Of a stretch of DNA of 64,000 bases, positions 1-64,000 are shown piece by piece. This stretch comes from Clostridiales bacterium (GTDB lineage: Bacteria > Bacillota > Clostridia > Christensenellales > CAG-138). How positions within the stretch are numbered: the stretch's first letter is position 1; every line of letters begins with the position of its first letter. The position numbers were made by a program, and so were the translations under genes. Below the pieces are notes generated by a model. It had not been told where the DNA came from, searched no databases, and saw nothing but the letters and a program-made list of their open reading frames with translations. The stretch spans positions 1 through 64,000 of the forward strand of contig CAKJYC010000006.1 in assembly GCA_918244965.1 (NCBI GenBank). Reading direction: 5' to 3'.

Positions 1-150
1 GTTTGCTCATCGGCTTTTTGAGAAGGTACTTCCGTTTGAAAAGCCGTATCCGTTTCCGGGGCAGTGTTGCTGCCGCCGCAGGCGGAAAAGCAGATCAGCA
101 GCATACAAACGGCAAGCACGGCAATAGAACAAAAAACGAAAGGAAAAGCT
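1..150 (-). pseudogene. 5' fragment of a lipoprotein gene (signal peptide + lipobox) lacking its start codon
   Basis: Minus strand reads ...VFCSIAVLAVCMLLICFSACGGSNTAPETDTAFQTEVPSQKADEQ, a lipoprotein signal sequence with lipobox FSAC; no in-frame start before the integrase coding sequence. Confidence 0.6.
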
Positions 151-1314
151 GACGGTTCCTATGAATATCGGTATACAGTGTTCGGGCGTTCCTTCTCCTT
201 TTACAGCAAGACGCTGGAGAGCCTTAGGGAGAAAGAAGCGCAGATCACATCCCAGCAAAACGAATTCCGGAAAACACATCTTGGGCGGACGTTGACGCTG
301 GATTCTTTGTTTGATCTATGGAGGCAGCTAAAACGCGGGATTCGTGACAGAACTTTTCAGCATTATTGCGACACGTATCAAAGATACGTCATGAACAGCA
401 TCGGCAGACAATACGTTTCGTCTCTGAAGAAATCGGATATAAAGCGCTTCTATAATTATCTTGCCGACGAACGCCGACTGCAAATTGGGACGATCGAGAG
501 CGTTCATACAGTTTTGCACCAGATATTGCAATTGGCTGTAGACGATGAACTGATCGCAAGCAACCCTGCCGACAGTGCCGTAAAAGAACTGATGCGGGCA
601 AGAAACATTGACCATAGGAAGCCGACAGTGTTGACAACAGTGCAGCAGAATCTGCTCATGCAATTTGTATCGGAAAGCCCCATTTATTCCCGATGGATGC
701 CGATCATATCGGTATTACTTGGCACGGGAATGCGTGTCGGGGAACTAACCGGGTTAAGATGGTGCGACGTCGATTTCCAAAAGCGAGAGATCGACATCAA
801 TCACGCTCTCGTCTATTACAACAGAAGCGGACAGCATTGTACGTTCGGGATCAACGATACCAAGACACCGGCAAGCAAACGTGTGATTCCTATGACGGAT
901 TCTGTAAAAGACGCTTTTCTGAAAGAACGCGCGTATCAGGCGGAAAACGGGTTATTCTGCCAAATGGATGTGGACGGATACTCCGATTTCATATTCCTCA
1001 ACCGATTTGGATATCCGTTGCAGCAAAATGTTCTGAACAAAGCGTTCCAGCGCATCATCCGTGACTGCAACGATCAGGAATTCTTGAAATCCAACGCGCC
1101 TGCTGTTTTGCTCCCGCATTTCAGCTGTCATTCCCTGCGTCATACGTTTGCGACGAATCTTGCAAGGAATCCGAACATCAGCGTCAAGGTTGCCCAGTAT
1201 CTGCTTGGTCATGCTGACGTTACCACCACGCTGAACATATACAGCCATTGTACAGAAGAAATGATGGAAAATGCAAGAAATGCTTTGGATTCAAGCAAAT
1301 TCATGCACGAATAA
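64..1314 (+). CDS. Tyrosine recombinase/phage-type integrase; N-terminus appears chimeric/truncated
   Basis: C-terminal motifs LLGTGMRVGELTGLRW, HSLRHTFATNLA, VAQYLLGHADVTTTLNIYSH (R..H-x-x-R..Y). Arm-binding-like 'DGSYEYRYTV...SKTLESLREKE' begins only ~30 aa in; the preceding residues read antisense to a lipoprotein signal peptide. Confidence 0.9.
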   Translation: MLLPPQAEKQISSIQTASTAIEQKTKGKADGSYEYRYTVFGRSFSFYSKTLESLREKEAQITSQQNEFRKTHLGRTLTLDSLFDLWRQLKRGIRDRTFQHYCDTYQRYVMNSIGRQYVSSLKKSDIKRFYNYLADERRLQIGTIESVHTVLHQILQLAVDDELIASNPADSAVKELMRARNIDHRKPTVLTTVQQNLLMQFVSESPIYSRWMPIISVLLGTGMRVGELTGLRWCDVDFQKREIDINHALVYYNRSGQHCTFGINDTKTPASKRVIPMTDSVKDAFLKERAYQAENGLFCQMDVDGYSDFIFLNRFGYPLQQNVLNKAFQRIIRDCNDQEFLKSNAPAVLLPHFSCHSLRHTFATNLARNPNISVKVAQYLLGHADVTTTLNIYSHCTEEMMENARNALDSSKFMHE

Positions 1315-1424
1315 CACAACTGCCCCGCCGAACATCGGCGGGACGTAGTATTCTAAAACAATTCATCCTCTCCCCTACCCTTTTACTACCATCTGGGAGA
1401 CTGAAAACCATACATATACGCCCG

Positions 1425-1727
1425 CTAAAACCAGGGAATCGTGTTTTTTGACCTTCTCCATATATGCGCACATCTTTTTTGGGGAAGCAGCAGGGAATCC
1501 TCCGGCTTCTTTCCGAAAATAGAGATCGCGCCGACCGGACATACCGCAAGGCAGTGCTGACAGTGCCAGCAGCCCCGCCAACCGAATCGTTCGAACTCTT
1601 TCATCTGCGGATAACCGTCAGGTCCGAATTCGATCACCATTTCGGAGCAGGTATTGATGCACTTGCCGCATCGGATGCATTTGCTTTTATCGACCGGAAA
1701 CCTGTTTTTCGTTCCATTCCCATACAA
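1425..1727 (-). pseudogene. Truncated ferredoxin-nitroreductase fusion (only the 2x[4Fe-4S] N-terminal domain remains)
   Basis: CIRCGKCINTC...CWHCQHCLAVCPVGAISIFGKKPEDSLL aligns by eye to the intact homologue at 5344-6213 (CIGCGLCVKVC...CWKCEHCLAVCPRGAIEIFGKKPADSLL), then similarity stops. Confidence 0.75.
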
Positions 1728-1793
1728 TGTTCCTCTGTCTGTGTTTGCATATAAAACAATCAGTTCCGGTTCAGAGATGGAGCTGATCAGCGT

Positions 1794-2417
1794 TCATTTA
1801 TCCGCTTTCTCGCTGCGTTTTTCAACAAAAACCAAAAGCCGGTCGATCAGGATTGCAAGCAATGCGGAAAGAATGCTGCCCCAAACGATCTTTGGGATAT
1901 TCATGGTGCGCAGACCGTCAAAGAGGATGCCGCCGAGCCCGCCTGCATTGATCGCCGAGGCGATCGTTGCGATCCCGACGGTGGACACAAGCGCAATGCG
2001 CATGCCCGCGATCAGCGCGCTTTTCGCAAGCGGAACCTGCACCCGAAACAGCATCTGCATCCGTGTCAGGCCCATGCCCTTTGCCGCTTCTATGATACTC
2101 GGATCGACGCCTTCGAGCCCTGCAAGAAAGTTTCGGAGCAGCAAATACTGATTATAAATCACCAAAGCAATAATGGCGGTTTTCTTGCCAAGCCCCGTGA
2201 CCGGAATCAGCAGCGCCAAAAGCGCAAGGCTTGGAATCGAGTAAATCATGGAAAACAGGTTCAGCAGAACCCGCGAAACGACCTTGGAATAGCTTGAAAC
2301 TATCGTCAAAACCGCAGCAATCGCAAGCGAGATCATGAGCGTAATCATCACGATTTCCAGATGCTCCAGCGTTGCGGTGAGGAGTTTGTCGTAATACCGG
2401 GTCAGATATTCGATCAT
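1794..2417 (-). CDS. opuCB: Glycine betaine/carnitine/choline ABC transporter permease
   Basis: 207 aa multi-TM permease with EAAKGMG...P loop; adjacent to ATPase, SBP and second permease in OpuC order. Confidence 0.85.
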   Translation of the reverse strand: MIEYLTRYYDKLLTATLEHLEIVMITLMISLAIAAVLTIVSSYSKVVSRVLLNLFSMIYSIPSLALLALLIPVTGLGKKTAIIALVIYNQYLLLRNFLAGLEGVDPSIIEAAKGMGLTRMQMLFRVQVPLAKSALIAGMRIALVSTVGIATIASAINAGGLGGILFDGLRTMNIPKIVWGSILSALLAILIDRLLVFVEKRSEKADK

Positions 2418-3181
2418 AGATATGCCCTCCAGAACGCCTCCTTTGCCTTGGCGGAGTCCACCAGCGACTGCACAAAGGGATCCGCCGGTTCACGGATGAT
2501 CGCTTCCGGGGTATCGAACTGCAGGATCTTTCCCTCGTTCATGATGATCACGCGATCCCCCAGCTTGAACGCTTCCTCAATGTCATGGGTCACGAACAGG
2601 AACGTCTTTCCCATATTGCGGTGCAGGTTCAAAAGCTCGTCCTGCAGTTTTTCCCGCGTGATGGAATCGATCGCGCCGAACGGTTCATCCATCAGCATAA
2701 TCTTCGGATCGACGGCAAGCGCGCGTGCAAGCCCGATGCGCTGCTGCTGTCCGCCGGAAAGCTGAGAAGGATAGCGATTGCGAAACTCCTTCGGATCGAG
2801 CCCCACTAACGTCAGCAGTTCGTCCACACGCGCGGCGATCTTCGCCTTATCCCATTTCAAAAGCTTCGGAACGGTGGCAATGTTTTCGCTGACCGTGTAG
2901 TGTGGGAACAACCCGATTTGCTGAATGACATATCCGATGCGGCGACGAACCTTCACCACGTCCACCGTGGAGATATCCTCGCCGAACAGGATGACGCTGC
3001 CGCTATCCGGTTCGTAAAGCCGGTTGATCATTTTAAGTAGAGTCGTTTTGCCGCAGCCGGATGAGCCGAGGATCGTGATAAACTCGCCTTCGTCGATCGT
3101 AAGACTCACATGATCCACGGCGCTGTAGTTCGCGCCATGAAACGTCTTTGTAACGTTGCGAAATTCGATGGCTGTACTCAT
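2414..3181 (-). CDS. opuCA: Glycine betaine/carnitine/choline ABC transporter ATP-binding protein
   Basis: Walker A GSSGCGKTT, signature LSGGQQQR, Walker B IMLMDEP; start taken at MSTAIEF. Confidence 0.9.
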   Translation of the reverse strand: MSTAIEFRNVTKTFHGANYSAVDHVSLTIDEGEFITILGSSGCGKTTLLKMINRLYEPDSGSVILFGEDISTVDVVKVRRRIGYVIQQIGLFPHYTVSENIATVPKLLKWDKAKIAARVDELLTLVGLDPKEFRNRYPSQLSGGQQQRIGLARALAVDPKIMLMDEPFGAIDSITREKLQDELLNLHRNMGKTFLFVTHDIEEAFKLGDRVIIMNEGKILQFDTPEAIIREPADPFVQSLVDSAKAKEAFWRAYL

Positions 3182-4077
3182 TTTCCTTTGCACACCGTTT
3201 CATAGAATTCTTTGGCGACCTCGTCATATTCCATATGATCGATGTCAACCTTTGCGTTCAAAGCGACCATGGTTTCGGTATCGAGCTTTGCGCTGACCGC
3301 GTTCAAAATCGCGGCGATCTGGGGATTGGCTTCAAGCACTTCGCTGCGCACGATCGGCGCAAGATAGTACGGCGGCCAGAAGCCCTTGTCATCCTCTAAA
3401 TACGTGAACTTTTCCGTATCGACAAGCTGCGCATCGGTAGAATAGCCGGGGCACAGATCCGCCTTGCCCTGCTCCAAAATCTGATACTTGATCCCGTTGT
3501 CATAGACATTGATGGATGCAAAGTTGAACGGGCCATAAACCTTTGTAAGACCCGGAATGCCGTCCTCTCGATATTCAAACTCGCCCTGCGAGCAAACACG
3601 GATATGCTCCGCCTCGCGCTGCAGATCGGACATGGTATAAATATTGTATTCCCTCGCAACTTCGGTGCGGATCGCAAGCCCGTTCCGGTCGTTGACGTCG
3701 GTGGAATCCAACCATGTGATTTTGAACCGCTCTGCATATGCATCCTTGACCGTCTGATACACGACGTCGGGATCGCTGTTCATTGGAAGCTGCAAAATGG
3801 CAAGCAATCCCGTTCCGGTGTATTCGGGATAGAGATCAATCTCGCCCGATGTAATGGAAGTGTGCACGACAGAGCCCGCAATGTTCAGCTTGCGTTCCAC
3901 TTTGTATCCCGCATCCTCCAGCGCAAGCGCATAGATTTCCGCAACGATCAGATTCTCGGTAAAGTCCTTGGAGCCCACTCGGATGACGGTCTGATCGGAC
4001 GACTTGCAGCCGGTGAACGAAAACAGCATACCCAATACGAGCACGGCGGTCAAAATGATGAAAACGGTTCTTTTCAT
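3178..4077 (-). CDS. opuCC: Osmoprotectant ABC transporter substrate-binding lipoprotein
   Basis: Lipobox FTGC; VGSKDFTENLIVAEIYALALEDAGYKV...DLYPEYTGTGL typical of OpuC/ProX-type SBPs. Confidence 0.9.
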   Translation of the reverse strand: MKRTVFIILTAVLVLGMLFSFTGCKSSDQTVIRVGSKDFTENLIVAEIYALALEDAGYKVERKLNIAGSVVHTSITSGEIDLYPEYTGTGLLAILQLPMNSDPDVVYQTVKDAYAERFKITWLDSTDVNDRNGLAIRTEVAREYNIYTMSDLQREAEHIRVCSQGEFEYREDGIPGLTKVYGPFNFASINVYDNGIKYQILEQGKADLCPGYSTDAQLVDTEKFTYLEDDKGFWPPYYLAPIVRSEVLEANPQIAAILNAVSAKLDTETMVALNAKVDIDHMEYDEVAKEFYETVCKGK

Positions 4078-4089
4078 GGTAGTTCCTCC

Positions 4090-4728
4090 TTATACGGTTC
4101 TGTGTTTCATGATTGTTTTTTCAATGACTGCAAAGAGCAGTCCGGTCAACAAGGAAAGCAACGCAACGGACAGTCCGCCGATCAACAGCAATTCCGTCTT
4201 AAAAAGCCCAATGCCAGCAAAGATGATGTCGCCGAGCCCGCCTGCGCCGATTTTGGACGCAAGCGTTGCGCTTGCTACGACCTCCACCGCTGCTGTCTTG
4301 ATCCCGGTCAGGATCATCGGCATGGCGAGCGGAAAGCGAACCTTTGTCCAAACCTCAAAGGGATTCATCCCGACGCCCTCCGCCGTTTCCAGCATGAACG
4401 GCGGAACGCCGCCGAGCCCCGTTACGGTGTTCATCAGAATCGGCGGCACCGCGAGCAGTACCAGCGCGACGACAGCAGGTGCAACGCCTGTTCCCATGAT
4501 CGGGATCATCAAGAGCAGGATCGCAAGACTCGGAATGACGCGCAGCACGTTGAACAGCCCGACGATGTATTTTTGCATCCTTTTCCAACGCACGCAGAGG
4601 AATCCTGCCGGAACGCCGATCAGCACGGCAATCGCCAGAGCGATCATACTGACCCGCAGATGTGCGTCCAGCATTCCGAAGAATCGCCCGCTGTTATCCC
4701 GAAAGTAGGCAAGGATCAGATCGATCAT
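4090..4728 (-). CDS. opuCD: Osmoprotectant ABC transporter permease
   Basis: 212 aa multi-TM permease with ETAEGVGMNP loop; in operon with opuCA/CB/CC. Confidence 0.85.
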   Translation of the reverse strand: MIDLILAYFRDNSGRFFGMLDAHLRVSMIALAIAVLIGVPAGFLCVRWKRMQKYIVGLFNVLRVIPSLAILLLMIPIMGTGVAPAVVALVLLAVPPILMNTVTGLGGVPPFMLETAEGVGMNPFEVWTKVRFPLAMPMILTGIKTAAVEVVASATLASKIGAGGLGDIIFAGIGLFKTELLLIGGLSVALLSLLTGLLFAVIEKTIMKHRTV

Positions 4729-5342
4729 ACGGATTCACTCCGTTTCACGATCGCCTGCACCGGACAGTTCTCATAGCAGATTCCGCAATGCAGGCAGTTC
4801 CGCTGCCGGATTGCATACGGTGTCCCGCTGTCGATCGCCCGCTGCGGACAGCCCGCCTCACAAGTGCCGCATCCGATGCAATCATCTGTAATGAGAAAAC
4901 CCTTCACGGCAGAAACTTCTCCGCCGAACGCAAACCTTTCACGCTCAATCGGGCTGACGTTCAAATCAAAGCATTCAACCTGTCCGGCTTCTATACTGAA
5001 CGGTTCCAGAATGTATCGACTTTCTCCCGGATAGACTTCATTCATAGAGGGATTCTCCGCAAAGATGCGATCGATCCATACCTTTTGTCCCGAAAGCTTT
5101 GCAGCTTTGCCGTTCAGACGAATCATCTTATAGTCGCGCGTCAGTCCTGTCACGGCGACGTCGCCGCGCGTGATCAACTGCTCATAAAAGTCCTTGCCGT
5201 GTGCCGTGCAGAAAACCAGTCGGTTCTCCTCAACCAACATCACGTCTATGATGCGCGCCTGCGGTTTTCCTTCGGCGGATACCGTAGAAAACGTCACGTC
5301 CCGCAGCTCCCGCAGTATGTTCAAGCAATCCTGTGCGTTCAT
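4725..5342 (-). CDS. Pyridoxamine 5'-phosphate oxidase-like (flavin-binding) protein with C-terminal 2x[4Fe-4S] domain
   Basis: MNAQDCLNILRELRDVTFSTVSAEGKPQARIIDVMLVEENRLVFCTAHGKDFYEQL plus CIGCGTCEAGCPQRAI and CLHCGICYENCPVQAI. Confidence 0.8.
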   Translation of the reverse strand: MNAQDCLNILRELRDVTFSTVSAEGKPQARIIDVMLVEENRLVFCTAHGKDFYEQLITRGDVAVTGLTRDYKMIRLNGKAAKLSGQKVWIDRIFAENPSMNEVYPGESRYILEPFSIEAGQVECFDLNVSPIERERFAFGGEVSAVKGFLITDDCIGCGTCEAGCPQRAIDSGTPYAIRQRNCLHCGICYENCPVQAIVKRSESV

Positions 5343-5343
5343 A

Positions 5344-6213
5344 TTATTCCTCCGTTTCAAAATGCAGCCGATGAATCCGCGTTTGCTCGATTCCGCGCTG
5401 TACGCCTCGCACATATCGAATCTCCGGCCAGCCAAAGCCCAGCATCACGCCGACGTAGTGCTCGTCCGGGATTCCTAAAAGTGCGCGAACATCCGTCATG
5501 TTTTTCAACGCGTCCTTTGGGAAGGTCATCATCACGCAACCCAGCCCCCGTGATGCGCACAGCAATTCAAAGTAGGTCGCTGCCACATTGACATCCTCAA
5601 TCGGCTCGCCTTTGCCGACCGGCGCGTGCGGGATCAAGAGATACGGCGCGTCACAGAACAGCATTTCGGGACGCACGGTTTTCTCCCACCGCTTCAGATC
5701 CTCATACGACGGCTTGTCAAACCCGACCGGATAGATGCCCTCGTTTGCGAGGCGCTCCATTTCGCGATATGCGATCTGTCGGAACGCATCCATCTCTTTG
5801 CGGTCGTCGATCAGGGTGAACTCGACCTGCTGCTTGTTCCCGCCGTTCGGTGCATTGCCGAGCGCTTCCAACATTCCGTCGATCAGTTCCTTCGGCACGT
5901 CTTTTTTCAGAAAACGTCGGCAGGAATGACGGTTCATGATCAGTGCGTCAACAACCGGAGCTGCGACGTCTGCCTTTACCGGAAGCAGACTGTCCGCAGG
6001 CTTCTTGCCGAAGATCTCAATCGCGCCTCTTGGGCAGACCGCAAGGCAATGCTCACATTTCCAACAGCCATTCCAGCCAAAGCCTTCAATAGGCTGCATC
6101 TCCGATTTGCGGCGTTCGTTCAGAAAAAGGATCCCTCCGGGGCAGACCTTTACGCACAGCCCGCAGCCGATACATGTTTCTTCATTTACCGAAAACCCGG
6201 TCAGTTCGTTCAT
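5344..6213 (-). CDS. Nitroreductase family protein with N-terminal ferredoxin domain
   Basis: Two 4Fe-4S motifs followed by nitroreductase core (MNRHSCRRFLKKDVPKELIDGMLEALGNAPNGGNKQQVEF). Confidence 0.85.
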   Translation of the reverse strand: MNELTGFSVNEETCIGCGLCVKVCPGGILFLNERRKSEMQPIEGFGWNGCWKCEHCLAVCPRGAIEIFGKKPADSLLPVKADVAAPVVDALIMNRHSCRRFLKKDVPKELIDGMLEALGNAPNGGNKQQVEFTLIDDRKEMDAFRQIAYREMERLANEGIYPVGFDKPSYEDLKRWEKTVRPEMLFCDAPYLLIPHAPVGKGEPIEDVNVAATYFELLCASRGLGCVMMTFPKDALKNMTDVRALLGIPDEHYVGVMLGFGWPEIRYVRGVQRGIEQTRIHRLHFETEE

Positions 6214-6611
6214 CTTGCTTCCCTCCCCTCGATCTTTGCGACCTCCCAAAGATCGGCAAGCCGGTCGTCATGCACGTTTCCCAAGTGTCCAAATGGCCCG
6301 AACGTCTCACCGTCGGCGCGGATCCTGATCTTTTCTTTGCTCTCTGTGATGTTCGGCTTTTGCCGTTCAAACGCAGACTGCTCCGGCTCGCTCAAGATGG
6401 AAAACGTCGCGTTTTCCTCGCGCAGGATCCCTAAAATGCTCCAAATCTCCGGATGGCGTTCCGCATCCGCACCTGCAAGATAAAAGTGCGGCTGTTTCTC
6501 ATACAGAGCACAAAAATCCAGACAGCTGTACAGCATGTCCAGCAACGCTTCGCCGACCGGACGCGCATCGCCCTCGCCGAGATCCAATTCAAATGTAAAT
6601 AAAGCTTTCAT
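6210..6611 (-). CDS. Hypothetical protein, first gene of the Fe-S/OpuC gene cluster
   Basis: 133 aa ORF overlapping the start of the nitroreductase gene; codon context consistent with operon. Confidence 0.55.
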   Translation of the reverse strand: MKALFTFELDLGEGDARPVGEALLDMLYSCLDFCALYEKQPHFYLAGADAERHPEIWSILGILREENATFSILSEPEQSAFERQKPNITESKEKIRIRADGETFGPFGHLGNVHDDRLADLWEVAKIEGREAR

Positions 6612-6762
6612 CTCGATTTCCTCTTTTATAATTTATATTATACGGAAAAGCATTGTCTGCACAAGTACGCACCTTTTTGTAACCAATGGGTATTGCGTAA
6701 TAAAGAATTTTACAGTAAAATAATTATGTAACATTCTTTTTGAAAGTATTGAGGTGAAAGAT

Positions 6763-7089
6763 ATGCGATCCAAAGAAACCATCCTCCCCGAATGCCCGGT
6801 TGCAACGACGGTCGCGCTGATCGGCAGCAAGTGGAAGCTGCTGATCATGCGAAACCTGCTTGTGCGTCCGTGGCGATTCAACGAGCTGCAAAAGAGTATC
6901 GATGGCATCAGCCAGAAATCGCTTACCGAAGCGCTGCGCTCCATGGAAGCGGACGGCATCATAAAACGCACGGTCTATCCGGAGGTTCCGCCGCGCGTGG
7001 AATATGCGTTGACTGACCTTGGTGAATCCATGCGCCCCATCATCAAATCCATGGAAACATGGGGCCTTGCATATCAGGAGCAGGCGTAA
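6763..7089 (+). CDS. HxlR family winged-helix transcriptional regulator
   Basis: CPVATTVALIGSKWKLLIMRNLLVRPWRFNELQKSIDGISQKSLTEALRSMEADGIIKRTVYPEVPPRVEYALTDLG; GAGGTG RBS before ATG 6763. Confidence 0.9.
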   Translation: MRSKETILPECPVATTVALIGSKWKLLIMRNLLVRPWRFNELQKSIDGISQKSLTEALRSMEADGIIKRTVYPEVPPRVEYALTDLGESMRPIIKSMETWGLAYQEQA

Positions 7090-7582
7090 TAGTGTCCTTC
7101 TGCGCTTGATAATGAAAGATGCTTCGTATCGACGCAGCCATTGTAGCAGGGTGTCAATAGAAAATCTCGCTTTTTTCAAAATCATATATGTGAAGACAGA
7201 AAATGTATTTGCGAGATGATAAAAAAGCATAGACTTTCGGCAATAAACCCCAAAACTTGCCGAGTGTCTATTATTTGGGATCGGTTACGACTTGACTCAA
7301 AGCTCATCACAATCTATAATTGTCCACGAACAATCTGTGGTATTCTAAATCGCTCAACAATGAAGTGTCGGCGTTTAGAAGCTCTCAGATCGCGCAAAAA
7401 CAACGCCTAATGTGGGCATAAAAGGGATATGCCAAATATGCCAAATCGTATACCAATTTCCCATCAAAGATTATAGGTTTTTATAGACGTTCATGATTGT
7501 CGCTTTTGAGAAGATGTCAGGTATATAGGCGTTTATAGGGTATTAGAGATTATCGCCGGTCGGTGACTTCTATATCCCCACG

Positions 7583-8101
7583 ATGAAGCCGATCGGGCAG
7601 CAGAAGAAGGAAAAGGCGCAGGAAGCGTCCGCCGATTTCGAATGCGCCTGCTTTACCTGCCCCTCTCAGGAGGCATGCAAGGCTGCGCAGGAAGCCGAAA
7701 AAGCGGCTCCCGTTGAAGAAAAGATCGACTTCAGCAACGTCGAGATCGAACCGCTGTTCAAGGATTTCGTCGACTTTGAGACCTTCTCCAAGAGCGATTT
7801 CCGGGCGGTCAAGGTATTGAACTGCGAAGCCGTCCCGAAGTCCAAGAAGCTCTTGAAGTTCACGCTGGACGACGGCACAGGCGAAAACCGCGTGATTTTA
7901 TCAGGCATTCACGGCTTTTATGAGCCGGAAAGCCTCATCGGCAAGACCTGCGTGGCGATCACCAATCTGCCGCCGCGTCCCATGATGGGGATCGAATCCT
8001 GCGGGATGCTGCTCTCGGCGATCCACAAGGAAAACGGCGAAGAGCGGCTGAACCTTCTGCAGCTCGATCCGCACATCCCGGCAGGCGCAAAACTGTATTA
8101 A
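7583..8101 (+). pseudogene. C-terminal tRNA-binding domain of methionyl-tRNA synthetase (catalytic part absent)
   Basis: IEPLFKDFVDFETFSKSDFRAVKVLNCEAVPKSKKLLKFTLDDGTGENRVILSGI...NLPPRPMMGIESCGMLLSA...IPAGAKLY; no RBS at ATG and AT-rich unrelated sequence upstream. Confidence 0.65.
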
Positions 8102-8456
8102 GCGAATCACTCCTTACACCTCGGAGAAACCGGGGTGTTTTGATTTGCCGAGCATAACCGTTCCTTTTGATCTCGTATGCCGATTCGTGCGTGTCAGGCA
8201 TGTAAAGCGATGGTTTCATAGGAATCTCCGCGGGCAAAAAACAATCCTGATATTCCGGCGCAGCGCTTGATTGCCGACGCGGAGGGCTGTTTGCGGCGTT
8301 CGTCCCTTTCGTAAACGGTCCCGACGGCACGCCGCGGTATGAAAATACCTTGCAGTACGCGATACAGAAAAGCGATCCGTCCGTGAAAAGACCGGCTGCT
8401 GCAACCGAACCGGAAGATGCAAAGTGTTATTGATAATTCAGGAGGATAATTCTGTC

Positions 8457-9752
8457 ATGAAAAAGTGTATTTGTCTGATCCTTATCGGGACAATGCTGGT
8501 TTCGACAGTCGCCTGCACGGCATATCGGTCGAGCATACAGACTGCTGTCCCGACCGAAACGCCTGTCATTACGGAAGCGCCGACCGTTGCGCCTGCTGTT
8601 ACAGAAGCCCCGACCGAAGCGCCTGTCGAACGAAAAACGGTCCGCGTTTCAACGGTCGATGAATTGCTGGCTGCGATCGCACCGGATACGGAGATCGTTC
8701 TTTCCGGCGGCACGTACGATCTCGGTGCGGCTTCGGAGTCCTATACCGGCGACAATCCATACTGTTCGTTCGTCCGAAGCGAATTCATCGTTGACAGCGA
8801 TCGCCTGCAGTTGAAGATCGAGCATGCGGACGGTCTCTGCATCCGTGCCGGGGAGAACGCCGCTTGTGTTCTTTCCGCAAAGGACAGCGAGACTGCTGTC
8901 GACGTCAGCGCATGTTCCGGACTGACGTTCGTCGGGATCACCTTTGAAGGAAAGGAAGAAGGCGTCAGCATCACAGACTGTACGGACGTATGCCTGGAAC
9001 GCTGCGGGTTTCTGGCGAGCAATGCGGTTTATATCGACCGCTGCGAGAATGTTGCGTTGAAAAACGCGGAAATCTCCGGATCCGTGCTGGCGGTGTTCGC
9101 TGCAGACTGCAAGCGTTTTACCGTTTCCGGCGCAGATATTCATGACTGCGGCATGGCACTGGCGCTTTCCGGCTGCGAAGACACGCTGGTGTCTGAAAGC
9201 CGTCTGCATGATTGCTGGTCGTATGAAGAACCGCTTCCTGACGAACCGCAGGGCGACGCTTCGATCTGGATCGCGGTCGACGGTCAAAGCAACAGCGTGA
9301 GGTTCGAGGACTGTGAACTGTACGGAAACGATTGCACGTATCTGTTCGCCATTGACGGCCCGGCCCGTGCCGATTTTTCGCACATCAACGTACACGACAA
9401 CAAAGCGGACATTCTGTTTGACTTTGACGCGACCGCCGACGTTCCCGGCAGTCATACCATCTCAGACAGCGATATTCACGAAAATGAGGCGGGAAGCTTT
9501 CTCTGCGGCTGGCTTTCCGGAACGAAGATTGCGCTTTCCGGAACGTCTCTTAGCGACAACACAATTGAAGGATTGTTCCGGAGCGGCGATATCACAGTTT
9601 ACGGATGCGAGTTTCAGGGAAACACGATCAAACGCTTTTTCGGTTTTGAAGAAGATGATGGATACGATGCGATTGTTTCTGTTCACGACCGCAATGGAAA
9701 GACACTTGACGAAGATATGATCCTCGCCATGGAACTGAAACGCGGCGATTGA
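8457..9752 (+). CDS. Lipoprotein with parallel beta-helix (pectate-lyase-like) repeats
   Basis: Signal/lipobox STVAC; Thr/Pro/Ala linker TEAPTVAPAVTEAPTEAP; repeated short beta-helix rungs (LVSESRLHDC, VRFEDCELYGN, etc.). Confidence 0.7.
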   Translation: MKKCICLILIGTMLVSTVACTAYRSSIQTAVPTETPVITEAPTVAPAVTEAPTEAPVERKTVRVSTVDELLAAIAPDTEIVLSGGTYDLGAASESYTGDNPYCSFVRSEFIVDSDRLQLKIEHADGLCIRAGENAACVLSAKDSETAVDVSACSGLTFVGITFEGKEEGVSITDCTDVCLERCGFLASNAVYIDRCENVALKNAEISGSVLAVFAADCKRFTVSGADIHDCGMALALSGCEDTLVSESRLHDCWSYEEPLPDEPQGDASIWIAVDGQSNSVRFEDCELYGNDCTYLFAIDGPARADFSHINVHDNKADILFDFDATADVPGSHTISDSDIHENEAGSFLCGWLSGTKIALSGTSLSDNTIEGLFRSGDITVYGCEFQGNTIKRFFGFEEDDGYDAIVSVHDRNGKTLDEDMILAMELKRGD

Positions 9753-9917
9753 TGATCCGGGCATTCATTGAGAAACCTTCTGCAGCTCGAACCGCATATT
9801 CCGGCCGGCGCAAAGATGTATTGACACATCCGCGGAACCTGCAAACAACATAAAACACAGGGCGTTTTCGGATCTGTAACGATCCGGAAACGCCCTGTTA
9901 TTTCGTATGGTTCTGCG

Positions 9918-11642
9918 TTACGCTTCGGGGGAGGCGGCTTTCATTTTGGCGAGCTCCTCCTCTTCGAGAACGCGGTAGGCGACCTTGCCGACGAGGGTTT
10001 TCGGCATGTCGTCCTTGAACTCAATGTCGTACGGCATCGCATACTTCGCGATGTTCTTGCGGCAGTACGCAAGAAGCGCCTGTTTCGTTTCCTCGGTTGC
10101 GGGAATGCCTGCGGCGAGCTTTACGAATGCCTTGACCTTCTGCATCCGGTACGGGTCCGGCACGCCGATGACGCAGCTCATCTGCACCATTTCGTTCGCG
10201 TCGAGGATGTTCTCAATCTGGCCGGGGTAGACGTTGTAGCCGGAGGAGATGATCATGCGCTTTGCGCGGCCCCTGAAGTACACGAAGCCTTCGTCGTCCA
10301 TCGTGCCGAGGTCGCCGGTATACACCCAGGTGAGCCCGTCGGCGTGCGTGCGCAGCGTCTGCGCCGTTTCGGTCGGATGCTTCATGTACTCCTTCATGAC
10401 GGTCGGACCCGCCAGAAGGATCTCACCCTCCTCGCCGTAGGGAAGCTCGCGGTCTGTACCCGGTTCGACGATCTTGATGTAGGTATCGGGGAAGGGGAGA
10501 CCGATGGAGCCCTCCTTGAACATGTGCGGCGGCGTCAGACAGCACGCGGTGACGGTTTCGGTCGTGCCGTAGCCCTCGCGCACCTGAATGGTCGCCTTGT
10601 GATCGTAGAGGAAGGTGTCGAACTTCTTTTTGAGCTCGATCGACAGGCTGTCGCCGCCGGAGAACACGCCCTTCAGGCAGCTCAGGTCCGCGCCGTCCAT
10701 GCTCGGAAGCCGGAGCAGCGCCTCATACAGCGTCGGTACGCCCGCAATGAAGTTGCAGCGATACTTGACGATGTCCTTTGCGTAGGACTTCGCCGTAAAG
10801 CGCGGCACCAGAATGCAGCGGCCGCCCACGGAGAGCATCGTATGGATGCACACGCCGAGGCCGAAGCCGTGGAACAGCGGCATGGCCGCCAGCATCTTGT
10901 CGCCGGGACGGAACATCGGGTTCGCCGCAACGACCTGTTCGCCGAGCGCGTTGAAGTTCTTGTTGGTCAGCACGATGCCCTTGGTCGTGCCGGTCGTGCC
11001 GCCCGAATAGAGAATGACCGCGGGATCGTCGGACTTGCGCTCGACCTTGTACCGGTAGAAGCAATGCGTCGACATGCCCATGAATTCGTTCCAGCGAATG
11101 ACCGGCGCGTCCTTCGGGATCTTTTTGATCTTGCGGCCCTCGGTCAGCATATAGCCTGCGCGAAGCGGGCGGGAGAGAGCGTCCTTGACCGACGCGATGA
11201 TGATGTTGACGACCTTTGTATTCTCGCGGATCGCCTCGAACTTTCCGTAGAACTGGTCCAGCGTGATCGCGGTCACGCTCTCGGATTCGTTCAGATAGAA
11301 CTCGATCTCCTTTTCGGCGGACAGCGGATGGATCATGTTCGCGATCGCGCCGACGAGGTTGACCGCGTAGAACATGTAGATCGCTTGCGGACAGTTGGGC
11401 ATGGCGATCGTGACCTTGTCGTTTTCGCGGACGCCGATCGTCTTCAGCGCCTTGGCGCAGCGCTCGATCTCGTGGACCATCTGGCGGTAGGTCGTCGAGC
11501 GGCCCATGAAGTCGAACGCCACGTTGTCGGGATACTGCTCGGCGATCCATGCGACCTTGTCGAACATGGAGCCTTCAAAATAGTTCAGGTGAAGCGGCAC
11601 CGTTCCGAGATGGTCCGCCCACGGTGTTTTTGCTGTGATCAT
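9918..11642 (-). CDS. Acyl-CoA synthetase (AMP-forming ligase)
   Basis: VILYSGGTTGTTKGIVLTNKNF, GYGTTETVTACC, YTGDLGTMDDEGFVYFRGRAKRMIISSGYNVYPGQIE. Confidence 0.92.
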   Translation of the reverse strand: MITAKTPWADHLGTVPLHLNYFEGSMFDKVAWIAEQYPDNVAFDFMGRSTTYRQMVHEIERCAKALKTIGVRENDKVTIAMPNCPQAIYMFYAVNLVGAIANMIHPLSAEKEIEFYLNESESVTAITLDQFYGKFEAIRENTKVVNIIIASVKDALSRPLRAGYMLTEGRKIKKIPKDAPVIRWNEFMGMSTHCFYRYKVERKSDDPAVILYSGGTTGTTKGIVLTNKNFNALGEQVVAANPMFRPGDKMLAAMPLFHGFGLGVCIHTMLSVGGRCILVPRFTAKSYAKDIVKYRCNFIAGVPTLYEALLRLPSMDGADLSCLKGVFSGGDSLSIELKKKFDTFLYDHKATIQVREGYGTTETVTACCLTPPHMFKEGSIGLPFPDTYIKIVEPGTDRELPYGEEGEILLAGPTVMKEYMKHPTETAQTLRTHADGLTWVYTGDLGTMDDEGFVYFRGRAKRMIISSGYNVYPGQIENILDANEMVQMSCVIGVPDPYRMQKVKAFVKLAAGIPATEETKQALLAYCRKNIAKYAMPYDIEFKDDMPKTLVGKVAYRVLEEEELAKMKAASPEA

Positions 11643-11656
11643 ATCGTTCCCCTCAC

Positions 11657-12532
11657 TCAATACTCATATCCGCTAGGCTCGGCAAGCGGCTTGTCCAAAA
11701 GCTCCGGGTGCGCGAAGATGTATTTGACCAGATTCAGACTGCGTACAAAATAGAACCCGTCGCCGATGCGCTCGTCGATCGTCGCACCGTAGTCCAGCAC
11801 GTCGCGCAGCTGCCGTGTGCCGTCCGGCATGAGCATCTCTTCCTTGTGCAGCGTGCCGACCGTGATCATGATGCTGTTGGTCCCGTAATTGTTCAGATGG
11901 TGATAGACGGCCGGCCCCTTGATGCTGCCGAGATTGGACAGCAGCACGGTGCTGTAATTCGAGTCGCCCTCCTTCAGGGACTTCGGCACACGACCGAAGA
12001 AGTCGAGCGTGCGTATGAATCGAAATACCAGCATCAGCAGAAACCGCGGGATCTTGGCAAACGCGTCGATCGTCGCGTCCATGCCGCCCGTCGAATGCTC
12101 GTGCTTGCGCGCTTCGCGCACATCGCCGTAGATCTGATGGCTGACCTCGTCGATCGTGTCGGTATCCTTCGGCACGACCTGCATGAACGACTCCTCCGCG
12201 TAATCGGCAAAGCGGCGCTTCGCCATGAACATCAGGCTGATCGAATCGCGTTCATACATGCGGCGGCCCTGCACATACCGGTTCATGCCCGGCCGCTCCT
12301 TGATCATACGCGCAACGGCAAGGACGAAACAGTGGAAAATCGTCGTCTTGTAATTGTCGTGCTCCGCGTTTTTCTTTTCAATGAATTTCACCAGCTCCGT
12401 ACAGTCGATCTTGTCGGCAAGATAGACCTCGCTTTCGGTCCGCTTCGGCATCAGGTGAAAGATGATGGTCGTCAGTCCGGATACATCCCGGATGTATCGC
12501 GCGCCCGGCCGGTCGCCCCATTTCCGCTTCAC
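11657..12532 (-). CDS. 2-oxoacid dehydrogenase acyltransferase/CAT-fold-like protein
   Basis: CAT-fold-like pattern (DKIDCTELVKFIEKKNAEHDNYKTTIFHCFVLAVARMIKERPGMNRYV...STVLLSNLGSIKGPAVYHHLNNYGTNSIMITVG); directly upstream of the ligase. Confidence 0.65.
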   Translation of the reverse strand: MKRKWGDRPGARYIRDVSGLTTIIFHLMPKRTESEVYLADKIDCTELVKFIEKKNAEHDNYKTTIFHCFVLAVARMIKERPGMNRYVQGRRMYERDSISLMFMAKRRFADYAEESFMQVVPKDTDTIDEVSHQIYGDVREARKHEHSTGGMDATIDAFAKIPRFLLMLVFRFIRTLDFFGRVPKSLKEGDSNYSTVLLSNLGSIKGPAVYHHLNNYGTNSIMITVGTLHKEEMLMPDGTRQLRDVLDYGATIDERIGDGFYFVRSLNLVKYIFAHPELLDKPLAEPSGYEY

Positions 12533-12711
12533 AAATTGTTACCCCCTTATTTTCGACACGTTTCGCGCCGAATTTGCTATAGTATATCATCTGCTGCAGA
12601 ATTCGACAAGACCGAATCCAACGAACTTTTTCAAAAAAACGGATCTTTAATGTACAATTAAGCTTGCACGGGTAAGCTGTCATCAGTAAAATGAAAGCGA
12701 GGGATTCGATT

Positions 12712-14313
12712 ATGAAGAAAACACTTTGCATCATTCTTTCGACACTGCTGGTCTTGTCCGTATGGATGGCATGCGGGAAAACCGAAACTGCGCCTGAAGC
12801 GGAAGGGCAGACGGAGACGGCGAACGCGTCCGATCCGGGAGAGGAAGCCAATGGCTTTTCATTCGCGGACGGCACACGTCCCGAACCGCCGGAGGGATTT
12901 GACGGCACTCCGCCGGAAGGCACCCCGCCGGACGGATTCGGCGGCATGGGCGAACCGCCGTCCGGCATGGGTCAACCTCCGCAAGGAGGCCCGCACGGCA
13001 ACGGCGGAACGCCGCCCGATAAACCGGACGGAACGCCGCCGGGCGGATTCGGCGGCATGGGTCAGCCTCCGCAGGGCGGTCCCGGCGGCAGCAGCGCGGA
13101 TATCGACTATCACGGCACGGTCGAGATCACTTCCTCCGAAACACAGGAGGATCAGACCTATGCAAGCTCGACCTCCGATGAAAGCGCGCTGCTGATTGCA
13201 ACCGGCGACGCGGTCACGATCACGAGTCCGACGGTGACCAAGACCGGCGATTCCGACGGCGGAGACAACTGCAACTTCTACGGGCTGAACGCGGCCGTAC
13301 TCGTGAAGGACGGCGCGAACGTGACCGTCACCGGCGGCACGATCACATCCTCCGCATCCGGCGCGAACGGCGTGTTCTGCTACGGCGGCAACGGCGGGCA
13401 AAACGGCGCGGCGGGCGACGGCACGACCGTCACGATCCGCGATACAGTCATCACCACGACGGGCAGCGGCTCCGGCGGCATCATGACGACCGGAGGCGGC
13501 AAAACCTTCGCGTACGATCTGACCGTCACCACGTCGGGACAGTCCTCCGCGCCGATCCGCACCGATCGCGGCGGCGGCTGGGTGTACGTCGACGGCGGCA
13601 CCTATACCTCGAACGGGCTCGGTTCGCCGGCGATCTACTCGACGGCAGAGATCCATGTCGCAAACGCGACGCTCGTTTCGAATCTCTCCGAGGGTGTGTG
13701 CATCGAGGGCAAGAACAGCATCGAGCTGGTCGACTGCGATATGAGTGCGAACAATACGAAGATGAACAGCAACGCGACGTTCCTCGACAGCATCATGATC
13801 TATCAGTCCATGTCGGGCGACGCGGATTCCGGCACGTCGAGCTTCACCATGACCGGCGGCAGTCTGACGAGCAAGAGCGGGCACGTGTTCCACGTCACCA
13901 ACACGAACGCGATCATCACGCTTTCCGGCGTGACACTCCGGAACGAGGACAGCGAAAACATCCTGCTCTCGGTCTGCGCGGACGGCTGGAGCGGCGCAAA
14001 GAACATTGCGACGCTGAATGCGGTTGGCCAGGCGCTTTCTGGAACCATTCTGGTCGGCAGCGATTCCACGCTGACGCTGAACCTCACCGAAGGTTCGACC
14101 TTCACAGGCGCGATCTCCGGCAGCATCACCAACGCCAAAGGCGCAGTCGTTTCCACCGAGGTCGGCACGGTCAACGTGACGCTGGACGCATCTTCGACCT
14201 GGACGCTGACCGGCGACACCTATATCACTTCGTTTACGGGCGACGCGTCAGGTATCATCTCAAACGGCTTCACGCTGTACGTAAACGGCGTAAAGCTCAC
14301 CGGAACGAACTGA
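12712..14313 (+). CDS. Lipoprotein/adhesin-like protein: Pro-Gly-rich linker followed by beta-helix repeats
   Basis: Lipobox WMAC; PPEGTPPDGFGGMGEPPSGMGQPPQGGP...; Thr/Gly-rich repetitive rungs. Confidence 0.7.
   Translation: MKKTLCIILSTLLVLSVWMACGKTETAPEAEGQTETANASDPGEEANGFSFADGTRPEPPEGFDGTPPEGTPPDGFGGMGEPPSGMGQPPQGGPHGNGGTPPDKPDGTPPGGFGGMGQPPQGGPGGSSADIDYHGTVEITSSETQEDQTYASSTSDESALLIATGDAVTITSPTVTKTGDSDGGDNCNFYGLNAAVLVKDGANVTVTGGTITSSASGANGVFCYGGNGGQNGAAGDGTTVTIRDTVITTTGSGSGGIMTTGGGKTFAYDLTVTTSGQSSAPIRTDRGGGWVYVDGGTYTSNGLGSPAIYSTAEIHVANATLVSNLSEGVCIEGKNSIELVDCDMSANNTKMNSNATFLDSIMIYQSMSGDADSGTSSFTMTGGSLTSKSGHVFHVTNTNAIITLSGVTLRNEDSENILLSVCADGWSGAKNIATLNAVGQALSGTILVGSDSTLTLNLTEGSTFTGAISGSITNAKGAVVSTEVGTVNVTLDASSTWTLTGDTYITSFTGDASGIISNGFTLYVNGVKLTGTN
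12925..13100 (+). repeat. Imperfect tandem repeats encoding GTPP(D/G)GFGGMG(E/Q)PPxGG
   Basis: 'ccgccggacggattcggcggcatggg' recurs as 'ccgccgggcggattcggcggcatgggtcagcctccgcagggcggtcc' within the ORF. Confidence 0.7.
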
Positions 14314-14328
14314 ATCTCCCCAAAAATG

Positions 14329-14365
14329 ATCGGGCTGTTCAAAAAGTGCTTTTGAACAGCCCGAT
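14329..14365 (+). terminator. Strong hairpin terminator-like element
   Basis: ATCGGGCTGTTCAAAA-agtgc-TTTTGAACAGCCCGAT, 16-bp perfect stem just downstream of the 12712-14313 CDS. Confidence 0.7.
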
Positions 14366-14722
14366 GCATTCTCGCTTCGCTCCGTGAATGGCCCAAAGGA
14401 CATGAATTGCGCCTGAACAGCGCATGAATTGACGGCTTACACCGTCATGAAGGTTGGTTTTCCGGACGGAAAACCTTCATTCATGGTCCCGCAGATAACC
14501 AGGGCGACGCGCGATGGTACGCGCGGGAAGCGCGCGATCTGCCGCCGTAATGGAGCGAAGCGAAATGGAGCTTGTGGAAGCGTGCGACGGCACCGCTGTA
14601 ACGAAGCGCAGCGAAGTGGATTCACGGCGAACGCCGATTCATGCCGAAGGCAATTCGTGCGGCAGCGCCGCAATTCATAGGGGATGTCAAGAAACGTATT
14701 GCAGTTTCTTAACATCCCCTTG
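14366..14722. repeat. Array of short GC-rich hairpins joined by ATGAATTG / AATTCAT linkers
   Basis: E.g. CGGCGaaCGCCG-ATTCAT-GCCgaaGGC-AATTCGT-GCGGCagcGCCGC-AATTCAT; GGTTTTCCggacGGAAAACC; terminal GGGGATGTCAAGAAA/TTTCTTAACATCCCC. Confidence 0.7.
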
Positions 14723-14738
14723 CGTTACAGAAGGACGG

Positions 14739-15293
14739 TTACGGCTCGGCGGGGACCTTATACGGCCGGTTGCAGTCGATCAGCCCGGCGAGGGTGACGG
14801 GGGAGTAGCCCGTGAGCTCGACGCCGGCGTTCAGAAGGCGCGGCTCGGCGTTGATGAAGGGGCAACAGGGCAGGTCCCTCTGGTTGTGAATGTGGCCGAA
14901 GACCATGCATGAATCGTTGCCGGGCCAGACGAGCAGCGGATAGTGGCAGATCGTGACGTGCCGTCCGAGGGACGGGTCGAAGATGTGCATCAGGTTCGAC
15001 TGCCCCGCAAGCAGTTTTGCGGATTCCGCGTCCATCCACCTGTCATGGTTGCCGCGGATCAGGTACTTTTTGCCCTTCAGCCGCCGAAGGATCGCGTTCG
15101 GAGGCGTCGTGCCCTTGTGCCAGAAATCCCCGACGATGTAGACCGTGTCCTCGTCCGTCACGCGGGCGTTCCAGCTTTGGATCATGGCCTCGTCCATCTC
15201 CCCGGCCGAAGAGAACGGCCGCTGACACAGGCGGATGATGCTCTCGTGTCCGAAATGCGGATCTGCGATATAGAAAATGCGCATGAGTTTCAC
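14739..15293 (-). CDS. Calcineurin-like metallophosphoesterase
   Basis: YIADPHFGHESII, VGDFWHKG, IRGNHDRWM, ICHYPLLVW, VFGHIHNQ. Confidence 0.92.
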   Translation of the reverse strand: MKLMRIFYIADPHFGHESIIRLCQRPFSSAGEMDEAMIQSWNARVTDEDTVYIVGDFWHKGTTPPNAILRRLKGKKYLIRGNHDRWMDAESAKLLAGQSNLMHIFDPSLGRHVTICHYPLLVWPGNDSCMVFGHIHNQRDLPCCPFINAEPRLLNAGVELTGYSPVTLAGLIDCNRPYKVPAEP

Positions 15294-15384
15294 TCCTATG
15301 GATTCTGTCGAAAGTATATCATAGTATTGCCGCTTTGAAAAGAGCGCCCCGACAGAGGTTTTCCGCTGCCGGGGCGTCGGCGCG

Positions 15385-15694
15385 TCACTTGGTTTTCGCG
15401 CTCAGGACACTCGACCACTCGCCGAAGTAGGTGAAGCCCTCGAACTCGTGGTAGGAGCGCACGCGGACGTAGTACGTCGTCTTGGCCTTCAGGCCCTTCA
15501 CGACCGTCTCGTACGTCTTTGCGTCGGCGATCTTCACCGTTTTGACGTTCTTCGTCATACGACGTGATCGTTCCGTCGCCGTCCGCATCGCCGACCGTGG
15601 AGGTGTTCGGTGCGGCGTCGGCCGATGTGTACGGCCTTGCGGCAAGCAGCAGAACTGCAAGAAGCAGAAGGGGGAGGGCTTTGAGAACTCTCAT
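15385..15694 (-). pseudogene. Decayed secreted protein: signal peptide + dockerin-like start in one frame, fibronectin-III-like tail in another
   Basis: Frame 1 MRVLKALPLLLLAVLLLAARPYTSADAAPNTSTVGDADGDGTITSYDE; frame 2 KTYETVVKGLKAKTTYYVRVRSYHEFEGFTYFGEWSSVLSAKTK, joined near 15555. Confidence 0.6.
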
Positions 15695-16196
15695 GCGGAC
15701 CCTCCTTCAATACTCGTCCGCCGTGCGGCAGCGGGCGGCGTTCTCACGGCGGTTGTACGCCTTTTTATTATCGATCCGTTTTGTGGCAGGGCAGATCGTC
15801 CACAGAACGCGCTTTTTTGCGTCCAGCGCGCGCCGTGCTTTCGGGCTCATCTTGTCTCGCGGGATGAATCGTTCCATTGTCATGCTCCTTTCCTGTTGTA
15901 CGGTTGTGTTTGCGGTGGGATCTATGTAAAAAGCGAGCGGATCGCCTGAAGTCCCGGCTTCGGTATTCCTGCGTAAGCGATTCAGGAGGAAGAATGCTTC
16001 GGAATACCCCGCTGCCGTTTGCGGTTCGTTGTCTTTCGATGGCTGTATTATCGCATACGGGAGGGTCCTCCGTCCCGGAGAAACGGTTGCTATGCCGCAC
16101 GGTCCGAAAGAAAAACCGCGCAGCGGGCGGAATGCCTTGACGTGCGCGGAGAAGCAACGTATAATAATAATATATAAAAGAACGAGGTGAATCTGT

Positions 16197-17612
16197 ATGC
16201 GCATGACAAAAATCATCTGCACGATCGGTCCGGCGAGCGAAAAGCCCGAAGTGTTCCGGGAGATGTGCCTTGCGGGCATGAATGTGGCCCGGCTGAACTT
16301 TTCCCACGGCACGCATGAAGAACATCAGAAGAAGATCGACATGATCAAGGCGGTCCGCGAGGAGCTGAACCTGCCGATCGCGATCATGCTCGATACGAAG
16401 GGGCCGGAGTACCGCATCAAAACGTTCCGGGACGGCAAGGTGACGCTGCACGACGGCGACGACTTCACCTTCACCACGCGCGACGTCATCGGCGACGAGC
16501 ACATCGTCTCCGTCAGCTATGCGGGACTCACCGAGGACCTGTCCGCGGGCGACCGTGTGCTGGTCAACAACGGGCTTGTCATCTTCGACGTCACGGCGAT
16601 CGAGGGGACCGAGGTGCGCTGCCGCGTCGTCACGGGCGGCGTGCTCTCCGACCGCAAGAGCATGAGCTTCCCCGGCAAGGTTTTGCGGCAGAAATACCTC
16701 AGTGAGCAGGACAAGGCGGACCTGCTGTTCGGCATCAAAAACGAGGTCGACTTCGTCGCGGCGTCGTTCGTGTCGTGCAAGCAGGATCTTCTGGACCTCA
16801 AGGGCTTCCTCTCCGAGCACGGCGGCGGCAACATCGACGTCATCGCCAAGATCGAGAACCGCTCCGGCGTGGACAACATCGACGAGATCTGCTCCGTCTG
16901 CGAGGGCGTCATGGTCGCGAGAGGCGACCTCGGCGTGGAGGTCCCGTTCACCGAGCTGCCCGCGATCCAGAAGCATCTGATCACCAAATGCCGCATGCTC
17001 GGCAAGCGCGTCATCACCGCGACCGAAATGCTCGAATCCATGATCACCAACCCGCGCCCGACGCGCGCCGAGATCAGCGACGTTGCAAACGCGGTCTATG
17101 ACGGCACGAGCGCGATTATGCTGTCCGGCGAATCCGCCGCGGGCAAGTACCCGGTGCTGGCGGTTCGTACAATGAGCGAGATCGCCGAGGAGACCGAGCG
17201 GCACATCGACTACGCCGGGCAGTTCGAGGCGCAGAAGTTCACGATCCGCAACCGCGTCGACGCGATCTCCCACGCCGCCTGCACGATGGCGATCGACCTC
17301 AATGCAAGCGCGATCGTCGTCACATCTTTGAGCGGCCTGACCGTGCGCATGGTTTCGCGCTTCCGCGCGCCGATCACGATCCTCGGCCTCGCCACGAACA
17401 GGAACGCGTGGTACAAGCTCGCGCTGTCGTGGGGCGTCATCCCGTATCTGACCGAGCATTTTCCGAGCATGGAGGTGCTGAACTTCTATGCGCTGCGCGC
17501 CGCAAAGGACCGTCTGTCTCTGAAGTCGGGCGATACCGTCGTTATGACCGGCGGCAACACCAGCGGCGAAAGCGGCAATACCAACGTTCTCCGCATCGAA
17601 ACGGTCGTCTGA
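16197..17612 (+). CDS. pyk: Pyruvate kinase
   Basis: TKIICTIGPASEKPEVFREMCLAGMNVARLNFSHG, MLDTKGPEYR, VMVARGDLGVEVP, TRAEISDVANAVYDGTSAIMLSGESAAGKYP. Confidence 0.97.
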   Translation: MRMTKIICTIGPASEKPEVFREMCLAGMNVARLNFSHGTHEEHQKKIDMIKAVREELNLPIAIMLDTKGPEYRIKTFRDGKVTLHDGDDFTFTTRDVIGDEHIVSVSYAGLTEDLSAGDRVLVNNGLVIFDVTAIEGTEVRCRVVTGGVLSDRKSMSFPGKVLRQKYLSEQDKADLLFGIKNEVDFVAASFVSCKQDLLDLKGFLSEHGGGNIDVIAKIENRSGVDNIDEICSVCEGVMVARGDLGVEVPFTELPAIQKHLITKCRMLGKRVITATEMLESMITNPRPTRAEISDVANAVYDGTSAIMLSGESAAGKYPVLAVRTMSEIAEETERHIDYAGQFEAQKFTIRNRVDAISHAACTMAIDLNASAIVVTSLSGLTVRMVSRFRAPITILGLATNRNAWYKLALSWGVIPYLTEHFPSMEVLNFYALRAAKDRLSLKSGDTVVMTGGNTSGESGNTNVLRIETVV

Positions 17613-17638
17613 CCGGCTGCGGTCGGGAAGGGAGAGAA

Positions 17639-18787
17639 GATGTCAAGAGGATCGTCCCCTTGGCATCTTTTTCATTGCTGTGGGAATACGGATCGCATGA
17701 TGCGACAGGAGGAAAGACTTGTATCGCGCTGACTGTCCCTCTGTATGCGGCACGATCTTTCCCTACGGGTCCGTCGGTGCGTTTTCTGACGGGGCAACGT
17801 CCCTTGTGTTAAAGGAGAGACTGTATATGGACAGAAAAACAAATACCGAGTTTTTTTTATTCCGTTTGAATATAAAAAGAAAGAACTGTTCCGCAGCATC
17901 GTAGCGGACATCGAAGCCGGTGCGATCTGGGACCCGAAGCGCGACGAAATCAAGTATATGCTGAAGTATGTCGCCGATAAGATCGACAGCAGCAACGGGA
18001 CGACGTGCCAGTGCTTCCACTATATGCGCAACGAGAAGGGGAGAGAGCTCCAAAAGTTGGGTAAGGCGGACGATTGGTACCGCACGGAGGAGCATGCGTA
18101 TCGGAACGAAACGATCCGGTTCGGTGTGCAGATCCGGAACGTGCATCTGTACTGCTTCAGCACGGGCGTGGGGATTCTCGCGTTTGAGATCGGCATGAAG
18201 GAGAACGATCCCCTTTACATCTCGAATTGTTTGTATTATCTGAAAAAGGTTTCCAGGGAAAGCTTATACGGGGAAACGAATCCTTCGTCCTTCACGCTGC
18301 TTGACTGCGCAAAGGAGATCCTTTGCAAAACAAAATCGTTGGAGAACGCCGTTTGCTTTTACTATGCCATACCTTCCACCGAACGCGCAAACGCGCTGAT
18401 CTATCTGGAGGTCGACGCAAAAGAGGATTACAAAAGGGAGCTCTTTTATCTTTGGCACTGCTACAGCGACGGCTTTTTATACACGGAAAACAGCGACACG
18501 GACAAGGACGAGATATACATTCCGTCAAGGGATACGGTATGCAAACACAAGGCAAACACAAGGGGACGGTTCTACTGTGTTGACAGTCGAACACAAGGGG
18601 ACGGTTCTTCTGTGTTGACAGAATGATGAGAAACAGGCATAATTGCAAAGTGGAGGTGATGCAATTATGCCGCGATCAGCAAGGAAGGGTGACAGGGGGA
18701 CGGTTCTCTTGACAACTTTTTCAGGACAAGCACAAGTGTCAAGGGGACGGGAACACAAGGGGATGGTTCTCCCGACACTCCTTGACA
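17639..18787. repeat. Cluster of REP-like 'CAAGGGGACGGTTCT' motifs around a vestigial RAYT-type start
   Basis: aacacaaggggacggttct[a/t]ctgtgttgaca at 18554-18584 and 18590-18620; further variants at 18690-18714, 18736-18787, 17639-17668 and ~17788-17815. Confidence 0.65.
17827..18626 (+). pseudogene. Hypothetical protein gene split by a frameshift in a T8 tract
   Basis: ATG 17827 gives MDRKTNTEFFLFRL...stop; adding one T to the run at 17851-17858 gives MDRKTNTEFFFIPFEYKKKELFRSIVADIEAGAIWDPKRDEIKYMLKYVADK..., fusing into the ORF at 17958. Confidence 0.65.
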
Positions 18788-18818
18788 CATGCTGCGCCGG
18801 TTCCTTTGACGATCGCAG

Positions 18819-19211
18819 TTACGGCTTTTCCGGGTTCGCATGCCGCGCAAGGTATGCGAGCTTTTTTCGTTCGTCCTCCGCTTCCAGAGACGCTGCGCCG
18901 TGTTCGCCGCCGAGGTATTCGAGGTGATGGCGGAACTCATGCCGAAGGATCCCGCGGATCAGCGGCTTCGCGGTTTCGGCGTCCGCCTGCGGATAGGTCC
19001 GATTGAAGGAGCCTTGATAGAGAACGATCTGCCGGATGCCGGAGCGGATCGTATACAGCCCCATGATGCAGAGATCGTCTGAGCGGGCGTAGTCCGGGAT
19101 CACGATCGCTTCGGACACGACAACACCGCCGGACAGATCCCGGAAGAACGGCTCCGGAAACTCGTCCAGCAGCTCGGAGACGATGCGCTTGTACTCCGCA
19201 AGTCCGATCAT
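18819..19211 (-). CDS. Zincin-like putative metallopeptidase
   Basis: LRHEFRHHLEYLGG (HExxH-like) with IVLYQGSFNRTYP upstream, typical of small zincin family proteins. Confidence 0.65.
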   Translation of the reverse strand: MIGLAEYKRIVSELLDEFPEPFFRDLSGGVVVSEAIVIPDYARSDDLCIMGLYTIRSGIRQIVLYQGSFNRTYPQADAETAKPLIRGILRHEFRHHLEYLGGEHGAASLEAEDERKKLAYLARHANPEKP

Positions 19212-20443
19212 CGTTCCGGCTCAACAAACGGCGTGCCGAGGTTCTTTTTCAGCGCAGCGATCATTTCGTCGGAGAGGCCGAGGCCCTTCACATACTGTTC
19301 CGCACAAGCGGCAAGATCGGCTGTGTAGATGTCTGCGACGCCGAACGCGGCGGCAAGCGTTTTTTCGATGTTGCCTGCAGCGATCGCCCGGTACTGGTCG
19401 GTGCCGGGTTCCACACCGTAATAGTTATAATAGGTGATCATGTAGTCGGCGACGACCTCGTTGGCGGACGCGCCCATCAGGCATTCGAGGACGGCGGAGA
19501 CGAAGCCCGCACGGTCCTTGCCCTCCTTGCAGTGGATGAGATACGGCCCGTCATGCGTTGCGAAAAACGCCAGACCCTTCGCAAGCCCGGCTTTGAACGA
19601 CTCGCTTTCAAAGTCCACGCTGACGTTGAGCGCGATGATGTTCCGACGGCTGTAGTAGCTTTCCCAATAGCCTTCATATGCCTGCATCGAGGCCTCGGTG
19701 TCCGTCAGGTTCATGATCGTGTTGATCCCGGCGTCGTTCAGCGCGTCGTCCGCTTCATGATTGCGGTTGAGCTCCGGAGAGACGGGGGAGGAGGAACGGT
19801 ACAGCTTCCAGTCGCCCATGCCCGTCGTTGCAATGTTCCGGAAGTTGGCAAACTGCTCGTCTGTCAGATGGATATAGTCCTCGCGCTCGTTGGTGCGGAC
19901 GAGCTGCCGGAGCATGTATTCATTCAGATAGCCGCCCTTTTCCTGCATGGAGATGGCGACGGCGACAGGCGTGCTTACGCGGAAGTCCCAGCGATAGCCG
20001 GGCTCCTCTGCGATCTGCGTCTTTTCGGCGAGCTGCAGCGTCGTCGCGAGATCGCCCATGTTGATCGCAACGACGACAGGGTTCTTTCCGCTCTGCCCGT
20101 CAATGACGGATACGACAAGCATGCTTCCGGTGTCCACGTCGGAGAATGCGGAGCCGATCGGCATGGTCAGTACCTGCCCGTTGACCGTCACGTTGACGAT
20201 ATCGCCGCATTCGTAACCCATGGCAAACAGGTCCGTTGCGGTGAGCGTGAGCTCCAGATTGCCGTACTTGCCGATATCGGCGACGTCGGTCCGGATCTCC
20301 GGTGCGGCTTCGATCTCCTCCGGCGTCGGCGCAGGCGTCGCTTCGACCGGCGCGGGCGTCGCTTCTGTCGGCGCGGCGCCTCTGCAGCATCCGGCGAGCA
20401 TGACCAAAGCAAACAAAAAAGCAAACAGCTTCACAGATTTCAT
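19208..20443 (-). CDS. Lipoprotein with protein tyrosine phosphatase domain
   Basis: Lipobox MLAGC; PTP loop LIHCKEGKDRAGFVSAVL; start taken at MKSVKLFAFLF. Confidence 0.8.
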   Translation of the reverse strand: MKSVKLFAFLFALVMLAGCCRGAAPTEATPAPVEATPAPTPEEIEAAPEIRTDVADIGKYGNLELTLTATDLFAMGYECGDIVNVTVNGQVLTMPIGSAFSDVDTGSMLVVSVIDGQSGKNPVVVAINMGDLATTLQLAEKTQIAEEPGYRWDFRVSTPVAVAISMQEKGGYLNEYMLRQLVRTNEREDYIHLTDEQFANFRNIATTGMGDWKLYRSSSPVSPELNRNHEADDALNDAGINTIMNLTDTEASMQAYEGYWESYYSRRNIIALNVSVDFESESFKAGLAKGLAFFATHDGPYLIHCKEGKDRAGFVSAVLECLMGASANEVVADYMITYYNYYGVEPGTDQYRAIAAGNIEKTLAAAFGVADIYTADLAACAEQYVKGLGLSDEMIAALKKNLGTPFVEPER

Positions 20444-20548
20444 AAAAGCACCTCGGCATGTATCTATACAAGAAGTGTACCACAGAATTGACATGTCCGC
20501 AACCGGGAAGCGATGCTCTCGGAACGCTGCCTTTGATTTGCAGGCCAG

Positions 20549-20798
20549 GGAAGCAGCGCCGGCGACGCGGCTGCGCCGCGTACACGAACTGCGTTCTCAT
20601 CGCGCCGAAGAGGGACACGAAAAGCCACCCGTTGAGGGTGGCTTTGGCGTCCCCGGTGCGTTACGGCATCGCTTATATTGAAATGGTATAGGAAGCGATG
20701 CCGAGCACACGGCTGCGCCGTGTATACGAACTGCGTTCTCATCGCGCCGAAGAGGGACACGAAAAGCCACCCGTTGAGGGTGGCTTTGGCGTCCCCGG
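20549..20798. repeat. Tandem duplication (142-bp period) of the region downstream of the tRNA
   Basis: 20584-20656 and 20726-20798 are identical over 73 nt; each is preceded by a perfect 7-bp hairpin (ACGCGGC/GCCGCGT and ACACGGC/GCCGTGT). Confidence 0.85.
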
Positions 20799-20831
20799 CG
20801 CGATTCGAACGCGCGGCCTTTCGCTTAGGAG
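20787..20831 (-). tRNA. 3' fragment of tRNA-Arg(CCU); 5' half replaced by island sequence
   Basis: Minus strand CTCCTAAGCGAAAGGCCGCGCGTTCGAATCGCGCCGGGGACGCCA: anticodon loop (CCT), T arm GCGCG-TTCGAAT-CGCGC, acceptor CGGGGAC-GCCA. Upstream does not supply the TTCGC needed to pair the anticodon stem. Confidence 0.75.
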
Positions 20832-20960
20832 TTGTATTCCGACAATCTGTTAATTATGCCCTAAAACACTGAAAAGTGCCTAATTTAGGGCACTTTTAGC
20901 AATTCCATCCATTACCGTTTTAGTCCATATAGTCCACAAAAAGGTCATTTTGTCCACCCG

Positions 20961-20995
20961 AAAGTTAGTCAAAAGTTAGTCAAAAAGTTAGTCAA
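20961..20995. repeat. Three tandem AAAGTTAGTCA repeats next to the tRNA breakpoint (putative integrase arm sites)
   Basis: aaagttagtcaaaagttagtcaaaaagttagtcaaa within 130 bp of the tRNA fragment. Confidence 0.55.
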
Positions 20996-21289
20996 ATCCA
21001 GATAGGAAGATAAAAGTGCAATAGAGTATTGATATGGATTTGTTTATACCGATGTCCACTCATTATAGGTAAGGCAATAATGAATAATATATTTTATTGA
21101 CAGTGGATATTCTATGTTGAACTGGTGTTTATAACTATTATAACCAATTTAAGATATTTAGGAGGGATAGATCGTTTGGTTGTGAGAAAAGAAAGTGAAA
21201 AGGACAAAATATAGCACGGAGACTTGTACTCACATCCTATACAGTTAGGATATAGACTTATTTTACTAAACTGATTCTGGAGGTTGTTT

Positions 21290-24200
21290 ATGGAAGGATT
21301 ACCTAATCTCGTTCAATCATTTATCAAAGAAAACATGAGCATAAAGACTATTCTAAGTCAGGAGATTATTAGCGAAGGAAAATCAGGCGCACTTGTATTT
21401 CGTATAAAAGTTGAAAGTTCAATTCAAGAACGATCTGGTTGGTATTTTGTGAAATGTACTAATTCAAGTAATGAATGGCATGATCATAATAATGATGAAG
21501 CCACTAAAAGAAAAAAAGCGGACTTCCATTCGCCTAAGTTCAAATATAGATTCGCAGAAATGGTTATGGATGGGGTAGTTGACGGTTGGAATGTAATAAT
21601 CCTAAAGCAAGCAAATGATCGCGCTCAGGGATCTGTTTCCTTGATTAAACTGAAAGATATAAATAAGTTCTCAAGTGTTCTAAAACAGATTTCATACGAA
21701 CTGCTGGAAGAGTGGAATACGAATCCTACTTCTGACGGAAATATACAATCCTTTTTTGAGAATATCCTTGCCTATCGAATGGGCCGGGATGGTGTTTTCA
21801 TTAAGAAATTAAAAGAAATCGGGATAGATAGCAATAAAGCGACGCTGAATCTTGGAGATAAGTATTATCCTAACCCTGCTTATTTTATTGTATTGAATTC
21901 ACCGTTGCTTTGGAATAAGATAAATGGGCAAAGTCAACTACAGTTTTATAAAGGCAACATACACGGAGATTTACATTGCGATAATATTATTTGTGATTGT
22001 GATAATGATCCAATCGAGTATTGTATAATTGATCACGATAGCTATTCAAGCGATGGCTATTTATTGTTCGATCATGCATATCTTGAGTTGTATTGTTATC
22101 TGTTCAAAAATGAATATAAAGAAGAAATCAGTGCTGAAGAATGGATTAATCAAGTAGCGCCTTATATTGTGACAAATACATTGGCTGCTGTTGAAAATGA
22201 TTGTAATCGATGGAACAGAGCCGTACGCAATTCCATTTGCGAGGGCATTAAAAAGTGGGCGGATAAACATCATCCGGGTTTAATTGAAGATGTTGAAATG
22301 CAGTTTAGACTTGCGCGCATTGCAGCAGGAATTAATTTCTTTTCCAAGAGAGCAATTATTGACGAAACAATTATTCGTAAACTATTGTATTATATATGTG
22401 AAAATATACTGTGTTTGTTTACAAGAATTGGGTTAATTTGGGACCATCGCTGCGTCACTTATATAGGAGAAAAGAGTATTGTTCCTTTTAATGAAAGCCA
22501 GATTGAGGTTATCACAGATACAAATCCATCTATAGAGGACAAAGAAAGAGAATTTGAAGAATACATAATTAGCAAGCTCTGTGATGCTAGCTTTGCGGGT
22601 GATTACTTAAAATCAGGATTATCAAGTGAACTTAATCTTGGAAGCAGACTTACGCCGCGATTGTTTGAAAAGTATTTTCTTATAAAAAGAAATAAAACAG
22701 AAACTGAAGAGATTAGTTCGACAATATCCAGACTATTTAGAAGTGATAGCTTTAATATGCTCTGTATAGAAGCAGGGCGAGGTAGCGGAAAAAGTACATT
22801 TGTTAATACAACTCTTTTATCAACAGATAAGGAGTATGAATTTGTTTATCCTCACCCTTGTTTTGATCTGACAAAAAGACGTGTTGGAAATGAGTATTGT
22901 GAATGTGGGATACTATCCGAGTTCGAATCGGTTTATAATAATTTGTTAAAGGATACTACATGGAAACAAAAATACTTTTCAGAGATTCAAAGAATATCAA
23001 TTACTGCTAACGACTTCGGGGGATATTTTAGGAAGAATCTTGATCGATCTGTAAATGCATTGCTTAACAATAGTTTTAAAACACTATTCTTTGACCATGC
23101 CGAAAGAATAAGAGCATCAAGCGATGATACCATCGATATAAAGATTTTCTTATTGTTATATTTAGTAGCATTAGCAACAAAACCACAACCCAAAAGTAAT
23201 AAAGAAACAAAGAATCGCAAAAAACCGATAAGATGGATAATGCTTTTTGACGGAATCGAAACATATGTCACTGCTGATGCAGAAAAAGCAATAAGAACGA
23301 TTTTTGAAATACATGATTTCGTGCGTAATGCATTTGATAGCGTTGGAATGGTTCGAGATTTCTTTACCAAGTTTACATTTATCATTCCGGTTCGTACAGC
23401 TACCAGTTTGAACATAGAGCAAGCAGTAGATAGCAGTGGACGTAAAATTTGGGGAAATCACAAAGAGTACATTATCAAACTTCCCCAAACAGATTTTTCA
23501 ATCGAAGCTTTATTAAAAAAGATAAAATATCTCACAAGTATAAAACGTGATACAAGCGAGCAGGAATATCCCTTGATTAAAAGATGTATCGAGATTGTTT
23601 CCGTCTTAATTCCTCGCCCACTTATTCAAAGCTATATCAACGGGCATATTAAACTCAATGAAATAACGGAAAAGGCTCGTTTTTTTGCTGAGCGTAAACT
23701 TCTGCCATTGTTCAATTATGATCATAGAAATATTGTCGACAAGCTCTATGAGTTTGCCGCACTGGATGCTTCTGATCCAAATATTCAGGCGCTTAGTAGA
23801 CTTGATGAAAACTTAAATAATGAGAATATTGATTCGAACATTGTATCTAATGGCAAGCATATGATTTTTTTACGCAGTATTTTTAACGTATTTCGTAGAT
23901 ATGGATTACTAAATCAAATTGGATATTCCGATTTTGATTATATGCACCAGCATGGGATTGCACGAACGCTATTGAATTTTTTATACTACAGAGAGTTAAA
24001 ATTTAGACTGGATTGCATTCGAAATTCTCAAATTGATGCCGGAGGAGAATTTGCAGGGGTTCCGTTTATTGAATTTTTGGATATGCTTAAGCCTTTTGCT
24101 CAAACAGATATCACGCAGCTAGCAAATATCGTCTATAATATTAGTGCGCTAAATGCGGCTACTGATCCTGTTTATACTTGGTCACATTTACTAATAATCC

Positions 24201-25255
24201 GCGGAATCGAAAAAAGACTTTCCATAGAAAGCTTTGATTTGTTAATTCGTAATTACTATCAGGACAACAATAGAGAACATATGAGCAATTGGTATGTAAA
24301 ACTGTCAGATGCAGGTCTCAGCTTTTCTTCATGGGCGTCAAAACAATTTGAGTTCTTATTGTCTAGATGCGATACAGGATCTACCGCTTTATTTGCAAAA
24401 GATATTATAAATGATGTAGCTATTAAAGATAGCTGTGATCGTGTTAAAGATATTATAAATAAAGAAGGGATAACAAGGCTTATTGAAAATGCTATTATTG
24501 GATGTAAATACTGTAAAAATAATGCATTGCCTTGCAAAACCTGCGACACAATCAACAATGACAAAACTGCGATGGATTGTTCTTTGATTCAAAGATATCA
24601 AGAGTGTTTATTGCTGATCGTTGAAAGCATCGACTATATAGATCGATTCCGTTGCTACATATATCAGGTTGGGAAGGCAAACAATTTACCGAATAACATT
24701 CTTAAGGAGAGAAATAATATGCTTCTCGATGTGATCACAGGTTTTAATGCTTTATTTGATGAACTTGAATCCAAAATCATAAGTAATGTCGATGAAAACA
24801 TGGGTTTTTTAGATAAGATGAACAAGAATACAAGAAAGTATTGGAGATTAAGTGAAGATAATATTAGAAATGTAGATTTTTTGAATTCAAAAGGTAAAAA
24901 GTACATTCAAAGAATCAGAACACCTAGATTCCATAGATGGTATTTATATCCGCCGGCGCATATGCATTTGGTAATAGGTATTTCGCGATTCATTGAAGAA
25001 GCTGTTCCATTATTTGACATGAATAAAAGAATACAGATTGTTAGGAATCGCATTAAGTGTAATGTGTGCAATGAAATCATTGAGAGTAATTTGGAGAATA
25101 GAGAGGAAAAGTGCGAGTGTAAATCGTGCATGATTAGTGGTGGACACAAAAGTCTAATACGTAATGGTAAAATAAAAGATTGGCAGGAGATGAGCGAAGT
25201 AATATATGATAATAAAGAATTCGCTTTCGTCAATGGCAAATGGATTCAGCATTAA
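21290..25255 (+). CDS. Large multidomain protein: kinase/phosphotransferase-like N-terminus + P-loop NTPase + Cys-rich C-terminus
   Basis: KGNIHGDLHCDNIICD...YCIIDHDSYSSDGY (APH/kinase catalytic-loop-like); MLCIEAGRGSGKSTFVN (Walker A); CNVCNEII...KCECKSC zinc-ribbon-like end. Confidence 0.75.
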   Translation: MEGLPNLVQSFIKENMSIKTILSQEIISEGKSGALVFRIKVESSIQERSGWYFVKCTNSSNEWHDHNNDEATKRKKADFHSPKFKYRFAEMVMDGVVDGWNVIILKQANDRAQGSVSLIKLKDINKFSSVLKQISYELLEEWNTNPTSDGNIQSFFENILAYRMGRDGVFIKKLKEIGIDSNKATLNLGDKYYPNPAYFIVLNSPLLWNKINGQSQLQFYKGNIHGDLHCDNIICDCDNDPIEYCIIDHDSYSSDGYLLFDHAYLELYCYLFKNEYKEEISAEEWINQVAPYIVTNTLAAVENDCNRWNRAVRNSICEGIKKWADKHHPGLIEDVEMQFRLARIAAGINFFSKRAIIDETIIRKLLYYICENILCLFTRIGLIWDHRCVTYIGEKSIVPFNESQIEVITDTNPSIEDKEREFEEYIISKLCDASFAGDYLKSGLSSELNLGSRLTPRLFEKYFLIKRNKTETEEISSTISRLFRSDSFNMLCIEAGRGSGKSTFVNTTLLSTDKEYEFVYPHPCFDLTKRRVGNEYCECGILSEFESVYNNLLKDTTWKQKYFSEIQRISITANDFGGYFRKNLDRSVNALLNNSFKTLFFDHAERIRASSDDTIDIKIFLLLYLVALATKPQPKSNKETKNRKKPIRWIMLFDGIETYVTADAEKAIRTIFEIHDFVRNAFDSVGMVRDFFTKFTFIIPVRTATSLNIEQAVDSSGRKIWGNHKEYIIKLPQTDFSIEALLKKIKYLTSIKRDTSEQEYPLIKRCIEIVSVLIPRPLIQSYINGHIKLNEITEKARFFAERKLLPLFNYDHRNIVDKLYEFAALDASDPNIQALSRLDENLNNENIDSNIVSNGKHMIFLRSIFNVFRRYGLLNQIGYSDFDYMHQHGIARTLLNFLYYRELKFRLDCIRNSQIDAGGEFAGVPFIEFLDMLKPFAQTDITQLANIVYNISALNAATDPVYTWSHLLIIRGIEKRLSIESFDLLIRNYYQDNNREHMSNWYVKLSDAGLSFSSWASKQFEFLLSRCDTGSTALFAKDIINDVAIKDSCDRVKDIINKEGITRLIENAIIGCKYCKNNALPCKTCDTINNDKTAMDCSLIQRYQECLLLIVESIDYIDRFRCYIYQVGKANNLPNNILKERNNMLLDVITGFNALFDELESKIISNVDENMGFLDKMNKNTRKYWRLSEDNIRNVDFLNSKGKKYIQRIRTPRFHRWYLYPPAHMHLVIGISRFIEEAVPLFDMNKRIQIVRNRIKCNVCNEIIESNLENREEKCECKSCMISGGHKSLIRNGKIKDWQEMSEVIYDNKEFAFVNGKWIQH

Positions 25256-25303
25256 TCAAGATAAAACTATTGAAAGGAATATCTGCTATCGGCAGGATGA
25301 GTT

Positions 25304-26686
25304 ATGATAGTTTATCGCTATAGAACAATTGAAAATGCATTGAAGGAAATAGAGACAGGAACTTTTCATTTTGCCTCAAGAGAAGAGTTGAATGATCCTA
25401 TTGAAGGATATGTGAGCGTTCATTGGCAAGGGGATAAATCAGCATGGGAGGGATTACTGAGAAACTATATCTGCAGCGTTTATAACGCTGTGGAAATGTT
25501 CTTTTTACAATGCCATGAAGGGAGGATATTCAAGGAAAGCTTAATAATTGATATAGAAAGCTATAATAAGGTACCATTAGGTGGAGTATTAAAAATACTT
25601 GGGGAGACTTTTTTACATGATCCAGCAATCCAAAGCATAGCTTCATTTTACGGCGATAACCTTGTAAGAGTTAATGAAAAAGAACTTCATTATATTCTCC
25701 ATCTTATTCATTTTAAGGCTCTTTCATTATGCTTTCAAATCGATGAGAAAAATGGACTGTTTTCAAAAGATTTAGCTGAGGAACTTTTGAAAACATATCC
25801 TCCATCTGGAGAGATATTCTTTCCGTTTTCACTTATGGAGACAGATAGAGTTGGTGAAAAAGACAGGGAGATGATTATTGATAGTGCAATAAGTACAATG
25901 AATAGTTTTTTTGAACTTCTATTGATTCACCAAAGCATTGACACAAGTGATGGCAATAGAGATAATTTGACATCAATTGCTCAACAGAAAAGAAACTGGA
26001 TGAGGTTAAACCTTGATTATCCAAAAGCATATATTCTGCAATTGAAAGAGATGCTATATCCCAGAAGTTATATTGTGTGCTTTTCTGGGAAAAACGATAA
26101 TTCTGCAATGTGGGGAAATTATGCCAATAATCATCAGGGCGTTTGTTTTATCTATGAAACAGATCAAGACAACAGTTTGAAACTGGTGGATCGCAAGAAA
26201 GGCAATTTGAAGCTCGAAGTAAAACCGGTTATTTATCATGGTGAATTAATCGAACGTAATTTTTATGAAACCATCGGACGAGTTACAATGCAACAAGTTA
26301 GGTCTTGGCTAACCGGCACGGATGGGATAAGTAGCTCGATTGAGGTATTCTCTAATACAGATGAGTGGCGTAGAAGCTATTGGAAAACATATCAGATGAA
26401 AATATATCGAAAGAATAAGGCTTGGGAATATGAGAATGAATATCGAATCGTGATTACGGATTCGTTACATGAGTTTTCGACACGAGATAGTCAGAATCTA
26501 AGATATGATACTGCAGCACTAAAAGGGGTAATTTTCGGAATCAACACATCAGACTATGACAAAAAAAGAATCATAGAGAAGATCAAACATAGTAGTTATT
26601 TGTATCAAAACGTTAGTTACAGTCAAGCCGAATACAACGAGAAAACACAGGCTATTATTGTGCGCAAAGCGCTTAGTCAAAGTTGA
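25304..26686 (+). CDS. DUF2971 family protein
   Basis: IVYRYRTIENALKEIETGTFHFASREELNDPIEG and YIVCFSGKNDNSAMWGNYANNHQGVCFIYE. Confidence 0.75.
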   Translation: MIVYRYRTIENALKEIETGTFHFASREELNDPIEGYVSVHWQGDKSAWEGLLRNYICSVYNAVEMFFLQCHEGRIFKESLIIDIESYNKVPLGGVLKILGETFLHDPAIQSIASFYGDNLVRVNEKELHYILHLIHFKALSLCFQIDEKNGLFSKDLAEELLKTYPPSGEIFFPFSLMETDRVGEKDREMIIDSAISTMNSFFELLLIHQSIDTSDGNRDNLTSIAQQKRNWMRLNLDYPKAYILQLKEMLYPRSYIVCFSGKNDNSAMWGNYANNHQGVCFIYETDQDNSLKLVDRKKGNLKLEVKPVIYHGELIERNFYETIGRVTMQQVRSWLTGTDGISSSIEVFSNTDEWRRSYWKTYQMKIYRKNKAWEYENEYRIVITDSLHEFSTRDSQNLRYDTAALKGVIFGINTSDYDKKRIIEKIKHSSYLYQNVSYSQAEYNEKTQAIIVRKALSQS

Positions 26687-26755
26687 AGAATATAATTATT
26701 CTTCGTATGCTTTATATAAGAATCTATAAATATTCAGAAGAAAAAGAAAGCAGAG

Positions 26756-27886
26756 ATGAAAATGGATCGTATTTTTTCTCCAGTAGGACAAGGATGTTTT
26801 GCAATTGAAAAATTCAGTAAAAAAACAGTTGTTGTTTTTGATTGTGGCACTCTCACAAGAATCGGCAACCAAACACGTACTGACTTCATTAATCAGCGGA
26901 TCAAGGAAGAAATCCATTGTGATGAAATAATCCGGTATGTCTTTATTTCTCATTTGGATATTGACCATGTAAATGGGTTGGCATATCTTTTATGGAACTA
27001 TACGGTTAATGAAGTTGTGCTGCCTTTATTATATGATGAGTCTAAAGAGTTATATCTCGGAAAAAACGCGTTATCAGATAGTGAAGAATTCAATAGGTTA
27101 CGCTTTCTGATTGAGCGACCGGTTGAATTTGTTCAAGAGTATAGCAGATATCATCATACAAAGACTACATTTGTTGCCCCGGTGGATGAATTCGGAATAG
27201 AGCAAAAATGGGATATGTCTACATGCTATTCCGGAAAGGAATTTCACATCAATAAATGGGTATTTGTTCCTTTCAATTTCCAGTACAGAGAGAATACGTT
27301 GAAGCTTAAGAAAAACCTTTTGGATATGGGGGTAAACCTTGATATAATCAAAGATAGAAGCGTAGATATCTTGAAGGATAGTGATTTAGTCATTAGAATA
27401 AAGAAAGCGTACAAAAGGATAGATAATGATTTGAATCAGAATGCAATGACTGTTTATTCGGGGCCCAAAGAATATAGTCACTATCAAACAAAAATGCTTA
27501 CACATGGTATCCCAATAGTATGTGGAAGAAACACACCGAAGAAACTGACTAGAGCAGGTTGCTTGTATACTGGTGATTACAATGCAAGCACTAATGAGAG
27601 ATGGGATAACTTAAAATGCTCTTATAGACCTTATTGGGATAATATTGGATTATTGCAAGTCCCTCATCATGGTTCAGAAGATTGTTATAATGATCAGATG
27701 GGATATGATGATTGCTTGCTGATTATAAATGCGGGAACGAAAAATGATTATCATCATCCCAATCCGTCAGTTTTATATAGTCTTTACAAAACAAATAATA
27801 CTGTTATTTGGGTTAGTGAAGAAGAATCTAGTGCAATGCAGTTCAAAATTCTTAGGCGCAAATCAATAGTAGCCAAAAGAATATAA
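26756..27886 (+). CDS. MBL-fold metallo-hydrolase (ComEC-like)
   Basis: FISHLDIDHVNGL (HxxxDH), YTGDYN, LQVPHHGSEDCYN, INAGTKNDYHHPNPSVL. Confidence 0.8.
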   Translation: MKMDRIFSPVGQGCFAIEKFSKKTVVVFDCGTLTRIGNQTRTDFINQRIKEEIHCDEIIRYVFISHLDIDHVNGLAYLLWNYTVNEVVLPLLYDESKELYLGKNALSDSEEFNRLRFLIERPVEFVQEYSRYHHTKTTFVAPVDEFGIEQKWDMSTCYSGKEFHINKWVFVPFNFQYRENTLKLKKNLLDMGVNLDIIKDRSVDILKDSDLVIRIKKAYKRIDNDLNQNAMTVYSGPKEYSHYQTKMLTHGIPIVCGRNTPKKLTRAGCLYTGDYNASTNERWDNLKCSYRPYWDNIGLLQVPHHGSEDCYNDQMGYDDCLLIINAGTKNDYHHPNPSVLYSLYKTNNTVIWVSEEESSAMQFKILRRKSIVAKRI

Positions 27887-27956
27887 TTACGTCCCATATA
27901 GCTTCTTCTCGTGAATGAACCGTAACGCTATGCTACACAATAAGGAGCGTAGAGTT

Positions 27957-28298
27957 ATGGAACATGAGAGCGAATTGAGACTGCTTGCGGATGCAATCCG
28001 GCAGGCAAGAATCGAAAAGAGAATCTCGCAAGAGAAGCTTGCGGAGATGCTGGATGTCTCGACAACGCACGTCAGACATATCGAAAGCGGACACAGAAAG
28101 CCATCCATCGAAAAATTGGTGTCGCTGTGCCAGATCTTGGACATTTCTTTCGATCAGGTGGTGAAGGGCGAGCCACGTCCGGTTTTGAGCTCTGCGGAAC
28201 GCATCTTGAATTGTGTTGAGAATGCATTTTCCGAAGAAGAACGGAACCTGATTGCCGATCTGATCGAGGCAGCAGCGGACAAAAGGACAATCAAATAA
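27957..28298 (+). CDS. XRE-family HTH transcriptional regulator
   Basis: ADAIRQARIEKRISQEKLAEMLDVSTTHVRHIESGHRKPSIEKLVSLCQILDIS. Confidence 0.9.
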   Translation: MEHESELRLLADAIRQARIEKRISQEKLAEMLDVSTTHVRHIESGHRKPSIEKLVSLCQILDISFDQVVKGEPRPVLSSAERILNCVENAFSEEERNLIADLIEAAADKRTIK

Positions 28299-28352
28299 CA
28301 GATAGCGTACTGGTCCAAAAGGCATTCTTTTTGGATCAGTGCCTTTTTGTTC

Positions 28353-28379
28353 GACAAAGACAGACAAAACTCGACAAAC
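28353..28379. promoter_or_regulatory. Three GACAAA(N) direct repeats with exact 10-bp period upstream of the sigma-factor gene
   Basis: GACAAAGACA-GACAAAACTC-GACAAAC at 28353/28363/28373. Confidence 0.5.
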
Positions 28380-28462
28380 ATTTTACAATTTGACGATGGA
28401 CTTTTCGTGAACTGACGGTGTTTTCTATAGTAGGTTCATGAAAGATCCCGAAAGGAACCCAC

Positions 28463-28990
28463 ATGGCAAGCTCAATCATGAACTTTATTGAGGAGAACTA
28501 TCAGAGTCTCCTCTGGTTTGCTGTTCGCATGACGGGGAACTGGGCGGACGGAGAGGACGTTCTGCAGACGGTTGCAACGAAGATCTGTCTGAAGCAGGAC
28601 GAACTCAAGGACATCGCGCATTGCAAATCCTACCTGATGGTTTGCATCCGCAATGCGACGATCAACCAACGGCGCACGAAAGCGAGGCAAAGAGTGGCTG
28701 ACGAGAGCTATGAAAAACTGAAAGACACCTTTTCCGATCCCGCAATCAAACAGGAATACGAGCTTGTGGAGTGGATCGAGACGCTGGATCATCATCTGGA
28801 GTATTATGATGAGCAATCCCGTAAGGCGTTTATTGCTTACTATGTGGATCAGGTTCCGTTGGAGGAAGTCGCCGCTTCATTAGGACTTACCAAGCGGCAG
28901 ACGACAAAGAAGTTTGAGAGCATGCGCAACTATTTGAAGCATCACCATAAGCACCTGTTTGTGCAGTTGAGCGTTTTGTTATCGATGTAA
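28463..28990 (+). CDS. Sigma-70/ECF-like RNA polymerase sigma factor
   Basis: WFAVRMTGNWADGEDVLQTVATKI and EEVAASLGLTKRQTTKKFESMRNYLK region-4-like HTH. Confidence 0.8.
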   Translation: MASSIMNFIEENYQSLLWFAVRMTGNWADGEDVLQTVATKICLKQDELKDIAHCKSYLMVCIRNATINQRRTKARQRVADESYEKLKDTFSDPAIKQEYELVEWIETLDHHLEYYDEQSRKAFIAYYVDQVPLEEVAASLGLTKRQTTKKFESMRNYLKHHHKHLFVQLSVLLSM

Positions 28991-29006
28991 GAAAGGAACA
29001 TTGCCG

Positions 29007-29852
29007 ATGAAAATGACAAGATTGGAATGGCGTTACCTGCAGCGAATTGCGCTGGATCATCCATACTTTGACACGCACAAGCTCCCTTTGACCGAAAAGG
29101 AAGCAAAAGCGATTGTTGAAGCAAATATCACGATGACCGGCAAGGAATTCGTCGATTCCATCTATGCAAAGCTCGGCATGACCCGTTCGGAGGAAGAAAA
29201 GAAACGCTTTGCGTGGCTGCACAATATAGGGGAACTGTTCACCGTGCCACCGATCCGCAAGATCGCAATCGCGGTTCTTGTTGTCGTGTTGATGACCGTA
29301 TTTTTCGCAGCGACGCCGACCGGTAGAGCAATCGCTGAAAGCGTGATACAGTACTTTGCAACGCTGTTTGATGATGGTAGACTTGTTGTGAATCAAGGCA
29401 GTTATCAGAATTCAATAGAGCTTATTGAAAATACAGATAATTCAGATGACTATGAAAAGCTGGAAAATCAGATCGCAATTGTTTATGTAGACACTTTTGA
29501 TGATTTTACTATTGCAACAGAAAAAACGCCAATCACTTTGCCTCTTTTACATAAGGAACTGTATTACGAATATGATGAGACGATTGATTATTTAGCGCTG
29601 TATGCGGTTTATGAAATGGCAGAGGGGAAGATTATTACTTATCAGATTTGGGATGTAGATGATTGGGCAAGTTCCACTTCGATGGGTTTTATACCATACG
29701 ACACTCTCGACTCTGATAACGATATTTATTATTCGATTGAAGAGGATGGGAAGATTGATATCAAAATAATCAAAAAAGATTCTGTTTTCACAATAGTATC
29801 TAAAGGAAACTATTCTTTGGATGACCTTATCAAGATGCTAAAAGAGAATTGA
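29007..29852 (+). CDS. Single-TM anti-sigma-like protein with DUF4367-type C-terminus
   Basis: KIAIAVLVVVLMTVFFAATPTGRAIAESVIQYF TM segment, C-terminus FTIVSKGNYSLDDLIKMLKEN; directly follows sigma factor. Confidence 0.65.
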   Translation: MKMTRLEWRYLQRIALDHPYFDTHKLPLTEKEAKAIVEANITMTGKEFVDSIYAKLGMTRSEEEKKRFAWLHNIGELFTVPPIRKIAIAVLVVVLMTVFFAATPTGRAIAESVIQYFATLFDDGRLVVNQGSYQNSIELIENTDNSDDYEKLENQIAIVYVDTFDDFTIATEKTPITLPLLHKELYYEYDETIDYLALYAVYEMAEGKIITYQIWDVDDWASSTSMGFIPYDTLDSDNDIYYSIEEDGKIDIKIIKKDSVFTIVSKGNYSLDDLIKMLKEN

Positions 29853-29906
29853 TATCAGCGGGCGCATTTGTAAATGATATAAGCGCCCGCTAGTTCTATC
29901 CTAATA

Positions 29907-30281
29907 CTAGATGTTATATGTTTTTTCGTAGGAATATGTTACTCCTTCTGCTGTATAGCTAAGCCGTAGATGATAAGTTCCAGATGAAAGAGTAACGTTT
30001 TTACTGAGTCCAATTAGTGTATTTGAAGATGTCGTTCCAATGGATGCAATGGAATTATATGATGCATTATATAGTGTCAGCTTTACAAATACTGAGACGC
30101 CTTCTGGATTGTTTATTCTTGCCCACATCTTGTATGTTGAGCCGGAAACATGCTTTAAGCCGAAAGATGCGCCAATATCTGCTCTGACCGGCATCTCAGC
30201 AGTACCGTCCGCAAACGTCGGTAAGGTGACCATCATGCTTATCAATAGTGCAAGCGCGATACATAGGACTTTTCTTTTCAT
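29907..30281 (-). CDS. Small secreted protein (Ig-like beta-rich)
   Basis: Signal peptide MKRKVLCIALALLISMMVTLPTFA; ...VTLSSGTYHLRLSYTAEGVTYSYEKTYNI. Confidence 0.65.
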   Translation of the reverse strand: MKRKVLCIALALLISMMVTLPTFADGTAEMPVRADIGASFGLKHVSGSTYKMWARINNPEGVSVFVKLTLYNASYNSIASIGTTSSNTLIGLSKNVTLSSGTYHLRLSYTAEGVTYSYEKTYNI

Positions 30282-30738
30282 AATGACCTCCAAGAAATGA
30301 ATTTGGGTTACCCCAAATTCAGAGAGACACCGCAAGTCCGATGAAAGTCCATTCGTTTAAAACTATTTTGTTAAAAATAATTAGCTATGTAATGATGTAG
30401 CTGATCTTGAATTATGCCATTCGAAAATTAGACTTTTGGCAAGTTTTATGATTATTTGCCGAGAGTCTATTATCTAATCTGAGATTGGGCCATTTAAATC
30501 CACAATGTATCTCGCAGATAGTACTGTGAATAATGCTGATAAATTGTATCAAAGAAAGAACAATCTTGTGACTGCGGCGTGTTGTATTTAACAATGTTAT
30601 AATCACATAAAGAAGGGAGAAACAACTGGACATTAAGAAACGTGAAGTAAACCATTAGATCTATGCTTTACCGAACCTTTTTATAGCACTGGAGGATTTG
30701 AACAGGTTTTTTGATCAGACACACTATTAGTGAAATTA

Positions 30739-30778
30739 TTGGTGACATTCTGATAAAAACATGATATAATGTCACCAA
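30739..30778 (+). promoter_or_regulatory. Sigma-A-type promoter overlapped by an 11-bp inverted repeat (operator)
   Basis: GTGACA-N17-TATAAT (30742-30770) within TTGGTGACATT...AATGTCACCAA. Confidence 0.7.
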
Positions 30779-30801
30779 AGATACGAGAGGAGCACAAGCA
30801 A

Positions 30802-32160
30802 GTGAATCTTGGTATAGAGTCTGAAACTCTGGAGTTTAAGAAAACAACTGGTGAAATTGAAAAAGCAATGGATAACATCGCCAGTATGCTGAATAAGCAT
30901 GGGCATGGCACGTTATACTTTGGAGTTTCCCCAAACGGAGATGTTACGGGGCAGCAGATCAGCGCGTCATCCCTTGATGATGTTGCGAGGAAGATTAAAG
31001 AGGCTATCAAGCCCATGATATATCCGGAAGTTAAGAAAGAAACCATTGACGGCAAAGATGTAATCAGAGTTGATTTCTCCGGTCAGGAGAAACCTTACTC
31101 TTCCTTTGGCAGATACTACAAAAGAGTATTTGATCGTACGGAAGAAATGACCCCGGATGAATTGAAAAGAATGATGGCAGAAACTGACAGCTCTTCATAT
31201 TGGGAGAATCATCTGACCAACTTTGGCATGGAAGCTGTTGATGAAAAAGCGCTTGAAACATTTTATAAAAAGGCTGTCTCCTGCGGAAGGTTAGAAAGGA
31301 TGGCAGAGTATGATGGCGAAACTCTGCTGACGGGTCTTGGTCTATTTGAAAATGGAAAGCTGAATAATGCCGGGTATTATCTGTTTTCAAACAGGAGACC
31401 TGTCACACTAAAATTAGCTGTTTATGTTACAGATGAGAGAATCAATTTCTCGGATATTGATAGAATTGATGACAACATCTTCAATCTGATAGGTAAAGGG
31501 TTCTCGTATATAAAGGAGCATATAGACTGGAGGGTGGAAAAAGGAGAAGGCACTTCACGCATAGAAATTCCCGAAATACCTGTCGATGCAATCAGAGAAA
31601 TTGTGGTGAATTCCTTTGCGCACGCAGATTTTAGGGGTATAACGGAAAACGAAATCGACATAACACCAACCCGGGTCGAGGTTTATAATCCGGGTGAGTT
31701 TCCTTCCGGCTTGTCACCCGAAATGTTTGCAAGACAAAAAATCAGGTCCATGCCCAGAAACCGAGTCATTCTGAATGCTCTATATAAAAGCAAGGATGTG
31801 GAGATGTTTGGAAGTGGATTTAGAAAAGTGTTCTATTTCTGCGACAAGTATCACGTCAAGGTTGGGTCTTCGTCAGAAAACGGAGGATTTTCGTTTGTGT
31901 TTTATAGGGACAAGAGCGTGAAAAATGTCACCCAAAATGTCACTGAAACTGCCGCTAAAAAAGTTGATGAGGTTAAAATTGCAACAGCAACAAAAGTATA
32001 TATGCTTTTGAAAGAGGATCCCACGCAAACAAGAGAAAGCTTGGCTATAAAGGTTGGGAAAACTGCAAGAACAATACAAAGAGCACTTGACAAATTATCT
32101 GGTGAAGGAAAAATTAAACGAATAGGCTCAAGCAGAGCAGGATATTGGGAAGTGTTCTAA
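30802..32160 (+). CDS. AlbA_2/Schlafen-type domain protein with ATPase-like module and C-terminal HTH
   Basis: ESETLEFKKTTGEIEKAMDNIASMLNKHGHGTLYFGVSPNGDVTGQ; IPVDAIREIVVNSFAHADF; C-terminal KVGKTARTIQRALDKLSGEGKIKRIGSSRAGYW. GTG start after GAGGAG RBS. Confidence 0.8.
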   Translation: MNLGIESETLEFKKTTGEIEKAMDNIASMLNKHGHGTLYFGVSPNGDVTGQQISASSLDDVARKIKEAIKPMIYPEVKKETIDGKDVIRVDFSGQEKPYSSFGRYYKRVFDRTEEMTPDELKRMMAETDSSSYWENHLTNFGMEAVDEKALETFYKKAVSCGRLERMAEYDGETLLTGLGLFENGKLNNAGYYLFSNRRPVTLKLAVYVTDERINFSDIDRIDDNIFNLIGKGFSYIKEHIDWRVEKGEGTSRIEIPEIPVDAIREIVVNSFAHADFRGITENEIDITPTRVEVYNPGEFPSGLSPEMFARQKIRSMPRNRVILNALYKSKDVEMFGSGFRKVFYFCDKYHVKVGSSSENGGFSFVFYRDKSVKNVTQNVTETAAKKVDEVKIATATKVYMLLKEDPTQTRESLAIKVGKTARTIQRALDKLSGEGKIKRIGSSRAGYWEVF

Positions 32161-32195
32161 GGAATGCTTGCTGAATTTGGAATGAGGAGGGCTCT

Positions 32196-33215
32196 ATGAA
32201 ACTAAAAAAGCAATTTGCCGATTTCTACAAAGAGATTCGAATTGATGATGAAACTCATGCTTTGAGGGATAAGAGAGAAGTATTACAAGCTGATATTAAG
32301 GCAAAACTGCCGGGCATTCTCGAAGATCACGACATAACCATTAATAAAAGCGATATTAGATTGATCGATCAAGGTAGTTATAAGTACCATACAACGATAA
32401 AAGCTGATGTTGTGGATCGAGATGTAGCAGTTATGATCCCGTTAAGTACTTCAGATAATACAGATACAAGAAAGATTAAAGGTTATTTGCGGGACGCAAT
32501 TGACATTCCTGCACGCACCGTGGTAATTAAGGAACCCTGTGTCAGGGCGTCATATTACGAAGATGGAAAGGAATGGTTGCATATAGATCTGCCTCTTTAT
32601 GCTGAAGATGGGGATTCAGTATTCCTTGCGAGGGGTAAGGAACACAGCTCGGATTATTCATGGGAAAGCGCAGATCCGGAAGGGTTGAATGATTATCTTT
32701 GCGAGAAGATAAACGGCAATAACCAACTTCGCCGCATCATTTGCTTTATCAAGAAATGGCGAAACGAAAAGTATTCCGGATCAACGAGTGATCATGAAAT
32801 CCCGCCTAGCATAGGGCTAACTCTGTTAGCTTGTGATTGCTTTTCAGAGCAGTCTTCAAGCGAGGGCGATGATGATTTACTCTCTCTTCAGAAGACGATG
32901 AAAGGAATCTTGGACAAATTCTCATATACGTTTGATGGTAATGGGGATCTTATTAGAACTATATCAAGATCCCTTCCTGTAACTCCATATACGGATGTTT
33001 TCAAGAAAATGAAAGATAGCAGCAGTTCTTATATGACAACATTTTACAATAGATTGTCAAAGGCTGTTGACAACCTGACAGATGCTGTAAATGTTGAATC
33101 AGAGCACGATGCTGGAGAATACGTCCAGAAAGTTTTAGGAGAAAGCTTTATAGTTCCGCCTAAGGAAGCGGTGGCGGCACAAGCACAGAATAAAAGGGAG
33201 CATAGCTTTGGATAA
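32196..33215 (+). CDS. CBASS CD-NTase (cyclic oligonucleotide synthase)
   Basis: Nucleotidyltransferase core DQGSYKYHTTIKADVVDRDVAVMIPL...; followed immediately by Cap2/Cap3-like genes. Confidence 0.85.
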   Translation: MKLKKQFADFYKEIRIDDETHALRDKREVLQADIKAKLPGILEDHDITINKSDIRLIDQGSYKYHTTIKADVVDRDVAVMIPLSTSDNTDTRKIKGYLRDAIDIPARTVVIKEPCVRASYYEDGKEWLHIDLPLYAEDGDSVFLARGKEHSSDYSWESADPEGLNDYLCEKINGNNQLRRIICFIKKWRNEKYSGSTSDHEIPPSIGLTLLACDCFSEQSSSEGDDDLLSLQKTMKGILDKFSYTFDGNGDLIRTISRSLPVTPYTDVFKKMKDSSSSYMTTFYNRLSKAVDNLTDAVNVESEHDAGEYVQKVLGESFIVPPKEAVAAQAQNKREHSFG

Positions 33216-34887
33216 GCAAATGACTGCGAAAGAAATCTTAGAATCCTATGATGAGATTACTATAGGTGAGCAGCTCTGTGAAGATACTCTGTTTTTCACG
33301 CTATTTGAAAAGCAGTTTTTGTTTATTGCTCCTTCAAGAGATGATCTTTCATCAGGAGCTGAGATATACCTCTATAACGATAGCTTCCTGGATTATCCCC
33401 ATATTTTGCTTAGAGAAACAAACATTACTGAAGGAAAGGTGCTTCCTAAAGGAACATATCGCTGGGTATGTCTGTTTGAACAAGATAGCATAGTGAATTC
33501 AATCCTCTCATACGATGAAAAAATATATGATTGTATTGATAGGTTAATTGAGCTTCTTAATATGAGTTCAGTAGAAAAAGAGCGGGAGTTTCAGAAGGAA
33601 TTCTTGTACTATTGGAATAGTGAATCCATTGGTGATAACAGTTTTCAAATATATCTTGACCAAGATGATCAGGTCGCAGAAATGGACGTATACTTTAGCA
33701 AGAGTATTGTTCGTCTTACTGACAGCAGAATAGCGCTATCGGATATAGAGGAAACAGTCAAAGGAGAAAGAAGATGGATGCACCATATAGAGAAAGATGC
33801 ATTCTTCATTCCAATAAAAGACTGCAGGGGGGTACTTCCCCCTCATCGCGGTTATAAATGGACAGCAAAAGATCTCCATGAAATCATATATGGGAAACAA
33901 ATAGAACATATCAGTGATGAGTCTTTTGAAAAGATAAAAACTCTTATTCCAAAGACGCAGGATGTTTTGCTCGTGTTTGGGATGCGAACAGAGACGACCA
34001 ATATTGCTTTTGCGTTAAATATGAAATGTAAGAACAGAGTTGGTCATTCATTACTTGAAAAAATCCTTACAGACATAACAGCTGTTGAACCAATGTTTAC
34101 TAAAAGAAAGGATTACTCTTATTTGAGTGAACAGATAGGTAATGATATTGGGGCAAAAAGAAAGAAAGTGCTTCTTGTCGGAGCTGGATCATTAGGGAGT
34201 TATGTAGCTTTAGAACTGGTTAAAAATGGATTTACCTATCTGAAAATTTATGATGATGACACTCTTACAGAAGAAAACACGCTAAGATGGGCATATGAGG
34301 GATATGGCATAGGTGCAAGTAAAACACAAACTCTGAAAATAATGTTGGAATGGCTGCATCCACAAATACTTATAGATTCATGCAATAAAAAACTAGATAC
34401 AGAATCTTTGACGGAAGAACTAAAGGATACGGATATTATTATATTCACAATAGGCAATAGTGATGCACAGCTAAAGTTTAATAAAGTGCTAAATCAACAG
34501 GTGTTTACAAAGCCGGTATTATATGTGTGGCTTGAAGAAGGCGGCTTATACAGTCACATTCTATTTGTTGACTATCGAAAACCAGGCTGTTTTGAATGCT
34601 TATATACTGATACTAGCGGTGAAAAGGTTAATAATAGAGCAAGGAAAAATACAGACTTAGCTGCTGAGAACGGCATGATCCGAAATGGCTGCGGAGGCAC
34701 AAGAGCCGCTTATGGGACATCGATTCTTCTAAAAACGACAGCAGCATTGCTAGATACGTTACACGAAATAGATAGAAATAAACTGACTAAAAATACTTTA
34801 ATTGATATAACACCGACTAGAGTGGGTGCATCTGATATCATATTCCCAATGGAGGCATGTAATTGCTGTGGTAATAATGCAGAATAA
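33208..34887 (+). CDS. cap2: CBASS E2-E1 fusion protein (Cap2, ThiF-like)
   Basis: KKVLLVGAGSLGSYVALELVKNGFTYLKIYDDDTLTEENTLRWAYEGYGIGASKTQTL adenylation domain; conserved CxxC pairs (CFECLYT, CNCCG). Confidence 0.88.
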   Translation: MDKQMTAKEILESYDEITIGEQLCEDTLFFTLFEKQFLFIAPSRDDLSSGAEIYLYNDSFLDYPHILLRETNITEGKVLPKGTYRWVCLFEQDSIVNSILSYDEKIYDCIDRLIELLNMSSVEKEREFQKEFLYYWNSESIGDNSFQIYLDQDDQVAEMDVYFSKSIVRLTDSRIALSDIEETVKGERRWMHHIEKDAFFIPIKDCRGVLPPHRGYKWTAKDLHEIIYGKQIEHISDESFEKIKTLIPKTQDVLLVFGMRTETTNIAFALNMKCKNRVGHSLLEKILTDITAVEPMFTKRKDYSYLSEQIGNDIGAKRKKVLLVGAGSLGSYVALELVKNGFTYLKIYDDDTLTEENTLRWAYEGYGIGASKTQTLKIMLEWLHPQILIDSCNKKLDTESLTEELKDTDIIIFTIGNSDAQLKFNKVLNQQVFTKPVLYVWLEEGGLYSHILFVDYRKPGCFECLYTDTSGEKVNNRARKNTDLAAENGMIRNGCGGTRAAYGTSILLKTTAALLDTLHEIDRNKLTKNTLIDITPTRVGASDIIFPMEACNCCGNNAE

Positions 34888-35416
34888 TAATTGCGTTAAA
34901 ATGGGACTTCCAAATGGGAAAGTAGTTGATATTCTCAGTCCCGTTTTTGATGAAATAGCAAAATGGATTCAAGATGATCCTTATAAGCCGGAAAGTGGCG
35001 GATACATCATAGGCTATCAACACAAAGGGACGGGCAATATATCACTTGAAGAAGTATCACACCCTTATCTTTTGGATACTAAGAATCGCGTGAGATTTGC
35101 TATAAAAGATCCACGGCATCAACTGTTCCTTAGAAAAGCAAAACGTCATAATAGTTATTATATGGGAGTATGGCATACGCATCCTCAAAAAACGCCTGTA
35201 CCATCTGCTATCGATTGGAATGACTGGAATGAAACCTTAAAAGCGGATCGAACAGGATGCCAATATGTGTTTTTCATTATTGCTGGGGTAGATGAATGGC
35301 GGTTATGGGTCGGAGACTTTAAGACAATGATGATTCAAGAAATACACGAATGTCAAAAAGATCCATGCGGCATTTATTATAAAGGAGGATTGTCTGACTG
35401 TGAAAAAGATACTTAA
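34877..35416 (+). CDS. cap3: CBASS JAB/JAMM isopeptidase (Cap3)
   Basis: ESGGYIIG ... GVWHTHPQKTPVPSAIDWND (JAMM HxHxxxx(S)xxD); overlaps cap2. Confidence 0.88.
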   Translation: MQNNNCVKMGLPNGKVVDILSPVFDEIAKWIQDDPYKPESGGYIIGYQHKGTGNISLEEVSHPYLLDTKNRVRFAIKDPRHQLFLRKAKRHNSYYMGVWHTHPQKTPVPSAIDWNDWNETLKADRTGCQYVFFIIAGVDEWRLWVGDFKTMMIQEIHECQKDPCGIYYKGGLSDCEKDT

Positions 35417-36224
35417 TTTCTTATCTAGCAATACTAGGCAAGTTATAGAAACAGTGGCTTTAGTGATTGTTTTTATAGCTCCGTTTTTTGTGGATCTACA
35501 GGAAATGTTCAAAGAATACTTGGAAAGCGATCCTTTGACGCCTGACAATTTTATATGGCACTTCGCAATTAAGGGAGGAAAATACTTTGCTTCTATAATA
35601 CTGTTTATTGCTGTTTTGATTGTAATAAGGAGAATAAATCAAGAGTATGTTATGAATAGTAAACGAGTATACCATAACTATAGTTATGCTTGGTATTGGT
35701 TTTGCGCTAAAGTTCTTGGAATACAGAAATGCAATCTAGCGCTTGTACCAATATACACGCAGTTCAGATTGGCGATTAATGGAACCTTCTGCGATTATCC
35801 GCTGGATGAAACAGAATACCCGGTTATAGAAAACGAGCCGGATAGTAAAGTTACGCAGATTAATTGGGATAATCATAATAGTGAGATAAACCTTATTCTA
35901 GAAGATACCTATGTCATTAGCGAACGACAGATACCAAAGGTAAAGCGGAGATTAAAAACAATAAAAGTGAGTCGTAACAATGGAGATGATCGTTCCGGCC
36001 ATTTTAGTCAAGTATTCATTAATAAGATCACAAACTGTGTTAGAGGGCTAGAGGGTGGATCAATAATAAACGTATTTGCTACAACAAACCCAATGAACAC
36101 TATCCATATAGCGAGAAGGGCATTTGGCTCGGGAGAGAGAGGAAACGTTAAGCACCTATATGTTTTTCAGCAAGGGAATAGTAAAAAATGGCTCTTTAAA
36201 GAAAGGGGGAAAAAGATTTTCTGA
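35400..36224 (+). CDS. CBASS-associated 2TM membrane effector candidate
   Basis: Two N-terminal TM helices (VIETVALVIVFIAPFFV; YFASIILFIAVLIVI) and soluble C-terminal domain; overlaps cap3. Confidence 0.7.
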   Translation: MKKILNFLSSNTRQVIETVALVIVFIAPFFVDLQEMFKEYLESDPLTPDNFIWHFAIKGGKYFASIILFIAVLIVIRRINQEYVMNSKRVYHNYSYAWYWFCAKVLGIQKCNLALVPIYTQFRLAINGTFCDYPLDETEYPVIENEPDSKVTQINWDNHNSEINLILEDTYVISERQIPKVKRRLKTIKVSRNNGDDRSGHFSQVFINKITNCVRGLEGGSIINVFATTNPMNTIHIARRAFGSGERGNVKHLYVFQQGNSKKWLFKERGKKIF

Positions 36225-36722
36225 GAAGTGAATCTTGTAATATGGTTAAGTTTCCTTGTATTTTCTACAAGGTTTATCTAAACTATACTCTTATGAGTGT
36301 TTAGGGGCAATTGTACTGTGATTAAGAGTCCCATACTGGGCAAGTTCTCCATACCGACATTATGATGAAAGAAAGTAAAGTATAGACATAAACCATATTC
36401 CATTAATCGAAATGAAAAACAATCACTATAATTATTTGATAATGAAAAGTAATCTCATAAATCGATTGAAAAATATATTTTTAGCAGCAATGGATAAATA
36501 ACTGGATACTGGTGTTATTACTCTGTGATGAGATTAGAGCAGATGTAAAAATGGAAGCGTATTATGCACAAAGAATTGTATCAAAAGCAAGTTATATTTG
36601 AATCACGATGAGTATGGTTTAGTACTAAGAATCAAAGCAAAGATAAGGCGATTTAGATAAGTATCGGTAAAGCAATCTCTTGCATCGTTGCTATTGCAAT
36701 TAGTTTAAAAGGGGGCTCATAT

Positions 36723-37658
36723 ATGAAATCTACTATTACAAAACTCTCAACCAAGGCAAGTATAAATGGAGTGCAATACCTCGAAGACTATAGCTTTTGC
36801 TGTGGAGAACTTGCTCCGGTTTTTGAGGTTTCAACTCAACATGGACTAAATCAACTTTTAGGTAACGCGAAATTTGTTAATCGTGAATACGGCGAAGTGT
36901 TATATCGCGGGCAATGCCATCTGTATGGAACTGTTATGCCCTCTCTCATAAGAGATTATAAACAGGTTTGTTCACAAATGAATAGACTAAGAGCATTAAT
37001 TGAATTAATCAAGAATGATACACTTTTGAGAAAAGATTTGAAAGCTCAAAATGCAAATATCTGCGATGCGATTATTGAAGGTGTACTGCAACATTATGGA
37101 GTCCCAACAAGATATATAGATTTGGTGGATAATCATTGGGTGGCGCTTTGGATGGGACAATATGAAATGCAAAAAACAAAAAGAATTGAAGAATATGCTC
37201 ACTACAAGAAAAGAGCTATCTTAATTGAGAATATTGTGAACGGAGACTATTTGGCAGACAAAAAAGATGATTTATATCAGTATATTCTTTTGTTGGCAAT
37301 TCCATCTGCATTGGGGAATGAAGGGGTTACCGAAGCAAATGGCTTTTGTCGAGTTGATCTACGACAAGCACTTCCGTCTATTTTTTTAAGACCGCACGCG
37401 CAACATGGGATTGTAGTTAGGAGAAAAGGAGAGGATAAAAATAAAGCAGAATTCTATGATATTGCTTCTCAAGTGGTTGGAATTTTAAAGATTAGAATCG
37501 ATATAGTAGATCGCTGGCTTGGAAACGGAACGCTATTGATGATGGAAAACCTGTTTCCTCCTGCTGCAGTTGATTACGGATATGATTTGCTATTATCAAG
37601 ATCAGATATATTTAGCAAGGCTGGTAATGAAAGGTTCGCAATAACCCGGTATTATTGA
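36723..37658 (+). CDS. FRG-domain protein
   Basis: YGEVLYRGQCHLYGTVMPSLIRDY...EGVLQHYGVPTRYIDLVDNHWVALWMGQYE matches FRG-domain pattern. Confidence 0.8.
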   Translation: MKSTITKLSTKASINGVQYLEDYSFCCGELAPVFEVSTQHGLNQLLGNAKFVNREYGEVLYRGQCHLYGTVMPSLIRDYKQVCSQMNRLRALIELIKNDTLLRKDLKAQNANICDAIIEGVLQHYGVPTRYIDLVDNHWVALWMGQYEMQKTKRIEEYAHYKKRAILIENIVNGDYLADKKDDLYQYILLLAIPSALGNEGVTEANGFCRVDLRQALPSIFLRPHAQHGIVVRRKGEDKNKAEFYDIASQVVGILKIRIDIVDRWLGNGTLLMMENLFPPAAVDYGYDLLLSRSDIFSKAGNERFAITRYY

Positions 37659-37764
37659 TTGGCAGTGATACGTATTATTCTACAGAGTAATCTTATTATA
37701 TAAAAAGTAAAAACCACAAACATTGTATAGCCCAGATAACTAGTACTTAACGGAGATAAAGAAT

Positions 37765-39810
37765 ATGCACATTACAAAGATTCATCTTCAAAACTATAGG
37801 AACTTTAGTGACTTTACAATGGAATTTCATAAAGGGTTGAATGTAATTGTCGGTGCGAACAACTCTGGAAAAACCGGATTGCTTTATGCAATCAAATTGC
37901 TTCGTTCACCAAATGATATAACAATTGAGGATTTTAACAAAAACAACCTGATTGATTTTAGGACTAATTACTTGCAAGATGCGCCAAGTATTATTATTGA
38001 ATACGATATAACACATACCATTATTGAAGACGATACTGAAGACGAGAGTATTATTAGGTTGCTTCCGTTTTTGGGCGTCCAAGGCTTTTCTAATGCGCGT
38101 CGAGAAGTTGATGGTGTAGTGCGGTATGAAATTGCAGCAAGAATCAGAGCGACATACTCTTTAGATGTAAAGTTTTTAAACGATTATAAGACAGAGATTG
38201 ATAAGCTTACTACGTTCAGCGACTATTATGCGGCTTTATCACGATATGTTGAAAAGCATTATTCATGGACATATACCAATGGAATAAGCGATACTAAAGC
38301 AGATCAGAAAGATGTAACGAGTATTTTTGATATTAGATTTATAGAAGCGGAACGTACCAGTGAAGAAGTAAGAAAAGAAACAAAAAAAGAAATTGACAAG
38401 TTCGTTAAGGATCCTGAACAATTGGTCGCAATAGATGAATTAAACAAAAGAGTTTCAGAGGATCTTAAGACAATACTGAAGACAACAATCACAAAACTCG
38501 CAGATCTTTTTGGAAATGAAAACAATGATATTGGACTAAAGAAAGGGAATGTTGCAATCTCATCGACTATTAAAGCGAACGTAAGTGCTTCTGATGCATA
38601 TATTACAGAGGTGCAAGATACACAAAAGGGGTTTACCGTTCCGATAGACCATAATGGGCTTGGTTACAATAACTTAATAAATATTTATATGCTCATTAAG
38701 CTTAATGAGATTAAAATAGGTCGCGATTTCAGAATACTTTGCTTGGAAGAGCCGGAAGCACATCTGCATCCTGCAATGCAATACAAATTATTCAAATATT
38801 TGCGTGATTTGGATAAAAAGGACAAACTAAATCAACAAATCTTCGTTACTACCCATTCAAGTAATATTACAGCTGTGGCTGGATTAGATAATATGTTTAT
38901 GCTTGCGTATAATCGTAATCATAAAACCCCTGATTGCGTGGCCCAGAGTCTAAAAAAGCAGTTTGAGCATCCATATACCGAAGGTGATTTATTAGAGAAA
39001 AGCATCAGCGATAGAAAGGTGGAGGCAAAAAAACATCTATCCAAATTCTTTGATGTCACAAGATCGGACATGTTGTTTGCAGATAAAGTAATACTTGTTG
39101 AAGGTATTGCTGAAAAACTGCTTATGCCTGCATTTATGGAAAAATGCGGAGTACCCTACGAAGATGAGCATATTTCGATTGTTGAGATCGGCGGCAAACA
39201 CTTCGAACACTTCGTTGAATTATTTAACGAAAACAAGGTTAAAAAGAAAGTGCTATGTATCACAGATTGCGATTTCGAGTGGATAAAGGATGGAAATCTA
39301 AGGGCGATTCAAGACTATAAATCTTTTGAAGCTAAGCATATTAAAAAACTACAAACTAATTATACGTTTAATGAGTTTAGAATAGTAACACAGACACATT
39401 ATGGCAGGACATTTGAAGATGAATTGTTCTTATCAAACCGCGAAAATGTATTTTTTAAAAAGCATTTGCTTAACTTGGTTCTGCCAAATCTATTGGTGCG
39501 GTTTGTTGAAGAAAATGGTATTGAGTTGCCTAATTGGATAAGTAAAAGAGAAGAATATGATGGGCGAGTAGCAAAAACACTCGATAAGCTAGTTGACGCT
39601 TATATTCGCCGTGTAGATCAATCTGACGAAAACAGCACCCTGTATGGAGACATCATTATAGCAGAAATCTTTTTACACTACGCCGAAAAACAAAAGGGCG
39701 ATCTCGCGTTGCAAATACTAACAGATTCGTTATTCACGAATGAAGAAGGTGTTCTGCAACTAAATGTTCCAGCATATATTGCGGAGGGGCTAACATGGCT
39801 GAAAAACTGA
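37765..39810 (+). CDS. gajA: OLD-family ATPase/TOPRIM nuclease, Gabija GajA
   Basis: ITKIHLQNYRNFSDFTMEFHKGLNVIVGANNSGKTGLL; LCLEEPEAHLHPAMQ; TOPRIM VILVEGIAEKLLMPAFMEK...VLCITDCD. Confidence 0.85.
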   Translation: MHITKIHLQNYRNFSDFTMEFHKGLNVIVGANNSGKTGLLYAIKLLRSPNDITIEDFNKNNLIDFRTNYLQDAPSIIIEYDITHTIIEDDTEDESIIRLLPFLGVQGFSNARREVDGVVRYEIAARIRATYSLDVKFLNDYKTEIDKLTTFSDYYAALSRYVEKHYSWTYTNGISDTKADQKDVTSIFDIRFIEAERTSEEVRKETKKEIDKFVKDPEQLVAIDELNKRVSEDLKTILKTTITKLADLFGNENNDIGLKKGNVAISSTIKANVSASDAYITEVQDTQKGFTVPIDHNGLGYNNLINIYMLIKLNEIKIGRDFRILCLEEPEAHLHPAMQYKLFKYLRDLDKKDKLNQQIFVTTHSSNITAVAGLDNMFMLAYNRNHKTPDCVAQSLKKQFEHPYTEGDLLEKSISDRKVEAKKHLSKFFDVTRSDMLFADKVILVEGIAEKLLMPAFMEKCGVPYEDEHISIVEIGGKHFEHFVELFNENKVKKKVLCITDCDFEWIKDGNLRAIQDYKSFEAKHIKKLQTNYTFNEFRIVTQTHYGRTFEDELFLSNRENVFFKKHLLNLVLPNLLVRFVEENGIELPNWISKREEYDGRVAKTLDKLVDAYIRRVDQSDENSTLYGDIIIAEIFLHYAEKQKGDLALQILTDSLFTNEEGVLQLNVPAYIAEGLTWLKN

Positions 39811-41735
39811 CTTCAAATACTATTTTAACAAAAGAACAACTAGAAAACAGTTTTAAGGTTTATGCCGGCCCAGGTGCTGGGAAAACACACTTTCTAGTTG
39901 AAAATGTAAAGAATATTGTAACTACACACGAGCTGATTACTAAGAGCCGTTCTCGAAAGGTGGCGTGTATTACTTATACCAACGTAGCTGTAGATGAGAT
40001 TAAAAGGCGGTTGCTGGATTATTCTGATTATGTTGAAACAAATACGATACATGGTTTTATTATTGACAATATAATTAAGCCATTTCAAGAAACATTAAAA
40101 GATGTAATCAAATTGGATTTTGGGCTGACACTCAAGAGCAAAGGCATAATATCTTCACAAGTTGAAGGTATTAGTATCTTGCATGGCGTCGAAAAAGAAG
40201 ACATCTATTGCTATATAAAGTCGTACAAAAAAGGCAAGTATAAGTATGACATCATTGATTATAGCAAAAAGGATATGGGCGAAGTACAAGTGGATAATGC
40301 TGCTTTTATCAAAGCGACACTTGAAAAAACAGAATATTCCCCTACCCTCTCTAGCTCAAATAGAATCCAGATAGGCCATGATATTGCTATAAAGAAGTAT
40401 GTCTGGGATGTTGTACGAAAACTAACACATAACGAGATTCTTTACTTTGGCTACAGGGTATTGCAGATAAATCCGGCAGCGTTGTATGCTATTAGGGTGA
40501 AGTACCCTTTCATTTTTGTTGATGAGTTTCAAGACACAAATCCATTACAAACGTTACTGCTGAAACTGATAGGAGAGAAATCGACTCGCATAGGTGTGGT
40601 AGGAGATATTGCCCAATCCATATATAGTTTTCAAGGGGCAAAACCAAGTGATTTTTTAAACTTTTGCATTCACAGAGAAAATGATAAAATATACTCAATT
40701 GATGGAAACAGAAGATCAACTTCTAATATTGTCAACTTTTGCAATTTCATCCGACAGTCTGATACGACAATTCAGCAAACAAGCATAAAGGCTTATCTTG
40801 ATGAAGATAGTAAGAAAAACGCTGAAACAAAGGCTGTTCATTTCTTACTTGGAGATTCTCCTGCTGTAATGGATACCATTGCTGCTATAGTATCTGCTGG
40901 CGGTGCGGTGCTTACACGTTCGTGGGCTGCAGCATTTAATTATATTCAGGGCATTAATGAGACGCAAACAAAGCTTTTGAAAAAAATCTATAACTCGTAT
41001 TACAACACTTCTATTCAGATTCGAGATGAGATATCAGAGCAGAACAATGTTACATGGGTAAGGGCTTTTCGCTTTATCTTTAGTTTGTATAACAGCTATT
41101 CTTCTGGTTCTTTCATAGATATGATTAGAGCAATCAAAATGGTTGCAGATATTGATATCAAGGCCCTCACTCCAAAGCTGCTTTTTGAATTCGATAAGCT
41201 GGCAACTCATGTTTTCTCTAGAATCACTACACGTTCGTTAACCGTGAAAGTTATTGATTCGTTTAACGATGAAATTAAGAAGAATGATTTTGTAAACATT
41301 AGGAAACTATTAAACCCCGAGGGATCGTTTGCGATCTGTACTTTTGATGAAGAGGAAAGAGAAGAACGTGTTGAAACTATCAGCAAGTTAGAGTGGGACA
41401 CGTCTATTAGACTGTTTACTGAAGTTTTTGCAGAGAAAAGTAAATATATGACAGTGCATCAAGCAAAGGGTCGGGAGTGGGATAGTGTTATTGTTAGCAT
41501 AGAACCTGGAAAGTACGATCCAATTAAGCTGCTGAATGTGTTTACCGATCCCCATATAGTAGAGGAGAATTCCTCTGATGAATTTGTTAGAATGTTCTAT
41601 GTTGCATGCAGCCGTGCAATTCAAGATTTATATATCCATATCAGTTCTGGATGTACAATGCAACAAATAGAGAGGAGTTTGAAATCCTTTATTTCAATAA
41701 CAGGGCTGTATTTCGATTATGAATTTATAAGTTGA
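39795..41735 (+). CDS. gajB: UvrD/PcrA-like helicase, Gabija GajB
   Basis: VYAGPGAGKTHFLVENV, ACITYTNVAVDEIKRRL, FIFVDEFQDTNPLQ, GDIAQSIYSFQGA, MTVHQAKGREWDSVIV; overlaps gajA. Confidence 0.87.
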   Translation: MAEKLTSNTILTKEQLENSFKVYAGPGAGKTHFLVENVKNIVTTHELITKSRSRKVACITYTNVAVDEIKRRLLDYSDYVETNTIHGFIIDNIIKPFQETLKDVIKLDFGLTLKSKGIISSQVEGISILHGVEKEDIYCYIKSYKKGKYKYDIIDYSKKDMGEVQVDNAAFIKATLEKTEYSPTLSSSNRIQIGHDIAIKKYVWDVVRKLTHNEILYFGYRVLQINPAALYAIRVKYPFIFVDEFQDTNPLQTLLLKLIGEKSTRIGVVGDIAQSIYSFQGAKPSDFLNFCIHRENDKIYSIDGNRRSTSNIVNFCNFIRQSDTTIQQTSIKAYLDEDSKKNAETKAVHFLLGDSPAVMDTIAAIVSAGGAVLTRSWAAAFNYIQGINETQTKLLKKIYNSYYNTSIQIRDEISEQNNVTWVRAFRFIFSLYNSYSSGSFIDMIRAIKMVADIDIKALTPKLLFEFDKLATHVFSRITTRSLTVKVIDSFNDEIKKNDFVNIRKLLNPEGSFAICTFDEEEREERVETISKLEWDTSIRLFTEVFAEKSKYMTVHQAKGREWDSVIVSIEPGKYDPIKLLNVFTDPHIVEENSSDEFVRMFYVACSRAIQDLYIHISSGCTMQQIERSLKSFISITGLYFDYEFIS

Positions 41736-41876
41736 GATAATGGAGTGTTTACCACTCGATATTATTAGTTTTTGGAAGCATCAATGGATAGGTAAACCAA
41801 ATATGTTGAATTGTAGTTAATTCTTTATAAATTGATAGTTAGCAAGCTGTGAGCACTCGATAGAAATATACTGGAG

Positions 41877-42863
41877 GTGAATATGGAATATATAGGAACA
41901 CAATATCGGATTACTATTGATATGCGTGAGCAGTTGAACAAACTTGCGTATCAATGCCTTAAGGACTTTCAGTCTTATCATAATTGTCATCTGTCAAATT
42001 TAAAGGAAGAGAAAGCCTTATATCAATGGTTTTTATTACAATCTAAGGTATTATCGAAAAAATGCAGAAAAATAGAGAAAGCCAAAGAATTTATTTGTCC
42101 TGATGGGATGCAATCGCAATTAGATGGTTTTGAAAAGGCGGTAAGAACAGGGCAGGATCTTATTCGCTATATGTCGCGTAATGTACTGGATGTGGACCTT
42201 GAGGATAAAATGTTTAGTGATTGGAGATTTTTGCACTTTCATCTTTCTAATCCATATTCATTGCACCCTGTGGACAAAAGATTTCTAAAAAGAAGCGAGT
42301 GTCTACTAATAGCATATGTAGATTATCTTGATGACAGTACGGTTTATTTTCTTCAAATAGTACCGCATATTAAAGATACATGGACAAATGATAATCTAAT
42401 TCGTATTCTGGTCGATAATTGGCCAATAATGATGAAGAAATATGTATTTGAAGGGTCATTAACAGCAACAATCAAGGGCAAAGACCGAAGTTTATTGCGC
42501 GAGAACAATATTAATTCGGCAGTAGACTTGGGGGATGGAAGAGTTGTTATTGGCCCAGGATTAGGGGTTACGGGGATTGGAGCATCAACTGCAGCTGAGC
42601 TTAAGAGCATGAATCTAGGAAATAGAGTGCAGTTTATAGAAATGAGTATTGGGGAGAATGTGGATACTGTCGGTGAACTAATCCACTGGAAACTTCAAAA
42701 TGAGCAAACTGCTTATCGGTTGAAATTGGAAAAATTATTAAACGCACATACCGCTTGTTTTCAAGTCGAAGGAACGCCAGCTTATCTTGGAGTGAATCAT
42801 AATCAATTCATCGTTGCAGATAATATGGAGGACGCAATTCGAGAATTAGCTTTAAATCGATAA
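41877..42863 (+). CDS. Conserved-looking hypothetical protein in defence island
   Basis: 328 aa; DWRFLHFHLSNP...LKRSECLLIAYVDYLDDSTVYFLQIVPHIKDTWTNDNLIRILVDNWP motif; no recognised domain. Confidence 0.6.
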   Translation: MNMEYIGTQYRITIDMREQLNKLAYQCLKDFQSYHNCHLSNLKEEKALYQWFLLQSKVLSKKCRKIEKAKEFICPDGMQSQLDGFEKAVRTGQDLIRYMSRNVLDVDLEDKMFSDWRFLHFHLSNPYSLHPVDKRFLKRSECLLIAYVDYLDDSTVYFLQIVPHIKDTWTNDNLIRILVDNWPIMMKKYVFEGSLTATIKGKDRSLLRENNINSAVDLGDGRVVIGPGLGVTGIGASTAAELKSMNLGNRVQFIEMSIGENVDTVGELIHWKLQNEQTAYRLKLEKLLNAHTACFQVEGTPAYLGVNHNQFIVADNMEDAIRELALNR

Positions 42864-42993
42864 CCCGATGGATAGAATGGAGAACAAGCAGATGTAAACA
42901 TATAGCAAAATATGATGAATGTTCTAATCATGTAGTTGCGTTATGCTTCATTGTGTTATTTTGAAATAGCGGGCTTTATTCAAGTTTATTTGA

Positions 42994-44178
42994 TTATAAT
43001 TGAAGTATTCTATCACGCTCGGTTATGAGTTCTTTTGCGGGAATCCGAAGCTTCAACAATTTACCTAATTCACTAATAATCTGCAATAGCCAGCCATCCT
43101 CGAGAGACATAAACTCTTGAATCATCTCAACATTGCTATTATATAAATCAATATACTTTTTGTTTTGCGTTGTAACTGCTAAATGGTTGTCTCTTAATAG
43201 TAATACCCGCAGATATAATGAGACCAGAGTTTCCCTTGCGTAGTATTGTTTTTTCCAAATAGTATAATTAGAGGCTTTGATCTGAAGATATTCAGGTTTG
43301 ATATCTTGATTTGAAGATACTCTGCTTCCAAATTGAGTCCAAAACTCGATTAGATATGAAAGAGTGTCCAACATTCTTATAACAAAATCGTTCATACAAA
43401 GGACATCATCGAACAATTCTTCCTGACTTCTCACAGGCGTGAATCCCTGATCAATTTGCATAATCAATGTATGAAGCAACTCGAAAGATAGAGCATCACA
43501 AATCAATTCTTTCCGATATTCCTTATTTGAATCCGAACCAATACTTTTTATCAACTCCTTGGCGTTGATTCCATGAACATTTATTTTCTCGGCAACACCA
43601 GACCTTATCGCACCATGCAAAATGTTGAAAAAATCTTTTTCTTTATAATTAAAAATTTCTTTGCCGTGACTACTGTTTTCGAACAATATATGAGATAGTT
43701 CATGCCCTAAGGCCAATAATTGACAATACATCAAATCAGTATATGTTGATGAAATCATCAACGCGAAATCAAAGGGCATTTCGTTTTGTATTCTGCAGTA
43801 TTGTGTTGCAAACAAGTAAGATAATTCTGGAGCAATATATGTTAGACGCATCGACAAAATTCCATATACATTCAGTTTAAAGACCTGTTTTGCTTTTTCT
43901 TTTTGGTTATTCAAATACAATAGTGACGACATTATGAAATGTTCAAGTATATCCCATTGATAATTGTCCCAAATAATTGTTATATTAGGGCTTGTATGTA
44001 CAACTTCGCAAAAAATAGAAGTGCTTGAGATGATATTCAAATCTATACTGATATTGGCTTTAATAAAGTATTTTGTGTTTACTAGATGACTAAAAACAGC
44101 ACGAACTAGTTCTTCGTGTCTTCCCGGCTTTACTGGGATCAATCTCTTTGTAAGAGCGATGTATTCATTCCCTGTCAT
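42994..44178 (-). CDS. Putative zinc metallopeptidase (HExxH)
   Basis: LALGHELSHILFENSSHGKE with downstream RKELICDALSFELLH. Confidence 0.65.
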   Translation of the reverse strand: MTGNEYIALTKRLIPVKPGRHEELVRAVFSHLVNTKYFIKANISIDLNIISSTSIFCEVVHTSPNITIIWDNYQWDILEHFIMSSLLYLNNQKEKAKQVFKLNVYGILSMRLTYIAPELSYLFATQYCRIQNEMPFDFALMISSTYTDLMYCQLLALGHELSHILFENSSHGKEIFNYKEKDFFNILHGAIRSGVAEKINVHGINAKELIKSIGSDSNKEYRKELICDALSFELLHTLIMQIDQGFTPVRSQEELFDDVLCMNDFVIRMLDTLSYLIEFWTQFGSRVSSNQDIKPEYLQIKASNYTIWKKQYYARETLVSLYLRVLLLRDNHLAVTTQNKKYIDLYNSNVEMIQEFMSLEDGWLLQIISELGKLLKLRIPAKELITERDRILQL

Positions 44179-44180
44179 TA

Positions 44181-44600
44181 TTATTCCTCTAATAGTATTT
44201 GTAGCATCTTTGTTACTTCCTCGATACTGTATCCATCGATATTGATATCGCCTCCTTTTGTTATTACAACTCTTCGTGAAACATGGGGGTCAATTATATC
44301 TTTACCAGTCACATTATCTTCCGGTTCATTGAAGCTTTGCTTTTCGGCAAAAATCGTGTTCTTAGAATTTTCCGTTTTCTTTTGACTAATAGTATCCTTT
44401 TTATATTTTCTATTAGCAAGTACAGTGTAGAAAAAGAAAATGATATCATTTGTTAATTGCGCAAATGAAATAATAATTACGATTTCATCAAGATTTAGAT
44501 TGCCGTGTCGATTTATCACCTCAACTCTTTCAGAACCAAAGAAATCTTTGCACAATTCAAACAGATCGTCGTCTTTTTTGCATCCCAATACTAGTTTCAT
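44181..44600 (-). CDS. Small hypothetical protein paired with the HExxH peptidase
   Basis: 139 aa ORF ending 2 bp before the peptidase gene; hydrophobic segment LTNDIIFFFYTVL and C-terminal DGYSIEEVTKMLQILLEE. Confidence 0.55.
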   Translation of the reverse strand: MKLVLGCKKDDDLFELCKDFFGSERVEVINRHGNLNLDEIVIIISFAQLTNDIIFFFYTVLANRKYKKDTISQKKTENSKNTIFAEKQSFNEPEDNVTGKDIIDPHVSRRVVITKGGDINIDGYSIEEVTKMLQILLEE

Positions 44601-44797
44601 AACAGTTTCCTTTCTAATAAAGTTAATTGTAATAGTAGCCTCTCTTAAACTCTTAATTGTGATCTATATTGTGCTTTCAATATGGATTTGTGCTTGTCTG
44701 AAAGAGACTCTCCATACAATATAATTAACACCGGTGATAGGTGTAATATCCATTACAAAAAAATATATTTTTATAGATCTGTTTGTCACTTAGACAT

Positions 44798-45934
44798 CTA
44801 TATATTATCATCCGGATCAATCATTCGGTGAACATGCGTATTCAACGAAGCAATTGATTTCTTTGTCCTAAACTGTGACAGATGCGTATAGATCTTTAAA
44901 GTCGTCTCCAGATTGCTGTGGCCCATAAAGTATTGAGCTGACTTCACATCAACGCCGGCATCGTAGAGCATAGTGCAATAGGTGTGCCGCAGCATCTTTG
45001 AGGTGATGTTTTTGATGACCGTCACACGAGGCTTATATTTGGATGCAGGCTTTCCACCTGCAGTTACGTTCAGGTAAGCGAAGTAACCTTCCCATGCTCG
45101 CTTGTAGGCAGTAGAGCTCATCAGCTTTCCGTCTTTATCCGGAGCGATCAAGCCGTGCTTGCCGTCCAGCTTTTTGAGCGCGTGCAGCAATATAGAGGGA
45201 ATGGGGACGTCACGAGTGCCGGCTTTCGTCTTCGGCTTTTTAAGGTATGCCTTGTTGGCATCAATGTCGCGGGCTTTTGTAACATGGATGACATTGTTCT
45301 TGTAATCGATATCGTCCCATTCCAGAGCCAAAACCTCGCCGCGACGTAAACCGCAGTACAGCATTATCATAGCAGCAATGCCGAAGCGATGCCCTTCCCA
45401 ACTGCTTGTGATCAGCCGAATCTCATTTTCATCAAGAAAACGAGTTTCCGGTGCTTCCATGCTTACAACCTTTGCTTTCAAAAAACAGTTCCTGTTCAGC
45501 CAATCATTATCGCAGGCAAAGTCCATAATTGCAGATGCACATTGTTTGATCTTCCGCATGGTACTGGAAGCATAGCCTTGTTCTGCCATATCGTTTAAGA
45601 CATTCTGAAGGTTGATCAGGTGCAGCTCGCTGATTTTCAGTTCACCTAATGCGGGCAAAAGATGGTTGTCTAATTCGCATTGCTTACGCTTGTGCCATCT
45701 TTTAGATAAAGAGGGGAACTGTTTCATCCAGATTTCACTTAAGCGGCGGAAGGTTATATCAGAATGAATACACTTACCGGTAGCGGCGTCATGCTGCAGT
45801 TCGGCTACTTTTCTGTTTAGCTCCGCCTGTGTTGAGGCATAAACGGTTTTTCTGATGGGGGAGCCGTCCTTCTTTCGACCGATGAACACACTTTTTTGAT
45901 ACCGACCATCCGCTCTTTTGGTTGCCTTTTTCAT
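44798..45934 (-). CDS. Tyrosine recombinase/integrase (Tn916-like family)
   Basis: AMIMLYCGLRRGEVLALEWDDID, KMLRHTYCTMLYDAGVDVKSAQYFMGHSNLETTLKIYTHLS. Confidence 0.92.
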   Translation of the reverse strand: MKKATKRADGRYQKSVFIGRKKDGSPIRKTVYASTQAELNRKVAELQHDAATGKCIHSDITFRRLSEIWMKQFPSLSKRWHKRKQCELDNHLLPALGELKISELHLINLQNVLNDMAEQGYASSTMRKIKQCASAIMDFACDNDWLNRNCFLKAKVVSMEAPETRFLDENEIRLITSSWEGHRFGIAAMIMLYCGLRRGEVLALEWDDIDYKNNVIHVTKARDIDANKAYLKKPKTKAGTRDVPIPSILLHALKKLDGKHGLIAPDKDGKLMSSTAYKRAWEGYFAYLNVTAGGKPASKYKPRVTVIKNITSKMLRHTYCTMLYDAGVDVKSAQYFMGHSNLETTLKIYTHLSQFRTKKSIASLNTHVHRMIDPDDNI

Positions 45935-46161
45935 TACGATGAACCTCCTTTTTCATGCGCTTCAAGCCACTTGAGTAGTTTTTCTCTGCGAACAAATCTC
46001 CTTGAGCCGATCTTGATGGCAGGGAAACCCTTCGCATAGAACAGATTATAAGCAAAGGATCTTGAAACTTTGAGGATGTCGGCAACATCTTCTGCAGATA
46101 AAATCAAAGGAATTTCTTCCTCGCGGTAATATGTTTTAGGAGGGGTCTGGTCTTTCATCAT
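45934..46161 (-). CDS. Excisionase-type DNA-binding protein
   Basis: LILSAEDVADILKVSRSFAYNLFYAKGFPAIKIGSRRFVRREKLLKWLEAH. Confidence 0.85.
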   Translation of the reverse strand: MMKDQTPPKTYYREEEIPLILSAEDVADILKVSRSFAYNLFYAKGFPAIKIGSRRFVRREKLLKWLEAHEKGGSS

Positions 46162-46694
46162 AAGGTTCCTCTTTTATAGCTTTCGTAGACTGATAATAGT
46201 TCCTTTTGCAAAGCTTTCATCAACTGACGCTTTCTTCTGGAAACGGTGTCCCTATGAACACCGATCCTTGATGCATAGTCCGCGGACGGTGTATTGTCAG
46301 CGATTGTTGCCCATATGAGATCCCGGTCTTGAACAGGGAACGATTCGACAACCCTTCTGACTTGCTCAGCCAATCGCGTTCTATCTTCCTTTTCAATCAA
46401 GAGGTTTTCCGGTGATTCTTCCACGTCTGATAATAAAACACTATCCGGATGATCAAAAGCTGTTGTTTCACTTTGCAATTCTGTCAATGGAATAACTCCG
46501 TGGGATGCTTCTGATAGACAAGCATTCTCCTCCTGACGAACGGATGCTCGCAACATGCAAAACACATCTTTAGGAACAAGTACCCATCGTCCTTCTTGTG
46601 TCTTTCGATAAAATCGGCGATGCCCTCTTGCGTCATATCGGACAGAAAAGTGTGTCTCACTCTCTTGCTTTAGCAGCGGGTTAAAATCTAACAT
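46158..46694 (-). CDS. Sigma-70 region-4-like regulator
   Basis: VESFPVQDRDLIWATIADNTPSADYASRIGVHRDTVSRRKRQLMKALQKEL; AAGGAG RBS before MLDFNP. Confidence 0.65.
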   Translation of the reverse strand: MLDFNPLLKQESETHFSVRYDARGHRRFYRKTQEGRWVLVPKDVFCMLRASVRQEENACLSEASHGVIPLTELQSETTAFDHPDSVLLSDVEESPENLLIEKEDRTRLAEQVRRVVESFPVQDRDLIWATIADNTPSADYASRIGVHRDTVSRRKRQLMKALQKELLSVYESYKRGTL

Positions 46695-46695
46695 G

Positions 46696-47064
46696 TTACT
46701 CCTTTCTTGGCTTGGCAAATGTAGATACTATGCTTTGTAATACGGCACCATCTTCTTTCGGCAGGGCAGGGATCAGTCGAATCAACGCATTCTCCTGCTC
46801 GCTAGTTAAGTACAAACGGTCTTCTTTCCAACCGGGTACGACGTGAATGCCGCCACCTTTTCCCTGCGCCGTATAGATTGGAATGAAGGCAGACAGAAAA
46901 ACAATGTCGTTTTGAATGGTCTTTCGACAGACTCCAAATTCGTATACGAGGTTTCCAACCGTAGTGAATCGGCGAACACTTAGGATCTCAAGAATCAGCA
47001 TTCGCCTCTCGGCTGCCGGTATCTTTTGCTTTCTCCTTTCTGTTGTGCCCGCATTATAAACCAT
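46696..47064 (-). CDS. HTH (DeoR/WYL-type N-terminal) regulator
   Basis: AERRMLILEILSVRRFTTVGNLVYEFGVCRKTIQNDIVFLSAFIPIYTAQGKGGGIHV. Confidence 0.7.
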   Translation of the reverse strand: MVYNAGTTERRKQKIPAAERRMLILEILSVRRFTTVGNLVYEFGVCRKTIQNDIVFLSAFIPIYTAQGKGGGIHVVPGWKEDRLYLTSEQENALIRLIPALPKEDGAVLQSIVSTFAKPRKE

Positions 47065-47198
47065 AAAGGTGTAAGTCTTTTACCTGTTTAGAAAAGAAAT
47101 TTAGAATTGATATGAATTTTAAATAGGATGCTTGCCTTCTTATAAATAATTATCATTTTGAGCACGCTATCTTAAAATAATAGATGAGGTGACTTATA

Positions 47199-47558
47199 AT
47201 GAACGAATTTTCCAAGCCGCTCGCAGACGCGATCAAAAGAGCAAGAGGGAAACTTAAACTAACGCAAGAGCAGGTTGCAGAGCTTGCGAATACGGATCCA
47301 TCCAATATTATGAAGATGGAGAATATCAGCCGCAATGCAAACCCGGAGCTTGCCACTCTGTATCCTGTCATTCGCGCTTTGTCCATTGACCCTCAAGAGA
47401 TCTTTTATCCGGAGATGAAGGCTGAAAATCCAAATCTCCGCATTCTGCAGCAGCTCGTTTCCGAGTGCTCGGATGCCGAAGCAGAAGCATTAATTCCGAT
47501 CATCCGTGAACTTCTTTTCTTCATGCGTTCGACAAAAAAGACGGATATCACGGAATAA
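47199..47558 (+). CDS. XRE-family HTH regulator
   Basis: LADAIKRARGKLKLTQEQVAELANTDPSNIMKMENISRNANPELATLYPVIRAL. Confidence 0.88.
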   Translation: MNEFSKPLADAIKRARGKLKLTQEQVAELANTDPSNIMKMENISRNANPELATLYPVIRALSIDPQEIFYPEMKAENPNLRILQQLVSECSDAEAEALIPIIRELLFFMRSTKKTDITE

Positions 47559-47609
47559 ACAAAGAGCCTGCCTCTCTCTCGAGAAAGCAGGCTCTCCGCA
47601 TCTTATCTG

Positions 47610-47834
47610 CTATGCGTCCGGCTCTTCGCTTTTTGTCATCTCAAACCGCATGACATCTATCTTCACTTCTGTCTTGCATTTCGGACAATATAGGGGAAAC
47701 CGTAAAAGAACGGTGTCTTCATACACTTTTGTCCTAGTCTTTCCACCGCAGATTGGGCAGCGTATCCAACGTGATTTTCTTATATTGTTAATCGAGCTCG
47801 TTATAGGTGTTATTTGAGTAATATCATTTATCAT
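47610..47834 (-). CDS. Cysteine-rich KTR-domain protein
   Basis: RWIRCPICGGKTRTKVYEDTVLLRFPLYCPKCKTEVKIDV. Confidence 0.8.
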   Translation of the reverse strand: MINDITQITPITSSINNIRKSRWIRCPICGGKTRTKVYEDTVLLRFPLYCPKCKTEVKIDVMRFEMTKSEEPDA

Positions 47835-47838
47835 GGAT

Positions 47839-49188
47839 TTACGTGTGCGGATATCTTGAAATAGTGATAGGTGCTCCATTTAGTGCGTTAAATAGAAGAA
47901 TGCTAGTAAACTCAACACTGTCATTTCCTATGAAACGATAGTCAAATAGACAAACCCAAGTTGGGATTAAATAACCGTAATCCGGTTCATCCTTAACAGG
48001 CTGTAATGAATAAGAAAGGATCATTTTTGTTAATGATGTATTTGGATCATAGTGCCGTTTGTCGATTGATAAATAACTTAATCCTAATTTTAGAAAGTGG
48101 CTAATTTCATTTTGTAACTTTCTAAAATCCATAAGTTGAGCATTATCATTGACTATTTCTGCTACTTCGATAGGATTGAGCCAACTTAGATACTCAACTC
48201 CATTCTCACTTACAAAGATATTCAATGTCTCTGCTTGCCACGGTGCATAGTAAAAAGTTCCTTCTTCCATATGAAAAAGGCCACAACTATCATATAGACC
48301 TATATCAACAGGGTAGTATTCGAAACTATGACAGAAACTGAATAACCATCCATCTTCTATAACATCCCTACTAACCACACTATAATAACGTGCTTTTTCT
48401 GCACTGCATATTCTATATCCGGTTAATCCAACCGTTTCGAGAAAGCTATATGCTATCGACTCCGCATCGCCTTGAGATTGCTTTACAACTGGATAGACAG
48501 GACCTTCATCCAGATAAGTTCCTTCGTCTTTCAATAAAGATTCTGGGAGCACATTAGAATGCTGTACAGTGCAAATAAGTAATGAGTATTCATTATACTT
48601 GTCAATTGTAGCATAATTTCCGTTTTCGCACAAATATGTTTGATTAATTATTCCATCAGGAATGGAAATGCGATTTGTTTCAATGAAGCTCTCTCTTGGC
48701 GCGTTTTGATCCGATATGTGCGTATTTATTGATTGAAGAAAGCCAGATTCCTGGTCATTTTCAGCTGCTACTAATAATGCACGTTGGTATTCCTCATGAC
48801 TTATTTCGGTACAATTCCACATGCTAATTACAGATGGCAATATTGCTTCGGCAATTGTTTGAATTTGTTCCGAAGATATTGTAGCCTTTTTCACCTTGCG
48901 CACAGGAAAAACATCTTGGTTCTCAATAACAATCTCGGCATCAATTGGTACACTTAGATACTCTGTTTCGATTGAATCTGACCATCGTGTTTCAATGATC
49001 TGGTTCTGTAGTATTTGATCGTCTGTGCTTTTACTACAATCTGAAAGTGTTGACTTGGGACTAGCCGTTGTAAATATAGATTCTTCGTAATCATTATCGT
49101 TTTTGTTTATTACGATCTCCTTTTGCGGAGTAGGAACACACGCAATAAAACATATGAGTGACAACAATAATATGAGACTTCTTTTCAT
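47839..49188 (-). CDS. Lipoprotein, paralogue of 53849-55171
   Basis: Lipobox CFIAC; N-terminus VPTPQKEIVINKNDNDYEESIFTTASP parallels QPTPDEEIVMNRTDGKLEQAIVATAAP of the second copy; shared internal WKLQKEISHFL/EIQKSLKKLL-type segments. Confidence 0.7.
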   Translation of the reverse strand: MKRSLILLLSLICFIACVPTPQKEIVINKNDNDYEESIFTTASPKSTLSDCSKSTDDQILQNQIIETRWSDSIETEYLSVPIDAEIVIENQDVFPVRKVKKATISSEQIQTIAEAILPSVISMWNCTEISHEEYQRALLVAAENDQESGFLQSINTHISDQNAPRESFIETNRISIPDGIINQTYLCENGNYATIDKYNEYSLLICTVQHSNVLPESLLKDEGTYLDEGPVYPVVKQSQGDAESIAYSFLETVGLTGYRICSAEKARYYSVVSRDVIEDGWLFSFCHSFEYYPVDIGLYDSCGLFHMEEGTFYYAPWQAETLNIFVSENGVEYLSWLNPIEVAEIVNDNAQLMDFRKLQNEISHFLKLGLSYLSIDKRHYDPNTSLTKMILSYSLQPVKDEPDYGYLIPTWVCLFDYRFIGNDSVEFTSILLFNALNGAPITISRYPHT

Positions 49189-49290
49189 TTTCTATTTCTC
49201 CATACTCATGTTTTTTCTGATTATGCTCGTTATAAATACCATATCTCTTGCCGTAAAATATCATTTACGGCAAGAGATGCTTTGTAGTAT

Positions 49291-49722
49291 TTACCAACTA
49301 ATCAAGGTGCCATTTGTTTTCATTTTTGAATAAGTGCTGCTCCCTGAAACATAACACGGATTATAAATCCAGAATCTTACATAATCATAAGATTGAGCAG
49401 CGAGGATCGTAGCTGAATTGAATGATTTTGTTTCATCATTATAAACATTCAGTATTTGAGTTCCAATTCGAGTCCCGCCATCACTATATAAATAGGTTTT
49501 ATGATATGGTGTTGCACTTGAGCTAATAAAAATGGTTTCTACAGAATGGTCAGCAATGCCATTCCACGTTGTTCCTTTTGAGAGTACATAATCCGTTTTA
49601 AAATAATGCTTTACAGGGGTTTGATAACCTGCATTATAATTACCGGAATCAGCAAATGAACTCTGAACAGCAACAATCAACAATGCTAAAGCAAAAATAA
49701 TAGATAGAATTCTCTTTTTCAT
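49291..49722 (-). CDS. Small secreted protein
   Basis: Signal peptide MKKRILSIIFALALLIVAVQSSFA; 143 aa. Confidence 0.65.
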   Translation of the reverse strand: MKKRILSIIFALALLIVAVQSSFADSGNYNAGYQTPVKHYFKTDYVLSKGTTWNGIADHSVETIFISSSATPYHKTYLYSDGGTRIGTQILNVYNDETKSFNSATILAAQSYDYVRFWIYNPCYVSGSSTYSKMKTNGTLISW

Positions 49723-49766
49723 TTTATTCTCCCTAATTTAATTTTCTTGTTTTTTTGTTCCAAAGA

Positions 49767-49840
49767 TGCTATCCTATAAATGACCTTTACATGATAGCAC
49801 CACAACCGTGTGCGAGCTGGCCGCTCAAATTGTGTAAAGG
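49767..49840 (-). ncRNA. Structured 5' leader, copy 1 (pseudoknot-like; putative riboregulator)
   Basis: Minus: CCTTTACA-caatTTGAGCggccaGCTCGcacacggttgtggTGCTATCA-TGTAAAGG-tcatttatagGATAGCA. CCTTTACA/TGTAAAGG and TGCTATC/GATAGCA interleave. Confidence 0.55.
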
Positions 49841-50033
49841 TTTTTCTTGTCGGGCAACTCCTTTCCTCTCATAACAATGACAAAACATCATTGCCATGAA
49901 GATGATTGAATATAGACCAAGTCAGTATTACCCCTATTGGATATCCTAACTAATCCGTTTCAACACGTTGCAATTCTCAATGAGGCCATAGTTTGTACAC
50001 ATATTAACCAATATACTCTGTATTCCATCTTAT

Positions 50034-51404
50034 TTATCTCATCTGCATCATACGCGCAAAACGGGCGATGACGATGATCGCGACCAGGATGATGATGACC
50101 GCGATCGCAACGAGCAGGGAGATCCACCACTGCGACAGCGTCTGCTGTTCCTTCTGCTCCTTCTCCTGCCGCTCCTTTTCCTCGTCGGTGATCTTTTCTG
50201 GTTCTAAGATCGTGCCTTTGAGGTCCTGAAACAGAATCTGTTCCTCGCCGTTTTCGTCCTCGTAGTGCAGCTCAAAGCTGCCCCACGTGTCGCCGTATTT
50301 CTGACTGCCCGAAAGCGTGGTCACAAAGACCGGCAGCTCCTTGGTCGCCTCGCCCTGCGGCGCGATGCTGCCGAGATACGCGGACGAGCAGATCAGTCCG
50401 TCGACGTTCAGAACGCCGCGCACGTTGTACGCCGTCGCGCAGGAGGGATTGTACACATAGATGATCTGCGTGAACGTGTCGCCGCCGGTCATCGTCTCGG
50501 GCAGCTTCACCGCGTCGTACGCAAGCTCCACCGGCTGCGCGACGTGCACACAGTAGCTTGCTTCGCCTTTGTACTCGCCGTCAAACTTGCCTTCGTACTT
50601 CCAGCCGATCTTTACAAGGTGGTCGCCTTCCAGCGCATGCCGCGCCACGCGCAGATCAAAGCGCACCGCTGTCGTTTCGTTCGCGGCGAGGCGGTCGATG
50701 TAGATCCCGTTGAGATCGGAGGAAAGCACCACGTCCTTATCCTGCGGCTCGGCGTTGATGCAGATGTTGCGCGCCTCCTTCTGACCGGCGTTGACGATCG
50801 CAAGATCGATCGTGACCGTGTCGTTGCCGACTGTGTCCTGCGGCGTGACGACGCCGCTTTCGATCAACAGGATCGGCTTTTCGACCGGCGTACTCCACAG
50901 TTCCTTCTCATTCTTTTTGCCCTTGGCGATCTCGCAAAGGACCGGGAACGTCTGTTCGGCCGTTTCGCCCGCCGCGGTCCTGTACGCTACGACAAACCGC
51001 ACGAGATACGTGCCGATCAGATGCGACGCGCTCAGCGGAACGGTGCAGTCGATGAGATATGCCTTTGCGCTTTCGGTCCCGCCCGCGGCGTTTGTGACCT
51101 CATACGTCTGCGCGGCGACGTCGAACGTCAGCTCGCCGGTATCGAACGTGCCGTCCGCCGGGAACTTCACCGTCACGCGGACCGTGTCTTCCGCGACCGT
51201 GCCGATCAGCGGCAGCAGGAAGCGCACGTCCTTCTGCCCTTCCTTGGGAATAAAACCGGCCGAAATGCTCTTATCCATGCCCGGATAAACGCGCTCCGTG
51301 TCGACCGCGAGCGCCTCATCCGCGTCCCCGCCCTCGGCGAACGCCAGCACCGGCGTCAGCGCCAGGATCAAAACCAACAACCATGCGAATACTCTCTGTT
51401 TCAT
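50034..51404 (-). CDS. Secreted, C-terminally membrane-anchored protein (COG1361/NEW3-like beta-sandwich repeats)
   Basis: Signal peptide, repeated LAIVNAGQKEARNICI / IIYVYNPSCATAYNVRGVL motifs, C-terminal TM SLLVAIAVIIILVAIIVIA. Confidence 0.65.
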   Translation of the reverse strand: MKQRVFAWLLVLILALTPVLAFAEGGDADEALAVDTERVYPGMDKSISAGFIPKEGQKDVRFLLPLIGTVAEDTVRVTVKFPADGTFDTGELTFDVAAQTYEVTNAAGGTESAKAYLIDCTVPLSASHLIGTYLVRFVVAYRTAAGETAEQTFPVLCEIAKGKKNEKELWSTPVEKPILLIESGVVTPQDTVGNDTVTIDLAIVNAGQKEARNICINAEPQDKDVVLSSDLNGIYIDRLAANETTAVRFDLRVARHALEGDHLVKIGWKYEGKFDGEYKGEASYCVHVAQPVELAYDAVKLPETMTGGDTFTQIIYVYNPSCATAYNVRGVLNVDGLICSSAYLGSIAPQGEATKELPVFVTTLSGSQKYGDTWGSFELHYEDENGEEQILFQDLKGTILEPEKITDEEKERQEKEQKEQQTLSQWWISLLVAIAVIIILVAIIVIARFARMMQMR

Positions 51405-51426
51405 ACCGTTATCCTCAATTTCTGTG

Positions 51427-52065
51427 TTATAGCATTGTCATAACGCCCGCGTCCATCTCGCAGACCGTGTCGCACAGCGCTTCGATGTCCGCGATATTAT
51501 GGCTTGCAAGCAGGATGGTGCGGCCGTCGACGGCGAGCGACTTAAAAAGCTCGCGCATCTCGGCGACGCCGTGCTTGTCAAGGCCGTTCATCGGCTCGTC
51601 GAGGATCATCAAAGACGGCTCCTCCATGATCGCCTGCGCAATGCCCAAGCGCTGGCGCATGCCGAGCGAATACTTGCCGACGGGTTTAGAGCTCATCGGG
51701 TCCAGCCCCACGCGGCGGATCGTGCCGGCGATCTGCTTTAAATTGATCTTGCGCTTTAAGGACGCCAGAATCTCGAGGTTTTTGAGCCCCGAAAGCTGCG
51801 GCAGAAAGCCCGGTGTTTCGATAATCAGCCCGATATCCTCCGGAAAGTCGACGTCCTTGCCGATCTGCTTGCCGTTGACAAAGACCTTGCCGCTTGTCGG
51901 CTGCAGAAAGCCGCAGATACATTTGAACATGACGGTCTTGCCGCTGCCGTTGTTGCCGACCACACCGTGAATCTTTCCTGCCTCAAAATTTCGGTTAATG
52001 CCCTTTAAGACCGTGTCCTGTCCGAACACCTTCACAAGATCGTGTACTTCAATTGCGTTTGCCAT
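51427..52065 (-). CDS. ABC transporter ATP-binding protein
   Basis: GVVGNNGSGKTVMFK, YSLGMRQRLGIAQAIM, LMILDEPMNGLD. Confidence 0.9.
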   Translation of the reverse strand: MANAIEVHDLVKVFGQDTVLKGINRNFEAGKIHGVVGNNGSGKTVMFKCICGFLQPTSGKVFVNGKQIGKDVDFPEDIGLIIETPGFLPQLSGLKNLEILASLKRKINLKQIAGTIRRVGLDPMSSKPVGKYSLGMRQRLGIAQAIMEEPSLMILDEPMNGLDKHGVAEMRELFKSLAVDGRTILLASHNIADIEALCDTVCEMDAGVMTML

Positions 52066-52077
52066 AGATAGTCTCCT

Positions 52078-53832
52078 TTATGATTGCTCTGTGCCGAGGA
52101 ACATGAAGTTATAGCGACGGATGGCTAAAAGAATGCCGATCATCAGAAGCACGATCAGCCCGCCAAAGATCGCGTAAGTCTGCCAAAGCCGCGGAAGAAG
52201 GTCATAGCCGAAGTTGTGCATGTGATAGGTCGCCTGATTCAAAGGCGAAAGCCAGCCCACCGCGACGTTTGCCTTGTACATCAGCTCGTCCGGGAGGTTT
52301 ATCATCTGCTTGATCAGCTCCGGGTTCAGAAGCAGCCCGTAGAGCGAGAAGCCGAACGCCGCAACCACGCCCGCGCTCTTGCCGCGCAGCAGCTTCATAA
52401 ACAGCATGAGCAGCGCAAGCACGAGCGTGTACAGCAGCATCAGGAGGAAAATCGTCATGGCGCATTGGTACGGACGCGACATCTCAAGCGTCTTGACAAG
52501 GGCGGGCAGCGCAACCGCCTTGCCCGCGCCGGAGTAGCCGAGGATCGCCGCCGTCTCCGACCACATATTGCCGATAAAGCTGTTTTGCATACAGATCAGC
52601 GTCGTCGCAATCAGAATGAACACCATATAGATGAGCGTCGCAAGGATCAGATAAATGAGCTGTCCCCACGCCCACGTCGACCGCTTCATGCGCACCAGAT
52701 AATACGGTACGCCCGCGCCGAGGAACGGAATGTCCGCAAAGAGCAGAACCAAGAGAAGCGAGATGAGAAGCACCGAATTTGCGTCGCCGAAGGTCCATAC
52801 GAACGGCTCGAACGCCTGCATGGCGGTTCCCATATCATAGGCGAACGACGCCGCCTTGTCGGAGAGCAGAAAGCACAGGATGAACGCGAGCGCAAAGGTC
52901 AGCACGATGCGCACGTTGCCGCGCCACATGCGAAAGTTATAGCGCACGACCGCCGCGACCTGCGAGAGACCGTAGAGCCCGGGGATCTTCTTTCCCTTCT
53001 TCGGCTTGGCGCGCTCGATACGCTTTGCAAGGCGCTTTTGCGAAAGGTTCTGCGCAAAGTAGTGCCGTTTCTGCCGCTTGTCGTCACGCAGTTCCGTCTG
53101 CGCGGTCATGTAAAAGACGAGCTGCAAAATGAGCACAAGCATGAGAAGCGTCAGCGCCGCGCTCTTGCCCTGCAGCGGCCACGCGCCCTCCATGGTGAGA
53201 TAATTCTTGGGGTTCAGCATGAAGGTCGTGCGGAAATAGCGCTCCTGCAGGATGATCAAAACATAATAGAAGATGAACGGCGCGGCGTACGCAAGGTACA
53301 CGTTCTGGGTCAGCGACGAGGCGAGCAGCCCCACGCTTGCCCACAGCGCGCCGGAGAGGAAGAACAGCACAAGCCGCAGCAGGATATCCGGGATCAGCGA
53401 CTTGACCGCGTATTCGCCGTAGACCTCGATCGGCGCGAACACGAGGAAAAACACGCCGAGCGCCGTCACGATACCGAGCACCAGCGCAAGCCCGCCGGAG
53501 ACCGCCGCGCCGATCCCCTTGCCGAGGATGTAGCGCGATACGCTTGTCCGCGTCAGATACGGCTTCAGGTAGCCGGATTTCACGTCGTCCGTGAACGCGG
53601 TGGTGTAGGGGATCGCGGCAAGGATCGGCACCGCGAACAGAATGACGTCGCTGCCCAATGCTTTCAGCAGCAGCTCGCGGTGATAGCCGTACATGACGCG
53701 CACCTCTTCCATGCGGAACACGGAAAGCGCATCCGAAAATGCGCCGATGCACAGGCACAGCACCATGCCGAGGAATGCGATCATGAAGCTCTTACTGAAG
53801 ATCGCTCGTTTTATATCCGTTTGAGTTTTCAT
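52078..53832 (-). CDS. ABC transporter permease, ~12 TM
   Basis: 597 aa ORF with many hydrophobic segments adjacent to the ATPase. Confidence 0.75.
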   Translation of the reverse strand: MKTQTDIKRAIFSKSFMIAFLGMVLCLCIGAFSDALSVFRMEEVRVMYGYHRELLLKALGSDVILFAVPILAAIPYTTAFTDDVKSGYLKPYLTRTSVSRYILGKGIGAAVSGGLALVLGIVTALGVFFLVFAPIEVYGEYAVKSLIPDILLRLVLFFLSGALWASVGLLASSLTQNVYLAYAAPFIFYYVLIILQERYFRTTFMLNPKNYLTMEGAWPLQGKSAALTLLMLVLILQLVFYMTAQTELRDDKRQKRHYFAQNLSQKRLAKRIERAKPKKGKKIPGLYGLSQVAAVVRYNFRMWRGNVRIVLTFALAFILCFLLSDKAASFAYDMGTAMQAFEPFVWTFGDANSVLLISLLLVLLFADIPFLGAGVPYYLVRMKRSTWAWGQLIYLILATLIYMVFILIATTLICMQNSFIGNMWSETAAILGYSGAGKAVALPALVKTLEMSRPYQCAMTIFLLMLLYTLVLALLMLFMKLLRGKSAGVVAAFGFSLYGLLLNPELIKQMINLPDELMYKANVAVGWLSPLNQATYHMHNFGYDLLPRLWQTYAIFGGLIVLLMIGILLAIRRYNFMFLGTEQS

Positions 53833-53848
53833 TTTGATGGACCTTACA

Positions 53849-55171
53849 TTAGCGCATAATAAACGTACCATCTATTGCATTCATTAGTAACACATCAATG
53901 TCAAAATTCAAGGATGCTTCTTCCTCCGTCGTCAAAAAGATTACCCATGTGGGTACATAAAAAGCTTCGTCGCCTTGATTCGGGATTTGCGCAATCGAAG
54001 TAGTCAGCACCATGCGACTGATGACAATCGGTGATCCTTCAAAACCGCCCGTTCCATACTCCAATAGCTTTTTTAAGCTCTTTTGAATTTCGGAAAAGGG
54101 TAACAGCTGCACGTTTTCACTTGCCGTCATGACCGTTTCCTTGGGATATGCCCAACCGATGAACTGAACCCCTTCCTCCGTAACAAATATCTGGACGCAT
54201 TCCTGACGCCATTTAGGCGCATACGTCATGCCGTCATCCTGCGTAAAGTTCAAAAAATCAGGATTGCCATAGTCTCCATAAAAGCATGGTACGGTTCCTT
54301 CAAGCGTGTTCACATACGTCAGCCAATAGCCTTCACCGTATACGGCGTAAGTATAGCTTTGTGTTTCCCTCGCTTTTTGCACTTCGGCAACTCTAAAACC
54401 GTTCAAGCCAAGGGAGAGAATGCAAGCATCGCCTTTTACAATGGCTTCGTCCTGCGAAATCATGATGTGATCCAACGTATGCGGCATTTCGCCCGGTGTG
54501 GCTTCTCCCTGCAAGACGACATTTTCTGTCTGAATAACACCGTCTCGATGTTGTCTCAGTGTAACAAGCGAGTTGGTATTGTTCTTGCCAAATAAATACC
54601 ACGTTAGTCCGGAGCTGTCCTTTACCGGTATCGTCTTGATCGGAAAAGAAAGGTTTTCGGCGGTCAGCGGTTGGAAACTGTCTTCAAGCGGTGCTTGCTC
54701 AATCAGACTTTGAATTCGCTTCATTTCCTCTTCATTCGGCTGCCAGATTTGTTCTCCAGTCGTTTCATCAATTCCCATATAGGTCCCTTTCGCTGCATGC
54801 TTCAGGTCCTCTGTCAACTCTTCGCGGCTGTATTCATTCTCCCGAATGACCCAATTGCCCGAGCAAACACCCTGCAAAAAGTATACGACATCACTCGTTG
54901 TAAACTTATGCTGCTTGATAGTCGTAACAGGAAACTGTTCTGCGGTCGGCACTTCAACATCAGCTGAAATACGCACTTCTCTATTGCGCGCCATAAATGT
55001 TTCTTCCCAATGAGAAGGTGCCTCAAAAATGTATGCAGGAGCAGCAGTCGCAACGATTGCCTGCTCAAGCTTCCCGTCTGTACGGTTCATTACAATTTCC
55101 TCATCAGGTGTTGGTTGACACGCACAAAGAAAGATCAAACATAGAATGGTGACGACAGATAGTTTTTTCAT
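53849..55171 (-). CDS. Lipoprotein, paralogue of 47839-49188
   Basis: Lipobox FLCAC; EEIVMNRTDGKLEQAIVATAAP; start at MKKLSVV. Confidence 0.7.
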   Translation of the reverse strand: MKKLSVVTILCLIFLCACQPTPDEEIVMNRTDGKLEQAIVATAAPAYIFEAPSHWEETFMARNREVRISADVEVPTAEQFPVTTIKQHKFTTSDVVYFLQGVCSGNWVIRENEYSREELTEDLKHAAKGTYMGIDETTGEQIWQPNEEEMKRIQSLIEQAPLEDSFQPLTAENLSFPIKTIPVKDSSGLTWYLFGKNNTNSLVTLRQHRDGVIQTENVVLQGEATPGEMPHTLDHIMISQDEAIVKGDACILSLGLNGFRVAEVQKARETQSYTYAVYGEGYWLTYVNTLEGTVPCFYGDYGNPDFLNFTQDDGMTYAPKWRQECVQIFVTEEGVQFIGWAYPKETVMTASENVQLLPFSEIQKSLKKLLEYGTGGFEGSPIVISRMVLTTSIAQIPNQGDEAFYVPTWVIFLTTEEEASLNFDIDVLLMNAIDGTFIMR

Positions 55172-55254
55172 TTTAGCTCCTTTATAAAACAAATTGATTG
55201 GTATAGACAGTATCAGAGAGAAGAATTCCTCCCTGATACTGCTTCATAATTGAA

Positions 55255-55701
55255 TTAATAGGTCCCAGTCATTACGCCTTCAACGTACATAGTGCTTGAC
55301 GAATAACCCTTATTAATCTTTAAACCATTAAACACTTTGAATTTAGCATTCGATGCAGAAGCACCGGATGAATTGACTGTGGGCAATGCCATGATTCCCA
55401 AGTAGATTTTTTCACGAGTACCATATACTGTTCCATCCGTTCCGATTGGTTGAGCGTATCCATATACATGCCCATTTTCAGTAGGTGCAGAATAACTGCC
55501 GGTATTTGTGTAGGAGATTTCAGTGGTCGTGCAAAAAGAGAATGCGTCCCATCCGCTTCCTCCATTTGAAAGTGTTCCTGTCGTATTAAAATTGTTTTTG
55601 CAACTTCCGGTAACGACGACTGCATCGGTCGCAGCAAACGACGGTGTAATGACTAACAATGTCATAATAGCCAGTACAATACTGATGATTTTCTTTCTCA
55701 T
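55255..55701 (-). CDS. Small secreted protein
   Basis: Signal peptide MRKKIISIVLAIMTLLVITPSFA. Confidence 0.65.
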   Translation of the reverse strand: MRKKIISIVLAIMTLLVITPSFAATDAVVVTGSCKNNFNTTGTLSNGGSGWDAFSFCTTTEISYTNTGSYSAPTENGHVYGYAQPIGTDGTVYGTREKIYLGIMALPTVNSSGASASNAKFKVFNGLKINKGYSSSTMYVEGVMTGTY

Positions 55702-55740
55702 TAGTTTTCTCCTTTTCCCCTTGTATAATTGTTCTCCCAA

Positions 55741-55817
55741 TGCTATCATATGATTAAGTCTTTACATGACAGCATCACAACAAAAGATGCGAGTTCCCCA
55801 ACTCACGCGTGTAAAGG
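55741..55817 (-). ncRNA. Structured 5' leader, copy 2 (pseudoknot-like; putative riboregulator)
   Basis: Minus: CCTTTACA-cgcGTGAGTTggggAACTCGCatcttttgttgtgaTGCTGTCA-TGTAAAG-acttaatcatatGATAGCA; same architecture as copy 1 with a re-paired inner stem. Confidence 0.55.
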
Positions 55818-55857
55818 CTTTCTACGTGCCCATACGTTTTATCCTCCTTGTGATGAA

Positions 55858-56283
55858 TTAGCATGAAGATGATCTCGAACAAACGGTTGCAGATTCTACA
55901 AACTCATTATTCGAGTCATACACACTGACACATACCTTGCAACGATAGGTTCCGGATGCAAGACTGCTCTTGGTTTTTGTTAAACTTACCCCAAGATTTC
56001 CGGACCCAGTTGCAGACCAAGAAATAATGTTGCTCCAAGTGGAGCCGTTTAGCTTTTGGAGATAAACGGTCATGCTATAAGAATATGAAGATTTACCGAC
56101 TACAACACCATGGCAGGTTGCAGATGATCCTGAAATGCTGATATCAGAAGTAATTTGACGAATACCTTGATACTCTTCGATGATTGGATCCTCTACAGGG
56201 GTATCAAGTTCTTCTGCATAAGCAGGGGTGATGATAGAAATGAGAAGAATAACTGAGAATACAATAGAAACAAGTTTTTTCAT
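55858..56283 (-). CDS. Small secreted protein (Ig-like)
   Basis: Signal peptide MKKLVSIVFSVILLISIITPAYA; SLASGTYRCKVCVSVYDSNNEFVESATV resembles 29907-30281 product. Confidence 0.65.
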   Translation of the reverse strand: MKKLVSIVFSVILLISIITPAYAEELDTPVEDPIIEEYQGIRQITSDISISGSSATCHGVVVGKSSYSYSMTVYLQKLNGSTWSNIISWSATGSGNLGVSLTKTKSSLASGTYRCKVCVSVYDSNNEFVESATVCSRSSSC

Positions 56284-56289
56284 AAAAAT

Positions 56290-56330
56290 ACCTCCCGAAT
56301 CGTTTCAATACATATAACGATTCGGGAGGT
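56290..56330 (-). promoter_or_regulatory. 15-bp perfect hairpin containing the Shine-Dalgarno of the downstream secreted-protein gene
   Basis: Minus: ACCTCCCGAATCGTT-atatgtattga-AACGATTCGGGAGGT-atttttATG. Confidence 0.65.
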
Positions 56331-56351
56331 GGATGTGCGGCATGATACTGA

Positions 56352-57089
56352 TTATTTCTTTTTTATACTTTCAGCTATCTTCATGATTTCGTCCTCGCTG
56401 ACAGTTCCCCCTAAAACAAAGATATGATTATCATTAGACCAAGTGATAGTCGTCCAGTCTTTTTCAATGATAAGTAGGCCGGTTTCCCCATTGACTGGTA
56501 CATATTTGATTTCTTCAGCATTTTCGGTATCAAGTTGAGCTACACCTGTTTCGGTCAAAACATGAAATAGAATATACTGTTCTTCTCCTTTCTGATAGGT
56601 TAGATCTTGCCCGATTTCGTTTTCTTCAGAGTACAGGATGAAACCGTCAGGAACATATCCTAATTCATAAAGAACCGGTTTTTCTGGCTCTAACTCTTGA
56701 ATATTATCCAGTCCTACTTCAGCATATTTAGGCGTGATCGAAACCAGAAAAGCAGTTATTCGCGCTCTGACAGCTTCCGATGTCATCATTGTCGTGAACA
56801 TAATTACGATACAGGCAGCAATCGCGACAATCACTTTTTGAGCAACACGGGAGATACCTTTGAATTGATGATTCTTTTTTTGCTTCGTTTCTTTGGAGCG
56901 TTGCGTTTCGTCACCAAGTTCGCGTTCCAGCATCTTCTCAAGACGTCTGTAAGAAAGCTCGGGAACCGCATCTTTCGGATTATCCGACCTTTGTTCGATT
57001 AACTGTTTACTCTGTTCCTCCGCATCACGCAAGACAACATCGCGGAACAACTTATCAATTTGCTTTTTCAACATAGCCTTTTTCCTCAC
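56352..57089 (-). CDS. Single-TM anti-sigma-like protein with DUF4367-type C-terminus
   Basis: TM KVIVAIAACIVIMFTTMMTSEAVRARI; C-terminus TWSNDNHIFVLGGTVSEDEIMKIAESIKKK. Confidence 0.75.
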   Translation of the reverse strand: MRKKAMLKKQIDKLFRDVVLRDAEEQSKQLIEQRSDNPKDAVPELSYRRLEKMLERELGDETQRSKETKQKKNHQFKGISRVAQKVIVAIAACIVIMFTTMMTSEAVRARITAFLVSITPKYAEVGLDNIQELEPEKPVLYELGYVPDGFILYSEENEIGQDLTYQKGEEQYILFHVLTETGVAQLDTENAEEIKYVPVNGETGLLIIEKDWTTITWSNDNHIFVLGGTVSEDEIMKIAESIKKK

Positions 57090-57612
57090 AAATCTGATAG
57101 ACTGCCCGTCTGGCTCTTGTCAAGTTCTTGCGAACACTGCTTTCCTTGATACCAAGTAATTCCGCGATTTCTTTATCAGACATTTCAAGCAAATATTTAT
57201 ATCGCAGAATGTCTTTCAAACTCTCAGGAAGGAGCGAGAATGCTTCTTGTATCATATCAACATCAATGCGAAGCAAAGCGCGATCTTCAGTTGTTGCTCC
57301 GGCATCAGGATACTCAAAATGATAATCAGCATCGTCGATGCTTCCGGCGATATGATTGCTTTTTGTCTTTTGTTTCTTCATGTAGTCTATGCACTTCCTC
57401 TTGATACACATAACGACGAAGAAGGGCAAGACGCGGCATGGAACCCTGTAAACTTTATCAAGATTCCTGGCAAAGTAAACGAAAGTATCCTGTATTGCAT
57501 CTTCAACTGCGGCATCATCATGAAGCATGGACTTTGCTTTTTGACGCATCGCCTCGTAGTTGTCAATGTATAGGTTACTTAAAAACTTGCGATCCGATTC
57601 ATTCTCGATCAT
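57055..57612 (-). CDS. ECF-type RNA polymerase sigma factor
   Basis: DDAAVEDAIQDTFVYFARNLDKV; LPESLKDILRYKYLLEMSDKEIAELLGIKESSVRKNLTRARRAV. Confidence 0.9.
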   Translation of the reverse strand: MIENESDRKFLSNLYIDNYEAMRQKAKSMLHDDAAVEDAIQDTFVYFARNLDKVYRVPCRVLPFFVVMCIKRKCIDYMKKQKTKSNHIAGSIDDADYHFEYPDAGATTEDRALLRIDVDMIQEAFSLLPESLKDILRYKYLLEMSDKEIAELLGIKESSVRKNLTRARRAVYQICEEKGYVEKAN

Positions 57613-57842
57613 CGCGAGAATTAAAGGTATAATACAAATCACCTTCCTTATGAGCATAGTTTACTATTATTTATAAGTTTGTCAATGAGGATAATTTGTG
57701 TACATCAACGGCATCAAATCATTTGATAATCCCTGCAGAAGATGCATCAGCATTTATCCGCTTTTTATTATTCAATTTCACAGTTAGCTTTGAAAATGTA
57801 CTCTGTGAATTCGGCACATTAACTCTCCAGTGTTCTACTGAT

Positions 57843-58814
57843 CTATGCTTCAATGACATCTTTTGCAGATGCCTCATAGTATTGTTTCGTTAATTCTGAC
57901 ACAAGGAATTCGTCGTTCAGCAATTTAAGAAAAGCAATTTTAGATTTCTTTGTATCTAAACGTATCGTTTGACCATCATCGCTATACTTGAATTTGTCAT
58001 GTAGTGCTATATTGTTCTTTGAAAAATCAATGATAGTATTCCTTGGAATTCCCAGTTTGAAAACCGGAGAGCTCTTTGTAACTTTTGAGAGCTTTCTACA
58101 AAAAGATACATCATCCAATAAATCGTATAACACTTCTGTGTCCTCAATTAGTCCTTTTTTCTCTATCTCCTTAATTGATTCCGCTGCAGCTCCTGCGATT
58201 AACTGCGTAAAACCAAAACTGCGTTCTAGAGCTTTAAGATCAATAATAAATATATTGTTGCCAAGCCGTATCATTTGAAAATCTGCATTTACTCGCAGAA
58301 TATCCCCGCCGTCAATCTTTACAAATCGTTCAGCATCTTTCTTTATACCCAGCAGGAAACTATCCCTCTTAATCAATGCCACAGGGTAATGCTTTTTATA
58401 TAATAATACGCCTTTGTCCATTGACCCGATGTACACCAAGAAGCCAAACAGATTTGTTAAGCTATCTGTTTTGAAGTTAAACTTTTCAATTGAATTGATT
58501 TGGTTAATATCAAATTGCGCAAACAATTCCATTTCATCCGGTAGCTCTTTATAATCATATAAGTATAACGTATTGACCTGTTCATCTGCAGTAGAAAGAG
58601 GACGAATTTCAAGATAATCGTTAGTTATGATTGTTTGAATAAGGGCTTTTTCGTATAAATCCTCCAATTCAGAAGCAGTCAATTGACTGTCTAAATCTGC
58701 GAGTTTCAGATAGTATTGTCCCTCCTCTTTCATAACAAGCAGAAGTTCAAGAACAGGATTATCTGAAATTATTGCTAATAATTCCTCTTTGATTGTTTCA
58801 ATATCTTTATTCAT
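57843..58814 (-). CDS. kwaB: Kiwa anti-phage protein KwaB (DUF4868)
   Basis: RPLSTADEQVNTLYLYDYKELPDEMELFAQFD...GFLVYIGSMDKGVLLYKKHYPVALIKRD...; preceded by KwaA-like gene. Confidence 0.8.
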   Translation of the reverse strand: MNKDIETIKEELLAIISDNPVLELLLVMKEEGQYYLKLADLDSQLTASELEDLYEKALIQTIITNDYLEIRPLSTADEQVNTLYLYDYKELPDEMELFAQFDINQINSIEKFNFKTDSLTNLFGFLVYIGSMDKGVLLYKKHYPVALIKRDSFLLGIKKDAERFVKIDGGDILRVNADFQMIRLGNNIFIIDLKALERSFGFTQLIAGAAAESIKEIEKKGLIEDTEVLYDLLDDVSFCRKLSKVTKSSPVFKLGIPRNTIIDFSKNNIALHDKFKYSDDGQTIRLDTKKSKIAFLKLLNDEFLVSELTKQYYEASAKDVIEA

Positions 58815-59418
58815 GTGTTTGCTCCTTTCCTGCTTTTTTTGCCATCCAAACATGTTGATCAAGAGAACGCCATGCAATCGAATCTCCCGCATATAATCTG
58901 TCCCTTGTTATCAGGATGATCTCTCTAAGCTCAGGGTGGTTTGAAATAGTCACTCTATATAACCGATATCCCATAAGAGCCAGAGTGGGATTTCCATAAT
59001 ATAAATCCATTTTTACAAATATGCAGCCAATAACTATCAACAGTATTGCTAAAACAATAACAAAGCGTACTTCTGATAAGCTAAAGCTAATCAATGGAAT
59101 AATGTAAGTAGTTAGAAAGGTTAGATATTCGTAGTTTTGGTTTTCTACGCTTTCAATTTTATAGGAGGCATGAACTGCTCCTCTCCATTCGTAATCTAGT
59201 CTTTTACACATCAATAATCCAATAACTGATAGCAAAAGAGAGACAACAGCCAACCAATTTCTTTTGATAAGCTCTTTGAATCCAATGAATGTTGCTTCTT
59301 TACTAAAAGAAATAGGAATATCAATAGTTATAAAGAAAATCAAAAGGAATAATAGCCATAAGGAAATAAAATAAAACCGTAGTTTATACATTGTATTCCC
59401 TTTTCTTGAGTGCCCCAT
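58807..59418 (-). CDS. kwaA: Kiwa anti-phage membrane protein KwaA
   Basis: ~4 TM protein ending GYRLYRVTISNHPELREIILITRDRLYAGDSI; overlaps kwaB start. Confidence 0.8.
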   Translation of the reverse strand: MGHSRKGNTMYKLRFYFISLWLLFLLIFFITIDIPISFSKEATFIGFKELIKRNWLAVVSLLLSVIGLLMCKRLDYEWRGAVHASYKIESVENQNYEYLTFLTTYIIPLISFSLSEVRFVIVLAILLIVIGCIFVKMDLYYGNPTLALMGYRLYRVTISNHPELREIILITRDRLYAGDSIAWRSLDQHVWMAKKAGKEQTHE

Positions 59419-59813
59419 AAAAACCTCCTTGTTGTCGATTAGTTACATATAATATAAACACCATACAGCTGAGGATTATCCTCTGAGAAAATAATATATT
59501 ATTATAAAAAGATTTACAATGGATATAAAGTGTCTTTGAAGTGTTAATAACAATGAAAAGCAATGGGGAATTGATTTATGAACAATAAACACAACAAGTT
59601 AATTGATTATGGCTTTTAAATGGAGGTGGGATTTTGAACAATACTGGATAATTATCAAATATGCTTTATATGCTGAGAAGTTTCTCGAGAGTAATGGATG
59701 GTCCATTACTTATCTGCAAGGAGCCATTGACTATTTCGTTTTTTTGCAGAGGATTCTTTACTGTCGTTTTTTCTATTTTGATGATTTTTAAGATGTATTG
59801 TTGGAGGTGTAGT

Positions 59814-62800
59814 ATGTTTGCAGAAGAAACATTTGTAAAAGATTTTATATGGGGTATGAGCGTTCTTTCTGCATATTTTTCTTATAATAACAAGGAAAAT
59901 CTTCAGGACGTTAATATATTCGCTGAGTCTTTTGTTCGTGATTTGATGAACATTCTATTCGATAAAAAACTATGCCGTGCAGTTGATCCTCGCAACGCAG
60001 GATATGATTTGATTGATATTGAATCAAAAATTGTTGTTCAAGTAACAAGTAATTGTAGACCTGAAAAAATCAACGAGACGTTAGGCCGCCTTGACAGATC
60101 CGTTGACAAACGAGCTCGGCTTCTTGATGAAAAACTGAAAAAAATAAATGAAGTTAATAAAGAACTGAAAGAACTAGAAGATAAACAGAAAAACATTCGT
60201 ATGAGGGGGGAAGTCTGGAAGGATTCAGTTGACAGATCACAAAATGAGGCGAATGCCAAGAGGGAAACCATTGTAAGAATACAAGAAGAGATCGAGAATT
60301 TAGCTCCAGATATTAGAGGCTTCACAGTTCTTTTTCTCTTTTTAAAAAAAGATGCAGATCCTGTAAAAAATGATAAGGGTCGCGGTTATAATAATTCACG
60401 TTACATTAATTTTTCGCAGTCAAATAGTATCTATTATATTGATGATTTGGTTAGACTTGTCAGCAATCTGTCCTTAAATGAGGATTGTACGAAGATTGAT
60501 TCATTAATCAAATTTATGAATAAGCAAAAGACTATCTTTTGCCATCATAATAGATTATTCGAAGATAAAGTGGGTACAGTTATACGAGAATATGCAAATC
60601 ATTTCGTTGCGCCACTGTTTCTGCATCAGTATGAAAAGAACACGGAAGTGACATTACAAAACACCTATATTGAGCCTAAGTTTAATATTGTTAAAGGATC
60701 TAAACCGGATTCTGACTCTATCGTTTCGCTGTTGGATAACTTTGTTTATGACAATAGAAAAGTAAGGTTGCTCTTTATCGACGGAGATGCAGCTATAGGA
60801 AAAACATCATTAATGTCTTGGCTCTGTTATCACTATCAACAAGAAGATGCTGCTGGTAAATCTGTCTTTTTAAACAGAAGATTGGTAATCATCAGATTAC
60901 GGGATATAACAATTAAAGGAGTAGACTCATTAGAAAACTGTAAATGCATTTTTGATTATCTTAATATTGAACCGGAGGAGTTTGAAGCTCGATATTCTTC
61001 CAGTATTATTGTGTTAGAAGGTGCTGATGAGTTGAGTTCATTTGGTTTTGATGATGGAATAACCATAGAACAATTCATTTCTGCTGCAGAAAAAGTTTTT
61101 TCAAATCACAAACTTGTTATAACCAGCAGACCGCATTTCATAAATACCGAGCGCTTCTGTTCTGCTTCTTCTCCGTTCGAATTTGAGCATGTTTGCATCA
61201 GTCATTTTTCATCTAAAGATCGTGAGGAGTGGATAAGAAGGTATAAGCGTCATGGAGGTGCAATAACACAAAGCACTGAAGAATACATAAAGAGCATTAC
61301 TGATAATGATGCTGATGGAGTTGCAGATACGCCATTGGCATTGTATTTGTTATCTGCTTGTAAAGTAAGTGAAAAATTAAAAGACAACAAATGGTCCTTA
61401 TACTACGAAATCTTTCATAACGCAATCAAAAATACTACATATAATAATACGTTCCAGGGGGGTGAACATACTGCTTTTAGAAACCAAGATGTTGCCGAAA
61501 AAGTCTACGAGACTGTTGGCGCTATAGCTTTTTCTATGTATAAGCACTCGTATAAAGAGCAATACTTTGTAGATTCAAAGGAACTTAACTCTATTGCAAA
61601 TGAAATCAGCACAGAGAAGATCAGTGCTGAGATTTTAAAAAAGACCTGTGTGTTGTATGCATATTGGAAGGAAAGTGAATCTAGGGGCATTCTTGAGTTT
61701 TACCACAACAATATTAGAGACTATTTTTTGTGTGAGTACATTTACAAGGTTTTTTCAGCAATAGATTTTTCTGATGATAAAGATAACATTGCTGAACAAC
61801 TTATTACAACCGGATGTAAGGTGTTTCAACACGAGGTGTTTGCCAAAAAAACGTGGGCACAGACTTTTATGTTTTTTTATTATCGGATAAAAGCAGAAAA
61901 AGAAAACCCTCATAGTGGAAGTTTAGCCGAAATAAAAGTTGCAGATTATTTTCCGCACATCATTTTTAAACTATTCCAAGGGAATCAATTGTGGCGGTAT
62001 GAGTATTCTACTACTTCCTATAATACAATAAAGGCAACTGCACTTAATTTTGCTTTATTTATTAAGGTATGGGCGATTGCCCTTTCATCGGATGACAAGG
62101 TGATATCTTTTACTGATTCTGACCACGGATCTTTTTGGCGTGAAAAGGGCGTATTCACCGACTGGGTTGATTTGTATACAGATTCGATAGAGATAGCGAA
62201 CAATATTCACGTTTCATTAGGAAGCAACACAAGTTTCAGCAAAATGCAATTTAACAATTTATCTATGGATACAGCATGCTTTGAGAGAGTTAACATGGAT
62301 AATTCCGCCTTTTTTAATGTGGATTTGAGTCACGCATCTTTTGGGTATTCTAAATTGAAAAAAGTTGATTTTTCACAGTCCTCGCTATGTGGTAGTCGTG
62401 ATAATCCAAAATCTGCACATTTTTGTCATGCAGAGTTAGTCGACGTATCATTTATAAAGGCAAAACTGAGCGGTGTTGACTTTTCAGAAGCAACTCTGGA
62501 GAGTGTCGATTTTTCAGGAGCAGACATCAAAAATACATCTTTTATTCATGCGTCAATAAGTAATGTGACTTGGCCGAATAGTAAAAATGCGCTTAGTTCA
62601 ACAGAGTTTAAACATACAAAGGTGTCTAAAACAAAAATAAAAAAGATGGATTTAACTCAAACACAGTTAAACGAAGCAGAGTTTACTAATTGCATTTTTG
62701 AGGATGTTCTTTTTCCAGATTTAGTATGTGTCACGTTTAAAAATTGCAATTTGAAAAATTGTAGTTTCAAAGACACAACTAATTGTTGCTTCAAGGGCTC

Positions 62801-63041
62801 AACACTAACGGGTGATTTGAATTGGAGCTCCCACACATTAAAAAATGTAGAGTTCACAAATTCAAGTATTGAAAGTATTGTATTTAAGTTTTCTCGCTTG
62901 GAACAGGTCGTTTTTAATAGATGTTCAGTAAACGAAATACAACTCTATAATGCAAACCTATGCGCTAATTCATTCATGAGTATTAGAGCAACAAGAGCAA
63001 AACTCATGCAACCAAATACGGTACACATAAGTGAAGTGTGA
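59814..63041 (+). CDS. SMEK-domain + NACHT/STAND NTPase + pentapeptide-repeat protein
   Basis: N-term NIFAESFVRDLMNILFDKKLCRAVDPRNAGYDLIDIESKIVVQVTS (SMEK-like); LLFIDGDAAIGKTSLMSWL and IIVLEGADELSSF; C-term NVDLSHASFGYSKLKKVDFSQSSL...VDFSGADIKNTSF. ATG 59814 with GGAGGTG RBS. Confidence 0.8.
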   Translation: MFAEETFVKDFIWGMSVLSAYFSYNNKENLQDVNIFAESFVRDLMNILFDKKLCRAVDPRNAGYDLIDIESKIVVQVTSNCRPEKINETLGRLDRSVDKRARLLDEKLKKINEVNKELKELEDKQKNIRMRGEVWKDSVDRSQNEANAKRETIVRIQEEIENLAPDIRGFTVLFLFLKKDADPVKNDKGRGYNNSRYINFSQSNSIYYIDDLVRLVSNLSLNEDCTKIDSLIKFMNKQKTIFCHHNRLFEDKVGTVIREYANHFVAPLFLHQYEKNTEVTLQNTYIEPKFNIVKGSKPDSDSIVSLLDNFVYDNRKVRLLFIDGDAAIGKTSLMSWLCYHYQQEDAAGKSVFLNRRLVIIRLRDITIKGVDSLENCKCIFDYLNIEPEEFEARYSSSIIVLEGADELSSFGFDDGITIEQFISAAEKVFSNHKLVITSRPHFINTERFCSASSPFEFEHVCISHFSSKDREEWIRRYKRHGGAITQSTEEYIKSITDNDADGVADTPLALYLLSACKVSEKLKDNKWSLYYEIFHNAIKNTTYNNTFQGGEHTAFRNQDVAEKVYETVGAIAFSMYKHSYKEQYFVDSKELNSIANEISTEKISAEILKKTCVLYAYWKESESRGILEFYHNNIRDYFLCEYIYKVFSAIDFSDDKDNIAEQLITTGCKVFQHEVFAKKTWAQTFMFFYYRIKAEKENPHSGSLAEIKVADYFPHIIFKLFQGNQLWRYEYSTTSYNTIKATALNFALFIKVWAIALSSDDKVISFTDSDHGSFWREKGVFTDWVDLYTDSIEIANNIHVSLGSNTSFSKMQFNNLSMDTACFERVNMDNSAFFNVDLSHASFGYSKLKKVDFSQSSLCGSRDNPKSAHFCHAELVDVSFIKAKLSGVDFSEATLESVDFSGADIKNTSFIHASISNVTWPNSKNALSSTEFKHTKVSKTKIKKMDLTQTQLNEAEFTNCIFEDVLFPDLVCVTFKNCNLKNCSFKDTTNCCFKGSTLTGDLNWSSHTLKNVEFTNSSIESIVFKFSRLEQVVFNRCSVNEIQLYNANLCANSFMSIRATRAKLMQPNTVHISEV

Positions 63042-63295
63042 TATTGGGTAAAGGCAATGTAATTATGATAATAATGTTGATAAAAACAATTTGTCAAATC
63101 AATAATAGCGAATAGGAACTTTCAGTGCATTGATGGTTAAAGGGCTTATGATCCTTTAGATGACCTGAAAACAGATTTGGTCAATGGCAGATATGGGCTT
63201 CATCCGAAATACTAATACAATAATAGGCAGAAATGAAGCAATTTAGCGCAAAATTCACCCCCAAGCGATATGCTTGAGGGTGATTCTTAATTTGA

Positions 63296-64000
63296 TTATT
63301 GCAGAACACCGGTGACAACGAACTTCTTCGGTGCGTGACCGGTGTAGTAGAAGGGATAGCAGGTTGTAAGCATCAGATGCCTTCCTTCAATGGTAGGGAT
63401 ACGGAGATCCTCGTTGCTTTCGAGAATCTCTATTGATTCGATCACATAGGTATATAAGGTTCCATTCGGCATTGTGACCGTGATAGTATCTCCATAAGTC
63501 ACATCCTTCAGGATCTGCAGATGGTTCCGATTGCGGTGCCCATATACTACACAGACGCCGTCTTCACCGGGCGAAGCAGACGTGTTCAGCCATCCGGGGT
63601 TCTTTTCGAGCGTTGCCTCATCAACGGACGGGGCTATCGTTATGTTCTTTCCGTGAATCGTCAGAACAAAAGCTGCACCGTGTGGGACAGAAACTTGCGG
63701 TACAGAGGTTGGTGTTGACGATGAATGCGGTGCAGGGGATTCAGTTACAGGTTCGTCGATCACAGGGAATTCGGGCCAATCCCCGGATTCGGGAGTTGCA
63801 GATGGTTCAGGCGCAACTATACTGCTCGGCGTCGGGATTACAATCTCAATGATTTCAGTTTCGATCGTCGGTTCCGGTGTTGCGGTTGGCGCTGCGGTTT
63901 CGATTGCCTGTTCTGCAAGCAGCGAGATCTTGTCACCGAGCAGGAACGGCAATATCAGAATTGCGATTGCAAGGATCGCAAGGATAATGATGGGTTTCTT
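63296..64000 (-). CDS. Sortase (class D-like), 5' end beyond window
   Basis: VVYGHRNRNHL...GRHLMLTTCYPFYYTGHAPKKFVV; N-terminal TM ...KKPIIILAILAIAILILPFLLGD runs off the edge. Confidence 0.85.
   Translation of the reverse strand, partial: KKPIIILAILAIAILILPFLLGDKISLLAEQAIETAAPTATPEPTIETEIIEIVIPTPSSIVAPEPSATPESGDWPEFPVIDEPVTESPAPHSSSTPTSVPQVSVPHGAAFVLTIHGKNITIAPSVDEATLEKNPGWLNTSASPGEDGVCVVYGHRNRNHLQILKDVTYGDTITVTMPNGTLYTYVIESIEILESNEDLRIPTIEGRHLMLTTCYPFYYTGHAPKKFVVTGVLQ

Follow-up and report, generated by a model that had tools for sequence, protein, structure and literature searches.

MBL nucleases from the Hachiman, AVAST and Canu systems have inserted segments that occlude the active site, and cleavage of these by a partner protease opens it (Tuck et al., 2025, PMC12799240); such gated pro-nucleases are known from AVAST type 1 (Avs1a), Hachiman (HamM), Lamassu, DRT and Canu (CanC) (PMC12799240). 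TCAD9 proteins, named in PMC10910872, belong to vWA-MoxR-VMAP ternary systems (PMC7159879), and some active APH-type kinases have been reported among the effectors of those systems (PMC7159879; PMC10910872). Among the papers searched, a single genome re-annotation mentions DUF2971. Here, we compare these systems with a block of three genes from a Clostridiales bacterium, located in a 64,000-nt stretch of contig CAKJYC010000006.1 (hereafter the window) and encoding a kinase-fused NTPase (gene 1), a DUF2971 protein (gene 2) and a ComEC-like MBL protein (gene 3). The block matched no complete named system, in agreement with an earlier note on this sequence that had recognised no described system of this composition, and what it resembles is a single, chance grouping of defence cargo more than an established three-part immune system.

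Open reading frame analysis revealed three intact, co-directional genes on the + strand: gene 1 (21290–25255; 1321 aa), gene 2 (25304–26686; 460 aa) and gene 3 (26756–27886; 376 aa), separated by gaps of 48 and 69 nt. For gene 1, alternative starts were found at TTG 21284 and ATG 21290, with a GGAGG at 21279–21283 preceding the ATG. Neither gap contained a + strand terminator-like site, the first such site downstream of gene 3 being at 28307, and because the gaps are also short the sequence indicates that the three genes are probably co-transcribed; this tight packing suggests co-regulation and counts against an account of the genes as separate cargo. Horizontal acquisition of the block is supported by its GC content (34%, versus 55% in the adjoining chromosome).

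Judged by its motifs, gene 1 encodes a very rare, predicted ATP-binding protein or NTPase. Its N-terminal ~400 residues (~27–400) form an APH-like kinase, which contains HGDLHCDN...IDHDSY and matches TCAD9 (PF19974) at residues 183–267 with 41.5 bits against a Pfam cut-off of 40 (E = 1.2e-10), a partial match spanning ~75 of 429 profile positions. A Ruegeria plasmid protein (833 aa) matches this kinase with 22% identity over 401 columns, keeping the GKSGA loop and HGDLH. The central ~800 residues (~420–1220; 22547–24946, + strand) make up a P-loop core with the motifs EAGRGSGKST (Walker A), RWIMLFDGIE and FTFIIPVRTATS, while the Cys-rich C-terminus (residues 1249–1304) belongs to DUF7695 (PF24749; E = 1.7e-11), a domain found elsewhere in small standalone proteins from related genomes. 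The catalytic and Walker A motifs singled out in the earlier note were present as claimed, and its Cys-rich clusters correspond to DUF7695.

An APH-like TCAD9 kinase scoring above the Pfam cut-off recalls the vWA-MoxR-VMAP systems, but no vWA, MoxR or VMAP was detected among genes 1–3 or the adjacent genes scanned, and the kinase is here fused to an unrelated NTPase core. Gene 1 also resembles the STAND/NACHT NTPases (Avs, bNACHT) in being a large, island-borne P-loop protein whose terminal domains are exchangeable, and its Walker A, DGIE and PVRTATS motifs recall theirs; however, no Pfam STAND or NACHT model matched it and profile comparison aligned the P-loop only, with no likeness beyond, which leaves membership of this class unsupported. 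The comparison with the STAND NTPase of AVAST type 1 likewise comes down to a P-loop core that lacks a STAND match and whose AlphaFold model, built from a two-sequence alignment, reached a pLDDT of only 31.6 and was discarded.

The gene 1 core has one detectable relative, which is 34–37% identical and comes from Clostridia bacterium RGIG5933 (JAFWOT010000025.1; genome G203). This protein shares the core alone: it carries neither the TCAD9 kinase nor DUF7695, and its C-terminus is HD-like (Pfam HD E = 0.087, below the cut-off). There is no DUF2971 or MBL gene in its neighbourhood, where a recombinase, a PDC-S56 candidate and a tmRNA adjoin. Keeping the core while swapping the ends is what one would expect of a switch protein, and we infer from this pair of sequences that gene 1 may be one. 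Two other kinds of match were set aside: that in genome G181 was to the Walker A of an ABC transporter, and matches from the order search lying outside the core were short DUF7695 proteins or fragments. In G203 (L011 14182–16191, − strand), the defence candidate near the core relative is a very strong PDC-S56 match (4e-192) and sits with a serine recombinase at the tmRNA.

Gene 2, which the earlier note had assigned to DUF2971, matched that family above the cut-off (PF11185; E = 2.2e-8) and bears a helical insert at ~45–249. Across 22 aligned sequences, the positions YRxR, LNDPxEG, CF, W270/Y273 and WxxExExR were invariant or nearly so, and such conservation suggests that the DUF2971 protein is an enzyme. 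A reading as an ADP-ribosyltransferase (R5/R7, E377-x-E379) stays unproven: Foldseek searches with the AlphaFold model (pLDDT 83.3) yielded no match below 1e-3 in the PDB or BFVD. Profile comparison with the FRG protein of the same island was also negative. The PADLOC candidate PDC-S31 was matched at E = 9e-24, although PDC-S31 is a candidate model whose profiles span 208–273 positions against the 460 aa of gene 2. PDC-S31 relatives are organised as single genes, whereas gene 2 lies between two other genes in an operon-like array. Prophages and plasmids carry full-length relatives (~470–490 aa) singly as cargo, and DUF2971 relatives lie among phage tail genes or adjoin restriction systems. In several related prophages (L050, L053, L055, L058, L059 and L065), the DUF2971 gene occupies the same spot with the same tail genes adjoining, which is likely to be a cargo hotspot.

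The identification of gene 3 as a ComEC-like MBL hydrolase held up: Lactamase_B (PF00753) matched at E = 4e-6 and the family profile retrieved ComEC structures at ~1e-10. Its metal motifs (SHLDIDH at residues 65–71, GD at 273–274, PHHG at 303–306 and HP at 334–335) are intact, with SH..DH, GD and PHHG invariant in six relatives. From HxxxDH to HHG, gene 3 measures 238 residues (232–302 across its family), compared with 120 in a ComEC-like protein of genome G239 and ~128, read off the alignment, in ComEC structure 9ic4, so that relative to ComEC-like spacing ~110 extra residues are inserted between the metal motifs. By analogy, this insertion would be the region corresponding to the gates of Avs1a and HamM. 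Gene 3 thus shares with the gated MBLs a ComEC-like MBL of ~42 kDa, intact metal motifs, a long insertion between motif 1 and GD/PHHG and proximity to a P-loop NTPase gene. It differs in that no protease family, trypsin- and caspase-like proteases included, was recognised by Pfam or NCBIfam in genes 1–3. Assignment to AVAST type 1 is further opposed by the absence of a trypsin-like protease partner and a score of 21.2 bits against an Avs1a cut-off of 420; for 6A-MBL, the score was 22 bits against a cut-off of 220. As evidence, the Avs1a search was rejected, since that model lacks specificity and picks up ComEC-like MBLs nearly everywhere. Likeness to Lamassu in its LmuA MBL form is restricted to the LmuA match of gene 3 (E = 7e-7), with no SMC-like LmuB among the neighbours scanned.

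Relatives of gene 3 stand alone in prophages, adjoin type I restriction systems or DNA methylases, or follow a NACHT NTPase, the last in Pseudomonas putida p716811-VIM. The gene-3-type MBLs at L066–L071 are solitary prophage genes, with no protease or NTPase recognised next to them; the related gated nucleases have been described as protease-dependent.

The block lies at one end of a mobile element of ~72 kb, situated between two tRNA-Arg(CCT)-derived copies. The earlier note had placed it beside a tRNA breakpoint; no complete tRNA was found within the 64,000-nt window, but 20787–20831 (− strand), the element's left att copy, is the 3′ 45 nt of tRNA-Arg(CCT) and is identical to 93051–93095 of the same contig, where the intact gene occupies 93051–93127. 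A tyrosine integrase is encoded at 44798–45934 (− strand), and relaxase-like and ParA/ParB-like genes, recognised by eye only, lie at 72.9–74.3 and 90.8–92.6 kb. Two 117-nt direct repeats, 90% identical, are present at 20549–20807, just before the tRNA-derived att copy.

On its left, the block is bounded by an att-adjacent sequence (20815–20979), which according to blastn recurs past the intact tRNA at 93148–93311 (89%) and is also present in another genome of the genus (L029). On its right lies a block of HTH, ECF-sigma and DUF4179-like genes (27858–30350), with a paralogous copy at 93796–96277 on the same contig (75%; L039). The slot between them (20996–27857) holds genes 1–3, and at 93 kb the same blocks enclose a different insert of ~485 nt. 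Because both flanks recur beyond the intact tRNA around different contents, we consider that genes 1–3 occupy a single variable slot for cargo. Genome G099, from the same genus, also has this att block, but all that comes after it there is a 144-nt piece left over from gene 3 (80% identity), close to a relative of the phosphatase gene found next to the window's block; these contents suggest that the slot turns over quickly. Separately, the paralogous blocks near both element ends suggest that the tRNA harbours a tandem arrangement, either of two related elements or of element ends.

A defence context for genes 1–3 is well supported, and the CBASS, Gabija and FRG neighbours named in the earlier note were all confirmed. 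On the + strand, the island contains CBASS (cyclase, E1-E2, JAB and 2TM effector; 32196–36224), Gabija GajA/GajB (37765–41735), a protein with a PD-T4-7 match directly after Gabija (41877–42863; 3e-32) and a SMEK-NACHT-pentapeptide STAND NTPase of 1126 aa (59661–63041); on the − strand, it contains a Kiwa-like KwaB (PF16162; 2e-34) with a possible KwaA alongside, the latter candidate having no Pfam match (57843–59418). The FRG gene belongs to the same island. A 29-nt segment of the SMEK-NACHT gene recurs without mismatch immediately upstream of the gene 3 remnant in G099 (L029 9329–9357).

Recurring linkage was sought in evenly drawn sets of genomes from the order (297), the phylum (399) and the family (103). 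The gene 1 core was searched for in all three sets and in collection scans based on short conserved patterns; genes 2 and 3 were searched for in the order genomes. Outside its own genome, the core was found in 1/297 order genomes and 1/103 family genomes—G203 in both cases—and in none of the 399 phylum genomes. Within the order set, gene 2 occurred in no genome besides its own, and full-length gene 3 occurred elsewhere only in G294, where it stood alone. The collection of isolated phages held no relative of gene 1, 2 or 3. Viral-contig profile scans, plasmid relatives and G294 supplied the foreign loci: 28 for DUF2971 (23 proviral and five plasmid), none with an MBL or gene 1 neighbour, and 16 for MBL (11 proviral, five of them partial matches only, four plasmid and one chromosomal, in G294), none with DUF2971, in flanks of at most 8–9 kb that were often cut. 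No locus outside the source genome contained two of the three families in HMM searches of all DNA examined, and DUF2971 and MBL never co-occurred across their 28 and 16 foreign loci. With two gene 1 cores known, the linkage of that gene is not judgeable statistically; the DUF2971 and MBL families occur apart elsewhere and, if active, are evidently able to act without the other two. A single obligate three-gene system is thus not supported, nor is the earlier note's reading of the trio as one system, for the DUF2971 and MBL genes are separate cargo in other elements and the trio showed no recurring linkage in anything searched, an outcome that the note itself had named as speaking against its proposal.

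On balance, we incline towards reading genes 1–3 as a block of defence cargo gained by horizontal transfer, lying in the variable slot by the tRNA-Arg att end of an integrative element, assembled from separately circulating parts and probably co-transcribed. Gene 3, whose anatomy is that of a ComEC-like MBL nuclease with a long insertion, would have its active site covered until triggered and, once active, would degrade DNA and stop infection. Gene 1 would act as an ATP-dependent switch with a constant P-loop core and exchangeable ends (TCAD9 kinase and Cys-rich domain here, HD-like C-terminus in the relative), sensing infection and most likely acting through its own kinase, by licensing gene 3, or both. 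Lying between them, gene 2 would be an autonomous single-gene DUF2971 effector, its autonomy being supported by its context elsewhere.

The same arrangement might be expected of a genuine three-component system, in which gene 1 senses phage and its ATP hydrolysis and kinase switch on the DUF2971 protein and the MBL nuclease together: the genes are adjacent, co-directional and closely spaced, have no terminator between them, share the same low GC content and have one cargo slot to themselves. Yet neither the three genome sets (297 from the order, 399 from the phylum and 103 from the family) nor the collection scans yielded a second example (covering the gene 1 core, with genes 2 and 3 in the order set), the partner genes were never together elsewhere and the gene 1 relative lacks both, so that we regard this as unlikely, at perhaps one chance in a handful. 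Somewhat less probable still is a two-part system of gene 1 and gene 3, after the manner of the STAND NTPase and MBL of AVAST type 1, with an unrelated DUF2971 gene in between. The P. putida gene 3 relative downstream of a NACHT NTPase, the weak scores with Avs1a and 6A-MBL, a motif spacing that fits a gated nuclease and the 29-nt identity abutting the G099 remnant all point this way, although that identity may be a meaningless recombination scar, an intervening gene is unusual for a pair, the gene 1 relative has no MBL, most MBL relatives stand alone and the trypsin or caspase domain that activates known gated nucleases was not found in genes 1–2. A functional pair is possible on the strength of the anatomy and one NACHT-MBL neighbourhood.

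We give similarly little credence to a bolder version, in which gene 1 would found a class of immune switches, so far unrecognised, that join a kinase to an NTPase; these would license a gated MBL nuclease of the ComEC type by protease-free means such as phosphorylation, and DUF2971 would be the second effector. That genes 1–3 are instead general element cargo, serving regulation, stress or competition rather than phage defence, appears very improbable: the TCAD9-like Ruegeria protein does lie among ordinary metabolic genes, but the block is packed in with CBASS, Gabija, Kiwa-like, NACHT and FRG genes, the DUF2971 gene matches the model of a defence candidate and has relatives that repeatedly adjoin restriction systems, and MBL relatives adjoin type I restriction systems and DNA methylases.

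Even if the parts of this defence-cargo block act independently, DUF2971 is now documented as recurrent single-gene prophage cargo, and gene-3-type MBLs standing alone without a recognisable protease raise the question of what restrains such nucleases. Should the three genes function as one unit, the block would contain a gated nuclease released by an NTPase or kinase instead of a protease, and would extend the mechanism described in 2025.
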